Assembly (NCBI GenBank): GCA_000697665.1
Contig: KL197721.1
Coordinates: forward strand, 1-64,000
DNA length: 64,000 nt
Direction: 5' to 3'
From: Jaapia argillacea MUCL 33604
Taxonomy: Eukaryota > Basidiomycota > Agaricomycetes > Jaapiales > Jaapiaceae
Both the position numbers and the translations under genes were made by a program. Shown piece after piece: positions 1 to 64,000 of this stretch (its first letter is position 1; each line of letters opens with the position of its first letter). The notes beneath the pieces were generated by a model, which worked only from the letters and a program-made list of their open reading frames with translations, ran no database searches and had not been told where the DNA came from.

Positions 1-28
1 ATCAATACAATGTGTATATCCCACCTGA

Positions 29-330
29 CCAGGTATGCCCTGACCTAGGTGGTAGCAGTATTGGGTGTATACCGGGTATACCCTTTCATCAGTACAGTCT
101 GTATGACTCACCTGACCAGGTATGCCCTAGACCAAGTCATATCTGTATAGTATGTCTGACCGGTTACACCCTCAGATAGGTGTAGTTTGTATTCCATAGT
201 CAACTGGGTATACCCTGCTTTAGGGACTGGCTGTAACCTGGGTACACCCTATTCTACACTACATCTGTACTCCGGGTGGCCTCCGGGTGGGCCGTGAAAT
301 AGGCAATCTGTACAGCCCGGGTATACCCTT
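29..330. repeat. Degenerate minisatellite with a GGGTATACCC core
   Basis: A 13-14 base motif close to CCGGGTATACCCT recurs at 29, 72, 116, 160, 204, 238, about 271-282 and 317. Most spacings are 43-44 bases, with some shorter steps near 34. The core is self-complementary. Copies vary (GGTATGCCC, GGTTACACCC, GGGTACACCC), so the array is old or fast changing. It lies inside the reading frame of the Plavaka transposase relic and interrupts it. It may continue beyond the left edge, since related bases are still seen near position 1. Confidence 0.75.
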
Positions 331-1316
331 ATATAGGGGATAAAAGTACTCAACAGTGTGGTGTGTAACCCATACCACTCGTACTTGATGACGCTGAGCA
401 GCCAAGTATGCAGCAACTCGACAGGAGTATCGCGGTTCGGATCCAAATCTTCACCTCATATCAGAATGGATAGCATACGAAAGAAATGCTGTAAACTCAA
501 CTGGGTACATTAAGCAGGCAGCTGTACGGCTCATCAGTCACCGTTGCCAACCACTCGACACACTGCTTCAACACTTCATCTGCTGTCATCGCCAGGTTAG
601 ATGACTTCAACGATCTTGCACGTTCCAATAGCTTTTCGATCCAGTGGGAGGCGACCTTATCCTTTATGCCAGTTTCCATTTGTAAATCTGAGATCGGTTT
701 CTCAACCCCAAAACTTGCTAGATGCAGTTGCATTGTGATGTTGGCCCACGTCTTCTCGACAGTCCATGGAGTACCAACCTAGCAAAGAAAATGAGTTGAG
801 AGAAACAATTTGGATCAGGGAATGATGGACGAACCTCATGCAATGCGTGGTATCCTGCATTGGACTCAGTGACTGCAGCTGGTCCCCCCGACATGCAATG
901 TCAGCACTTGCAGTTGGCGTTGACACCAGCATGACAAGCTTCTTCAGATTGTTGAGGATTATCGGCCGGGAGGGCTGGCGGAATAATTCGAGCACGACAT
1001 GGCCGATGTGTAGCTGCATTGTAGCACCGCACCAGGTCGCTTTGAGTTGATCTGCACGAGAAGATACCCTGAATAACTCTGGAGCCCACGAGTTATGGTG
1101 AGACTTACTTGATTTGTTTCATTATAGGAACAAATTGTTCTGCGCTTGACACATGCGGTGATGTTGACACAAATCACACAAAGTATTCTTGTTGCAAAAG
1201 GGCTCCTGGCAGACTCCAATTTGCCATATAAACATTGATATGTTTCTGGTATTGCTTCGTCCGAGCACCTGAAACATCATCTGCCCAAAACGGTGCAAAG
1301 ACTGTGATGAGATCCT

Positions 1317-1994
1317 TGTTAAGAATCACACCGCGCTATGCCTATTTTCATTTTTCTTGTTATCTCAACACTCCTCGTGGATATCTGATCCTTCCATATA
1401 TGGATCATCAAGCGCTACGATCATATTCCTCCTGAACACAAGGGACGGGTTCATATCCCTTCGACATCCCTTCGATACATCCTGCACATCCAACTTCTAG
1501 TGCATCATCCCTCATTCGCACTCAACCATCGACACTCCGACCTCCTGTTACCTCAATATTCCACCTTCCAGTACGACCTGGGCCATGTACTACGGACCCC
1601 TACGTCTCTGACTCATAGATCAGACCATCGACTGTGGACTACAGACTACGGACCCCTAACTACGGACTCCTATTCTTCTGACTCACTTCGACTCATGCTT
1701 ACTACTGTCTTACTACTGTCTTACTCATCGCTACTATGGACTACGGACTGTGCTTCATCTTAGTATATATACTTCCCTGTATTCACTAGTATTCCCCATC
1801 TTGTTCACTTTGTCAATATAGATCGTTATCTTTATTCACATCGTTCCAACTCGATCCCTGTCTGATCATCTGTCTGGAAACCTCTGTTAGCTTCTCATCC
1901 TCTCGTCATTCTACTTCTGTGGCTGTAGCCTAGGTATCATCAGAGAAGTATCAAGTCTTTCATCGTATACTTCATTGAAGTAACGATCTTAACA
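1317..1994. mobile_element. Solo LTR inserted in the Plavaka relic
   Basis: The 678-base segment begins TGTTAAGA and ends TCTTAACA, a perfect 8-base terminal inverted repeat with the TG...CA ends of LTRs. It is flanked on both sides by the same five bases, ATCCT (1312-1316 and 1995-1999), a target-site duplication. The Plavaka reading frame stops at one edge and resumes at the other. A TATA-like stretch lies near 1760. No internal retrotransposon genes are present, so this is the solo LTR left by recombination between the two LTRs of a full element. Copia or Gypsy membership cannot be told from this. The perfect target duplication suggests an insertion younger than the transposon it sits in. 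Confidence 0.88.
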
Positions 1995-3818
1995 ATCCTC
2001 CCCCTCTGCAATCTCGCGGTCTGGATTGGGCATGAGGGCTGAAAATGCCTTCGAATCACCTGAATAGGGTGTGAGACCAGTCTGTCCAACGAACAACAAC
2101 AAAAGAACATACTGTGAAAATCAATGGGACCCCGCTCCAACAAATCGTAGTAGTTTAGTTTCATCTCAGATGTGGCAACAGGGATGTGTTCAGGCTCGAC
2201 AATAAAGTGTCCCTAGAAGGTCGAGTGAGTCTTATTGCCAAAACACAATAGGAAGCCACGTACATCACCGTTCCGAACGACAAGGTGGCAGTCAGCATGA
2301 ACATGGTTGTGGCGCTTGACCCAGACAAGAGGGATAACGAAATGACCATCCTCCAGTTCACAGAGTTCATCAATATAGAAATGCTTGCCGCAATGAAAAT
2401 ATGAGGGAGTTAGCTGGTTCCACGGAAGTCCTTTCATGTAATCGGCTTGCCAGAATTCTGAGATCGGACCATCTGGTACTTCAGGATAGATGTTGATATT
2501 CCGTGCAACCTCTGGATTGGCGAAGTCCTAATCGGTATGAAACACACTTCATCAGTGAAGAAAACAAGTGACGAGAGAGGATGGGCTACCTTTTGTATCA
2601 AATCTCGGATGTCATTTGAATAGAATACATTACCGAGGTCAGATTTGTGACACTCTGTTCTCACACCACAGCGATCACGCAGGTCTCCCTGCAGCTTCCG
2701 AAAGGCTTTAAACGAAGGGACATCCTTCGCACCACATTCACCCATAATCCACAAGATCATCTTCAATTGACTACTCGATAATCAGAGGCGAGGGAGGTTG
2801 TCGAGAACATCAAGAAGAAACATCTACGAAATGCAAAATACTTGAGTTTATGGAAAATAATATCAGATGTGAACGACTGACAGTTTTTGTGGGATACGGA
2901 GCAAAATCGTGGTCAATTGCGACACCATGGAGGTATGCGTGAAGGTCTTCCTCGTCACCCTCATCAGCTTCCAAACCTGAAGACCCATAAGCACAAGACA
3001 ATAATAATATTTGCGCACGCAATCTCACCGAGGTTCCGCATCTCGTGCGCAATGTTCGAGACTGTCACATCTTTGTCCAAGCCTTCCAAGTCATCTTCAA
3101 TAGCTTCAACCATCATTCGCTCAACCTCACGCCGCAAACGCTCCTGTTCCTTTTCTGCGATTTCAGGTGTAGGAATCCCAGGAAAGTAGAGGGCCTCTTC
3201 CTCAGGTGTGAAGTCAAAGTTGGCACCTGAGATACCATTACAGTCTTCGCCAATGGGTACACCGAAGTGAGGGATAGTGGGCAGGACAATATGGGTCAAG
3301 ACTGTGGGCAAGGAGACTGGCGCACTCTTCGAATGATGCTCAAACCGCTCGCAAGCTTTCGTGGCTTCATGTTCGAGGTTTTCTCGGAACGCTACTGCGT
3401 CCTGGTGGTTGGGAGAGCCCTTATGTCTGGCCCAGGATGCCCGAGCTATCCACACACTCAATCCAGAAGGATGTGCGGCTTTGCATACGAGACAGCAGAC
3501 TTTCTTAGATTCATCATCAACCTGACAATCTGAATATTGTCGTCAGCAAGAGAATGTGTCTTTCAGAGAAAATGAGCTAACCAGGCCCAAGATCCTTTAC
3601 ACGGCGGGCCATGGGAGGAGAAATTAATGGAAACCAGACTTGAACGCGTCAGACGCGTCGCCGTCGTGCAAGCGGGGTGCGGTCACGTTTCCCTGAGAAA
3701 TAGCAGTCGGGATTTAAAAAAACTTCGTCGTTGACAAGTGTCGTTGCAATCCGTTCCTTCCACGAAGGCGTTGTGGGTCCCACCATCACACTTCTCGCAC
3801 ACACATCATCTTCCCCTC

Positions 3819-4826
3819 ATGGCTGACAACATACTCGTAGATCCAGCTTTAATCGACAATCCTGTTCAGAAGCTGATTGCCCAGCTGTGGGCTGACGAAC
3901 TTTTGGCAGCAGGGAGCAGTGCCAGGGATGGGTCTCCCACTCACTCCACTGGACCTGGAGAAGAAGCATCAACTGCTTCCGGACAGACTCGGTCAGAGGA
4001 CGATAACCCAGCATCGGATGGAGAGGATGAACAGATCTCACTCACTCGATCCGTACCGGCTTCCTTCAACATCCATGAATTAGGGCGAAGTATCAAATGA
4101 CAGAAGAAGCTCTCACCCGAATCGGAGATTGAGTTCAATCGTTTTCTCGTGGTGAGTAAGCTAGCCAGCCATTCTTTGTGAGTATTGCTCTAAGTCATTC
4201 CCAGATCACTGACCCCGTGGAGCGAGAGCTCCATCTGTTTCATTTGGGACTTGAAACTCGAGACATGGCGAAGACGTTAATACGTGATTGTGACTATAGG
4301 ATTCCATCAACACTCAAGGTGAATCAGGAAAGATCGGGTTTGTGAAAGTACTGACGTTCAAAATAGAAAACCATACAGGACTACTCCGTGGCATACATCC
4401 TCTCGCCGACAGTATCTTCTTATCGTGGCGCCGATGGTCCATCCGCAGTTTTGGTGCGTACGCCCGAATGGAACGAGAGAGTTGCTGACCGTATAATCAA
4501 TTCAGGATGCGATGCGGGAATTGAACATTGCAGGCCTACCTCCTGCCAAAGAAACGGGACGCTGTGATGTGATACTTGCGGCTATCGCGAAGGCACAGAC
4601 CGACTGTCGATGCTCTGTGAAATCAAAAGTGAGTTGTTTGAGACAGCGGATCGGAAGCATGAACTCACGCATACCGAAGCATACCCTATCATTGAAACCC
4701 GGGGTGTGGAGGGCTGGATTGCTACGGTGGATAGCCATGCATCAAGGGTGGCTAGTGGCCAACAGAAAGGCAAGGGACGAGGAAAAGCGAGACGGAGATG
4801 AGTTCCCGGCTGCCTCTGGAGACTAA
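3819..4826 (+). pseudogene. Broken copy of a repeated agaricomycete gene family of unknown function
   Basis: The reading frame starts with ATG at 3819 (protein begins MADNILVDPALIDNPVQ), has an acidic, Ser-rich stretch, then reaches GRSIK and a TGA at 4098-4100, after which it continues in the same frame with QKKLSPESEIEFNRFL. Short introns follow (donor about 4152). Further exons read ITDPVERELHLFHLGLETRD, DYSVAYILSPTVSSYRGADG and MRELNIAGLPPAKETGRCDV, and a tail contains GLLRWIAMH. I recall similar proteins of unknown function in many copies in mushroom genomes, with no characterised member. The in-frame stop probably replaces an Arg codon (CGA), and the 3' part lacks a clean intron, so this copy is probably dead. 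An upstream ATG at 3738 is also in frame. Confidence 0.5.
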
Positions 4827-5776
4827 ATGTAAATACATACCTTCAACTCGAGCCAAGCGAAGCCCATAGGCATACACATTCCACATTTGTGATATTGGGA
4901 TTCAGATGGACCTGAGAGCTGAAAGCATGGGAACCAACGGATGCGAAAGACATGATCAGATCTTACTGCGACATCAGTTTGACACCAACTGAGGCCAACG
5001 TTAGGCCTCAAGGAAACTAGGAAGGGAGCTCGCATTCATCTCCGTGGTCATGCTGATCAAAGACTCCTGTTGGGCTTCGTATAAGAGTTGCAGCGAGATT
5101 TGTTGGACGACTAGTGGTTTACCTCTGTGTGAGACCACCACGCAGAGGTTTGTTTGAGCTTGTTTCGCTAACGTTCACACGAGGCTCCGGATCAACCAAG
5201 CGTTTTTCAATTCGCGCCTGGTACCTCAAATTGAGCTCGGCCAGCGACTGAGTGTTATCGGGTCATAGGTCAATCTTTGACACTGAGTTAGCCTCCGAAG
5301 AATACTTGTCAGGACGGGTGGTGTATGAGCAAGCGCATGGTCGACTATGAAAAGGGCGGATTGGTGGATGCTTGTACAGTATATCGTATCAGACATTGGT
5401 ATTAGTCAGTTCACTGAGTGTGCCCCTAGATTGTCACTCTGACTGACCGGAACCGCTTTCATAGCCACAATCCCCGTATCTGCCCCACAGTGGGAGTAGA
5501 TACGAATGCTGTGCTTCCGAGTTCTATTACTATATAGGCATTGCCATTCCTGTCCCCATAGCACATTACCTCCGACTACCCATTCATAACGATGACTCCT
5601 CGTCATATGGCACCGCCGCATTCCGAGTCAGTGCAAGCTATTAGCGGTTGCCAAGTTCACAACGGTTGAGTAGATGACTCGACAAAAGCCTTTAAATGCG
5701 TACAACAAGGACGAGTTGTAGCAGAACATCACCACTACTACCCGCATATACCCCACACCCCACACCCCACACCACC
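4827..5776. other. Intergenic, no gene seen
   Basis: About 950 bases between the broken repeated-family gene and the next coding region. Only short reading frames without recognisable motifs are present. The last 100 bases are CA-rich (repeated CACCCCACAC) just before the ATG at 5777 and probably form the promoter or 5' leader of that gene. Confidence 0.4.
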
Positions 5777-6442
5777 ATGACCAAAGGACAGAAAGTCCCA
5801 AAGACCCCCGAGAGTCGTCGCCACTTCGCGAAGAAGGTAAATCCCCCAGAGTTTAGCAGACGAATGACCATCTCACCCTTTGGCCATTCACAGCAAGAGA
5901 AGCAAGAGGCCAAGCAACGCTGGCTCAACCCTCCCGCCGTCATCCCCAAGCCATGGAAGGCAGACGGGTACAAACCCGTTCGACGACGCAACCCCGGTCG
6001 CTTCGACGGTATGGCATACAACGCGGACGGATACGTTTGCAACATTGGCGAGCAGGAATACCTGCCGTCAGAATACATGGCGTCAGAGGATTTGGATCCT
6101 CATTTTGAGCAAGTCGTATGGGGATGGGAGATGAAGGCTGCTGAGAACGCCACATCACACATCACAACGCAGGTTTCGGTAGTCGACCTGTTGGCGACTG
6201 CACGTCGGACGAGGAAGCGAACCAAAGGTGAGATTCATTGTGACCTAGGACCGTTTCGGCTTGACTAATCTGAATAATCAATAGTGAGGACAGAAGATTT
6301 TGAGGTAGTGAAGGGCGCGGGCCAAGTCATCGCACTCGACGACGATGATCTTGAGTACTTTGGTGATGATGACTGGGAGCGTGTCGACGACGGCGAGGCA
6401 AAGCCCTCTTACTCAGCGGTGGTTCAAGGCAAGAATGGCTGA
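5777..6442 (+). CDS. Small uncharacterised protein with acidic C-terminus (202 aa, 2 exons)
   Basis: Exons are 5777-6227 and 6285-6442, joined over a 57-base intron with GTGAG donor, CTAAT-like branch site and TAG acceptor. The start was chosen because [17 protein letters not shown] follows a clean CA-rich leader. The protein is basic at the N-terminus (many Lys and Arg), has a central Pro/Trp/Tyr-containing stretch ([17 protein letters not shown]), and ends with a strongly acidic tail ([20 protein letters not shown]). There is no signal peptide or membrane segment. I do not recognise a family; the charge pattern would suit a nuclear or chromatin-associated protein, which is only a guess. Its stop lies about 190 bases from the convergent stop of the acetyl-CoA synthetase gene. 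Confidence 0.7.
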
Positions 6443-6633
6443 TACGAGTGTTCGGAACTTTTGGATAGGAGAATTGTCGGTTTCGTAGCCAGATGGAACC
6501 ATACAGCTTATATTCAATAGTATCATGGTGACAACAGCATATTTTGGTATCGGGGTACAATATAAGATTACAAATACCTTGTAAATTATCCCACCAACAA
6601 GGTACGGTGAGACTGCAGTGTACAAACAACAAG

Positions 6634-9185
6634 TTACTTTCCGGCGACCTTGGCCTTGATGACCTCGACAATGCTGGGATCAGCGAGAGTGCTGAGATCG
6701 CCAAGCTGGTCACCCTCCCCAGCGACAATCTTTCGCATGATACGACGCATGATCTAAGGGGGGAGCAGGACGATATCAGATGGATGGACGAGAGGTTCGT
6801 GTGAGGGAGACAGACCTTTCCAGACCTCGTCTTGGGCAAATCGCTGACGAGGTAGATCTTCTTCGGCGCTGCGAAAGGTCCAATGACTTTTCGGACTTGG
6901 AGGGTAAGCTCCTTGAGGAGACCCGGCTCATCACTGTCGAAGTTGTATTCACTAAGAGAGACACGGCGGATCAGCACCAGCATTTCAAAAGAACGATGGC
7001 TCGTCACGTACGGCTTCATGGTAACAAAGGCATACACAGCTTGACCAGTGAGGTCATCTGCAGTGCCGATAACTTTCGTACAATGGTAATCAGGGACAGT
7101 GGAGGCAAGACAATGCGGCGAGACTCACCAGCGGTCTCGGCGACACCCTTGTGCATGATAAGAGCAGACTCGATCTCAGCAGTGGAGAGACGATGGCCAG
7201 AGACGTTGATAACATCATCAACACGTCCCTTGATCCAGATGTACCCATGCTCATCACGAGCGGCACCATCACCAGTGTAGAAGACACCAGGGTAAGGCTA
7301 CAAGACAAATCAACATCAGATTCTGCCTCATAGACAATCGATAATCGCGAATACTCACCCTCATGTAGGTATCGAGGTACCGGTTGTGATCGTTGTAGAC
7401 GGTCCTGGCAATTGAAGGCCATGGGGTCTTGAGAACGAGCACACCTTCGACGTTGTCGCCCTCCAACTCCTTCCCGGTTGTGGGGTCGAGAATGGCCGGC
7501 TCGATACCAAAGAAGGGTACAGTGGCGGAACCGGGTTTGGTCTCGATGGCACCGGGGAACGGTGTAACGACGATCGATCCAGTCTCGGTTTGCCTGTTGA
7601 GGAAAGTTAGACGATTGAAAGCTTAAGACACGACGAAAAAGAACGTACCAGAAGGTATCGACGATGGCGCACTGTCTGCTTCCGACGTGATCGTTATACC
7701 AATGCCAAGCCTCGGGGTTGATAGGCTCGCCGACACTACCCAACACACGCAAAGTGCTGAGATCATGCTTCTGAACGTGATGTTCACCAAGACGACGAAG
7801 GAGACGAATGGCAGTGGGGGCGGAGTAGAATTGGGTGAGCTTATGCTTCTCGACGGTCTCCCAGTAACGAGATGGGGTGGGGTAGACGGGCGTGGACTCG
7901 AAGACGGTGGTGGTGACACCATTGCAAAGCGGTCCGTAGACGATATAGCTGGATCGATAGTCAGAAAGACATTATATCGGAATCATGGTAGGACTTACGT
8001 GTGACCGGTAATCCAACCGATATCGGCCATGCAAGCGAACTTGTCCTCGGGGTGGACGTCGAAAACGTATTTGACGGTTACAGACGCGCAAAGTAAGTAT
8101 CCACCAGTGGTGTGGACGACACCCTTGGGCTTTCCAGTAGATCCCGAAGTCTAGGGAAAACGACATCATGAGATTTAGCAAATGAAGGAAAATCGCCGAA
8201 CAACTCACGTAGAGAATGAACAACGGGTCTTCGGAAGACATGACCTCAGGCGGGCAGTAGTTGGGGACTTTGAGGGCCTCTTCATGCCACCACTTGTCCC
8301 TTCCTTCCGTCCAAGCAACCTTGTTGCCAGTCCTCTGCAAGACCAAGACGTGTTCGACACCGGGGCATTGCTTCAACGCCGCATCAGCGATAACCTTCGT
8401 CGCGATGGTCTTACCACCTCGCCTGCCCTCATCGGAGGTAATCAAGACCTTGGACTTGCAATCTTGCATACGATCACGAAGCGACTCTGCGGAGAAACCA
8501 GCGAAAACGACGGAGTGGACGGCACCAATACGAGCGCAAGCCAAGAAGGCTGCGACCGCCTGCCAAGTCATCGGCAAGTAGATGGTGACAGTGTCGCCCT
8601 TCTTGACACCAAGACCCTTGAGTACATTGGCGACGCTGCAGACTTCGCGGAGAAGTTGGGCGTAGGAGATTTCGCAACCACCATCGGGCTCATCAGCCTC
8701 GTAGATGATAGCGGTCTGAGCAAATCTCGGTTAGATATCGGAAATGATGAATGGGGAAAGCGATATACCTTATTGGGGTGCTTGAACGCCCATCGATCAA
8801 CACAGTTGTATGAAGCGTTGAGGGCACCCTCGGGGAACCAAGTAATGTCTCCAGTCTCGAATCCACCAGATCTTACAGTCTGGAAGGGACGATCCCAATG
8901 AAGGGTGTCCCGGGCCAACTGCATCCGTGTCAGTCAGTAGGCGGTAAGGAAATATATGTATGCTCTGCTCACCTTTCCCCACCACTTGTCCGACTCGTGG
9001 CCAACAGTCTCAGCGTGCATCTTCCTGTAAGCATGGATGTGGGGGCCAATGTGGGGGATATTGTGGCCCTGGATAACTCGAGGAGCGATGGGGTGCTTGG
9101 GGACGGTGACATGCTCAGCCTCAGCTGGTGCAGCCTCGGGTTGTTTGGGTTGTTCGGTCGCGGGGGTTGCTGCAGCGTCAGCCAT
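6634..9185 (-). CDS. Acetyl-CoA synthetase (AMP-forming)
   Basis: The product activates acetate with ATP to acetyl-AMP and then makes acetyl-CoA, feeding lipid synthesis, the glyoxylate route and histone acetylation. It starts at 9185 ([15 protein letters not shown]) and ends VAGK-stop at 6634. Several short introns are present, for example 8919-8972 with GTGAG/GCAG ends. Visible family blocks, in order, are [23 protein letters not shown], the nucleotide-binding loop region near 8100-8230, ADIGWITGH near 8030, [13 protein letters not shown] near 7740, the adenylate motif starting DTFWQTETG near 7660, and the CoA-binding/acetylation-site region TRSGK near 6800. The order and size fit a full-length enzyme of about 670 residues. 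No targeting peptide is obvious, so it is probably cytosolic/nuclear. The 3' end converges with the gene ending at 6442. Confidence 0.95.
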
Positions 9186-11246
9186 GATGGTGGAGATGGG
9201 GAGAGGGGGGATGATGGAGTTTCGACGATTTGTGGGGTTTTATTTAAAGAGTGAAGCGCGCTAATCAGTCTGGTCCCCTTGCCCAAGTTCTCGTGATCAC
9301 AGGGTGCGGGGTATAGTCCCTATTGCTTATTTCCTTATATGGGCATTCTTTAACGGAGACGAGGCGGCTTCAGTAGGATCATGGTTGATCAGGGCACTCC
9401 ATTCATATCATCGGCGACACCGTCCAGGCTGCATCCTTGCCTGTCGAGCCATCCCGGAACCCCCTCAGCCCGCTCGGCCTTCCGACTCTCATATCTTTCT
9501 CCTGTCCTCTCCTGTCTCGCCGACTTTCTCTTCATCTTTCAAGCTGAGATAGGTGTACTACTTTTAACCTATCGAGCCTCCTACAAATTCTGAGTCGTTT
9601 GCATCAACCTTCCACTGGGCGGAGCGGAAGAAGAGCGGAGCCGCAGGAGTTCGAACAATGGTGTTGACAGACGTCGTAGACCTTACAATGGGACCTTGTC
9701 CGACCGAATCCACCCGGTACTGCGTGGTTACCAGACGAAGATCAAAATCCAATTTCTCCGCAATCCATTCCCCTTGGCTTGATCCCTTCAGGACCAAGGT
9801 GTGAGGTGCGGAGCCTGTTCGGTCGTGTGATTGCGGGGAACCTTGGGGAGCTTGGCAGAACAAACTCTCCAGCGGATGCTCTCGACCAGCGGAGGAGGGC
9901 ACAAGGGAGGACATGGGGATGGGGTGAATGCAAATTCTTGCAAGTCATCATTTCGGCATGAGAAAGGTACATCAAGAACTTCGGACGAATTGATGGAACC
10001 TGACATTACCTCCCTCACGAAAGCTGTGCCACCCATCCCAGCATCCGAGAAGCATGTCTTCCACCACGTTGCACCAACGACACAACGCGATTTGCGGGGA
10101 TCTGCGACCGAACTATGGGCGAGCCGATAACGAGCGCAATTGTTGGCGTTTGTAATGCGGGGCGCCGCAATGTGGGGAGGCGAGATGAAACGCGATTGAT
10201 CGACTGTCGATTGAATCAATGATTATCGGACCAGGTCTTCAAGTCGTGGAAGAGGAGACTTGGACGGCAGTAAGAAACCAGTAGGAAGGTTTGGTCGCTT
10301 ACACTGTAAGCAGAATTGCAGGAGACCCTGCCGATCTTTCAAAATCGAAGAACGGTAGACCCAGGACAGTTGCAAGTCCGTGCAAAGCTTCGGTGATAAT
10401 GGATTTCCAATGTATTGCGAAAGGTTCTGTCCAGATGGACTGACAGGTTTGATTCCATCCTGGTGATCGCGATCACAGGGCTTCAATAAGGTGCAAATGG
10501 AGATCTAGAAAGCTGTTTGAAAAAGGGGACCACATGGTGGCGCGGGTAATGATCTGAATCCCCTCGACATTTCGAACACCTTGACTTTGTCTTGGACCTT
10601 TGCCTGTGGCAGTCATCGACTCATTCCACGGGTTTGGAATATCGTCTATTCATCGCTCACGCCGTGGCGAGCGATGTTCGCACATTTGACTCGCCACTAA
10701 ATATGGAGAGATGCTACTTAGTATCTCGAACTGTACTTGCATGCCCACCGATCACCAGGATTCGCCTGGTAGCGCTGGTGGACAAGAGCTCATAGGCTAC
10801 CCTTGTCTCGTCCCCCGCCTTACCCGCATCTTAGCCTTGAAGCCCGTGGAGATCGCCAAGCCTCATCTCCATTCTTGTCCCTTCAATCACTAGGGCAAGG
10901 GTAGTTCAACTTTGACGTATAATTCTCGTACCGTCTAACGAAAGCACTTTGTTCTCGCTGGATATAGTTCATTTAAATGCCGTATCATTAATTAACTCGA
11001 CCCTAGCTGCACCTTTCACTCATGCACCGGACGAACTCAAAAAATAAGGCAGTGTGGATGGGGCATAGGGTATCTGAGAATTCTACATCAATGAAGGTGG
11101 TTATACGTATCAATCCCAAACCGCATTTGAACAAACACAATCGTGGATATGGTATGTGTACGAAGCGAATTCAGTCGATAACGAGATCCTAACAACCTCC
11201 TGATATACGGTGGTGCCTGTTTGTCTGCGAATCGACCGGATGCCCC
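9186..11246. other. Long intergenic stretch with unconvincing ORFs
   Basis: About 2 kb upstream of the acetyl-CoA synthetase. Minus-strand open frames of 87-143 codons (9564-9914, 9788-10219, 10223-10486) overlap one another and do not join into a recognisable protein. Cys-containing and Ser/Pro-rich stretches occur but no family motif. The first few hundred bases next to 9185 should hold the acetyl-CoA synthetase promoter. The part from about 10900 to 11246 is the downstream flank of the kinase-TPR gene. Confidence 0.4.
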
Positions 11247-14200
11247 TCAACAAACTCGTTTTTCCGGATTTCGAACCACCACAGCATCTTTAGCAAGCTC
11301 GAGATCCGCGAGGTCTCCCGTGTGCTCGAACCGGGTTGTCAACACAGTTGCGTACTGTTCAGCGATACGAGGTCGAGCAGGGTGATTGTCGGGGATAAGC
11401 TGGACGGCTTCACGAAGACAACGGATGGCCAAGTCAAGGTCTTCCACGTTTCTTGTCTCCTTGTATCGGGTAAACACTGCCATTCCAACGTCGGCCAGCC
11501 TCTCCGGTCTTGCAGGGTGCCCGGGAGGCGTGAAAGATGCTGCTTCAACAAAACTATTGATTGCAAAGTCAAGGTCTGCTGGGGAACGCAGACGGATGAA
11601 ACGATGAAGGACTGCCACCCCCAACCTATGGACGACGGCAGATCGGTAGGGGTGACCAACTGGTGTAAAGGACACAGCTTTGCTGAGCAACTCAACCGCA
11701 GACTCTAAATCCCTGATGTCCCCCAGTATGTTATAGCGGTTGTCGAGCGCAACTCCGAGATTACTGAGTAAGCGGTTTCGATCTGGATGATCATCCGAAG
11801 TCTGCGATGCACTGTTACGAAGCTCCGTGATTGCGGACGTCAGGTCTGATAGGTCTCCCACTTGTTTGAATCATGCGATGAGAGCCTTGCCAAGGTTTTT
11901 CAAAACAGTGGGGTTGGGATTCGTCGATAGTTGAGCGGCTGTCGAAAGCGCTGAGATTGCAGAGTCGATGTCTGCCATATTTCCGAAGCGCCCGAAACGA
12001 GAGGAGAGGAACATCCCAAGGTTGTTCAGAGTTGCGCGCCTGTCCGGATCATTAACTGGCAACAGTTGATCAGCTCTTTGGATTCTTGAGACTGACAAAT
12101 CAAGGTCATCCAGGTTCTCCGAAACCCAGAACCGGCTGTGCAGCAGGCGACCGATGTTGTTTAGCACGTGTGGCTTTTCTGGGTGGGTATCTGCGAGGGA
12201 GCTGGCAAATAGCTCCAGTACTGAGATAGCGTCGTCCAAGTCGTCGGTATCTCCCTGCAGGTCGAAACGCATCTCGAGTGTCAACGAAAGGTCCGCCACC
12301 AAACCGAAGAGATGTGAATCATCCTCCCGAGAGACTCGAATGGCCTCTCTGAACTTGGAGATCGCAGAATCAAGATCTGCACCATTGCCGCGTCGATTAT
12401 ATCGTGACCTTAATGATACAGCACAAAGGCGGAGAAGATGGGGGAGGTCAGGATAGTGTGCGGGGACCGAGAATTTGGAATCCTCGTGATTTTGGATTGC
12501 AGAGTCGATGTCGCCGATGTCGCCCCTGGCTTCGAATCGTGAGGATAAGGAGGTGGCGAGCTCGATGACGTCGCTGGATCTTTCATGTTCATCGTCTGGG
12601 ATGATTGAGAGGCACTCTTCTAACGACCTGATACCGTCGTCGAGATCCACTATTTCTCCTGATTCATCGTAACGTTTGATCAAAGCTGCGCCAAGATGAT
12701 GAAGAAGTTTACGCTTGTCAACACCGTCGGTGGAGGCGATGGAATTGGCTCGTTCAAGGATTGAGATGGCATCGGCGAGATCTGGAGCACGCCCACGACG
12801 GCTATATCGGTGGAAGAGGGCCCTTCCCAGCGCACCGAGGACAGGAAACGCGTCCGGATTTCCTTGTGGGAACGTGCCTGCGACATCCCGTAAAAGAACA
12901 ATGGCAGTATCCAGAGTACTGAGGTCACCCTCCGCTCCGTCGAGCTCAAATCGGTTCAGATTAAACATGGCCAATGCCATGCGTTCATCGTGTTCGGTAG
13001 CTCCTCCACAATCGGCATCAGGATCTCTTTTGAACCTCTCTTGTTCAGTACGAAGGCCAGAGCTGGCGTAATAGATGTGAGAAAGGCCGAGAAGGCATTG
13101 AAACGACGTACGAGGAAAATTCTAGAAAGGAAGGGATGTCCATGCCACTCGAGTCGACGTCATCGGTTGAAGGGGGGTTCAAATATGTGAGAAAGTTCGA
13201 TATTGTGGGCCTGCGCACAGCATCTGAATCCCAGCAAGTGTTCATGATGCGCCAATAGGTCTCAGAAAATTCGAGTTGCAGGGGCTTGGTGGGTCGCGCT
13301 GCGTGCAAAATTTCGCCCATGACGGCGATGTCGTGGTGAAGCTCGAAAAAGGGCAGCTTTCCGGTGAATATCTAGACCACGTTCATGAGTTCATGGAGAC
13401 TCAACAGATGATCAACACCAACCTCATACATAACCATCCCAAGGGCGTAAATGTCACTTTTGAAAGATGGCCTCGACGAATCCCTATCCTGCTCGGATTG
13501 GAAAAGCTCAGGAGCCATCCATCGTATTGTTCCTCCACTACGGGACGTCGCAGTTTGTAAAGTTGGGGATGTGTAAGCGAGAGTCGCCAGTCCGAAATCA
13601 GCGAGTCGGGCTGAACGGTCTTTGCCCACAAGAATGTTTGACTTATCGGAGAGGTAAACTCGAATTCCGAGACGAAAGATGGAGTCCGCATCCTCGACTC
13701 ACCCCTTTCAGATCTCCGTGAACAAGCCGTTTAGTATGCAAGTACTCAATTCCGGTTGCGATTTCTTTGAGCTAGAGAAATAATGATGTCTACCGAATTA
13801 TTCAGAGGGATAGATACTTACTAGTTTGGGCTTATCGGCAGAAGGATTCTCTTCGAGGTATTCAACAACACTCCCATGGAACATCCAGGGGCTGATCATA
13901 CATAGAGGGAACAAGGTTGTAGAGATCCCTAGGAATGGTAGGACGTTGTCGTGCTTCAACCGCTTCCAGATTATGGCTTCGGAGCAAAAGTCCTGTTGCA
14001 GCGTAAAATAAGTGTAATGAACACGGAACGGGGAAAATGCGAGCGCAACTCGTTTTAATTGATACAATGGCTTCCCGTAGAAAATTCGAAACACTTTGAA
14101 TGCAACTTCGGTAGAGCCATAACGGCCTCGATATACATCGGCGAAATATCCATTGGAGCGTGGCCACTCCTCTATCTTCTCGAGGGATGCCTTTTCGATG

Positions 14201-14403
14201 GTGAAGTAACTGGGCAGTATTCCTAGGCGTCCACAAAGAGTCTTGAGGTAGTGCAGAGAGCGCTGATCTGAGTCAAAAACATGTTCTTCGTCAAACCTGT
14301 CAGTCGCCTGGGATATGTGGGTCAGCGAAACGGTCATCTCGAGCGGAGACAGGGAAGCAAACACCTCGTTCAGAAGATCAACTACTAGTCTGGCAGTACA
14401 CAA
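11247..14403 (-). CDS. Protein kinase (TKL-like) fused to TPR array; one in-frame TGA
   Basis: The kinase domain runs from about 14220 to 13050. It shows NGYFADVYRGRYGSTEVAFKVF (degenerate Gly loop and the VAxK-type Lys), DFCSEAIIWKRLKHDNVLPFLG, HGDLKG joined by an intron to SNILVG (catalytic loop HGDLKGSN), LADFGLA, and GGTIRWMAPELF. An intron of about 48 bases near 13075-13120 joins it in frame to a long array (12980-11247) of about eleven units of 45-50 residues. Each resembles GDLxDLxxAI...LxxLGxALxxRF, a tetratricopeptide pattern. Such kinase-TPR proteins are common in basidiomycetes and probably use the repeats for partner binding. A TGA at 11871-11873 sits exactly where each repeat has Arg (LGKALIA-stop-FKQVGDL), and the frame then runs on to 11247. 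Upstream exons may reach about 15400, so the true start is uncertain. No CHAT or NACHT domain is seen. Confidence 0.8.
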
Positions 14404-15776
14404 CTCTGGATCTTTACTCAGCTCAGAGAAGATGGAGTCAGATGTAAGAAGAATTTCATAATGCTAAGAAGCTCGATATCGCAGAGATAAGTAGCATGAT
14501 TCCGCAGAAGCTCAAAGCGTTTCTTGTCCTTCGGGAGCGACAATGCGACAAGGACTGATCAACAACGCCCCACTTCAAGCGGCGTGGAGCAAGACCAGAC
14601 TCACCAGGACGCGAACAGATTGAGGGGGCGGAGTATACAAGGTCCATCGATGTAGTGGCGATATTGCGCCAATTCAAAAGAAGCACAAGAACACACGAAC
14701 TCTTCTCATATGCCGACCATTTCTCAAGAGTGTTCAGCACTGAAAGATGCCACCTTGGGAGGTTCAGCTTCACGTGGTGGGGGTTGGATCGCAGGACACA
14801 CGGCGTACCTGATAGCATCATGGATTTTCCAGTCAGACCGAGGCGTAGATCGAAGATCCGTCTTCCAGCATCCCGACTCTACGTAAGGCAATGATAGGGT
14901 AAGGAGTTCCCCCGCCAGGCTCTGAAGAGTGGAGTCAACAAACTGGTTTCATTATGGCAAAGCGCGATCTGACAGACCTTGTGGAGTTGCAGCTTGTCGG
15001 AGAGCTCCTTCATCCTCTGGAAAACAGTTGACAACCACACATCGGCCGGCGTCGATTCGAATGGAATGTCCATCGCATGTTGGGGTGTCAGTGGTGGCAG
15101 CCAGATCTGCAGAGATAATAAGCCCGAGAGGATCAGTCGTGGCAAACGAAGTGGACTGAGTGTTTGGGTTAGTAACGTAAATTACAGCGGTATGGGTACA
15201 TGGGGATTGGCACCCAACGACCCTGAACCTAGCGCCTATGAATAAGCGCACAGGAACACACCTCCGGACGAGACTCTAAATGGTCAGCCAGTTCTTCTGT
15301 GAGAACTTCAAGAGTGTTGAATGGTCGATCCTTGATCGCGCTAGCAACTACACCACCATACCGGGGGGATGTTTTCCAGAGGTCGATTCAGAGGCACGAC
15401 AACGGTCTTGCACTCGAGGTCAGCTTGTCACTGATTGAGGTCGTTTTGACGTCCCTAGCGCAAATCAATTGAGCATCGGCTGATCTCAAATGTCCGTGCG
15501 ACGTTTGACACTCAGACCCCAATGAGACATTTCTTGCTACCTCTGGTAGACAGTTAATTCAACCTTGGCGAAACAACACATAGTGGTAACACAGAGCTTT
15601 ACGAATATACAGTATTTTATTCAATTATCATTCCACTGCTCATACATATCTCGAGTTGGTCCGGACAGAGATGGAGAAACAGTCATGACATTGTAATGGT
15701 ATACGGACATTGGGCCTTAATGGTGTGGTATCTCAATAACCCAGCTCCGAGCAAGCCCTCAACCTGGAGAATGGAG
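14404..15776 (-). other. Probable 5' exons of the kinase-TPR gene plus flank
   Basis: Minus-strand stretches here look coding but cannot be joined with confidence. Examples are ESTPADVWLSTVFQRMKEL at about 15000-15060 and KDRPFNTLEVLTEELADHLE near 15260-15330, the latter followed by GTGTGT as a possible donor. They lie in the right place and strand to encode an N-terminal region of the kinase-TPR protein. The sequence from about 15400 to 15776 shows nothing I recognise and runs into the assembly gap. Confidence 0.35.
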
Positions 15777-16745
15777 NNNNNNNNNNNNNNNNNNNNNNNN
15801 NNNNNNNNNNNNNNNNNNNNNNNNNNNNNNNNNNNNNNNNNNNNNNNNNNNNNNNNNNNNNNNNNNNNNNNNNNNNNNNNNNNNNNNNNNNNNNNNNNNN
15901 NNNNNNNNNNNNNNNNNNNNNNNNNNNNNNNNNNNNNNNNNNNNNNNNNNNNNNNNNNNNNNNNNNNNNNNNNNNNNNNNNNNNNNNNNNNNNNNNNNNN
16001 NNNNNNNNNNNNNNNNNNNNNNNNNNNNNNNNNNNNNNNNNNNNNNNNNNNNNNNNNNNNNNNNNNNNNNNNNNNNNNNNNNNNNNNNNNNNNNNNNNNN
16101 NNNNNNNNNNNNNNNNNNNNNNNNNNNNNNNNNNNNNNNNNNNNNNNNNNNNNNNNNNNNNNNNNNNNNNNNNNNNNNNNNNNNNNNNNNNNNNNNNNNN
16201 NNNNNNNNNNNNNNNNNNNNNNNNNNNNNNNNNNNNNNNNNNNNNNNNNNNNNNNNNNNNNNNNNNNNNNNNNNNNNNNNNNNNNNNNNNNNNNNNNNNN
16301 NNNNNNNNNNNNNNNNNNNNNNNNNNNNNNNNNNNNNNNNNNNNNNNNNNNNNNNNNNNNNNNNNNNNNNNNNNNNNNNNNNNNNNNNNNNNNNNNNNNN
16401 NNNNNNNNNNNNNNNNNNNNNNNNNNNNNNNNNNNNNNNNNNNNNNNNNNNNNNNNNNNNNNNNNNNNNNNNNNNNNNNNNNNNNNNNNNNNNNNNNNNN
16501 NNNNNNNNNNNNNNNNNNNNNNNNNNNNNNNNNNNNNNNNNNNNNNNNNNNNNNNNNNNNNNNNNNNNNNNNNNNNNNNNNNNNNNNNNNNNNNNNNNNN
16601 NNNNNNNNNNNNNNNNNNNNNNNNNNNNNNNNNNNNNNNNNNNNNNNNNNNNNNNNNNNNNNNNNNNNNNNNNNNNNNNNNNNNNNNNNNNNNNNNNNNN
16701 NNNNNNNNNNNNNNNNNNNNNNNNNNNNNNNNNNNNNNNNNNNNN
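15777..16745. other. Assembly gap (969 Ns)
   Basis: Undetermined bases. Sequence on both sides is AT/GC balanced and shows no repeat or gene that clearly crosses the gap. The 16746-17206 right flank carries no recognisable gene. Confidence 1.
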
Positions 16746-17206
16746 CCTCTGGGCAGGCTCAGGGGAGCCAACGTTGAATGCACAACATTCTGGTGTCACT
16801 AAGGTGGTGTCCCAGAGCCCTGCGTGATGTTGTGGAGGCAATGCCAAGGTGACATTTCCGGAACGGCAGACGGACGTTTCCGCAAACGATAGGTTGAGAC
16901 AGCTCTGAGAACGACAACCTGACCTCCATCCTGGGCACGAAAAAATCTATCATTTGATCACATAACAATAACAACTTTTTGAGATCCTGTTGACAGTTTA
17001 CAGGTTTGGTGGTGTACATCGTGATGGTGCTCGTGAAGAGAACAAGAAAGGACTGTCCCTCAAGAATCTTGGCGCTTACCCGAGTCGACACCAAGCTCCC
17101 AGCCTGCGAATCTGGAAAACAGGGTCCCTGGCTAAGGACCTCGACTTGAAACAATACGTCGAATCGCAAGTAACATAAATCCTCACGACAATACACTCAT
17201 CGTCAC

Positions 17207-18589
17207 CTAACCAAAATACTCCTCTACAAGCGCCTTCTTCCTCAACTCCAACAACACACCTTCCATCTCCTCCCTCCCAGGTATCTTGGGCGGCATCAGC
17301 TGCTCCGGAGTCAAGAATGGTATAAACGCAGCAGCAGCTCTAGCCATCGCCTCCGTAACATTCGCTCCATCCTCGCCAGCCCCCGCATGTATCCCCAAGC
17401 CACCATCCTGAATGGTGGATTTACTCCGCTTCTCCAACGCACCATCGGGAGGAGGCATATCGGCATCACCATCTTCTGGGGCTTTCCGTTTGCTAACTGG
17501 GTTGGAAGGTGTGGACGATTCAGTGTCTGATATTTTGAGGTGGGTGGTGGAGGGACGAGGTATTGGGGGGATAGGATCTGTTGTGGGTAGACCGAGGACT
17601 ATGCGAACGTTCTGGTATGCTGCCTCCCATTCTGTAAACCGATATAGACGAATTAGAGTAAGCGAGGAAGAATGGAGTGGAAACAAGGCAGACCTTCGTC
17701 CTCTTTCTTCATTTCATCTTCGAGTAATGTACCATCTACTTCGTCCAAGTCACCATAATAACTGGGTCCTTGGTTGGTAAACTTTTTGTAAAAGCTCTGA
17801 ACCTAGTTTGAGAGGTGCGCGTAAGTCAGGGCCCAGAGAAGGAAGAGAAGTACGCACTTGGTTTTCTTCGTCCTCTTCTTTCTTCTTCGACTCGAACAAT
17901 TCTCGTACACCTGGTAGGTCTTTTGCTCGACCAAAGTATCTGTATAAATGGAAGTGAGGAAAAACGTTGTATGATGAGGCAGTGGCTTTACAGAGATGCG
18001 TGGTCGCGGTGTGCATTTCGTGTCAAGAAAGGACACTCACTTGTAACCTTTTGTACCAGGTACCTCCCGACCGTCATCATCCAACATGGGAACGTTTCGC
18101 CGATAGTTAGCTCCCCCAAGAGCAACGATTTGATTCTCCCAATGCCGTTTTTCTCGCATGAGCTTGTTGATCTCATCGTTCAGGTCACGGGTTTCGTAGT
18201 CCGTCAAGCCAGCTGTGGTGGCGAAGGGGTAGATTGGCGTGCGGTAGTGTCACAGGAGGTCGTGAATTGACGTAGAAAGTGAAGGTCAGCAGATAGCAGC
18301 AGTCGTCATAAGCAAATGTCCACTCGCCATCCTGGATCTTGCTAACCTTCCGACTGATCTCTCTCAGAATCTCACCTCTCCATCTCTCACAATCCCTCAG
18401 ACTCTTACATGCACTCGCCATACGGGGTCGGCGGTCTGCACGAGTCCCAAGCCCAAGCTCCGCTGCTTGGGCCTCCCGGAAACGGTACAGCATAGATTGC
18501 GCCTTTTCTTCATTACGAGCCTATTGAAACCCAGAAGAAAGAGGATTATTGAGACCCTATGGGTGGCATTGTGGAGAGGAGCATACCAT
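17207..18589 (-). CDS. ISY1: Pre-mRNA-splicing factor ISY1
   Basis: ISY1 is a component of the NineTeen/Prp19-associated spliceosome complex and acts in the nucleus. The first exon holds only the ATG (18587-18589). A 66-base intron (18521-18586) follows, then ARNEEKAQSMLYRFREAQ, the hallmark N-terminus of the family. After KIQD comes an intron (18213-18327) that begins GC rather than GT, leading to AGLTDYETRDLNDEINKL and REKRHWENQIVALGG. Later exons give GYKYFGRAKDLPGVREL and a Pro/Ser linker, ending with MPPKIPGREEMEGVLLELRKK and EEYFG. The order and length (about 280 residues) fit the family. The 5' end lies about 140 bases from the tRNA-Ala gene. Confidence 0.95.
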
Positions 18590-18727
18590 GGTTGATGATG
18601 GAGAGAAGTCAAGCTTGTTCGAAACCCTTTGAATTTGGTATGTTGCGATGTTGAATTGCTGGCCTCCCTTTTCGCACAGTCAGACACTGAACGACCTCAA
18701 GTACATCTTATGCCCCAATCTAACATA

Positions 18728-18799
18728 GGGCACTTGGCACAGTGGTAGCGCGCACGCTTCGCATGCGTGAGGTCGGGAGTTCAATCCTCCCAGTGTCCA
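18728..18799 (+). tRNA. tRNA-Ala (anticodon CGC)
   Basis: A 72-base cloverleaf without intron. The acceptor arms GGGCACT and AGTGTCC pair (with one G-T), the D arm carries AGTGGTAG, the anticodon stem is CACGC/GCGTG around the loop TTCGCAT with anticodon CGC, and the T loop is TTCAATC-like within GGGAGTTCAATCCTCCC. A run of nine Ts begins a few bases after the end and should stop RNA polymerase III. Confidence 0.95.
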
Positions 18800-18884
18800 T
18801 TGAGTTTTTTTTTCTCTAACGCAATTATGTGTTACAGTATCGATAGACCAAGACGGATGGCAACGTCCGGCAACCCGTCGCCTG

Positions 18885-21800
18885 TTACACCTTGTCGCTG
18901 GGCAGTGGAGTGGCTAGGAAACCACTTCGCTGCCATGCATCCACCCACGCTGCAGCGTCTGCCTTTCCCAGGATCGCCACCTTTTCCTTCAAGGTTGTGG
19001 ACTCTGTAACGGCCTTTGATATATCAAGTCGAACTGTCCCCATGGGTTCTGTGTTATCATGGACGCGGATCGACTTGAAAAATTCGACAAGCTTTAAGGC
19101 CGGATTATATCTTGCTCGCTCCTCATCCAGAGTGGAGTTGCCAACGTGGTAGGTTTCCAGCTTCGACAACCATTGCCTGTAGGAAACCAGAGGCACATTG
19201 AGGCGATTGGCGATTGGCTGAAGAATCGAGGACCAGGTGACTGGGCGCGAGTGAACAATGTGAAGAGTGGGGTGATCCGAGTTTCGCATCTCAGCAAGCG
19301 CTGCAGCCGCATGTTGAATCTGAATCCACGATATCGTCTGAAACTCGAGTATGAGCGAAGGGAGGGATGCAACCTAGATCTGAGCGCACTTACTCCTTCG
19401 ACGTCGGGTAAGCAGCCTACAAGGTTTGCAGATTTGACGAGCGCAGGGAACCATTCCCTTTCATTCCAATACCCATTGCAACCTCCAGTGAGCTGACCCA
19501 TTCGGATGGTAATGGGCCGGAGAGGTGTTTGTTCATGTGCGATTTCAAGAATCCGTTCACCGACGTATTTTGATTCGCTGTACCCGGTTCCCACGGCAAC
19601 ACTTGGATCGACGATCGACGTCTCGAGTGCAGGTCCCGAGAATGTGGGGTCTATCAACCGTGATGCATATTGAGGGTAAATGGGGCAGCAAGGTGGGGGA
19701 TAACTTACTTCTAAACACCCCGATGGAACTGACGAAGACCAGACGAGGCGGCTGCGGGTGTGGAGATGCTAGAGCTAGGTCCACGAGGTTACGCAAGCCC
19801 GCAATGTTACTCTCAAAAGATTTGAGAGACAAGTTAAAGTCGACACGCCAAGCTGTGGGAGGTTAAGTTTGGGAAGTGAAGAGTGCCAGGGACGTCGACT
19901 GACCATTGTGTATAATGTGTGTAACAGTGTGGCGAATCTGCAAGGGGTGTCACGAAGAATTCTCGACGAAACGAGTGAAACCGCCTACCTCTTCAAATAC
20001 TTCTGGGACCAGTCCTAAATAGGGTTTGCTCAAGTCACCCACCAAGAAAACGGCCTTCGGGTGGCTTATGAGGTCGGGACTGAGCCCTCTGATCGCCAGA
20101 GCATCCTTTTGTCGTTTACCAAGTGTGTCGCCATCGATCCCCGGGCGGTTGATGACGTACACCTTGGAGACGACGTTCTCTTCTGCTGACAGAAAACGAT
20201 GCAGAAGCTCGCATCCCAAACCTCCAGTTGTACCCGTCAATAATATAACATCGCCCTCAACGGGGTCGGAAGTCCGGGATTTGACATGAGTCGACAAACC
20301 GGTGGAATATTTGGCTATCATAGAGTCAACCTCCTTGATCTTCTCCTTGATGCGATCCAGTTTCGTGTTTGTATCAGTCCCTACAGAGGCTGATATCACT
20401 TTTGCAAGTGACTCGACGGAAGGATGCTCGTAGACGAGAGTGGAGGGTAACCTTTGGGCTGTTCCTGGGGATGTCTGTCGGAGACCACGAAGAATGGAGT
20501 TGCGAATCCAGGTGGCCTGCAAACTAGAGGCGCCTTGGTTAGGACCGAAATGATGTCAACAAGTGCGTTCTTACCTGTCACAACCATACTGGAACAGATC
20601 TACGTTGGGTGACACGCTCTTCTTCATCACACTCTCCACAGTTTCACGAACGAAAGACAGTGTCGTCTCATACGTCCAGATCGTGGGAGCTGGTATGTGA
20701 GATTGAGTTGATTGCGCGACCGTCGTGTAGAGGGCGTCGATCTCAGCATCATAGGAAGTTAGGACAGCCTGTCGCCTGGCAGTGCCCTTTGCCGTATATG
20801 TGAATGGTTTCGAAGAAGATGCCACGAGGATCATCTAGAATGGTGATGAGTGGCGACAATAGCTTCTATACAGATTTTCTCACCTCCTTGAATATCCGAG
20901 AATGTTGCGGAGCAAATGTATTCATCCTCTCGACAGTAGGCCTGATAGTAGATGCCATTCAGTCGATGGTAATCCCGCGACAATGCAATACTTGCCAAAT
21001 GAGATTCCTGAACTTCACAAGCTCGAATTCGTCATTAGAGGCAAAAGCGAATTCCTTCTTGGGATCAATGATAATGCCGTTCTGGAACCGTCCCCGACCA
21101 AACATAACAGCAGACTGAACGTGTGGGTCCAGGCATAGGATGGTTTCTGTATAATGGTTACGGATGAAGCAAGAATAAGTCAAATTAAGGTGCAAAGGAA
21201 ACGGCGCACTGACCCAAGGGGCCCGGATTGGTCTTGGGAACGGTGGGATTGAGAACGATGCCAAGGATTTCGCGTAAAGTGAGAATCTTACCTTCTCGCC
21301 TGTCGACAGCATGATCTGGTCATCTGCTCTCCCAAATATCTTCCAAAGCCCCGGCTTGGTCGGGTGGGGAGCCACTAGATCATTAGTAGCATATGCCGGA
21401 ATATCCTTGACGGAGGTATTGATAATCCGTGGTGTATGATGGGTATGTTGCTGTCGTTGATGGTTCAGAATAACACGGCGTGGTGGCTATGATCAGAACA
21501 AAAGCCTTACCAACAATACAACTTCAAAAGTACCATCGCCCATAGGTCTGAACTCCGGAAGTAAGTGTGGTGATGGTAGAAAATATTCCCAGTCCATTCC
21601 GGGATTATCTACAGAACAATAAGTCAACGTTTATGATGGGAAATGTCTATAAGTCACTTACTTGGGAGGAAAGTGGAGACAATCCCAGCTTCAGTACTGG
21701 AGATGCCAGATATAAGAGAGCCCGGAGCCAACACGATCCCACTCACCATCCATAAGTTGGAATAATCGTGATCCCTTGGCTGACTAGGAAGTCGCCAACT

Positions 21801-23134
21801 TGCTTGTTCAAGGGCCCCCCACCGTACATCTGTTCGCTAAACATGGATCACACCCAAATTTCGCGGAAATTATCGACTCACAATCGCCTTCATGGTTCTC
21901 ATGTATTGAACATATTGATCATTTCTGGACCACGCCTGACATGAAAGTCAGCTTGAGAGAAGAGATAGACGACATAAAACCGCGGACGAACCTCGATAAA
22001 AGTAGGAGCGCAGCAAACCAATTGACTCCGAGTTATCATGGTACCCTCGAAGACGTTGGTGGGGGTTGGGAAAGTAGCAGGCGATGCGGGTGCGAAGACA
22101 GACATGGTGATACCAGTTGTTGCCTAAGTCCACGTCAGAATTGGGTGCATTCGCTCCGGAACGTTGACAAACCGCAATGGTCAACTGCAGGACGCCCATC
22201 GCGTGGAACATCGGCATAGAATGACAACCCATAATGACGCTCGCTAGATCCACTTGACCAAAGGCTATAATTCCCGTCTCAGAGATCAACAAGAAGGCCG
22301 ATAAGAAGGGACGTGCATGGTATTCTGGCAAGCATTAGAAGTCCACGATGGGACCATATGATAGGCTTTGGGAAACGCGTTGAACCTGGTTGGCCAAGTA
22401 AGAAGTAGTAGATTCGGAGTCGATGTCAGCTCACCCGAGGAATGCAAAATCAAACCCGGAGCGTCTAAATCGTATTGAACCTCTGGAAACCAAGCAAAAT
22501 CATCAAGCTTCCCGCCGGAGTCGAGTCTATTTCCTCCTCCAATATTCACCAGAGGGTACAGATCTCCAAACCCTGGCATTTGTTCCACCTGAACACCATG
22601 TCCTAAGCCCTTGAGACCAGCCTGCGCGAGGGCCTTAAAGGCGGGTTCACAACCAACGAAAAGACACTTCGCATGGGTTTCGCTCATTAGTTGTGTAATG
22701 GCCTCTGGTGAATTCCTGGGAGATATGGGGAAGATAGTATGTCCCGTAAGGAGCACACCGAGCATGAAGGTGAAGTAAGTGATGGTGTCTGGCGACGCGG
22801 TAGTTAGAGTCACGAATTGCCCAGGGGTCAACAATGTGGGAATCGAACCTGCAGCAGCTAAAACACCGATGACGAGGGGCCTCTCTGTACCTCCTGCTAC
22901 AGCTTTCAAAGTGGCTGAAATAAGATGAGCGGCACGATGCATCCCTTTCAGGAGCTCCAGCATCGAAATTGCCCGAGTGTCTGTGCCATCGTGGAACATA
23001 AAAAAAGGATGATCGGGACTGTTATTGCGATGCCATTGGTACAGCTGGGGTAGCACCAAAGTATCTTCATGAAATGGAGGAACGCGAAATGTGTCGCCCC
23101 GAAAGGCTTGGGTGCTGGAACCGGGTGGCTTCAT
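18885..23134 (-). CDS. Adenylate-forming reductase (A - carrier - thioester reductase; NRPS-like)
   Basis: Enzymes of this kind activate a carboxylic acid as AMP ester, load it on a phosphopantetheine arm and release it reductively as an aldehyde or alcohol. The start at 23134 gives MKPPGSSTQAFRGDTFRVP. The adenylation region (about 23050-20900) includes GLILHSSG near 22440, FHAMGVLQLTI near 22200, YGGGPLNKQVGDFLVSQG near 21800 and PGLWKIFGRADDQIMLSTGEK near 21310. The carrier motif GCDSLQATW at about 20595-20510 is split by an intron. The reductase region has the nucleotide-binding TGTTGGLGCELL near 20230, FVSSIGVF near 19730, and YSESKYVGE near 19570 (Tyr and Lys of the active site). It ends GFLATPLPSDKV at 18885. 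All three domains look complete. The distal reductase lacks any condensation domain, so this is not an elongating NRPS. Substrate not predictable; an aryl acid or aminoadipate-like acid are options, although the lysine-pathway enzyme is usually larger. Confidence 0.93.
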
Positions 23135-25037
23135 TGACTCCAGATGAAAGTAGCAGTGAGAGGAGGAGGCGGCAGTGGAACAGAACTCAGCGTGAGTGGA
23201 GTGTGTACTAAGGAGGGTTCAAAAAAGCCTCGAGGTCCAGAAAGAGGGACCACGAAATGGGGGTGAAAATATGCCTCAACCTGTTGGATTGATAACCAGC
23301 GAAACCATCGCAGCAGGGGCTGCTTTGCCACCATTTTGGCCGAATTATGACCAGGACCCATTGGATCCACAAAGCCGAACGTATAGTTAGAGAGAAACAT
23401 GAAGAAGCGTCTTGATGATGATCGTCCACTGGGAATATTACGAACTTAGGATGAGAAAGAGCAGGAACTTTGTGATTCCCCGTTGTGACGCAGTAACGCT
23501 TTACGTTGAGCAGCTCCAACTCGTTGCAGCTCCAGCCGCCAATGACTTTTACTCCGTTTGACTGATTCCCAGTACAATCTACATCCTGGATCCTCCTCGC
23601 ACCAGCGTCCACTCCTTTCTCCGTATATTCCGGCCCACTCTTCGGTAATGGTTTTTGCTTCTATCGGAAGACGATGATTCAACTTGAAACCTCCACGCCA
23701 CAAATTTGCCACGGTTTTTCCACAATTGTTACTGCCAGGCTTGTGTGCGCGAATAGCGTGCATTGGCTTCTACTTGCGAAGGATGACGGAATGCTGGCCT
23801 GACTCCAATTCTGTGTGCGTCTGTATGCTCAACCCAACGAGGTCAGATTTATGGGTATGTCAGTTCGGCGATCAACGGGTTCTTGCTCAGTGGGTACCTC
23901 TCACGACTGTCCAGCTGTTTCCTTTCACCGAGCTGCTTATCATTATTTTCTTCATCATCTCACCTCCACTGGCGTTCCGACGGCTCTCCCCTCACATAAT
24001 AGCATCTCACAATTCACCGAGAAGTCTGCGCATTTCTGGCCGAAGGCGTTGTTTCGAGGAAAATCAGGGTCTCAAGACATCTTATTCGTCTGCGCAATCC
24101 GGCCAGTGGTACTAAGATACTCCGCCTTCTTCCGCAAGTAACAACAGAGGGATTGTGCTTTGCATTTCCGGTCGTTCCCTGTCTCCGAGCGGCTCGCAGA
24201 TTGGTTCTGCTCGCTACACTGATTGGAATCGCCCTTGGCCGCCCACTCCTTTCCACGACCCCCTGAATCTCTGCCGTCCTTTCTTGTAATCGACCCCTGG
24301 ATATTATCTCTCCTTCCACGGCGCTCTCTTCGATTATTTCCTCGACCGGCATCTTCTTCCCAGCAGAACTGCTTGATCAAAAATTGCAAAACAATTATTC
24401 CAAAGGCCGCACCAAAATATGCATTCCCCGGTCTCCGCCTCCCCTTCGATTCTGGGGGTTCCAGGTGGATCTCTCTGAACGAGCTTTTACCCGCTATTAG
24501 CACTCCGAATAGAAAGGTGGTCACGATATGTGGATCCAACATCAAGGCCTTTCCTGAATCGACAACAAGACGACAGGAATTTAGACACGACCTGACGCAC
24601 CGGCCCAAAGACCCGTCACGATGGAACCTGTTCCGGAGAACACATAAACGCTGCCCCTCGGATGAAGGAACGCACCGGCGTCTTAATTCCCCTCCACTTC
24701 TGCCTCACATTAATACTCCCTGTGGCGATCGACATTGTCGCTGTGAGAGCGGCTACTTTTGAGGCTGCCTTCATCTGTTGTGCGTCTCTTTCGCCTAGGA
24801 CAATCGTCCAATGCAATACTAACATAGACTTCGGAACCGAATCAGATCACCCACAACCCTCGCTCCGAATAGCAAGAATAAATTTACAGCACCTTTTTCG
24901 TACGTCTCCATTCTACGCTCTGGACATAACATATTCTCACCAATTCGACCCTGAAATATGACAATGCTACCTACGGTGCTCTATGGTATTTAAAGCCATA
25001 TATCTGTAACCCGTAGCAAGTTGAAACGCCCGACGTC
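23135..25037. other. Divergent intergenic region with weak ORFs
   Basis: About 1.9 kb between the reductase and prenyltransferase starts, which face away from each other. It must hold both promoters. Minus-strand frames at 23208-23612 and 23446-23763 contain several Cys and Trp residues but overlap and match nothing I know. A separate candidate at 24072-24825 is listed on its own. About 24900-25037 is the likely prenyltransferase leader. Confidence 0.35.
24072..24825 (-). CDS. Possible small membrane protein, unrecognised
   Basis: Two minus-strand frames, 24616-24825 and 24072-24608, could form one gene. The second contains two hydrophobic stretches (HIVTTFLFGVLIAG and AYFGAAFGIIVLQFLIKQF) followed by a long Arg/Gly/Lys-rich polar tail. 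A GT...AG pair near 24500-24600 exists but does not keep the frame cleanly. I recognise no family, and the opposite strand also has a 179-codon open frame here, so one of the two is chance. Kept only because two membrane-like segments followed by a basic tail is a plausible protein layout. Confidence 0.25.
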
Positions 25038-26504
25038 ATGACCGATCTCAAAGTTAACGAGACTTCGCCACTCACCTCAAGCATTCCATCCCCCTACCCT
25101 TCGTCCAAACCGAAGGTTCGATGGACGCTCCAATATTTCCCGGAGCGTACTAGGGGTTACTTGGAGCTCATCCGACTGGACAAGGTATGGCTTCAATGTT
25201 GTGCTTCCGCGACCATTGCTGAGGTCCGACGTAGCCCACAGGCACTATCCTAATGTTTTGGCCTTTCGGTGAGCTCACTTCACATATGAGTGCCGTTTCA
25301 AGTCTGATACCCTTCACTCAGCTTGGGGTTTGACTTTCGCTGCATACCATCTTGCACGCACGTCTCCCACTCCTTCTCCGTTATCCCTTGCGGTGTACTT
25401 CAGGATGCTTGGGCAGAGTTTCGTATCTGCGTTTCTGATTCGAAGTTCTGCTTGCACTGTCAATGACATCTTCGATCGGAAGGTCGACGCTGGAGTCGGT
25501 ACGTCCCACCCAAGTGCTTTACTTGGAGCTTCATCGAACGATCTCGGACGCTGAAGCACACTCTGCGTAGAACGTACCAAGAACCGACCAATGCCCTCTG
25601 GTCGCGTTTCCGTTCTTGGAGCCTCGATTTATCTTGCCATTCAATATATATTGAGCGTGGTCTGGTTCAGGCTCACTTTGGACAATGTTGCGTGAGTTCC
25701 CCGCTCTGTATCACACAGCGTCCCGCTATGAGTGTGAAGCTAATGCTGTTTCAAATGTCCCAGATTCTGCGCCGCCCTGATCCAACTTCTTCCTTTGTTC
25801 GTTTTCACCCACAACTGTTTTCGCAAAGTAACTGACCCCCAAAATAGATTCTGTATCTATCCATTATTGAAGAGATTTACCCACTGGCCCCAAGCTTGGC
25901 TTGGGTTCGCAATGAATTTCGGATTGGTTATCTCTTGGACGCAATTGACCGGCTACGTTGACTACCGACTGATGGGGACCCTGATGGCGGGAGCTTGGTG
26001 GTTAGTTCTTCTCTCACGTCTTCTTTGATCGAAGTTCTCACACGATACTATCTTCGCCAGTTGGACCATGCTTTATGATACGATTTATGCGTGCCAGGAC
26101 CTTCCTGATGACATCAAGACCGGCGTCAAATCTACTGCCATCCTCTTCGGTTCCTGGATTCGGCCATTGTTGCAGCTTATTGGTTCTACCTTCGTCATCA
26201 TGTTCGGCATTGCTGGTATCCTGAACGGCCAGACCTGGATATATGGCGTCGTCGCGGTTGGAGGTACTGCTCTGCATGTTGTTTGGCAGTTCTGGACCGT
26301 TGACCTGAATGTGGCTGAAAGCTGCTGGAGTGAGTTCTTGCCCCTCTCGATCCATTTTCTTAGACGAGCCTGACTGACGACTGGCGGTGCCTCCCCTTAG
26401 CCAATTTCAAACGAAATGGCCATCTTGGATGGATCATTTGGGCTGGCTTGATGCTCGACTACATTGTCGCATCCCGCATGCTTCCCATGATCAGTTGGAT
26501 CTAA
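25038..26504 (+). CDS. UbiA-family prenyltransferase (COQ2-like)
   Basis: Integral membrane enzyme that moves a prenyl chain from its diphosphate onto an aromatic acceptor, needing Mg2+ held by two Asp-rich motifs. The start at 25038 gives MTDLKVNETSPLTSS. Exon 1 ends at 25184 (intron 25185-25234) and joins RLDK to PTGTILMFWPFAWGL. The first Asp motif NDIFDRKVD is followed across an intron by ERTKNRPMPSGRVS. The second Asp region is DTIYACQDLPDDIKTGVKSTA near 26070-26140. Several hydrophobic helices lie between and after, and the last exon ends RMLPMISWI. The motif set is that of 4-hydroxybenzoate polyprenyltransferase. The N-terminus is Ser/Pro-rich and acidic rather than a typical mitochondrial presequence, so a secondary-metabolite (meroterpenoid) role is possible instead of ubiquinone synthesis. 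Confidence 0.92.
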
Positions 26505-28789
26505 ATGATATAATTAACACCTCCGCCTCACACCACTAGCGATACCGACAATCATCACGGACGAACGCGGGTCGGCAGTGCGCTGGACCATGACTGCACC
26601 GTATACGCTACTAATTCAATAGACGAACGACGATGGACAATAGCTTGGACAAGGAAGGATTCAATGGGCGAGATACTTCATGATTTCTTGATTGCTTCGA
26701 CTTGTAAGGATTTTACCAGGGAACGATTGTAATGTTAATTCAGTTAAGGATTAACTGTGTGGGAAGTCGGATTCTTGTGAGGAATTATGGCAAGCGAGGC
26801 GTGAAATTCCTGGATATATCATAGCTTGGTCAGAATGCCACTCATCGTAAGAGAGGACCAGCGACATAGTGAAGCAGGGGTCCGAAATGGCCGCCACAGC
26901 ATCACAATGGAATGGTGTGACAACTGTCATGTGATCGCGTTTGTGACGCATTGACGCCTGGCCGGGAATGGACGAAGAACATATTCTGCCAGAGTGACAC
27001 ACCGACAAACATCATGCATCATGTCGCAGCGAGGAGAATGGTAAGTGCGCACCGTTCCACAATGGAGGGCCAAATGCAAAGTAACTTACCAAGACGCTTC
27101 GATCCCGGCCCAACTTCAATTCATGTAGTATCCATTTGAAGTCACCAACACTCACCTCCTCCGATAGTACCTTCTCTCGCCGTTCGCATCAAAGTTACTC
27201 ACATATGAAGTCGGTTCCCCCGACAGGTCGGACCCGTGGGCTTCAAACATGCCACCTTTCATCAGTGCTCTATGCCAATCGGGCAGGATTACTGCCTCGG
27301 ACCTCAACGTTCAACCCTCTGCCTCTCCATACTCGCGAAAAGACCCGCACATAATCGTCCTCGACCAAGGCAGTTCCTCTTGGCGCACGGGAATTGTATT
27401 GTACGCGCCGACGAAGGGGTGATAAGGACTTCATTGAGGATTTGTTTGCGAAGGATAAGTTGGGAGAGTGGGTGTGGGGAAGGTGTGACCCTGCACCGAA
27501 GGGCATGAGGGCGAGTCGTAGCCTTCGCTGGTCAGACTCGGGGGGGATCGGAATTTGAAGGGGATTGGGACGTCCCTTGAGGGATGGTTGGCCATCCAAG
27601 ATGAGAAACGGTGCGATGTCATTTATGCGGTGGGAAGGTTGGGTGATAGGAGCTGGTGGGCCTGACAAGAACATCACGGAATATTGCTGTTGTGTACGAT
27701 AGACAGGTTACAGAGGTGCTTACAATAACATCCTGGCTCAGTAGGGTAGACGATATTGGTCCACTCAAAGACAGATCCACGAACTTCTTCGTTCAAGGAC
27801 TTCCTGTAGATTCCAGTTTAACAAAATTCAGGTTGACATCATATCCGATCTGCAAGGTGGACGACGTCTAGTACTTGTGCTTGCAATTCCCGTGCTGGAG
27901 GATCATCGTCGTAACCGACAATCCGCGAGGGGGAGCGCCTCACACGTCCAATAATACAATGGATGCACGGATGATCAAGATCGAGTCACAGGCATTGGGA
28001 AACGTCGAGATGAATCGAACGGATATATATCGTCAACTCCAAAACTGCGATGGTCGGCAAATTTCTTCACTGTATTGTATGGCGTGCCATCGAGGAATGT
28101 CATAAGGAAACCATGGAGGGGGCCATGAAAACACGAGTGGTGTGCATCGCTATGGGAACATCCCCCCAGTCCGATCATGAGGAGAATGTCAGGATGGAGT
28201 TGCGAGAGTGGTTCTCAACAATGGTATCTTCCTGTGGACTTGCTAGCGGTAAGTATATGTATCATACTTGTCGTTTTGTAAATGTATGATGGTTGAAACA
28301 AAGAGGTGAAAAGTGGGCGAAAGACTGCCACCACGTGCGGAAGTCGAGACGGGCCGGCCGCCGCCACTGTCCAATGTCGAACCAACTTGGAGCCTACCCT
28401 ACGTTCTCTCCCATTTTTCTATGTTACAGTGTACAGTCTGAAAAGCTGGTCCATGTATCTGCCAAAAATGCCTTACCTTTCCTACGCGCTTGCCCCTACC
28501 AGCCCCTACCTCGGTCCTCCTCGACCGGAACTCCTTTTAAAGAATCAGTTAGATGTCCTCCTCAGGCTCAAGGAAGGTCGCGTCGTCGACCTGGCAGTAC
28601 ACCTCTTGTGGTCAGCGCAAGCGAAAGGCCGGCGATGGACTTCCATGGGAGAATGTGCTCAAAAGGATGTCTGATTGCTTTTCGGGTGTCGGATCACATC
28701 CTGTATAGTACATGATTAGACTCTCGAGGGTGAAGCGCTGAAGCTGAAACGAACATGTCGTAACTCACCTGGCGAGGTTCGTCCCCACC
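26505..28789. other. Intergenic stretch with a possible decayed gene
   Basis: About 2.3 kb. 26505-27270 shows nothing beyond the likely 3' flank of the prenyltransferase gene. 27270-28250 has minus-strand segments that look like worn coding sequence (listed separately). 28293-28715 has two overlapping plus-strand frames; one contains LLKNQLDVLLRLKEGRVVDL, which I cannot place. Bases just before 28790 should hold the promoter of the chimeric kinase gene. Confidence 0.35.
27270..28250 (-). pseudogene. Possible decayed coding region, unrecognised
   Basis: Minus-strand stretches with protein-like composition occur in several frames. They include HSCFHGPLHGFLMTFLDGTPY and KFADHRSFGVDDIYPFDSSR at 27990-28130, and RINDIAPFLILDGQPSLKGR plus ALVEDDYVRVFSRVWRGRG at 27290-27620. 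They cannot be joined by plausible introns without stops. I do not recognise the family. It may equally be non-coding. Confidence 0.25.
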
Positions 28790-31700
28790 ATGACCTCTGA
28801 TCTTACTTCAACTCAGTCGCCTCCACTATCTCACTGGCTTATACCATCACAGAATATCGACATCTATCGAGACCAACCCCTGGAACTTGCACATTCATCG
28901 GAGACGGGCAACAATTTCAAGGGTGTATTCCGCGGTAGATTGGTCGCCGTCAAAATCCTACCGAGTAACACGCCAGTGGCTGTGGGTTTAAATATGTCTC
29001 CCACCATCACATTATCTTGACATGCCTTCAGAATATCTTCAAGCGTGAACTCTGGAAATTTGTCTTACACCCAAATATCCTCCAAGTTTTTGGCGTCTCT
29101 ACCTTGAATACGGACCCACCCTTTATTATCACTCAGTTATGCCCCAAAGGCAACGTAAACGAATTTCTCGCAGGGAATCCCGTCGCTGATAGGGCTTTAC
29201 TCGTAAGTGTTCAGATTTCTTCGCGCGCGAACGTCTCGTCATTGTCATCTGATCCCCTTCCAGACTTACCAATGCATCCTCGGGATGAAGTACCTTCACG
29301 ACGTGCGCACCTTCGCGTCTCACTCCATATACTTCTAACCTCACCTATTCAGCTCGGAATCGTTCACGGCCACCTCAACCCGAGCAATGTTCTGATTACG
29401 GAGGATGGAGAAGCCTGCGTCGCTGATGCCGGTTTTATACAGATGATGCCCAGCAGAAACCCCAAGATGCATATGTATCTCAGTCCCGAAGCTTGGAAAG
29501 GGGTGTGTCCGTCAGAATTGTCTGTGATGTTCGTTAAATTCACATTTGAGCAAGATCGTCTACCTCCCGTCGGACGTATTCGCATTTGCTATGACGGCGT
29601 TTGAGGTATTGAATTCGCCGCATATATGCAGACGTCTTGACCCACATTCGCTCAGATATTCACGTCGACGCCACCTTGGGGTGTACTCTCAGAGACTCAA
29701 ACCTACCAGATGGTTGTCAGGGAAGGGGATCGCCCGGACAGACCAGAAGCTGACCTTGCGCATGGCCTCACCGACATCAAGTGGGAGGCAATGGAAGCGG
29801 CTTGGCAGAAGGAATCTAGCCTTCGGCCTACATTCGACGAGATTGCGAACATGTGGAAGCGGCCAGAAGGTGAGAGTCGGGGCGACATAACGAGTCTTAA
29901 CCCCCGCTCCCTTGCTGATAACCTCGCCGGCAAGTCCCTTCGGAACTTGATTCGCCCCCTTGTTCACCTCAACCCATCTAGACGCAAGTCTTCATCGATT
30001 GTCAATTGCCACTTTCCCCAATCTTTGGGAGAACCTTGAGCAGGACTTTGACTCGATGTCAACGATGACTGAGCGTCCTGCGGATCACTCCCCCTCGATC
30101 GAAACCACCGCTCTTCCTGCGCATACTGGGCCACTTGCTGTCCCCGTCGATGATGTGATGTTTAAGGCTCTTGTCACGAGCACGTCAACTTCCGTCGAAG
30201 ATTCATCACCAGGCTCGTCAGCACGTAGTACACGTCCACAGACTATATCGGAACTCGTTCAACGGGCCTTGGAAGAACCCTTTGATTCTTTCAAAGAGTT
30301 AAATGACTACCTCCGGGCGGCTGAGAAAGCTAGAGATGCAGGGAGAGATGCTATAATAGCGTGTGATTTGGAGAATGCTTTCGTGCAATTTGCGAAAGCT
30401 GCTACCATCGTTTTGGAGTGGTTACCTGCACATCGGGATTACACGACTCTGTTGACGCCATCGCAAAAGCATAATCTCGGATTGGTACGTACTCCCTACC
30501 CATTTACTGTGGGTTGGTCTGTCGGCGCTGGTGAGATTCGATTGGTTGCATGGGATGGAGAGGCGGGTTGGCGTTAGTTAAGTTGGGACGGAAGGTGGTT
30601 GCATTGGCTCTGGTTCGATATCTTCGGGGATCAGTGGGGGATGACACAGATATGATCTGGTTTCCTACTTTACCTCTGATTTATGTCGTGAAGATCTGTT
30701 TGAGGCGTGCTGGAGGTGTTATCATCGGCGATCTGAAGGACGTCGCAGAACCCACGGCCTTTCATGGTATGCGCACGAGCGCCTCCGTAGCTAAACTTAG
30801 GCCAGGGACTTAACCCCCCCCGTCGAATGACTTTCACTTTCATCTTCCCTTCCTTACCCTCAATCATTTCTAACCTCCCACACTTCTCTTACAGAATGGC
30901 CAAGAGATCCTCAAGAAAATAAATAGTCTCAAACCGATTCTTGTCGAACGCCACGAACTATGGGTCGTATCCAACCCGTTCTCTTCCACCTCTTCCTTTC
31001 TCAAACCTCCTTACCAACCTCCATCACAAACACCTCAACAACAACCCCAAACAAACCTCTCCCCAGTACTCTCCACCAAAATCCGCGAATCTCCTGCTTC
31101 TCTAACCGTATGCGAAGCAGACGCTCGTAGAAATACCGATTCCCAAGCCCGTAGAGAGACAGAAGACAGAGCATGGAGGAGAGAAGATGAAGAAGCCGTT
31201 CGTTGTCGACAAGCTGAAGAGATCAACACTCGCAGGTTGATAGAAGCTGCAGAAAGAGTGGAGGACGCTTTTGCCGCCTTTGGTGTTCATCCCAGGGCGC
31301 ATGGAAAGTTATCTGGGGGTGATTTGTTGGCTGGTAGGTTTGACGGGATGAGCGTTGGTGATGATCATGGGATGGGGGTTCAGTGGAGTCTGAGAGATGA
31401 GGTTTCGAGAGAGGACATGCCGGGCAGTTCGAGGGATGACGATGGGAGGGGAAGTGAACGGCAAGATGATGTGACAAGGAGGATGCAGGAGGGGAGGATG
31501 CAGGAAGCTGATGCGATTTTGATGAGACTACAAGAAGTTGATGCGACTGCTGGGGTCAGTGGACTGGAACGCGCCGTTGTCCAATGTCACCACCGAAGGG
31601 TCTATTCTGACCCTTCCTCCTCCAACTCCCCCCCTCTCCAATCCACGTATCAATTTCCGCCACAGCAGCCCCAACCAAATCGCTCCGCTATATCCCCCAC

Positions 31701-33907
31701 AGACTTCCGCGAACCTTCTGTTTCTCGGACCCATAGTGAGGCAGAAGGCCTAGCATCGGGGCGAGAAAGCGCAGAAGCTTCTCTTGTCCATTATCGTACC
31801 GGCAAGTTATCTTTTTGGTCCTCGATTAGCTTTCTTGTTCACCTCAACCACTCTAGACCGGGATCCGCTGCTATCATCACCCATGAATTTTCCCAACTCG
31901 ACGGAGCATCTCGAGCAGACCTTCGACTCGATGTCAATCATGACTGAACTTCCTGCATATGGCTCTCCCTCGATCGAAACGAGCTCTCTTCCAGAGTATA
32001 CCCCATTTGTTGTCCCCGTCGAAGATTCAGCATCAGGCTCCTTGGCACATACTGTCAGTCCGCCACCAAGTTATGTCAGTCCAGCTATCCGAAGGATACA
32101 CTCACAATCTCCGTCCACTTCGATTGGTTATCACATCAATTCCATATCAAGCGCCAATCCCACCTCCCTTTCCCATAGCCATGGCCCTTCTTCAGACTCT
32201 GGTAAGTTCTCCAATCTGCTTCTGATTCATTCCATTCACCACCATCTTAGAATTCGTTTTCGTTTCAACTCCCCGACGAAGCGATGTTCAACGATCTCTA
32301 GGACACAGGCGGGTTCAATCGAGTCCACAACTCGAGCCTCGCCGCCGATATGCAGGGCTTTACGAGTACACGGAATCAGGATACCCCGACTATGAATCTT
32401 CCATACGTGGCTTGTCGGAGGGGCGCTCCTCAGAAGGGTGGTTAGCTCAGATGGATCGGAACAATCAACGAGAAACGCAACGTTCAGCTGAAGTGAATCA
32501 ACCGAGCTCAGGGACCCAACCCGAAACAGCCAATGCGCTCCGTATGTGACCACCTCCCGATAACTCTACCTCACATCTATATCTTCATTCCAGAAGTGCA
32601 ACGAAATGCTGTACAACTTGCCGCTACTCTCCATGCGAAGATCCTTACGGGCAGCACGCGCCCGGTGATAGACCAGTGTTTTCAGAACATTCAAACACTC
32701 GCGTTTCAGTCCGAGAAGGCTGCGAAACACCTCGTCATGGCCGGAGTTGTTCCCGACATTGTGAAGCTGCTGGGCCAACGACGCGAACTTGAAGATGTTT
32801 ATGGCCTGGAACTAATTCTCGTAGCGCTAGGTGCATTAGCGTATGTTACATCTTCTTTCTTACCACCATCGGGTTGCTGATGACCGCAACATCACTAGAT
32901 GGGACGCTGACACTGCGACCATGATCCACGAGCAAGAGATATCTCCAACGTTAATCCAGATCATAATGGATTCATGTTCGGACAATATTTCGTCCTTGGC
33001 AATTTGGTGCATGAATCGAATGTGCTGGAGCTCAGAGTTAGCTTCCAAGTTGATCGAGGACGACTTCCCCAGCCTGCTAGTCCAGCAATATGCGGAAATT
33101 GGTCAACTAAAGTCACGCTTCTCCGCCTGGTTTTTGGGTTCCCTTGCCTATACCAAGGCTCAGGCTGATATCCTTGCCGAACATTCCATCCCATGGTCTG
33201 CTCATTACCTTCTGGCTTGCGTCAGCGCCCCAAGGTCCCAGTCACACGACACGTGTGCGTCCCTCTTCCTCGTCGCTCGCATGGCTCGATCGACATCCTT
33301 GTCCCAATCACTGGTGCAAGCTGGTTGCGTCCCAGGGATCGTATACTACCTGTCGACATCATATTGCCCAAAGGTTCTCTATTGGAGTGCTGTTGCTGTG
33401 GGATGCCTACTGCATTTGGATGAACAAGACAGTGACAAATCCATCTCTGATGCATTGCTAGAGGCAGGTGTTGCACAGGCGCTAGCGCGGTTGCCTGATG
33501 TTCTCTCTGCGAATCAAGTGGAAGCTCTCACCGCCTTTGCCATTGCAGTACAGCGAGTTGCATGGGCTGGGTCCAGAAGTGACAGTTGCAAGGCTTTGGT
33601 TGATGCAGGAGTAGTCGACCCGCTTCTGGCCGCTCTAAGAACAGCGGTTAGAATACAAAATCCAGAAGTACAGTATGAGTTGGTTATGGCAGTGGCCATA
33701 CTTGGTGATTTCGGTGGGTGGGGTGTTCGGAAACAGTTGCGGGTCGGCGGTGCGTTGGACGTCCTCGATCAAATTAGGCCAGTGGGGCATCCCCATCTAC
33801 GGCAGGCCCGCAATAAAGCTATGGGCGCTGTTAGCTGGATCCCGTGGAAGATAAATCATGGTACGTATCATCCTTCTCCTCTACTTATGGGAGCACGACG
33901 ATTGTGA
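28790..33907 (+). CDS. Chimeric protein: TKL-like pseudokinase - AMSH N-half copy - ARM repeats
   Basis: Start at 28790 (MTSDLTSTQSPPLSHW). The kinase part spans about 28790-29870 over several short introns. It has RLVAVKIL (Lys kept), ELWKFVLHPNILQVFG, HGHLNPSNVLI where kinases have HRDLKxxN, VADAGFIQ where they have DFG, MYLSPEAWKG, SDVFAFAMTAFE and WQKESSLRPTFDEI. The catalytic Asp is replaced by His, so it is probably inactive. A linker exon (29982-) leads to a copy of the first half of the AMSH gene (about 30215-31570): the dimerisation domain ([38 protein letters not shown]), a 410-base intron (30485-30894) and the charged coiled coil. The JAMM protease half is absent. After a second linker copy the frame reaches ARM/HEAT-like helices (about 32600-33860, e.g. 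AAKHLVMAGVVPDIVKLLG, SCKALVDAGVVDPLLAALR). All junctions can be spliced in frame. An alternative last intron would end it at 34008. Confidence 0.75.
29925..30145 (+). repeat. Linker copy A in the chimeric gene
   Basis: Contains a short intron (29930-29981, GCAAGT...CTAG, so GC-AG) and an exon encoding LEQDFDSMSTMTERPADHSP and the following Ser/Pro-rich residues. It is matched by 31796-32035, including the intron with the same GCAAGT start, CTTGTTCACCTCAACC and the CTAG end. Copy A joins the pseudokinase to the AMSH-derived segment. Confidence 0.85.
30215..31570 (+). repeat. Segmental copy of AMSH 5' half
   Basis: Aligns by eye with 35330-36700 of the neighbouring AMSH gene over both exons and the intron between them (410 bases here, 400 there). 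The intron keeps long matching stretches, such as GTCGTGAAGATCTG and ATCTGAAGGACGTCGCAGAA, so this was a DNA-level copy rather than a reverse-transcribed one. The copy keeps open reading frames and stops well before the protease-coding exons. Confidence 0.92.
31605..31795 (+). repeat. Second partial AMSH segment (Pro/Gln-rich part)
   Basis: This stretch repeats the region of AMSH at about 36075-36240 that encodes [19 protein letters not shown]. Here it reads SAISPTDFREPSVSRTHSE. It is therefore a third copy of that short part within 6 kb, placed directly after the larger AMSH-derived segment and before linker copy B. Confidence 0.75.
31796..32035 (+). repeat. Linker copy B in the chimeric gene
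   Basis: Second copy of the intron-exon unit at 29925-30145: GCAAGT donor, CTCTAG acceptor, then an exon with LEQTFDSMSIMTELPAYGSP. It joins the AMSH-derived segment to the ARM-repeat half in the same phase as copy A. Confidence 0.85.
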
Positions 33908-34008
33908 CTGAATTGTGGGAAGATACTGCTAGGAACATCTTCTACCCTTGGATGATGAGTCCTTACTGCTGTCCAGACTACCGACCATCATGCCTTCGGA
34001 GTCTGTGA

Positions 34009-35166
34009 TTGGATTTGGACCCTGACATCCCAATGTACTTTCGTCTATGTATCGGTGATTCGGTTTGATAAAACTTTCCCCCCTTTTCTTTTGCCCAAAG
34101 TGTGACGTTTGCCCAGGATCACGTTCCAGTTCTACTGTCTACACATGCGTGCCATCTACCTTGATGAGCTGTCCCTTGCGCTGCCTTTCGGCTTGGAAAT
34201 ATTAGTCAACGCATACACCCGATTGATCATTTTGACATATACACTGAGAGCTACAGCATGCTCTGGTGGCTCGATCATATAGTGTCGATGATGACGATGA
34301 ATTTCATGGAACTGCAACGCACGACTACTGTAACGAGTACAGACGGGGAGCACAGGGCCAACTATCCCGAATATGTGGTACAAAGGCCTGAGGTGATCGA
34401 GTGGGTATAATCGGGCCCGGGTTGAGGAGAGGTGGTAGGACTGGATACTTGAATTTAACTCCGACGCATTTGTTTGTGCGAGGGGAATCCTGTTATCGCT
34501 CCACATTATGATGTACATCTCACATCCGCCAGCAAGGGGATGCTTGTTCAGATCCCTCAAGGTCCGTAAGTCATACGTACCATTACGAGATCTAGAGGTC
34601 CTTGCACAGTTTTCCGAGCGAAGCTGGTTTGGAGTCCTAAACACACACCTTGAGTCTGACGTATTCACTTCCTTGAAGTTAGAGGACTCTAACTTTCTCT
34701 ATCCTCGTATACATGTGAACTGAGTGGATGACTCGCTGTCAAACCTCTCAGTTACTTGGACGTGCCCTGGCGGACGTTACTTGGAGTACTCAGACGACCA
34801 CTACATAGTATCATCCCACTAGTATAAGTGGGAAGCGCTTAATTGAAGAGGAGTACGTCCAGATGTCAATGCCAGCACCGCAAATGGTGGTCTTCCACAC
34901 GCAACCCGCTTCTTGTTGTGAACTACTCTACGCACCCATTGTATTTTCTCATTGCAGGATGCTGGAACCACCGGATAAGTACTCACCGTCATATGTAAAT
35001 GCGGAGTGGCGAACTGCTGGACATGATATATGGGGAGTAATGTACCGCCACAGCAGGCCCAAAAAGGCAAGACCGTAAGCATTCTTCGCTGGTCGACTGC
35101 GATTACAAGAAACCAGCCAAAGTCTCCATGCCTATCCTTCTTTCCTTCCATCATCTCGCTCAATAA
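34009..35166. other. Intergenic, one long unsupported ORF
   Basis: Between the chimeric gene and AMSH. A minus-strand frame of 170 codons (34156-34668) is open but has no recognisable motif, signal peptide or repeat, and its codon pattern (many His, Arg, Ser) looks like chance. The last few hundred bases should hold the AMSH promoter. Confidence 0.35.
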
Positions 35167-38100
35167 ATGAGTCACAGAACATCATATTCTTCCTCCCCGT
35201 CCTCCACCCTTATCCACAACCCTTCCGCCCTTTCCCCCTCATCGACACTAGTAAATTCTGGTCCTACTCGCCCCCTCCTCCCCAGCCTTGATTCCACATC
35301 TTCTCGCCCTGGCGGCGGCGGCAACACAGGCAACACACGCCCAGCGACTATCGCAGAGCTCGCCCAACGTGCCTTGGAGGAATCCTTCGATTCGTCTAAA
35401 GAGCTAAAGTATTACCTACGGGCGGCTCAGAAAGCTAGAGATGCGGGGAGAGATGCTATAAGAGCGGGTGATTTGGAGAATGCTTTCGTGGAGTTTGCGA
35501 AAGCTGCTACCATTGTCTTGGAGAGGTTACCTGCACATCGGGATTACACGAGTCTGTTGACGCCTTCGCAGAGGCATAATCTTGGATTGGTACGTACTTC
35601 CTACCTATTTGCTGTGGGTCGGTCGGTGTTGGCGAGATTTGATTAGTTGTATGGATGGAGAGGCGGGTTGGGTATTGGTTGGGTGAAGACGAGAGGTGGT
35701 TGCCTCGAGTCTCGTTCGATATCGTCGGGGATCAGCGGGGGGTGATCCAGATTTGTTCTAATTTTTTACTGTTTCCCTCTGAGTTATGTCGTGAAGATCT
35801 GCAGGAGACGTGCTGGAGATGTTATCATCGACGATCTGAAGGACGTCGCAGAACTGATGGCCTTCCATAGTATTAGCGGACGAGCGCCTCCATAACTAGG
35901 TCAGGGACCTAACCTCCCGCCTCGAATGACTCATCCTTTCTTCTTCCTTTCCTTTCCCTCATTTCTAACCTCCCAAATTTATTTTGCAGAACGGCCAAGA
36001 CATCCTCGACAACTTAAGTAGACTCAAACCTACTCTTGTTGAACGCCACGAACGATGGGTCGCATCCAACCCTTCCTCTTCCGCCTCTTCCTCTCTCAAA
36101 CCCCCCTACCAAACTCCATCACAAGCACCTCAACAACAACCCCAACCAAACCTCTCCCCAATATCTCCCACCAAACTTCGCGAATCTTCCGCTTCTCAAG
36201 TCGTACGCGAAGCAGAAGCTCGCAGAGACGCCGATTCCCAAGCCCGTAGAGATGCCGAAGACAGAGCGCGGAGGAGAGAAGGTGAAGAAGCAGTTCGTCG
36301 TCGACAAGCTGAAGAGATCAATGCTAGGAGGTTGGCAGAAGCTACTGAAAGAGAGAGGGGCGCTACAGCTGCCGCTTCCGCTGCTCTTGGTTTTAATCCC
36401 GGTTCGTATGGAAAGTCGTCTGGGGGTGATTTGTTGGCTGGTAGGTTTGATGGGATGAGAATTGGTGACGGACAGGGGATTGCGACGCAGAGGAGTCCGA
36501 GGGATGAGTTGGGAAGGGGTTCGTCCAGAGAGGATATGCAGAGGAGTTCGAGAGAGGATGTGAGTAGGAGTTTGAGGGATGATGATGGGAGGGGAAGTGG
36601 ACAACAAGATGATCTGAGGAGGAGGATGGAGGAGAGGAGGAGACAGGAAGCTGAAGGAATTTTGAAGAGACAACAAGAAGCTGATGCAGCCGCTCGGGCT
36701 GTCGCGTCTGGTGCACCACCTACTACCTCCGCCAATGCGAGTATCCGGCCTGAAGCGCAAGGACCGAAACCTCTCGGGTTGAGCGCTTCTTATCCAAGTT
36801 TACCGCCTCCGGTTAGCTCGTCTCAGCAATCAGCGATGCATTACCAGGAGCAGGAGGGGATCGCGCGGAGGCAGAGGGAAGCGGATCTTGCTGCCCGCTC
36901 GAGTCGACTCCAAGGACAGGGTTATGGTTCGAATCCGGTATCAATTCCGCAACAGCCTCACCATTCAAGCTCTGCTCCGAATTTCTCGAGTTCGAGACAA
37001 TCTGCTTCGGGTTATGACCAAGAAGAGAGAGCGAGGAAACAGAGAGCTGCCGAAGCTGCTGCTCGTGCTGCTCTTGATCCTAACACCACTCTTCGTGGCA
37101 AAGTATCGACTGCCTCTGCTTCTTCCTCTGCTTCGTCAAATTGGACTGCTCCAAACAATCCTCCGCTTACCGCCAACAACTCAAGCTCCTCTGTGATGCC
37201 GGCGCCGACTGCCGTCAGTTCTGCTCAATACGCGTTTTTGGAGTCGCATCATAAGAGTGGTATCCCGATTATGCCGTTGGAGAGTCCGACGAAGTATGAT
37301 GATGATAGTTCGACTGATGCTTCTGTAGCCGACGAGCCGTCGTCATCTCCTTCGGTTTTGTTGGGTGCGAGAGGTGGACATCATTCCAGACAGGCTGCTG
37401 ATTCCACGCCTACTAGGATGCCAAGGCGAACGTACGTCCCGACAAGTTCTCGTTCCTCTACCCTCTTCGATCTGTGACTGTATGCTGAATCCTTTGTTTT
37501 TTATGTTTTCTGTTTGCGTAGGGCATCGTATCCGCCACCGATAACAACAACATCTCCTCCACCTGCCGAAGTGGGTCTTATTCGGTACCCGTCCTTAATG
37601 ACCACCCACCAACTGTCTCAGGGGTACACACCCTCTCTACAGTCGATGTTCTTACAATCTATGGGCCCTATAAACCACACCACCACACCACTCTTGTTTC
37701 AACCTCACCCGCCAACTAGTGGGTTGTATTCGGGGATCCTTCCTCAGCAGTCATCTTCGGCGTTTGAGATGCCTGTCGCTCAGCACCATCCGCCTCATCC
37801 ACACTACCAACAACAGCCACAACAATCGATTCAATACCCCACGTATAACTCCCGTACACCCGTTTCGAATTCTCGTCCTCCTCCTCAATCCCAGCCCCCA
37901 CCTACCACCCAACCACCCGAACCCGAACCACAAGCTCCCCGTATCACTCGTGCTGATTCCAAAGTCGATAATAACCCACGCGAATTGAAAACTGTTAACC
38001 TCCCTCGAGAATGTTTACCTCGATTCCTTTCCATTGCTGCTGGCAACACGGCTAGGAATCGGGAGACGTGTGGGTTGTTGCTTGGGAAGGACAAAGGACA

Positions 38101-38742
38101 CAAGTTCGTGGTTACGACGTTGTTGATACCGAAACAACATTCGACGAGTGATACGTGTACTATGGATGAGGAGGAACTTGTTATGCAGTTTACGGAGGAG
38201 AGGAATTTGATTACTTTGGGTTGGGTGAGTATATGCGGTCCTTTTGGGTCTTGGGATGGTTGATAACTGATGCATCTTGTAGATCCATACGCATCCTACT
38301 CAGTCATGTGAGTGTTTTGTGTGTGATGGACGCTATAGACGAGTGTCCTGAGTGTTTCCTAGGTTTCATGTCCTCGGTGGACCTGCATACCCATGTTGCG
38401 TTCCAGAGAATGCTCCCCGAATCTTTCGCAGTCGTCTGTGCTCCCACTTCCACGCCAAAGTAAGCACACTCTGCCGTCTCTTGCCGTTATCGTCCACCTG
38501 GAACTAACCGTGATGAAGCTTTGGTATCTTCCGACTGACCGACCCTCCTGGTCTTCAAACCATCTTGAGTTGTAACGCTAAGGAAGCCTTCCATCCCCAT
38601 CCTGACCTACCCATATATACCGTGAGTCCTCCTTCTCCCTTCAACCGCCGTCGCAGATGAGTTGATGCTCGTTGGTCAGGACGCCGACAAGGGTCATGTA
38701 CAGATGAAGGACACCTCATTAGAGATCGTGGATTTACGTTGA
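35167..38742 (+). CDS. AMSH/STAMBP-like JAMM deubiquitinase
   Basis: Zn-dependent protease that cuts Lys63-linked ubiquitin chains on endosomal cargo with the ESCRT machinery (fission yeast counterpart Sst2). The start at 35167 gives [14 protein letters not shown]. Exon 1 (to 35589) holds the dimerisation/MIT-like domain ([38 protein letters not shown]). A 400-base intron (35590-35989) follows. Exon 2 encodes a long Pro/Gln-rich and then Arg/Glu/Ala coiled-coil region, with Ser-rich linkers to about 37433. Exon 3 from 37522 leads into the JAMM domain: [10 protein letters not shown] (catalytic Glu), then IHTHPTQS and [11 protein letters not shown] across an intron at 38308-38362. This completes [14 protein letters not shown], the HxHx7SxxD signature. 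The AMSH-type second zinc site is also present ([13 protein letters not shown]). It ends SLEIVDLR at 38742. The gene is complete, and its 5' half was copied into the upstream chimeric gene. Confidence 0.95.
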
Positions 38743-38982
38743 AGGTTTGGTATGGATCTTTCCTTCGTCTATCTATTTATGACAGTCATTGTTGCTTTAC
38801 TCCCATAATATCGAGCTCATCGTGCATGACCATCATCGAATTCAAGTCATTGTTGTACCTTGTAGTCTTGTCGTGATCTGTGGTTGTACATCTGTTGTAT
38901 TCCATTGACTGTCAAATCTATTATACATGGTGGGTTATTATACAGGGTCCTTGTAAGAGGCGAACTTGAGAGTCTAACAAAA

Positions 38983-41900
38983 TCAGGTTGACTTGGCGCG
39001 GACACGAGTCTGCACACGCATACCAACATCCCGCCATTGGCGGATTCGGAACAAGTAAGTGAAAGTAAAGATAGCACAAGTCTGCAAGGTGTACAGCGTC
39101 AGCCACAATAACAACGAAAACAAACGCTCCGACTCACATTGAAAGCGACGAAGACGAACAACAACGCCCAGTCTCTCCAACGATGGCTGTAATAGATATT
39201 GAAGTTGCTCCCAAGGAAATCGTCAGCGGAACGATACGGGCAGTACAGACAGCCGTTATTTGCGGTGGGGTTTGTCAAATAACCACCAGCCCGAGAAATG
39301 AAATTCCCCAAGTAAGTTCCGCACGTCAGTCCAGAAGGAGGTGTGAGTTTGACGTATTCCACTGGGCTGCACTCGGTTTCAGTGTGACCAAGCGCTACCA
39401 GAAAACCTTTGAGATTGTTGGACGGGAGGAAGGAAGTCATGGTGCTCACCATTTCCCAAAAGACCCTCAATTAGATAGGTGTAGGGAGAAACACGGTACA
39501 TCCATTTCCACCAACCAAGCAGGCGGAACGGTTGAAGGACACCATTGCTGGCAGATAGCATCGAGTCAGCACCGTATGGGAAGGCAGACGTGGGAACTCA
39601 CAAGGTTAGAACGAACGCAAAGAGAAAACTGAATAGGATTGCAGCGATCTCAGTGTTGGCTGACATAGCGGCAACTGCTTGTCCGATTGTTGTGTGATAC
39701 ATCGGCGAGACAACCGCCATCATTAGATACGTGTACCCGGCCCTGCTGCTTGGAAAACCGACTGTCCAGAACCAACAGAAGAACCAAAGGGTCGAGGCAC
39801 CCATGTTCCATGGTAGCTCAACGAGTATTTGGGATGTCACCAATGCCGTCCAACTGTACATGCGGCTTGGACGCTCGCGGGTTTCGTATATGTCGCGCAT
39901 ATGGATGAAAGGAACTTGAAGCTGATGAGCAACGGCCACGTTGACTATCGTCCCCATGAAGATCGCCTGGAAATACATTCAGAAGGCGAGAAGGTCAGGA
40001 GAGCAAGGCGGCTCACGAATAGCTTGTTTTGCGTTCCCTGCAACGTATTCTTCGAGTGGAAGAAAGTGAAACCCACGAAGAGGCCTGATATGATATTAAG
40101 GAAGACCTTGGCGAAGACGTACACTGGACTGCGCCAGTGGCATTGCATGTCACGAACGAATAAGAGATAAACCTGGCGAGCCCAAGAGGTCGAAAACTCC
40201 GTGTGGAACGCCGCTTCTACGGGCGGACGGGTCCGCCCTTCGCTGTGGATTTCTTCGATTTCTTCTTGTACCTTTTCTGCTTGAGCGGAGTGGGACCATT
40301 TGTCGAACCAATCGATATCGCTGGTTGAAGTCGCGCCGGCACCGATGACATCCAACATGAACTCAGCTCTGTTACACCGTCAGCGTTACTCGGGGGACAT
40401 ATAGGAACAACTACTCACGGATTTTCACCCGGGGCGATCGGTCGCGAGCCGTTCGATTCAAAGTAGTGGATCAAGTTGGTTGAATTTTGTCCAAGATCTC
40501 CAAAGAAAACGGTCTGACCACCTTTGCGAAGGAGCAGAAGACGGTCAAATAGATGGAACAATTCAGCTGAAGGTTGATGAATGGTGCTATTCCGACACCA
40601 CATGTTCAGAACTAAAAGCCTGGTGAAAGGAGGTAGACCAACCATAATATTGCCTGGCCACTGCGAGCCAACGATTGCAGGAATGTCATAATAGCCCAAG
40701 CGCCCTGGGAGTCCAAACCGGAGGTGGGTTCATCAAGGAAAAGTAACAGCCTCGGCTGAAGGAAAATCAGAGAAACAGTTATGAAGGGTAAACACAGTGA
40801 TCCTACCTTCGCAGCAAGCTCTACTCCGATGGTTGTGCGCTTTCGGTGCTCTACACCAAGCGATCCAATAACAGCGTCTGCATACTCCTCTAATCCGCAC
40901 ATTTTCAAGCACAGTTCCACACTGAAATCGACGCATCAGAGTAGTTGGAAGGAGAAACGCTTACGGCACTCACTATTCTTCTTTCTCCGATAATGGAACT
41001 GAATTCGGCTGTCGCAATTTGGCCGAGAATAGCAACGCTTCGCGAACGGTGGCGGTCTCCAAGTGGACATCCAATTGTTGACAGTACCCGCTGAGCTAAT
41101 CTTCAGCTCGACTTAATGGCAAAAGATAGGCACGAGAACTTACGTTTGAGCTTGGAAGTCGACAGGTAGAGGCTGCCCATTGACATATCTTTCGCCAGTG
41201 ACAATGCCAACGTCAGTCCTCTCGGCCAGCGCGTTCAACAGGGTTGTCTATATCGTGTTCCGGTCAGAGCAATTAGCGACAAATGATGGATGGAACTCAC
41301 TTTTCCCGCTCCAGACTCCCCCATTAGAGCAGTAAGCTTTCCCGGCGCCACATATCCAGAGACGTCATCCAACAGCTTCCTGTGCTCTCCTCCCGAAAGA
41401 GGGACGACATAAGAGATATGTTGCCAGGTGAAGAGGTCCGTCATCTTCGGCTGATCGCCAAGAGCTTTCTCCACGTGCGATTGTCCATTGGGGACTCCGG
41501 GTGAGGGTAAAGCTTCTCCCAGGCCCTTCTCTTCGTCCCCATTAGTTGCAGCAGCCTGAGCAGCACGATGTCTCGCGACAGCTTCCTTCGCACCTCGCTT
41601 GAACTGAGTAACAGCAGAGCGAACCGATGAGCCAGTGTTGAGTTCCGTCAGCAAGAGCATTATCAAAAAGAATCCGATGGCGAATGCTATCGTGATTCCT
41701 AAGTTCTAGATGGAATATAGGTGAGCACGTTAATCGTGTCAGAAAAGCGAATTTTTCATTTACCATCCAAGTCTTGCTGAAGTGATATCCATATGAGAGT
41801 GCGACGAAAGTAGCTCCATTAACCCGACTTTGACCAGCAACTGCACCAACATTCGGACAAACTTGGTTTGCCAGTGTGATGTTTTCGTACCCAGGACCTT

Positions 41901-44646
41901 GTGGGATAAGTTGGCATGGGCTGTTTAGCGTGCGGAACTCGTTGGTAAGAACGGCTTCATAACCGTAACGTAGAGGCTAAAGATAGGGGAGTAGGATGAG
42001 TTCGGTTGGTCACATGGACGAGAAGGATGGCACGAACATCAATATAGGTGATCCACTTCAACGCCCCAATCATGTATGGCTTAGGAATGTTATAGCCGGT
42101 ATAAAGGACGAGACCGAGCATAACGACACCGCCAAATGCCTGAGAGGGAGCGGGATCGCTGAACGCTGCAGCGAGGAGCCTAAACCACGACTTGAGAACC
42201 TGGGACATGATGAAGATGACTTGAAGATAGACATTATTAGGAAGGTTATGAAGGATGGCTAAAAACGATGAACATACAGAGGTAGAAAACGCTGGTGGAG
42301 GTGAGGTATTAGCGAGGTGATCCAAAAGGTTAGCATGGTGAGACGCACAAAAATTGAGAAGCGCTCCGTTGAAGCCCAACTAAGAAGTAGAGCACGACAG
42401 CGAATACGGCTAAGGTGATGAAGGTAATCGGTATATCGACCAACGTTAAGGCGAGCCCCTCAATGAAGGGATGGTACATCGCTGCCATGTGATGTCTATG
42501 CACAATGGGACGTTGTGCGAACAAGGCAGGGATTTCGGACATGGCTGTAAGAGCTGAGAACAAGATGGCGCTGTCCAGGAAGGGATCATCAGTAAAGCAC
42601 GGTTTCCCGGGAAGCTATTAACGTACAAGAAAAGGACGCCTCCGCGGGAGTAGGCCGAAGTCGAATCAGGCACCTTGTAGAAGACGGTGCCCATGATGAT
42701 GCCTTGGATGAGGAAGGTTCTATAGGGATGACTTATCAGTGACCAGAGGCAAATCAACCGCACATTCGACGACTTACGCGATGGTGATAATCTGTGCTCC
42801 AAGGTTGCCCTTCAGGATTTGCACCCTCCTCACCATCACAGCCCTCGTCTGCATCGCCAAGGAAATGGTATAAGGACTCTTCTTCTTCATACCTTTCGCA
42901 CGTTCAGCTCGCGCGCTTTCCATATAAGCCGTCGCGACCTCGGGTTTCCCGACGAATTCAGCTCGATAGGATTCGATGTCTTCTCGGTTGAGTCGACCGG
43001 CGAGTGAATTCTTGAAGTAGGCCGCAAACTCTGCAGAAGTACGTGGAACTGGGTGGTCGACGTTCGATCGTGGAATACGGCCGTTCGGGTCCGTCACTGG
43101 TGGCAAGTGTTAGTGAAAAGGATGTCTAACAAGACGAGACACTGGACGTACCGGCTACCAAGAAATCGGCAGTGGTCTGCCTATCTGCAGGTTCGTATCC
43201 AAGATCAATGAAATATTGTCGAGCAGCGTTTGCAGGGCCAAAGTACGCCATCCGGCCCTCGTAAAGAACACAGACTTTATCGAACATTCGGTATAGGGAC
43301 TCTCCAGCTTGGTACATTGACACGATAGTGGTGGAATGAGCGAGATCGGTCGCAATACGAAGCGCTTGAATGAACTCTTGTGCAGTGGACGCATCAAGGC
43401 CACGAGTGGAGCTGAGGCGATCGTGATCATTGGAATCAGTTTCGCCTGTGACATGACAGAGGAAGATGGAGTAACGCACTTATCCCAACAAGTCAACAGA
43501 GCCCTGGTAGCTAAGGTCTCAGCGATAGATACCCTCTTCCTCTCCCCTCCACTAACACCATGCACACTCGCATTCCCCACCTTCGTCTTCCTCGCATGTT
43601 TCAACCCAAATATCGTCAAAAGGACCTCTGTATACACCTTGGCAAAGTCTTCTCTGCTGAGTCCCGGGAACCTAGAACGAGGCGTCCTGGTCTTTACAGC
43701 AAAGTTCAAAGTCTCTTCGACGGTGAGAGTAGGGAAGTGAACGTCGTCTTCGGGACAGTATTGTACGTCACCGCGGTAGTGATTATGGATATCGGCTGGT
43801 GAGAAAGCATCGTAGTGGACTTCGCCTTCGACTGATCGGTACTCCTTGCGGTGATTGGCTAGGACTTTGAGGAAAGTCGAGCAACCAGCACCTGGTCGAC
43901 CGAGAACGGCTAAAGTATAGGGGAGTAAATTTGAGAAGGAGAGAAAAGAACAATTAGAGGAGTAAGTACCTAGCATTTCTCCGGGTCTGACAACACCTTC
44001 AAAACCGTTCAAAATGTCGCACAACGGGGGATGGCGAGCCTTGTGGATATACTTCAAAACGTTGTAAGGATTGAGAACGGATCCAAAAGTCGTTTGGTAT
44101 GATGCCAGAGCACCTAACCCCACAACCCGTAGATCTTCGAACATAACGCCAAGCTCTCTACCCTTGATATCGTGCTCTTCCTGTCTACACTCAAATACGT
44201 TAGCGTGGAACGAAGTGTAGGAATCGATGGAAAGCTCACTTCCTGATGACATTCTTCAGGACCTTTTCGAGATTGAAATGACCTTCGTCCATTGTAACGT
44301 CGGAAAACACGCTTGTGGTACGTCGAAGAGTAGATGTTCTCCCCGCCGTGGATAGGCGGCTGAGAGCTCGGGTTAAACCTTGCACACCTGGAGGATCGAA
44401 ATGGTTGATAGGAACGTGTTTGGTATGCGATTTGCGCCCTCTGAAGGGACGACGACCGTGGAAGAGTCTTCGTTTCCCATTATCCGCGACGGGCTCTGCA
44501 ACGTCGCCAGGCGAGTCATCGTGCGACTCTGGCTCGTCCTCAGCATCACTCAATCCGTTCTGGTCCCCATTACCATCAACCGACAGGGAAGGAATAGCAG
44601 TGTGATCTTCTTCGTGAGCCTCTTCTGGTGGAGTAGAATCCCCCAT
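38983..44646 (-). CDS. PDR-type ABC transporter (ABCG, full size)
   Basis: Plasma-membrane efflux pump of the fungal pleiotropic drug resistance kind, with reverse topology (NBD-TMD twice). The start at 44646 gives [15 protein letters not shown], a polar cytosolic N-terminus. NBD1 shows [15 protein letters not shown] near 43880, with Cys in place of the usual Walker Lys, as is normal in PDR proteins, and the signature [13 protein letters not shown] near 43540. The first membrane domain lies about 42800-41650. NBD2 shows MGESGAGK near 41320, [17 protein letters not shown] near 40830, [16 protein letters not shown] near 40730 and [19 protein letters not shown] near 40560. The second membrane domain runs to the end, with [11 protein letters not shown] last. 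Many short introns. Expected size about 1450-1500 residues. It shares a 0.7-kb divergent promoter region with the next gene. Substrate unknown. Confidence 0.95.
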
Positions 44647-45362
44647 TATAAGACAGTAGTAGTAGTGATTCTGGAGTCTCAAGTAGTTTCGTGGCGTAGT
44701 GGCGAGCACAGTCGTTCATTTTGTACTCCTCCGCACCGGGAAACCTTATGGCCCAGCGCAGACATTCTAGCCATATGCGTTCATAACGAGAATTCGAGAC
44801 AAGCTTGCCAGACAGCACCAGACATCAGCACGTCTGACAAAGGCATTAGCGTTTGTCCCGCTGCTCGCCGATATTGCGTTGTCTTTCAGACGCTATCCAC
44901 GGAATAGTGGAGCCGCATAACCCTCGCGCGCAACGTTGAAAACCATAAGATACGATGTGCGGTCGAAATAGACAGCTACACGAAGCTGGGCATCCAGCCA
45001 AGATGGAGTCTGGAAGGAGGCCATAGTCTTCGGGCCAATAGTAAGAGAACATGTGAATGAAACTTGCCAGATGCATGAGAGTCGTCAGAGTTAAAGAGTC
45101 ATGAAGACCGCGTAATCGGGGCACCGTAGATAGAGACAAGCTCAGAAACTTTAGGATCTGGTCCGCATAGGGCGGATTGCGGCACAACTGTTCGAAAGCA
45201 GCAGCGACGAGGGCTGGACAGTGGAACATCGGTGAGTCAAAGAGGATGAGGGATCGGCAATGGCTCGGCCCTTTCTGTATGTGGCTGTGCCCCGTGACAT
45301 CACTCAAGTCACAACGTCGGTTTGATTCATTCGAATTCGTTCAAGTCCAACTCGAGCCCGAG
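44647..45362. promoter_or_regulatory. Shared divergent promoter region
   Basis: 716 bases between the starts of the ABC transporter (minus) and the carnosine methyltransferase-like gene (plus). A minus-strand open frame of 153 codons (44846-45307) lies inside but has no recognisable feature and would leave no room for the transporter's promoter. I treat it as chance. No confident factor-binding site identified. Confidence 0.4.
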
Positions 45363-47294
45363 ATGCCATACACCCAGTCCCAGATCGATGAGGAACAGGC
45401 CCATTTCGCCAATGTCATAGAAACATTCCGCCATTATGTGCCCTACTCGGTATGATCTCCCTTTCACATGTTCTGATTGACAAAATCAGGCTGAGCTGAG
45501 CTTTGCACGCAGCTCGCAGCGAACAATCGCCGCCGAAAGGACTTATTCACGCTACCGTTCGAGGATCGAGAACTCCTAGAAGGACTCGGTTATAAGCAGA
45601 AACTATCCGAGGTCGATAAGGCTATCCGTGCCAACGGAGAGTTCTTGAGCGAGATTGTCAAAAATCCCGAGATCTTTGGACATGATGCCGATGGTTTGGA
45701 AGATGGTGAAGATGTTAACGTTGATGAGGCCCGGGACCAAGTTTCTCGATCTGACGATGAGACGATGACGAAGAAAGGTTTGTTATCAGACATGGTATAG
45801 TCGTTGATGCTGTGATAGAACGAATCCGACAGCATCAGGACACCCACCCCATTCCCATTCGCACGGTGATCACTCCAATTCCCATTCTCACTCCCATGAC
45901 CACGCGTCAAATCACTCCCACTCCCATTCTCATCCCCCGGCCGATGCTCATCGTCTCAACATCACCAGCACGGGCCGAAAGAAGCCTTATCGCCCCACAG
46001 ATTTCGACATGGATAAACTTCGCAGCACTCTGAAACAATTCGTGCGTGATTGGAGCGAGGAGGTACGTTTGCCTTTCTTGAAATTCTTAGCTATATGAGG
46101 ACGGATCGCACACGTAGCTGGCTTCTTCGACCAACTCAAAACATGGCAGGGTAAAGCTGAGCGAGAGGCAGCGTATAAACCCATGAAAGATGCATTGTTG
46201 GCGCACTTTGAAAACAAGTCCGCTGAGGAGAGGTTAGCCATGGTGTGATGACGCGTGAAGCCCGCTCAATATCTGCTTTAGATCTAAACTCAGAGTCCTC
46301 GTGCCTGGTGCTGGGCTGGGTAGACTTGCATGGGACATCGCAAGCTTGGGTACGATATTTCTTTAGCCCCTGAAATCTCTTGATGGCGAGTTCTCATCAT
46401 TTGCCTGGATTTAGGATTTGCTTGCCAAGGGAACGAATTCTCCCATTACATGCTTCTCTCTTCCTACTTCATTCTTAACAGGTGTGTTCCTCTATTTCAA
46501 TGTGAACTCTGATTCAAGCCCTGACCTTTCTTTGTACCTCCAGGACGGACAAGATCGACAAATACAAGATCTATCCATACGTTCATTCCTTCTCCAACGT
46601 TAAATCCAAAACCGCTCTCCTCCGACCTATCTCAATCCCAGATGTGATGCCCTCTGCTCTACCTCCTGGATCGAATTTCTCTCTCGTGGCAGGTAACCCA
46701 CTTCCCTTACCCCGAGCTATGACCGTACAACTCACTCTGGTTGTATAGGCGACTTTGAAGAGATATATGGCGCCGAGGACGAAGATGACGAACTCGAACC
46801 TCATTCGGGACAGTGGGACGCCATCATGACTTGTTTCTTCATCGATACGGTATTTAACCTGGTTTACTCCTCCCCCCTAACATCGAATTCAAGTGGATGT
46901 GAATGCAGGCTAAGAATATCGTGAATTACTTACGCATCTTACATCGTATTTTGGCTCCTGGTGGCGTTTGGATTAACCTCGGTGCGTTCCTTCACGTTTC
47001 ACCCCTTGGAACTGAAGGGTGACCGTTTTTGTAGGACCGTTGCTTTGGCACTTTGAGAACAATTCGACGAACGACCCTTCCATTGAACTAGACTTGGAAG
47101 AAGTAAAGACACTGGCTTGGAACATTGGGTTCGAGATTTCGGTTCGTCTACAGCCCGCAGCCTTGCCGTTGTTTCTTCTGACAGCACAAGTGTAGAACGA
47201 GAAGACGATCAGTACGACGTATGTGAACAACAAGGAAAGTATGCTAGGATATGTATACGAAGCAGCATTTTGGACTGCTACAAAGAAATTGTAG
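45363..47294 (+). CDS. Carnosine N-methyltransferase-like protein (N2227 family)
   Basis: Members methylate a histidine imidazole using S-adenosylmethionine. The start at 45363 gives [19 protein letters not shown]. The first exons read FRHYVPY and [17 protein letters not shown]. About 45835-45945 encodes a His-rich stretch with several HSHSHSH blocks. The methyltransferase core then follows: [19 protein letters not shown], the SAM motif [18 protein letters not shown] near 46290, [19 protein letters not shown] near 46430, [30 protein letters not shown], and [16 protein letters not shown]. The end is [11 protein letters not shown] at 47294. Length and motif order fit the family. The His-rich insertion is not part of the core domain as I know it. 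Introns are short GT-AG. Confidence 0.9.
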
Positions 47295-47507
47295 AGATAC
47301 TATGCCTCTCCTTGTAAATGAGGGAATAGAGTTTGCGAATCATAACACCACCGATTAGATTAGATCCATTCATCAAGGGCTCCAGATCAGCTCACAAGCC
47401 CCCCCTCAGATGACTCGGTTTCGACCATGACTTACATCTTCTCCCTGGGACCTGACGTCGTTATAAAATCGACGCCCTTCTGTTCCTAACGCAACCCCTC
47501 ACCAACC

Positions 47508-48461
47508 ATGCCCCAACTACACTTTACAACACTCGACGTCTTCACCACCACCCGTTATGCAGGGAACCCTCTCGCCATCGTCGAAGTTCCTTCATCCGTC
47601 ACCCTTACTCCTTCCCAGGAACAAAAGATCGCTAAGGAGTTCAACCTTTCCGAGACCGTCTTCTTCTACGTCCCCAACGCCACTTCGGCGGAAGGAGAAG
47701 CGAGGATTAGCATCTACACCACAGAGCAAGAACTACCATTCGCGGGACATCCCACTGTAGGGACGACGTACTTCTTGCTGGAGTTGAAAAAGTTCAAAAC
47801 GGATAACGGGAGAGCAGCCTTGAAGACACAATCAGGTCGCATCCCTATCACTTACGATCCTCACACATTATTGGCGTCGGTGAACGTCGCCCACGACGTC
47901 TTGATCCATCGCCCTTACACCGACGTGCAGCACCTCGCCGAGGTACTCGGATTGACACCACCCGATATCGTCATTCCCTTGGAAGGTGGAGATGGGGTGG
48001 GACTGGCCTCGATCGTCAAAGGCATGACTTTCCTCCTTGTGGAGTTGCGAGATGTCGGGACGTTGGGAAGGATCAAAGCCAATGGTCAGGAGATCGTCGT
48101 GTTGGGAAGCGGGGTCCGTGCAGGAGAAGCACCTTGGCTCGCTGGAGGGTTTGTCGGCATTTATTGCTTCGTCCTTGACCCAGAAAGTGGGAAAGATGGG
48201 CACAGGAAGCTTCGAACTAGGATGTTCAGTGGTTCGTTGGAGGATCCTGCTACTGGTAGTGCTGCGTGCACTCTGGGTGCGTGGATGAGTTTGACGAGAC
48301 CGCTCGCAGGGAAGGAGGAGAGGTTCGAGATTACGCAGGGAGTCGAGATGGGAAGGAAGAGTGACATTATTGTTAGTGTTGTTAAGGGGGAGCAGGGGTT
48401 GGAAGGGGTGAAGCTAGAAGGAAGTGCTGTGAAAGTTATGGAAGGAGTTTTGGAAGTTTGA
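47508..48461 (+). CDS. PhzF-family isomerase/epimerase-like protein
   Basis: Single-exon gene of 317 codons. The N-terminal half carries DVFTTTRYAGNPLAIVE and NLSETVFFY; the Glu after Ser is the catalytic residue in PhzF. ELPFAGHPTVGTTYFL is the classic GHPT motif. The C-terminal half repeats the fold with RMFSGSLEDPATGSAACTLGAWM. In bacteria PhzF isomerises a phenazine precursor; fungal relatives mostly have unknown substrates. It appears intact. Its last about 110 bases are duplicated at 52265-52371. Confidence 0.93.
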   Translation: MPQLHFTTLDVFTTTRYAGNPLAIVEVPSSVTLTPSQEQKIAKEFNLSETVFFYVPNATSAEGEARISIYTTEQELPFAGHPTVGTTYFLLELKKFKTDNGRAALKTQSGRIPITYDPHTLLASVNVAHDVLIHRPYTDVQHLAEVLGLTPPDIVIPLEGGDGVGLASIVKGMTFLLVELRDVGTLGRIKANGQEIVVLGSGVRAGEAPWLAGGFVGIYCFVLDPESGKDGHRKLRTRMFSGSLEDPATGSAACTLGAWMSLTRPLAGKEERFEITQGVEMGRKSDIIVSVVKGEQGLEGVKLEGSAVKVMEGVLEV

Positions 48462-48764
48462 GGGATGGTGCTCTTCAAGTTGCTGGTCAGAATATTGAAC
48501 TCTTGCTTTAGTTGTATTCGCTCCCGGGTCGCTGTAACTGCTTGAATAGGGCTCAATTCCTGTATTCTCGGTTGTCCTCACCTAGCCAGACGAACAATAA
48601 CCTGCCAGCGTAAGACGGCTTTTCCAGTGAAAAGGGTGGACGCGACCAAGGCGCGTGGTGTTCCGTGATTTATGTTTCTCCACGTTATTATCCGATTATT
48701 ACTTGTGTCGGACCCACACTCGTGTTCAGCGAGCACCGCATTTTCTTGCTCCAATCCTTCGTCC

Positions 48765-49180
48765 ATGTCCAAGCGAGCGGTCTTATTTTTCCACCATATC
48801 ATGAACAAGAACAAGAAGCGAGCGCTTCAGGACATGTCCATAGATTTCAAGTTATCTGGATGGTGCAAGTTCGGTTTCCCTGGCGTCGTAGTCGTTCAAG
48901 GGGAATCCCTTGGTATGCATGAGTATGTCAGGCGGATCAAGGTGAGTTTGACGGTCACTCAAGCCTTGGAAAGTTACCTACTTGACTTTTGGTTTACTAG
49001 GCTATGAGATGGCAGCAAGTACGCGTTGAGACGATTGACGACGTGGACGATGACAAGTCCTTTGGCAACCATCGCTCTGGTCTGCAAGAGGTTGAAGCCA
49101 TTTCAGATATCACTCAAGCCCTTCGACCTCTAGGTCTTGAGCCTTGGTTCCGCAAGGCAATGGGTTATGCACCGAAGTGA
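48765..49180 (+). CDS. DUF1115 (RWDD2-like C-terminal domain) gene, left copy
   Basis: Two exons around a short intron (donor after RRIK, about 48942; acceptor about 49000). Protein begins MSKRAVLFFHHIMNKNKKR and continues DFKLSGWCKFGFPGVVVVQG, which resembles the DUF1115 domain found after RWD domains and in PRP3. It then reads AMRWQQVRVETIDDVDD and ends RKAMGYAPK at 49180. No RWD domain is visible upstream, where the PhzF gene ends 300 bases away, so this is either a stand-alone domain or a truncated gene. The start is the first ATG in frame giving a full domain. Confidence 0.7.
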
Positions 49181-49963
49181 TCTCACAACCATTTCTGTGG
49201 ATGTCGTCCCTCAAGATCAGCGTGCAAAGTGTCGGTCTTCGTATGCATCGTTCAAACGAGCTCGCTAATATTCTGGTTTCAGCTCGCGCTCCATTATGGG
49301 GACGACTGTAGGCTCAGTACGTCGAATGGCATCAGAGAACCCGAATCCTGGCGTGGAAGTCGACGTTCCCGAGGTAGGGTTTCCTGTTCCACACCCAGAA
49401 GTTGAAGATTGTTTGGGCTTATCTCGCCCTCAATGACGGTGAAACCGGCAGAAATTTCCTATTCATTGGAAGATAAACAAAGTTGTCGTCAATCTGACTC
49501 TGCGAGAGGGCACCATACACTTGTGCCTTTTGCGGGGGCGACGGTTGTGACGACGTGATGGAGGCCGTTGCGGTCGTTCCTTGGGGAGGAATGGTTGGGG
49601 TATGGGAACGATGAGTATTGGTATTGACCTGATGGGGTGGTTAGGGGATGTCGAGGCTACGGCAGCAAGTTGCGAGGGGATGGCAGAAGAATTTCAGTGC
49701 GAGGTGTACCAAAAAAAAGCGTGCCTTTTTTTCACTGCGTTCTATTACCAGGATTACTACGTGTGTGTATCTCATCATGTAAAAGTGTTGGTATATGAGG
49801 AATGACCCTATCAGCTGACGAGCATCAATCACAACTACGCATGAGCGACGGCTGCGAAAGTGTGTCGAGTAAACTGGTCAGAGACTTGTGCCTTTGGGTT
49901 TCGCGGTGAACTGACATACCGACAAGGTTCTGATGCTGAGCTGAACGCCTCTCCAATCCCTCT
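49181..49963. other. Intergenic part of left duplication unit
   Basis: Matches 53074-53982 of the right unit. No gene is visible. The open frames are short and not conserved between the two copies, which argues against coding. Confidence 0.5.
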
Positions 49964-51000
49964 TCACGCGGACGATGCAGCAATCAGCTCGTTCCAAGGC
50001 GGAAGATCGAAGAAGGATGGAAGCTTGTCCCATATCGTCCGACGGGCTGCTTCAAACCTCTCCTTTCCATCAACAATACAAGCGGGACACAAGTCATCGC
50101 TCCAGTCTTCATCCCAATCTTCGAGTGCCCAGATTTCAGGCAAAGGGTCCCATAGACGGATAAACAAGTCTTTCCTCGCCTGGGTGCAATCGCCAGTGCT
50201 GCCACAGGCAGTGTGGTCATGTAACCATGCAAACGACGTGGTAGCTTGCTCTCACAAGACGTTTACTCTGCCGCCCAGACAACGTCGCTGGTCGTCAGAG
50301 GACAGTTTGGCGATGGTACCATCCATCCGTCGTTCGCCTTCCATGACCCATGTTAAATCGTTATAAAGACATTTATAAAAAGCGACGGGAAGGATGGATA
50401 ATACTCCGGTCTGTAAAGCGAGGGATATTGCATCAATCGTGACCCCTGGTTCGTCGCAGATGACCACGAAGCCATCAACGGTGAGGTGCTCGTCCAGAGA
50501 AGATGGCCATTCTCTTTGAAGGAGCTCCATGGAATCCTCTCGCAAGTGATCAATGCCATATTTCTTGCCCAAACGCAGCAAAGAGCCGACAACTGCGATT
50601 GGCTGAAGAACGTCTGTGCGGAAATATCTAAGTCGTCGTAGAAAAGGTGTAAGACTGAATGAGATCCAGTGACGTGGAAGCAATCAGTGATCACTCACCG
50701 CCTATTATGGAGAGCTCGAAGCATGTGTTCCACCTCCTCAGCAGTGTCCGATAAATGCACTACTGGACAACCGTCGATGGTCTCTGATGCAGACGGCGTG
50801 GAAAGCGAGAACATGTCACGAAATATTGGGGAGTTCTCAGACAAGATGCCTCCGAAAATCTTGAACTGCGTTGAACCGGCCACAAGAATGACATTGCCGT
50901 CGTCGTACCAAACATCGGATCTACGCAGCGACTGGGCGGTGTCATCGGCGGTCGTATCGATTCGAGGACGTTTTGGAACCCTGTCAAGGTCGGATGACAT
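49964..51000 (-). pseudogene. BTB/POZ-domain gene BTB-A, left copy (nonsense-truncated)
   Basis: Starts MSSDLDRVPKRPRID at 51000. Exon 1 encodes a BTB domain (SDVWYDDGNVILVAGSTQFKI, LSENSPIFRDMFSLS, GCPVVHLSDTAEEVEHMLRA). After an intron of about 70 bases exon 2 reads YFRTDVLQPIAVVGSLLRLGK and on to a stop at 50252, where the right copy has Trp (GGKEKVLWEQ). Beyond the stop the same frame continues through CPACIVDGKERFEAA to LPSFFDLPPWNELIAASSA at 49964. So a single TGG-to-TGA change removes the last third. It may still give a shortened protein holding the BTB domain. Right copy 53983-55019 is intact. Confidence 0.85.
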
Positions 51001-51408
51001 GGGAGACACAGGTTTGATTGGGGCGGATAACGCAGGATTGTGGGCTGTTGGTAGAGTCTGACTCGTGGACTGAGACGCTGGTGGTCACAGTAATGCAGCA
51101 CAGTGATGTCACCTTGCCAGGACGCCTGTGTGATTAAGGTCATTATTAGGGGGATTGCATTTACAAAACTCTCGGAAGAATAGATACGGGGTGGCCGTTG
51201 CTCAAAAGTACGATGCGAAGTTACATGCAACCATGACACAATCGATATCGATATATCGAAGAGTCACAGAGTAGGAAGACAGATACACAGCTGGTGTTGT
51301 ACGGGGGAGACGTAAAGAGTTGCCTTCAGGTTGCAGGTAAGTATCAGGGTTCTAATAAGAATACGGTCGCAAACCTTGCAGATTTAAGATGACCGCCTGC
51401 ACAACCCA
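51001..51408. other. Spacer between BTB-A and BTB-B, left unit
   Basis: Upstream flank of left BTB-A. It matches 55020-55454 in parts (TTTACAAAACTCTCGGAAG and GAAGTTACATGCAACCATGA are shared), but the first about 90 bases next to the BTB-A start differ between units. No gene seen. Confidence 0.5.
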
Positions 51409-52262
51409 TCAAGATGTTCCAAGGAGTTCATTCCACGGTGGCAGGTCGAAGAAAGATGGCAACTTGGACCACGCCACCTGCTTCCTTGCTTCAAAAGCCT
51501 CCCTTCCAAAGTTGAGACAAGATGCGCAAAGTCCAACTTCCCACACCACAGACCACGAAGCCAAGCTGTAGAGATACGGGGTAGGGTTCCAGAGCCTTGC
51601 AAATAACCGCAACTTCTTCATTTCACAATCTTTCCTCGTCACTCCGCAATTGCTGGGTTTGTGAAGCCAACCAAACGAAGTCTCTGCTTGAAATTGAAAG
51701 AGCTTCTCTCCCCCTTGCATACATCGCCGCTGATCCTCCGGAGATAGGATCGCAGTCGAGCCGTCTGATCTGATCATCCCTTTCAGCAGATAACTCGAAA
51801 AATCGTCGACGAGGCAAAAGCAGTAAAAGGCAACCGGAAGTATGGAGAGCACTTTGGTCTCCCATGCCAACGCGATTACATCGAGTAGGGCGTCTTGACC
51901 TTCCTCTATAGCAACCCAACCATCTTCGGCATTTTTATACGCTTCGAGAGAGTGAGAAAATTCCGACTGTAGGCGGGCCGTGGCATCCTTCACGAAATGT
52001 GTGATATTTTACTTCATGCCAAGTCGGAGGATGGCACCGATGACAGCAATGGGCTGGAAGCCTTGGTCCCGGAAGTATCCAAAGTTTCATAGAATCAGCG
52101 GGGAAAGTCATACATGGGCCATCCACTTACCTCCTATCGTGAAGGGCGCGCAGCATGTGGGAAACATCGGCCGCGGTGTCCGATAAGTCTGCGAATGGGC
52201 AACCGTCAATGGATTCTTCAGGTACCTCCGTAGACAGCGAGAACATATCCCGAAAGATCGGG
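51409..52262 (-). pseudogene. BTB-B, left copy (5'-truncated at duplication joint)
   Basis: Lacks the start and the first part of the BTB domain: the frame is cut at about 52262 within SPIFRDMFSLS and joined to PhzF tail sequence. Exon 1 remainder reads EESIDGCP and HMLRALHDRR. Exon 2 begins YFRDQGFQPIAV and has a TAA where the right copy has Tyr (GMKYNITHF). The rest runs open to LPSFFDLPPWNELLGTS at 51409. Clearly a dead copy of 55455-56451. Confidence 0.92.
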
Positions 52263-52264
52263 GA

Positions 52265-52371
52265 GGAAGGGTGAGATTAGTGTCAGTGTTGTTAAGGGGG
52301 AACAGGGACTGGAAGGGGTGAAGCTCAAAGGAAGTGCTGTGAAAGTTATGGAAGGAGTTTTGGAGATTTGA
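52265..52371 (+). pseudogene. PhzF 3'-end fragment
   Basis: Encodes the tail of the PhzF protein (KGEQGLEGVKLKGSAVKVME, stop at 52369-52371) as in 48352-48461, fused at its left edge to the truncated BTB-B copy. It carries the first bases of the right duplication unit and has no promoter or start of its own. Confidence 0.92.
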
Positions 52372-52646
52372 GGGACGGCTTGCTGGACAGAATATTGGAC
52401 TCCTGCTTTAGCTGCATTCGTTCCCGGATCGCTGTAACTGCTTCAATATGCCTCAATTGGCTACATTCTCTGGTGTTCTCACCTAGCTAGACTGACGAGC
52501 GATAACCTACCAGCATATGCACAAGGCATGGTCTTTTCCCATGAAAAGGGTGGACGCGACCAAGACGCGTGGTGTTCCCGTGATTTGTGTCGAACCCACA
52601 CTCGCGTTCTGCGAATACCGTGATTTTATTGCTCGAATCCTCGTTC

Positions 52647-53073
52647 ATGTCCAAGCGAGCGGTCTTATTTTTCCACCATATTATGAACAAGAACAAGAAG
52701 CGAGCACTTCATGACATGGCCATGAATTTCAAGTTATCTGGATGGTGCAAGTTCGGATTCCCTGGCGTTGTAGTCACGGTCGTTCAAGGGGAATCCCTTG
52801 GTATGCATGAGTATATCAGACGAATCAAGGTGAGTTAGATCGCCAGTCATTCAGTCCTAGAAAGTTACCCATTGAGTCGACTTCTGGGATTAGGCTATGA
52901 GATGGCAGCAGGTTCGCGTTGAGACGATTGACGACGTGGACGATGACAAGTCCTTTGGCAACCATCGATCTGGTCTGCAAGAGGTTGAAGCCATCTCAGA
53001 TATCACTCAAGCCCTTCGACCTCTAGGTCTTGAGCCTTGGTTCCGCAAGGCCATGGGTTATGCACCGAAGTGA
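52647..53073 (+). CDS. DUF1115 (RWDD2-like C-terminal domain) gene, right copy
   Basis: Duplicate of 48765-49180 with the same two-exon structure. It begins MSKRAVLFFHHIMNKNKKR, continues LSGWCKFGFPGVVVTVVQG (two residues longer than the left copy in this loop), is spliced after RRIK to AMRWQQVRVETIDDVDD, and ends RKAMGYAPK. Both copies keep an open frame and the second exon is almost unchanged, which suggests that the protein is under constraint even without an RWD domain. Confidence 0.7.
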
Positions 53074-53982
53074 CCTCACAACCATTTCTGTGGATCTCAT
53101 ACTCAACATATACCTCTGGTTGCAAAGTGTCGGTATCCATGTGCACTGTTCTAAAGAGCTCGCTAATACTCTAGTTTCAGCTCGCGCTCTATTATGTGGA
53201 CGACCGTGCGCTCAGGACGGCAAATGGCATCAGAACCTGAATCCTGGCGTGGATCTTGAATCGTTCCCGATTCCTGTCCCACACTCAGGAATTGACGGCT
53301 GTTTGAGTTGATCCGCCCTCGTTTATTCACTCCTGAAATTTGTCAGTTTCCTCGACCTCACAGCCGCACCGCTGCATGATTACGGCGAAGCCGGCAGAAA
53401 CCTCCTTTTCCTTGGATGGTTGCCGCCAATGCGACTCTGCGAGATGGCACCATACACTTGTGCCTTTTGCGGGGGCGATGGTTGTGATGATGTGATGGTG
53501 GCCATCGCGGTCGTTCCTCGGGGAGAAATGGTTGGGGAATGGAAACGATGAGTATTGGTATTGACCTGATGGGATACTTAGGGGATGTCGAGGCGACGGC
53601 GGCAAGCTACGAGGGGATGGGAGAGGAATTTTAGTGCGAAGTATATCAAAAGAAGCTTGTGTTTTTTCACTGCCTCCCTGTACTTGGATCCATTCATGCA
53701 TCGTTCGGGGCAGAATCAAGATTTGGGGGATGGGGAGCCCACCCACAGCCAGTGTCATTACTATGTGCGTATCTCATCATGTAAAAGTCTTGGTATACGA
53801 GGAATGACCCCGTCAGCTGAAGAGCGAAAACCATAACTCCACATGAGCAACGGCTGGGAAACTGTGTGCCGACTCGGAGTTAACTATGTTCGGGGAGTTA
53901 ATGCCAATGGGGTTCATTATGCATGATGAACTGACATACCGACGAAGGTTTGATCTCGAAATAAACGCGCCTCCAATCCCTC
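53074..53982. other. Intergenic part of right duplication unit
   Basis: Counterpart of 49181-49963. No gene is visible. The run GATGGTTGTGATGATGTGATGG near 53476 has a counterpart near 49540. Open frames here are not shared with the left unit. Confidence 0.5.
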
Positions 53983-55019
53983 TCACGCGGACGATGCCGC
54001 AATCAGCTCGTTCCAAGGCGGAAGATCGAACAAGGATGGAAGTTTGTCCCATATTATCTGGCGAGCCGCCTCAAACCTCTGCTTTCCACCAGCAATACAA
54101 GCGGGACACAGATCATCGTTCCATTCTTCATTCCAATCTTCGAGTGCCCAGCTTTGGGGCAAAGGATTCCAAAGATTGATAAACAAGGCCCTCCTCGCCT
54201 GAGTGCAATCGTCAGCGCTGCCACAGGGAGTAAGGTCATGTAGCCATGCAAACGAAGCGGCAGCTTGCTCCCATAAGACCTTTTCTTTACCGCCAAGATA
54301 ACGTCGCTGGTTGTCAGAGGACAGCGTGGCGATCGTTCCATCGTTCCGTTGTTCGCCTTCCAGGCCCCATATTAAATCGTTGTTGAGGCATGTATAAAAA
54401 GCGATGGGAAGGATGGATAATACTCCAGTCTCTGAAGCGAGGGATATTGCATCGATGGTGACCGCTGGTTCTTCGCAGATTGCCACGTAGCCGTCAATGG
54501 CGAGGAGTTCTTCAAGAGAGGATGGCCATTCTTTTTGAAGGAGCGCTATGGAATCGTCTCGCAAGTGATCAATGCCGTACTTCTTGCCCAGGCGCAGCAA
54601 AGCACTGACAACTGCGATCGGTTGAAGAACATCGGAGCGGAAATATCTAAGTCGTCGTACAACAGGTATAAGGCTGGATGAAATCCAGCGACGTGGAAAC
54701 AATTAGTGATCACTCACCGCCTGTTATGGAGAGCTCGTAGCATGTGTTCCACCTCTTCAGCAGTGTCCGATAAATGCACTACTGGACAACCGTCGATGGT
54801 CTCTGAGGCAGAAGGGGTGGAAAGCGAGAACATGTCGCGAAATATTGGGGAGTTCTCATACAAGATACCTTTGAAAATCTTGAACTGCGTTGAACCGGCC
54901 ACCAGGATGACATTGCCGTCGTCGTACCAAACATCGGATCTACGCAGTGACTGGGCGGTGTCGTCGGCGGTCGTATTGATTCGAGGACGTTTTGGAACCC
55001 TGTCAAGGTCGGATGACAT
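53983..55019 (-). CDS. BTB/POZ-domain protein BTB-A, right copy (intact)
   Basis: Two exons split by a 71-base intron (54647-54717). The start at 55019 gives MSSDLDRVPKRPRIN. Exon 1 holds the BTB/POZ fold (SDVWYDDGNVILVAGSTQFKI, ENSPIFRDMFSLSTPSASE, GCPVVHLSDTAEEVEHMLRA). Exon 2 is a helical region starting YFRSDVLQPIAVVSALLRLGK, with CTQARRALF and CPACIAGGKQRFEAA, ending LPSLFDLPPWNELIAASSA. BTB domains dimerise and often bind cullin 3; in basidiomycetes this BTB plus LPSFFDLPPW-type tail is a large family without known function. About 290 residues. Confidence 0.92.
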
Positions 55020-55454
55020 GGCACCTGGGTTGTACCCTGTCGGAGGCGGCAGGGTGCGACTGAGGTGCCTGGTTACACTGTACTTACAGTATGTAATATT
55101 GCAACGCTGTGATGCCACCTTGGGCCTTGGGTCAACACCTGGCGTGTGATTGGGGTCATTATTGTATTAGCTCCACGTCATAACATAGTAGAGGGATTAC
55201 ATTTACAAAACTCTCGGAAGCATGTATATAGGGCGGCCGTTGCTCAAAAGTACGTTGCGAAGTTACATGCAACCATGACACGATCGTATATCGACAGCTT
55301 GACGAAGAGTCCCAGAATAGGACGACAGATCCACGGTTGGTGTTGTATGGAGATGTCAAGAGTTGCCTTCAGGTTGCAGGTAAGTATCAGGGTTCTAATA
55401 AGAATACGGTCGCAAACCTTGGAGATTTAAAGAGACGGCCGCCCGCACAACCAA
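55020..55454. other. Spacer between BTB-A and BTB-B, right unit
   Basis: Counterpart of 51001-51408 and promoter-side flank of the intact BTB-A gene. No gene seen. The first 90 bases differ from the left unit, so the two BTB-A genes may have different promoters. Confidence 0.5.
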
Positions 55455-56451
55455 TCAAGATGTTCCGATGAGCTCATTCCACGGCGGCAGGTCAAAGAAA
55501 GATGGCAGTTTGGACCACGCCCCCTGCTTCCCTGCTTCAAAGGCCTCCCTCCCGAAGTCAATACAAGATGCGCAAAGTCCAACTTCCCACTCCGCGGACC
55601 ACGCATCCAGGATGCAGAGCTCCGGACTAGGGCTCCAGAGGCTTGCAAATAATCGCAACTTCTTCATTTCACAATCCCTCCTCGTCACTCCACAATTGCT
55701 TGATGTGTGAAGCCATCCAAACGAAGTCTCTGCTTGAAGTTGGATGAGCTTTTCTTTCCCAAATATACATCGTCGCTGATCCTCCGAAGATAGGATCGCA
55801 GTCGAATGGTCTGATCTGATCTTCCCTTTTAGAAGATAAGTTGAAAAATCATCGCCGAGGCAAAAGCAGTAAAATGCAACCGGAAGAGTGGAGAGCATCT
55901 TGGTCTCCCATGCCAACGCGATTACATCAAGTAGGTTGCCTGGAGCTTCCTCTATAGCAACCCAACCATCAGGCAACTTTTCATACTCTCCGAGAGAGTG
56001 GGGAAATTCGGACTGCAGGCGAGCTGTGGCATCCTCCACGAAATGTGTGATATTGTACTTCATGCCAAGGCGGAGGATGGCACCAATGACAACAATGGGC
56101 TGGAAGCCTTGGTCCCGGAAGTATCTAAAGTTTCGTAGAATCAGCAGGGAAAGTCATACATGGGCCATCCACTTACCTCCTATCGTGAAGGGCGCGCAGC
56201 ATGTGCGAAACATCGGCCGTGGTGTCGGATAAGTGCACGACTGGGCAGCCGTCAATGGATTCTTCAGGTACCTCCGTGGACAACGAGAACATATCTTGAA
56301 AGATCGGGGAGGAGGCAGACAAGATGCCCCGGAAAACTTTGAACTGTGTCGATTCGGCGATCAGGATGACATTGCCATCGTCGAACCAGACGTCGGCACT
56401 GCGAATGAGCGGTTGAACATCATCGGTACATGCGCGCTTTGTCGCAGGCAT
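55455..56451 (-). CDS. BTB/POZ-domain protein BTB-B, right copy (intact)
   Basis: The start at 56451 gives MPATKRACTDDVQPLIRSA. Exon 1 carries the BTB fold (DVWFDDGNVILIAESTQFKVF, ASSPIFQDMFSLSTEVPEE, GCPVVHLSDTTADVSHMLRA). After a short intron exon 2 reads YFRDQGFQPIVVIGAILRLG, then FGWLHTSSNCGVTRRDCEMK and CASCIDFGREAFEAG, and ends LPSFFDLPPWNELIGTS. It is the complete parent form of the truncated copy at 51409-52262. Function unknown beyond the likely adaptor role of BTB proteins. Confidence 0.92.
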
Positions 56452-57057
56452 GTTAATGTTGCCTTGAGGTCAGATGTGTTTGGCCGTAAATCCTCGAGTG
56501 GTTGGCAACACGTACGACTGGCGCAGACAAAAACATGACTAGTGCAATGTTACTATAAGAACGTGACCACATACACGTGATATGTGACCGTATTAATCCA
56601 CTGAAAATTGTACAACGCGATAGACGAGCACAGTGGACGAAGCAAAAGATTATGACAGAATATCGCAAGGTGAGTTACCCAACGCCGAAAACCCGCAGAA
56701 AAGTAAAACAAAAGGCCTCTCCTGTATTCGCAATCCTACTCCGCCCAAAACAGAAACTTGTTCGGAACCACATTGGTGAGTATAGCTCAATAATCGACTG
56801 GGTAATGTCGAGCGAAGCTTTCGTATGTAGACGTCTGGCGAATCAAGTGTGCCGGGGAAGGATGGGAGAGACCCGGAAAATGGGACGGTAAAATTGATCG
56901 CGTTCTTCTTGGCGGACCGAGGAAGTGCGATTGGGATCGAGGAAAGTAGAATAAATTATAACATTAGTGAGATATGGCAGACAACGAGTTGAAGTGTGCG
57001 CGAATGGATGACGAGAATGGGATATGGCCATCGGTTCAAGCTGAAGCTGGTAATTCA
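56452..57057. other. Intergenic with a doubtful ORF
   Basis: About 600 bases. A plus-strand frame of 104 codons (56577-56891) is Lys/Arg-rich and has no recognisable motif. Otherwise only flanking sequence of the two BTB genes. Confidence 0.4.
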
Positions 57058-58121
57058 TTAGCCTTTGAAAGAGAAGGTAGTAAATCGACGAAACAACGAC
57101 GCACCAGCTAGTAACATTTCCCAAGGTGGTAGATCAAAGAACGAGGGTAGAAGCTCCCAAGTTTTGGATTGACTTGAAGTGAAGGCATCCTTTGCCGCTT
57201 GACGGCAAGCAGGGCAAAGGCCGGCTGCCCAACGATCATTCCATAACGAAAGGGCAAGAACACGTGGTATAGGGTTCCAAAGCCTGGCGAAATTGACGAG
57301 TTTGGCCATATAGCAGGTCCTGACCCCGCCATCGCACTGGGTATGCAACCACGAAAAGGCGTGTTCGGCCTGGTGATTCAGCAACCTCTCTCTTCCGCGG
57401 ATGCAGTTTCTCATGTCATCGACGGGAATTGTGATAAAACGGGTGTCGGACCCTTGAGGCCGCCCCCAACCTAGTTCAGGAAGATCTTTGGATCGGGCGA
57501 GGCAGAGATAGGCGTATGGGAGAAGGGAAAGGACGTTGAGATCTCGCACCAACGTTATTATTTGTAGGACAGGGAATTTGATGGGTACTTTGCTGGTTGA
57601 AACTGACTGAAGTCCTTCCAATGTGTGGGGGTGGTTTGCTGGATGCGAGCTATGGCATCTTCGAATAAGTGGTTGATTTTGTATTTGTGACCCATCCGTG
57701 CAACCGCACATATGGTAGCAGGAGCTACCGGTTGATCCCCGCAGAAGTACTTGACGAAGGTGTAAAATAAGCACAATACAAATAAGACAAAGGAATCAAA
57801 TTCATACTGATGATTGTAGACAGCTTTTAACATGTGCTCGACCTGACTAGGAGTGTCAAATAAACGAACTACGGGACATCCTTCAACTTTGCCCTCCTCT
57901 GATGTGGGGTCAGATAAGGTGAACATGTCTCGAAATATCTCCGAGTTTTCTGAGAGAACACTGCGATGGACTTTGAAGAGCGTCGTCTCCACAAGCAGAA
58001 CAATGTTCCCATCCAAATACCAAACTTCCGAGCGAGTTGGAGGTTTTTCTGGAAGGCTTTCTGCAGTTTTCGAGTCTGCTCTCAGTTGTTTAGGGGGTCG
58101 TTCAGCCTGTTCCGTTGCCAT
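57058..58121 (-). CDS. BTB/POZ-domain protein BTB-C
   Basis: The start at 58121 gives MATEQAERPPKQLRADSKT. The BTB fold follows (SEVWYLDGNIVLLVETTLFKV, LSENSEIFRDMFTLS, GCPVVRLFDTPSQVEHMLKA). After an intron comes YFCGDQPVAPATICAVARMG, and after another LVRDLNVLSLLPYAYLCLA. The tail has CPACRQAAKDAFTSS and LPSFFDLPPWEMLLAG, ending TTFSFKG. Same architecture as BTB-A/B/D but clearly diverged, closest to BTB-D. The start codon lies only 11 bases from the tRNA-like element on the other strand. Confidence 0.9.
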
Positions 58122-58132
58122 TATGACTATGG

Positions 58133-58219
58133 GTGGGCCGCAATGGCCTAGCGGTACCATTGAGGCTGAGTGCTTGACCTTTGTCCTGCACTCACGGGTT
58201 CGAATCCCGTCAGGCCCAC
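58133..58219 (+). tRNA. tRNA-like cloverleaf, isotype not assignable
   Basis: Four perfect arms: acceptor GTGGGCC (58133-58139) with GGCCCAC (58213-58219); CAATGG/CCATTG (58141-58162); TGAGTGC/GCACTCA with a 14-base loop (58167-58194); and ACGGG-TTCGAAT-CCCGT T arm. TGGCCTAGCGG and GGTTCGAATCC fit the A and B boxes of tRNA promoters. However, the D-arm spacing and the long third loop do not fit a standard tRNA. It may be an unusual intron-bearing tRNA, a tRNA pseudogene or another pol III RNA. Confidence 0.5.
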
Positions 58220-58221
58220 CA

Positions 58222-59786
58222 TTCTTCGACCGCTCCCATTTTGCACTTATCATCACTCCTTATCGACCACGTTCACTTCACGTTCGCCGACTTCGCAAAG
58301 CCGATTGCGTAACCCCACACATCCCCATTACAACAACCTCTCCGAAAACGGCGACCCAGAGTATTCAACTATTTCGGCAATCGACGGATCACACCCTTTC
58401 ACATCATACCCCCCGGGTGACATCCCCGGACAAGCAATCGTAACCGTGTAAGCCCTGTAGTGTCTCAATGGAGTCCAACCCGAATGGGGCAGGCATCGGG
58501 TGGGTAACCACCCCGTTGAAGCTGGAGTCGTGGCCGACGGGACGGATGCTGTGACTGATTGTTGGTAAACGAGTTGGCGGGGTTGGGCGGAAAAGTGACA
58601 TCGCATGATTAATAATTAGTTCTATAACCATTGTGTTGGGTTTAGGCTAGACTCCACCATAGGCGCATCAGCGCCTCAAGGAGAATAATTGAACTCATCA
58701 TCATCATCATCATGACTATGGGTAGGGCGGGATGATGGGGTGATGGGTAGAAGTCTTGTGTGATGCGCCATTTCTTTCGTCTGCTTCTGTTTGCATCCTT
58801 CCCCATTAGGGAATTCCTGAATTGTCTAAATCTGCGAGCCTTCCGACTCCAGATCGCGCCTGCATCCTCGCGGCATTCACAAATACCCGCCGCACCCGGT
58901 ATCGCAGCAGCATTGCGAAGCTCGTTCAGACGAGCACCTATATGCGTTGGGGACACCGAGGAAAATTATCTCTCGATTTCCTCGAAGCTCACTGCCCATT
59001 TACAGCTAAGGCTAACCTCGATTGACGTCCCTCCTCACTGTCCTCAGAGTGTTCGACTCGAGATTGGTTTTCGCTACACTTCCACCCATATCCTGATTAT
59101 CATACTGTATTCTCGTGTATTTGTTACACCAGTATCGGAAAACAATAAATTAGGCTGCCTCGGTCTTACTGAGCTGAGGCAGTTTCTTCGACGGTAAGTA
59201 TCTTTGTTCTACCTCGTTCGAGGCGATGGAGATTAGACTGCCTCACCCAACCTTGACGTTAGAGCGCCGTGAAGAGGCCAGTACGTGAATAGTCGGTCGT
59301 CACAATATCATGAGAACGTGCAGACATCGGCCAACCAAAACATCAGATGGTTATCCGACAGCTCGCTCGGGACAAATGATGGCAGGATCTAGTCAGAGGT
59401 CTACCCCATTCAAGACGGATGAAAAATAACAGAAGGATGAAAGGACGAAGGAAATCCCTGTTCGTTTCGACTGGGCGGAGGCGAGCGAAATTGACCATCA
59501 TGTAGCGGGGCATTTAAAATATCATTATTGTGGGAGGGAACAAGAAGGCGGATGCTACGTATATATTTGTGCGATAGTGGTGCTTTTGATGAGGAGCGGC
59601 GAGAGACAGGATTGGTCGCGGGAAACGTTGGAGACAGGCTTTGGGACGGAGGAGACTCCAAGTATGAGCATCGTAGCATTGATAGAATGAGGTTCGAAAG
59701 ATTGAATTGGCGTGGGATTCGAAGTCGGTCAGGACGCAGCTGAAAATCTATACACTTAGAGGACGGGTGTAGCGGGCTGATGAGAA
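58222..59786. other. Intergenic with weak ORFs
   Basis: About 1.5 kb between the tRNA-like element and BTB-D. Plus-strand frames at 58760-59197 and 58822-59025 overlap; the latter includes TRRTRYRSSIAKLVQTSTYM, which I cannot place. The bases ATGCGCCAT near 58762 recur near 60854 upstream of NOP53, a short shared motif only. Otherwise nothing recognised. Confidence 0.35.
58694..58713. repeat. (TCA)n microsatellite
   Basis: About six perfect TCA units in the non-coding stretch between BTB-C and BTB-D. Confidence 0.9.
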
Positions 59787-60799
59787 CTACGTACCTTCCG
59801 CTAGCGTTTCCCAAGGAGGTAGATTATAGTACGAGGGAAGAAGTTCCCACAGTTTCTGTTGGCCAGAAATGAACTTTTCCTTTGCTACATTTCGGCACGT
59901 CGAACATAAAGCATCCTCCCACTGCCCATCTTCCCATGTGAGGAACGCGAGAAATCGAGGCATGGGTTGCCAAAGACGGATGAACCATTTGGTCCTGTAA
60001 TCGCGGCATGACTGCACTCTACACGCTCCCTGCAGCCAAGAGAAACATATATTTGCTTGGTTTCGCACTAGCCTTTCCCGACCTAGGGCGCATGCTTTGA
60101 TATCTGCCTCTGGGAAGGTCCCGACTGAGGCGTCAGAAAGTCGGAATCTGCCCCATAGGATGCCAGGAAATTCCTCGTGGGCCGAGATTTTGAGATAAGC
60201 GACGGGCAAAAGCGATGGGACGTCGAGTTCGCGTGCCAACAGCAGTGTCTCGAGGCAAGAAAATTCATCGAAGTCAGAAATTATAGCGGGCATATCGAGG
60301 AATGAGGAGAGGGTGGAGGGGAATCTCAAGCGAAGCCGGTGAATGGCGTCCTCAAACAAATGGTCGATCTTGTACTTGTGAGCAATTCGTGCGAGCGCAT
60401 ATGTTGCTGCACCTGGTTGTGGTTGATCACTACGATAGTATCTTGAAGCTCCCAATGAAGCAAGCACAGAGGGACACGTAAATTGGGAAGACATCCGTAC
60501 CGACGATTATAGAGTGCTTTGAGCATATGCTCGACTTGGAGAGCAGAGTCGAAAAGGGTGACCACAGGGCAGCCTTCAATATCACTCTCCTCGGTGGGCT
60601 GAGACAGAGTGAACATGTCCCGGAGGATTTCTGAATTGTCGGAGAGGATGCTCTTATGTACTTTGAAAAGAGTCGTCTGGGCGAGGGGTACGATGTTGCC
60701 GTCAGGGTACCAAACCTCCGAACGGGATGGAGATTTGTGTGGCTCATTTTCAGCAGCGTCGGTTCGGTTTCGCTTTACAGGGGGCTGTTCGGTGGCCAT
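59787..60799 (-). CDS. BTB/POZ-domain protein BTB-D
   Basis: The start at 60799 gives MATEQPPVKRNRTDAAENE. The BTB fold follows (SEVWYPDGNIVPLAQTTLFKV, LSDNSEILRDMFTLSQ, GCPVVTLFDSALQVEHMLKA). An intron of about 60-70 bases separates NRR from YYRSDQPQPGAATYALARIA. The second part includes HLFEDAIHRLRLRFPS, LARELDVPSLLPVAYL, CFSWLQGACRVQSCRDYRTK, CSTCRNVAKEKFISG and LPSYYNLPPWETLAEGT. The stop codon lies inside a GTACGTAG that could alternatively be a donor site to a further exon. Same family as BTB-A to BTB-C. Confidence 0.9.
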
Positions 60800-60966
60800 G
60801 TCTCAGACACCAGATGCTGGATGGGTGAGGTGATGAAGGTTATCAGTTCTTGATGCGCCATCCGCACCGTTTTTTACTGCTCGGACCAAGTTTGGAAATT
60901 CCCGACTTCATTCTTTTCCACAAAGTTTTGCAATCCTTCGAGACTAAGCTCCCAAAGACTTCCATC

Positions 60967-62735
60967 ATGTCTACATCACTCAAGCGGAAGAAGTCTGCTA
61001 CATCTCTTGCAGCGACTAAATCAAAACCATCAGAGGCAGGGAAGCCTCAAAAATCAGCTGGTCCCGCACTGGGAGCACCCTCACAGCATAAGCAGTCGAG
61101 TCGAAAAGGCAAGCGTGCATGGAGGAAAAATGTTGACTTAGGAGATGTCGAGGAAGGTCTCGAAGGTCTGAGAGCTGAGGAGAGGGTAACAGGGTACGTG
61201 GTCAACCTCTCTCCGACTTTCGTCCACTAGTTTGGCATCAAAGTTCCACCAACTGTACTGACAGAAGCATGGATATACTAGATCAACGCTGCAGAAGAAA
61301 ACAGATCAAGAGTTGTTCCAGATAGATGTCAAAGGCGATGAGAGAGGTGAGCATTGCTTGTAGCCTCTTGACGTTCTTGCCCTTCACAGATGTCATGCAG
61401 TCCGCAAAGCCCTCCCACGATTTTCCAAGTCCCTCCTCTCATCCACCAAAATTCTCAATCAACGATCAGCCGTCCCAGCCGTCTTTTCTCGGGGCGCTGA
61501 TTCTTCTATAATCAAGAAACGCAAGCTGACCCACGAAGACAAAGAACGTCTTCTACGTATTGGCAGGCGCATGCGGAAAGGCCCACTCAATACCGTGATG
61601 GATCCTACCGACTTTGGGAAGGGAAGCGCGATACTGGATGTGACTGAAGCAGTGAAGAGTAGCGGGACATATGACGTATGGGAAGCGAATGATTCTGAGG
61701 AAGAGGAGGTTAAGGATGGACTTGAGCATCTGAAAAAGCGCAAGGCTAAAGTGGGTATCATGCAAACTATACTTGCTGCAAGTTTTACTCAAATCATTTC
61801 TTTTAGCCCGCCAACGCCCCTCATCCTCACTCGTTGATCAAAGTGCCTGCCGTCGCTGAGCCCCACCAAGGGGCGTCCTACAACCCTCCCGTTTCCGCTC
61901 ACCAAGAGCTCCTCCGAACAGCACACGAGATCGAGGAGAGACGGGTAAAAGAAGCTGAGAAGCTGAAAGCATGGTCTGAAAAGATGGAGAAGGCGAGAAA
62001 GGTTGCCGCGGAAGAAGCAGAACGAGTGGGAGTTGCTCCAGGCATGACCGTTGGTATCGTTGAAGAGGATGGAGTGGAGGCCGAAGCGGAAGAGGTGATC
62101 GTAAAGAAGGCGCCGGAGAGAAAGACCAAGCAACAGAGGAACAAGGCCGCCAAATTGCGCGCAGAAGTACGTTCCCCCGTCTTATCGTTTAGCGAACTTT
62201 TTCTAATACTTTTTTTGGTTCGCAGAAGCGTCTCTTAGCCGAAAAGATAGCCCGAAAGCGACTCCTCGCCTCCATCACCACGGTGAAAGCTCTGCGCTCC
62301 AAAGTTGACCAGAGCCTGAACGAACGGAAACGTACACAATCTCAACGTGAACTTGCACTGCAAGAAAGGTTGACGAAGGGGCTTGCTGGACAACGGCTCG
62401 GCCGTCATAAGGTCCAGGAAGGTGACATTGACGTTCAGTTGGGAGAGGAACTCAGTGAGAGTTTACGGACGCTAAAGGTGAGTTCCTATTGAGACCTCGG
62501 TGATTTTGTTCGTGCTGAAGGCTTGGGCCCAATGTAGCCTGAAGGCAACCTTTTCCGTGATCGATTCCTCAGCATGCAAAACCGAGCATTAATAGAGCCT
62601 CGGGTACCAGTTTTGTAAGTTCTTCGCAACCCTGGTGTTCGACCAACTGACAAACCACATCCTCTTTGCAGGCCAAGAAAACGTGCGACCAAGGACAAGG
62701 TGTACGAGAAGCACGCTTGGAAGAGATTCGAGTGA
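60967..62735 (+). CDS. NOP53: Ribosome biogenesis protein NOP53 (GLTSCR2/PICT1 homologue)
   Basis: Nucleolar factor that brings the exosome to late 60S pre-ribosomal particles. The start at 60967 gives MSTSLKRKKSATSLAATKS. SSRKGKRAWRKNVDLGDVEE is the family's N-terminal hallmark. Further exons give QELFQIDVKGDE, KILNQRSAVPAVFSRG, KERLLRIGRRMRKGPLNTV and a Lys/Glu-rich coiled coil (about 61920-62340) with KTKQQRNKAAKLRAEK. The C-terminal part has PEGNLFRDRFLSMQNRALIE, then RVPVLPRKRATKDKVYEKH and AWKRFE at the end (62735). Domain order and length fit the family. Introns of 50-70 bases. Confidence 0.94.
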
Positions 62736-64000
62736 TGTTCTTAAACATTGCTATTTGTGATTTGGCGAACCTCTTCCGAATTTACCATGCTCTCACAACC
62801 GAACCTACTTGCCTGATGTGAGACTTCGGTGAAGTCCATCTCCACCGAACGTGGCGCTGTCCGCTGTCCTTTGGGTTTACTTACTTCGTGCTGAGAGTGT
62901 CGCTTCTGTTCAGTTTATTTCAATGGCTGCTTGGTCCAGCCCCCTGAACGGTCTTCTCCCTCTCGAATTATGGGCGTCAGGCTCATCATGGGCCGCTCTC
63001 ATTGTACATCTTTGGTTATGTAGGACCGATGAACCACGACGGCGACCAACCAACCACGAAAAATATGAAGAATAGCCGTCAATTCGATATTTTGGACGCC
63101 TAGTACAACTGAGATGCATTTAGGTCCTTCCCTCCGCCAAAATTCTGTCCGGAGAGTGGAAGGGGGGTCTGATACCAAGCATTTCTGAGGATTTTCGGGG
63201 GGTCGTGTTGCTCGCCCCAACCACGGCTTGCTTGGCTTACGGCCTGCCCGAAATACAGAGGTGTCGCGGAGTTGGATCAGGGCGGAGTTTCAAATCCCCC
63301 CATAAGATCCAATTTTTTTTCTCTGCTCAACGTCCTCTTTCCCGATGGCTCTCGAGTTTACTTGATTGTGAGTTCTTTACCAAATTTGCCTGTCTATGTT
63401 GTCCCTGCTCTTCGTATGATGAATATCCGAATCACAAATATCAAGCTCAACAGTCTTATCCATTTCGCGTGGACCTGCTGACTTCATTCTGCAATCCTGA
63501 TCCATCCATTTTTTTTTCGTCCTTGTTTACTTGATGTTACCGAAGTTGCTGACCACCCCTTCAAATATAGGTCGCACAAGCGCCTGCACTTCGTCCCATC
63601 TTGGTCGTGTTTAGTCTACTGTTGTATCTATGGCAGTATGGTCGTCCGGAATACATTTTTTTCGACTCTTTTGTTCGTCCCTCCGCACTGGAGATGGAAA
63701 CGACTTCACCTGCGAGCAAGCCCTTCACCAACTACCACTGCTCTCCTTTGGAAGGACTTGGGGTAGTGTTGTTCCTGCTTCCGCTGGTCGGGCTCCAGTC
63801 GCGACTGGTGCATAGGTTCGACGGCCTCTGCCCACCTCCAAACCCCTACCTCCATGGTCTTCGACATCAACAGGACCACGTGATGATTATACGGAGCTTA
63901 CGAGTGTACGACAGCGCCATACGGAGTCACTTCGAAGTCCTTCCGTCCGATCGCGATCCAGTTACCCTGCCAAAAAGGAGGCTGAACTACCCGTCCTTCA
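62736..64000. other. Right end: no firm gene; possible partial gene at edge
   Basis: About 1.26 kb. 62851-63075 has a short hydrophobic frame without known motif. 63220-63320 holds a possible pol III unit (listed separately). From about 63840 a plus-strand frame reads STSTGPRDDYTELTSVRQR and SPSVRSRSSYPAKKEAELP up to the window end, which looks like the polar start of a gene that continues outside; this is a guess. Confidence 0.3.
63222..63320 (+). ncRNA. Possible RNA polymerase III transcript
   Basis: TGGCTTACGG (near 63233) resembles an A box and GTTTCAAATCC (near 63288) a B box, about 55 bases apart. Downstream, TTGGATC and GATCCAA form a 7-base-pair stem enclosing the B box, directly followed by eight Ts, a pol III stop signal. 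It does not fold as a tRNA and I do not recognise 5S, SRP, U6, RNase P or MRP RNA in it. Confidence 0.25.

Follow-up and report, generated by a model that had tools for sequence, protein, structure and literature searches.

A gene of Jaapia argillacea, located at 28790-34008 (+ strand) of the 64,000-nucleotide stretch of DNA analysed here (the window), combines, in one modelled spliced frame, pseudokinase, linker, AMSH-like and ARM-repeat parts. The best explanation overall, held at a probability of roughly 0.55, is that this is a scaffold gene to which a DNA-level rearrangement would have added, in frame, the MIT module of a neighbouring AMSH gene, and whose product would be tethered to ESCRT-III. 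The locus offers a worked case of a new multidomain protein arising while the old one persists, with both the parent AMSH gene and a kinase-ARM paralogue in the same genome serving as built-in controls.

Architecture of the chimeric gene

When spliced from 28790 to the end of the ARM region, the gene model contains no stops across 1377 codons and its splice phases are compatible at every modelled junction, with all parts on the + strand; this bears out an earlier sequence-only reading, according to which the kinase, AMSH-like and ARM parts can be joined in a single frame. A probable last exon (33923-34008, + strand), which is phase-compatible and is the least certain exon of the model, brings the total to 1405 codons, ending with a stop at 34006-34008. 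The same reading had correctly placed an AMSH gene downstream, but at a distance of 1.3 kb; the interval between the modelled stop and the AMSH start codon (35167) is about 1.2 kb.

The kinase domain is encoded by six exons (28790-28981, 29032-29202, 29264-29302, 29353-29502, 29555-29605 and 29656-29929, + strand), which match the Pfam PK_Tyr_Ser-Thr model (1.3e-26 in a search of the spliced model) and contain the TKL-type motif W(X)6RPXF, with A preceding the W. The kinase catalytic loop is marked by the motif HRDxxxxN, which carries the catalytic Asp. At this position the chimera reads HGHLNPSN, the HRD Asp being replaced by His, so that the domain looks inactive, as the designation 'pseudokinase' in the earlier reading had implied. 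Kinase relatives within the genome were found as 67 matched stretches, tallied per exon and including the chimera itself. Among four other kinase loci (L016, L018, L019 and L020), the catalytic-loop pattern was matched only in L018, where the HRD is intact; L018 is a distant kinase (25%).

The ARM-repeat region (exons 32594-32840 and 32899-33860, + strand) scores below the cut-offs of the Pfam ARM models. A fold model of a single ARM exon (pLDDT 75.4) matches designed armadillo repeats in a Foldseek search (E = 1.5e-10), and on the strength of this model the region is predicted to form an armadillo superhelix, in keeping with the ARM platform proposed earlier.

A search within the same genome for a kinase-ARM gene lacking the AMSH insert found one, on contig C16 (928 codons modelled), in which kinase, linker and ARM region are collinear with those of the chimera. 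The two genes share matching exon structures, and their intron phases agree, including that of a GC-donor intron; the paralogue differs in having a single linker and no AMSH piece, which implies that the AMSH segment was inserted into a gene that already existed. Its catalytic loop reads HGTLNPNN, the catalytic Asp likewise being replaced; the pseudokinase exons of the two genes give w = 0.16, and their ARM regions are 47% identical (E = 1.9e-85).

The AMSH-derived segment and its probable origin

The parent AMSH gene (35167 to approximately 38420, + strand) consists of exon 1 (35167-35589), exon 2 (from 35990) and downstream sequence in which JAMM-like residues (IHTHPTQS...) were read by eye over two small introns near 38280-38420. 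Positions 30230-31555 of the chimera correspond to 35335-36698 of this gene (79.6% identity across 1380 columns, E = 0.0). Thus the 5' half of AMSH has indeed been copied together with its intron of about 400 bases: the copied intron (30485-30894) is 82.5% identical to the parent intron (35590-35989), from which it differs by seven indels (sizes 4, 1, 1, 2, 2, 6 and 4). Upstream of it, exon 7 (29982-30484, + strand) joins linker sequence to the AMSH exon-1 copy (from 30230), which harbours the MIT/USP8_dimer core and is 86.3% identical to the parent, with no indels over 255 bases (84% identity at the protein level). Downstream, exon 8 (30895-31801, + strand) comprises an AMSH exon-2 copy, termed A (to about 31554; 81.9% identity, its two indels, of 12 and 36 bases, both preserving the frame), followed by a more diverged second fragment, termed B (31555 to about 31798), which also matches parent exon 2 (E = 3.9e-8, 51%) and whose identity to the parent in alignment falls to 68%. 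The copy begins at parent residue 57 (numbered from the ATG at 35167) and hence did not bring the AMSH start codon with it.

The copied content consists of the MIT ('USP8 dimerisation') domain and of charged, coiled-coil-like sequence. Against PF08969 (cut-off 24.6 bits) the copy scores 21.6-23.1 bits, with 22.4 bits for exon 7, and the parent 27.5-27.6 bits; in a PDB sequence search the copied domain matches the human AMSH MIT domain (2XZE, 9LE4; E = 2e-4). A low-confidence fold model of the exon-1 copy (pLDDT 69.8) yielded no structural match at E < 2, those to USP8 (2A9U, E = 2.6) and STAMBP (9LE4, E = 2.9) being non-significant. The sub-threshold Pfam score of the copy and this low-confidence model both count against the preferred explanation. 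The JAMM catalytic domain is absent from the chimera, inasmuch as homology to the parent stops at 36698, before JAMM, and no Pfam JAMM match was obtained; the copied half therefore comes without the protease, as had been claimed. Searches of the genome found no further AMSH copies beyond this locus: at least three exon-2 matches and at least two PF08969 matches all lie here, and the parent is the only other AMSH N-terminal half detected (the counts being lower bounds). A pattern for the STAM-binding motif had no match in parent exon 2, and an NCBIfam search returned nothing useful. An RNA gene within the copied intron was also considered and rejected, the lone Rfam match scoring 16.4 bits against a gathering score of 38.

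On either side of the insert, the linker native to the gene recurs in diverged form, a duplication that the earlier reading had missed: L1 (29927-30227, + strand), holding an intron at 29930-29981, and L2 (31799-32051, + strand), holding an intron at 31802-31856. L1 is 70% identical to 31799-32026 over 231 columns and 83% identical to 32016-32051 over 36, and it aligns with the linker of the paralogue and with its GC donor; all three introns share the donor GGCAAGT and phase 1. The two introns needed by the chimera model (at 29930 and 31802) thus use GC donors, which are reported to be a small minority of introns (PMC7072748); the need for two of them counts against the preferred explanation. 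What remains of the native linker (31857-32541, + strand; exons 31857-32201 and 32251-32541) is identified by its open frame, its phase and its alignment with the paralogue. Gaps among the three linkers up to the AMSH junction are multiples of three in one alignment and include a 2-base gap when re-run on trimmed pieces; because these alignments disagree, the linker gaps decide nothing.

Retention of the parent intron within the copy rules out a processed retrocopy. The most likely origin is a tandem duplication that began in the linker and extended into AMSH next door, after which a deletion joined the linker to AMSH exon 1; together these steps would yield the observed order L1-AMSH-L2-ARM-AMSH. 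Serial template switching was considered as well and requires more assumptions, while the presence of fragment B implies at least one further step. As to whether one or two events occurred, identity of the L1 and L2 introns (40/52) and of the AMSH introns (326/395) gives P = 0.34, and synonymous sites (rounded counts) give P = 0.057. The alignments examined revealed no decisive microhomology at the junctions.

Possible splice forms and apparent maintenance of the copied exons

The two AMSH exons sum to 1410 bases, so that the frame is kept when both are included or both are skipped, the latter giving an open product of 907 codons; skipping either one breaks the frame. Flanked as they are by two copies of linker and intron, the AMSH exons could be skipped, which would restore the predicted ancestral kinase-ARM protein, and because the flanking introns are of the same phase-1 GC-AG kind, either form of the scaffold could come from one gene. 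It is a tentative proposal, and on present evidence a doubtful one, that the ESCRT-binding module is an all-or-none cassette by which a single gene would supply a free or an ESCRT-tethered pseudokinase-ARM scaffold, with weak GC donors setting the ratio.

Read-through of intron 6 meets a stop at codon 329, giving a kinase-only product, and read-through of intron 8 meets one at codon 811, giving a kinase-MIT product without ARM repeats. Together with the possible weakness of both GC donors and the presence of in-frame ATG codons in L1 and L2, these stops are what would be expected if the parts were transcribed separately, from a truncated kinase gene, from an AMSH-like gene whose start lies within the linker and from an ARM gene beginning in L2. 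Such an arrangement is quite improbable, however, given that the AMSH copy lacks the AMSH start, that the paralogue is one modelled gene of matching exon structure and that splice phases are compatible throughout.

A further possibility is that the insert is non-functional and decaying, being tolerated because it can be spliced out through the duplicated intron, and that its frame is still open only because the insert arose recently. The open 907-codon product and the low identity of fragment B fit this possibility, as does the exon-2 copy, for which w = 0.65 (0.47-1.02), a value compatible with relaxed evolution; indeed, the AMSH-derived part after exon 1 looks relaxed. The indels speak against it: exons show 2 over 918 aligned bases (both multiples of three) versus 7 over 395 intron bases, where 16.3 exon indels would be expected at the intron rate (Poisson P = 1.3e-5), and on the copy branch only, where half the intron rate would predict about 7 frameshifts, none is observed (P = 0.0009). 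Likewise, the copy has no stops, where neutral decay predicts about 3 at K = 0.10 (P = 0.02-0.055) and about 4 to 5 at K = 0.15 (P = 0.006-0.012), their lack being unremarkable at K = 0.05 (P = 0.15-0.21). The exon-1 copy appears constrained, with w = 0.187 (bootstrap 0.08-0.38) and, for the copied MIT domain, w = 0.277 (0.14-0.49). Neutrality survives a replacement test that takes the intron as clock (divergence about 0.2, of which 0.1 on the copy), with P = 0.26 for exon 1 and P = 0.67 for MIT, which leaves room for decay; at 0.15 per branch neutrality is rejected (P = 0.008 and 0.046, respectively), as it is above 0.15. Similar rates of change in the two linker copies (37 versus 39, 29 ambiguous, intron counted) also weigh against decay. 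When fragment B serves as outgroup, copy A shows slightly more changes than the parent (11 versus 7, 5 being ambiguous), which counts against maintenance. On balance the sequence evidence points towards a coding copy that is being maintained, and a decaying insert is considered unlikely.

Recent gene conversion was rejected as a means of keeping the frame open: no identical run is longer than 32 bases, a length that is unexceptional (permutation P = 0.43), a result that bears on recent rather than old conversion.

Proposed role and relation to known systems

Five residues of human AMSH are reported to contact CHMP3, namely E72, Y80, K88, E104 and K107 (PMC9313428). By hand-mapping from the alignment, parent and copy both retain three of the five (E72, Y80 and K107) and both have Q in place of K88, while E104 is replaced by N in the copy and S in the parent; this makes it plausible that the copied MIT domain shares ESCRT-III binding with parent AMSH. 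The human MIT domains of AMSH, RPS6KC1 and RPS6KL1 are likewise reported to bind ESCRT-III (PMC9477494). The main predicted product, which carries the MIT domain, would then be tethered to ESCRT-III tails, and tethering would put a dead kinase and an ARM platform where AMSH acts, with no cutting of ubiquitin.

Retention of the MIT domain, with three of the five contact residues as in the parent, combined with loss of JAMM, would also suit a dominant competitor, a role raised in the earlier reading, in which the inclusion form occupies partners of AMSH, or AMSH itself, and slows deubiquitination; the entry title of PDB 9LE4, 'MIT-CD complex of STAMBP', suggests that an MIT domain may contact the catalytic domain of AMSH as well. 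Yet the sequence after the MIT domain is relaxed, and in the paralogue the scaffold to which the module is attached occurs with no AMSH part, which makes recruitment of the scaffold the simpler effect; competition is accordingly judged very improbable, and the tethered scaffold remains the preferred reading.

No fusion of AMSH, pseudokinase and ARM repeats appears among the literature matches listed, at the level of titles and the openings of abstracts; the earlier statement that no protein with this domain set is described holds to that extent for the full set, but not for MIT plus pseudokinase, a combination known from RPS6KC1 and RPS6KL1, nor for MIT plus kinase, known from ULK3 (PMC9477494). 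Chimeric genes formed by tandem duplications crossing gene boundaries are reported in Drosophila yakuba (PMC5460883), an origin of the same kind as that proposed here; unlike those cases as reported, the captured exons here have the same intron on either side, so that the captured domain comes with a duplicate host intron and splicing could use or bypass it. With the expanded FslK/TKL kinases of Agaricomycetes, extra domains being reported in only 16 of 241 FslK members (PMC3937382), the chimera shares a TKL-type kinase with W(X)6RPXF; it differs from them, as reported, in having A rather than C before the W, in its lost catalytic Asp and in its extra domains. Its copied segment is AMSH sequence, and it departs from AMSH/STAMBP in lacking JAMM and the AMSH N-terminus and in being fused to a pseudokinase and ARM repeats. 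If expressed, the chimera would be a fungal counterpart of the human MIT-bearing pseudokinases and a simple way to ask whether domain capture gives a pseudokinase an ESCRT role. Like RPS6KC1, RPS6KL1 and ULK3, it carries an MIT and a kinase-like domain on one chain; those proteins are reported to bind ESCRT-III tails (PMC9477494), as the chimera may, and, unlike theirs as reported, its MIT domain derives from the AMSH gene next door and follows the kinase, with ARM repeats at the end of the chain.

Gene model of the chimera and a paralogue without the insert

According to the sequence-only reading, a kinase-like region, half of an AMSH gene and an ARM-repeat region could be joined in one frame, and the gene model bears this out: the window is contig C13 (the assembly has 95 contigs and 43.7 Mb), and at 28790-34008 on its forward strand a model of 13 exons keeps a single frame with no stop over 1377 codons. 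With its probable last exon, the chimera comprises 1405 codons and has its stop codon at 34006-34008. Its parts are, in order, a TKL-type kinase (six exons), a linker, a copy of the AMSH 5' half, the linker again and the ARM-repeat region. Pfam identifies the kinase (PK_Tyr_Ser-Thr, 1.3e-26) and places the USP8_dimer match slightly below threshold (21.6 bits; cut-off 24.6); the ARM part gives a weak Pfam signal, and a structure predicted from a single ARM exon, with pLDDT 75.4, resembles armadillo proteins of artificial design (Foldseek E 1.5e-10). Kinases are expected to carry HRDxxxxN in the catalytic loop. The gene models have HGHLNPSN there in the chimera and HGTLNPNN in its paralogue, so the kinase of the chimera looks catalytically dead, although it retains the VAVK lysine.

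A kinase-ARM gene lacking the AMSH insert, which the earlier reading had proposed to look for in other agaricomycetes, is found in the same genome, on contig C16; the search of the assembly located no further ARM region of this kind (47% identity to the chimera, E 1.9e-85). This gene (928 codons modelled) has kinase, linker and ARM in the same order and with agreeing intron phases, and no AMSH sequence was found within it. Between chimera and paralogue, the ratio of replacement to silent rates (w) is 0.16 for the kinase (dS 1.3) and 0.27 for the ARM part (dS 1.6), which makes the pair old and constrained. Elsewhere in the window, minus-strand TPR-like repeat ORFs adjoin another TKL-like kinase ORF (11247-14463), and several mutually similar minus-strand ORFs at 51400-60800 appear BTB/POZ-like, both as judged by eye.

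Signs of constraint in the AMSH copy

The copy resembles the neighbouring AMSH gene, its source (the parent, starting at 35167), whose AMSH exon scores 27.5 bits against PF08969 and is followed downstream by residues that, read by eye, look JAMM-like. A genome search found the AMSH N-terminal half only at this locus, with three exon-2 matches (the parent, the main copy A and a fragment B) and two PF08969 matches (the parent and copy A). Fragment B, at 31555-31798, is a second, more diverged piece of exon 2, in frame between copy A and the second linker and about equally distant from the parent (68% identity) and copy A (64%); its alignment with the parent has internal gaps of 12 and 42 bases and edge gaps of 1 and 33. 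With fragment B as outgroup, 11 changed sites fall to copy A and 7 to the parent, 5 being ambiguous. The AMSH introns (30485-30894 and 35590-35989) are long, about 400 bases, and diverge by 17.5%, less than the silent sites of the AMSH exons (24-33%); no Rfam match came close to its gathering score.

Relative to the parent, w is 0.187 for AMSH exon 1 (bootstrap 0.08-0.38; 85 codons, which differ by some 15 replacements and 20 silent substitutions), 0.277 for the MIT domain (0.14-0.49; 114 codons), 0.65 for exon 2 (0.47-1.02; 220 codons) and 0.48 for the exons combined (0.35-0.68). Two indels, of 12 and 36 bases, occur over 918 aligned exon bases, as against seven (4, 1, 1, 2, 2, 6 and 4) over 395 intron bases, a rate at which the exons would have 16.3 (P 1.3e-5); were the copy's branch alone free of constraint, about seven frameshifts would be expected on it at half the intron rate (P 0.0009). 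In neutral simulations from the parent, the probability of encountering no stop is 0.15-0.21, 0.02-0.055, 0.006-0.012 and 0.001-0.006 at assumed divergences of 0.05, 0.10, 0.15 and 0.20, respectively. The shortage of replacements depends on the clock: it is significant with silent sites (0.164; P 0.002 for exon 1, 0.014 for the MIT domain) and not with intron divergence (0.10 on the copy; P 0.26 and 0.67). Our reading of these patterns is that selection probably keeps the frame, with the first AMSH exon constrained and the following part relaxed.

The duplicated linker, splicing and origin

The two linkers (29927-30227 and 31799-32051) agree at 70% of 231 aligned columns, with a second match of 83% over 36, and the single linker of the paralogue aligns with both. 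(Whether every linker gap is a multiple of three varies with the alignment.) Each of the three linkers located in the assembly has, at the same place, a phase 1 intron 52-55 bases long whose GGCAAGT donor is identical (29930, 31802 and, on the minus strand of L003, position 6021), a candidate conserved GC-AG intron. According to PMC7072748, few introns have GC donors, so the presence of the same one in three linkers that have otherwise diverged suggests that it is genuinely used. An alternative GT donor at 29870 in the first linker also keeps the frame.

Between the two GC introns lie exons of 503 and 907 bases (1410 in all). Including both leaves 1377 codons open, and omitting both leaves 907, a form like the paralogue; skipping only the first AMSH-bearing exon produces a stop at codon 303, skipping only the second a stop at codon 470, and retaining the first GC, second GC or AMSH intron a stop at codon 329, 811 or 491. 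This layout therefore permits the AMSH exons to act as an all-or-none cassette in the putative transcript.

An RNA intermediate was rejected as the source of the copy, which contains the AMSH intron. A tandem duplication reaching from the linker into AMSH exon 2, with a later deletion that fused AMSH exon 1 onto the first linker, would explain the shared strand, the neighbouring source and the doubled linker, and would reach the observed order in two steps, fragment B calling for one more; chimeric genes are known to arise from tandem duplications that extend beyond the limits of a gene (PMC5460883). Linker introns (40/52 identical) and AMSH introns (326/395) do not differ significantly (P 0.34), as a single event would predict, and synonymous sites lean toward an older linker duplication (P 0.057).

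Likely role and known systems

By sequence, the copied part corresponds to the human AMSH MIT domain (2XZE, 9LE4; E 2e-4), which is reported in PMC9477494 to bind ten of 12 ESCRT-III subunits, with the strongest binding to CHMP3. Among the five AMSH residues that PMC9313428 reports as CHMP3 contacts, mapped by hand, E72, Y80 and K107 are matched by identical residues in the parent as well as the copy; both genes carry Q in place of K88, and E104 is replaced by S in the parent and by N in the copy. The predicted protein's MIT module would thus tie a pseudokinase-ARM scaffold to ESCRT-III while bringing no protease. Such recruitment is the role best supported, given this match and the binding of ESCRT-III by human MIT-containing pseudokinases.

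The earlier remark that no described protein with this domain set was known holds in part: among the titles and abstract beginnings listed, a narrow sample, there was no AMSH origin, ARM tail or duplicated-intron cassette, but the MIT-plus-pseudokinase layout itself is already known. Human MIT domains occur, according to PMC9477494, in the predicted pseudokinases RPS6KC1 and RPS6KL1 and in the kinase ULK3, all three of which bind ESCRT-III proteins and, like the predicted chimeric protein, combine an MIT domain with a kinase-like domain on one chain.
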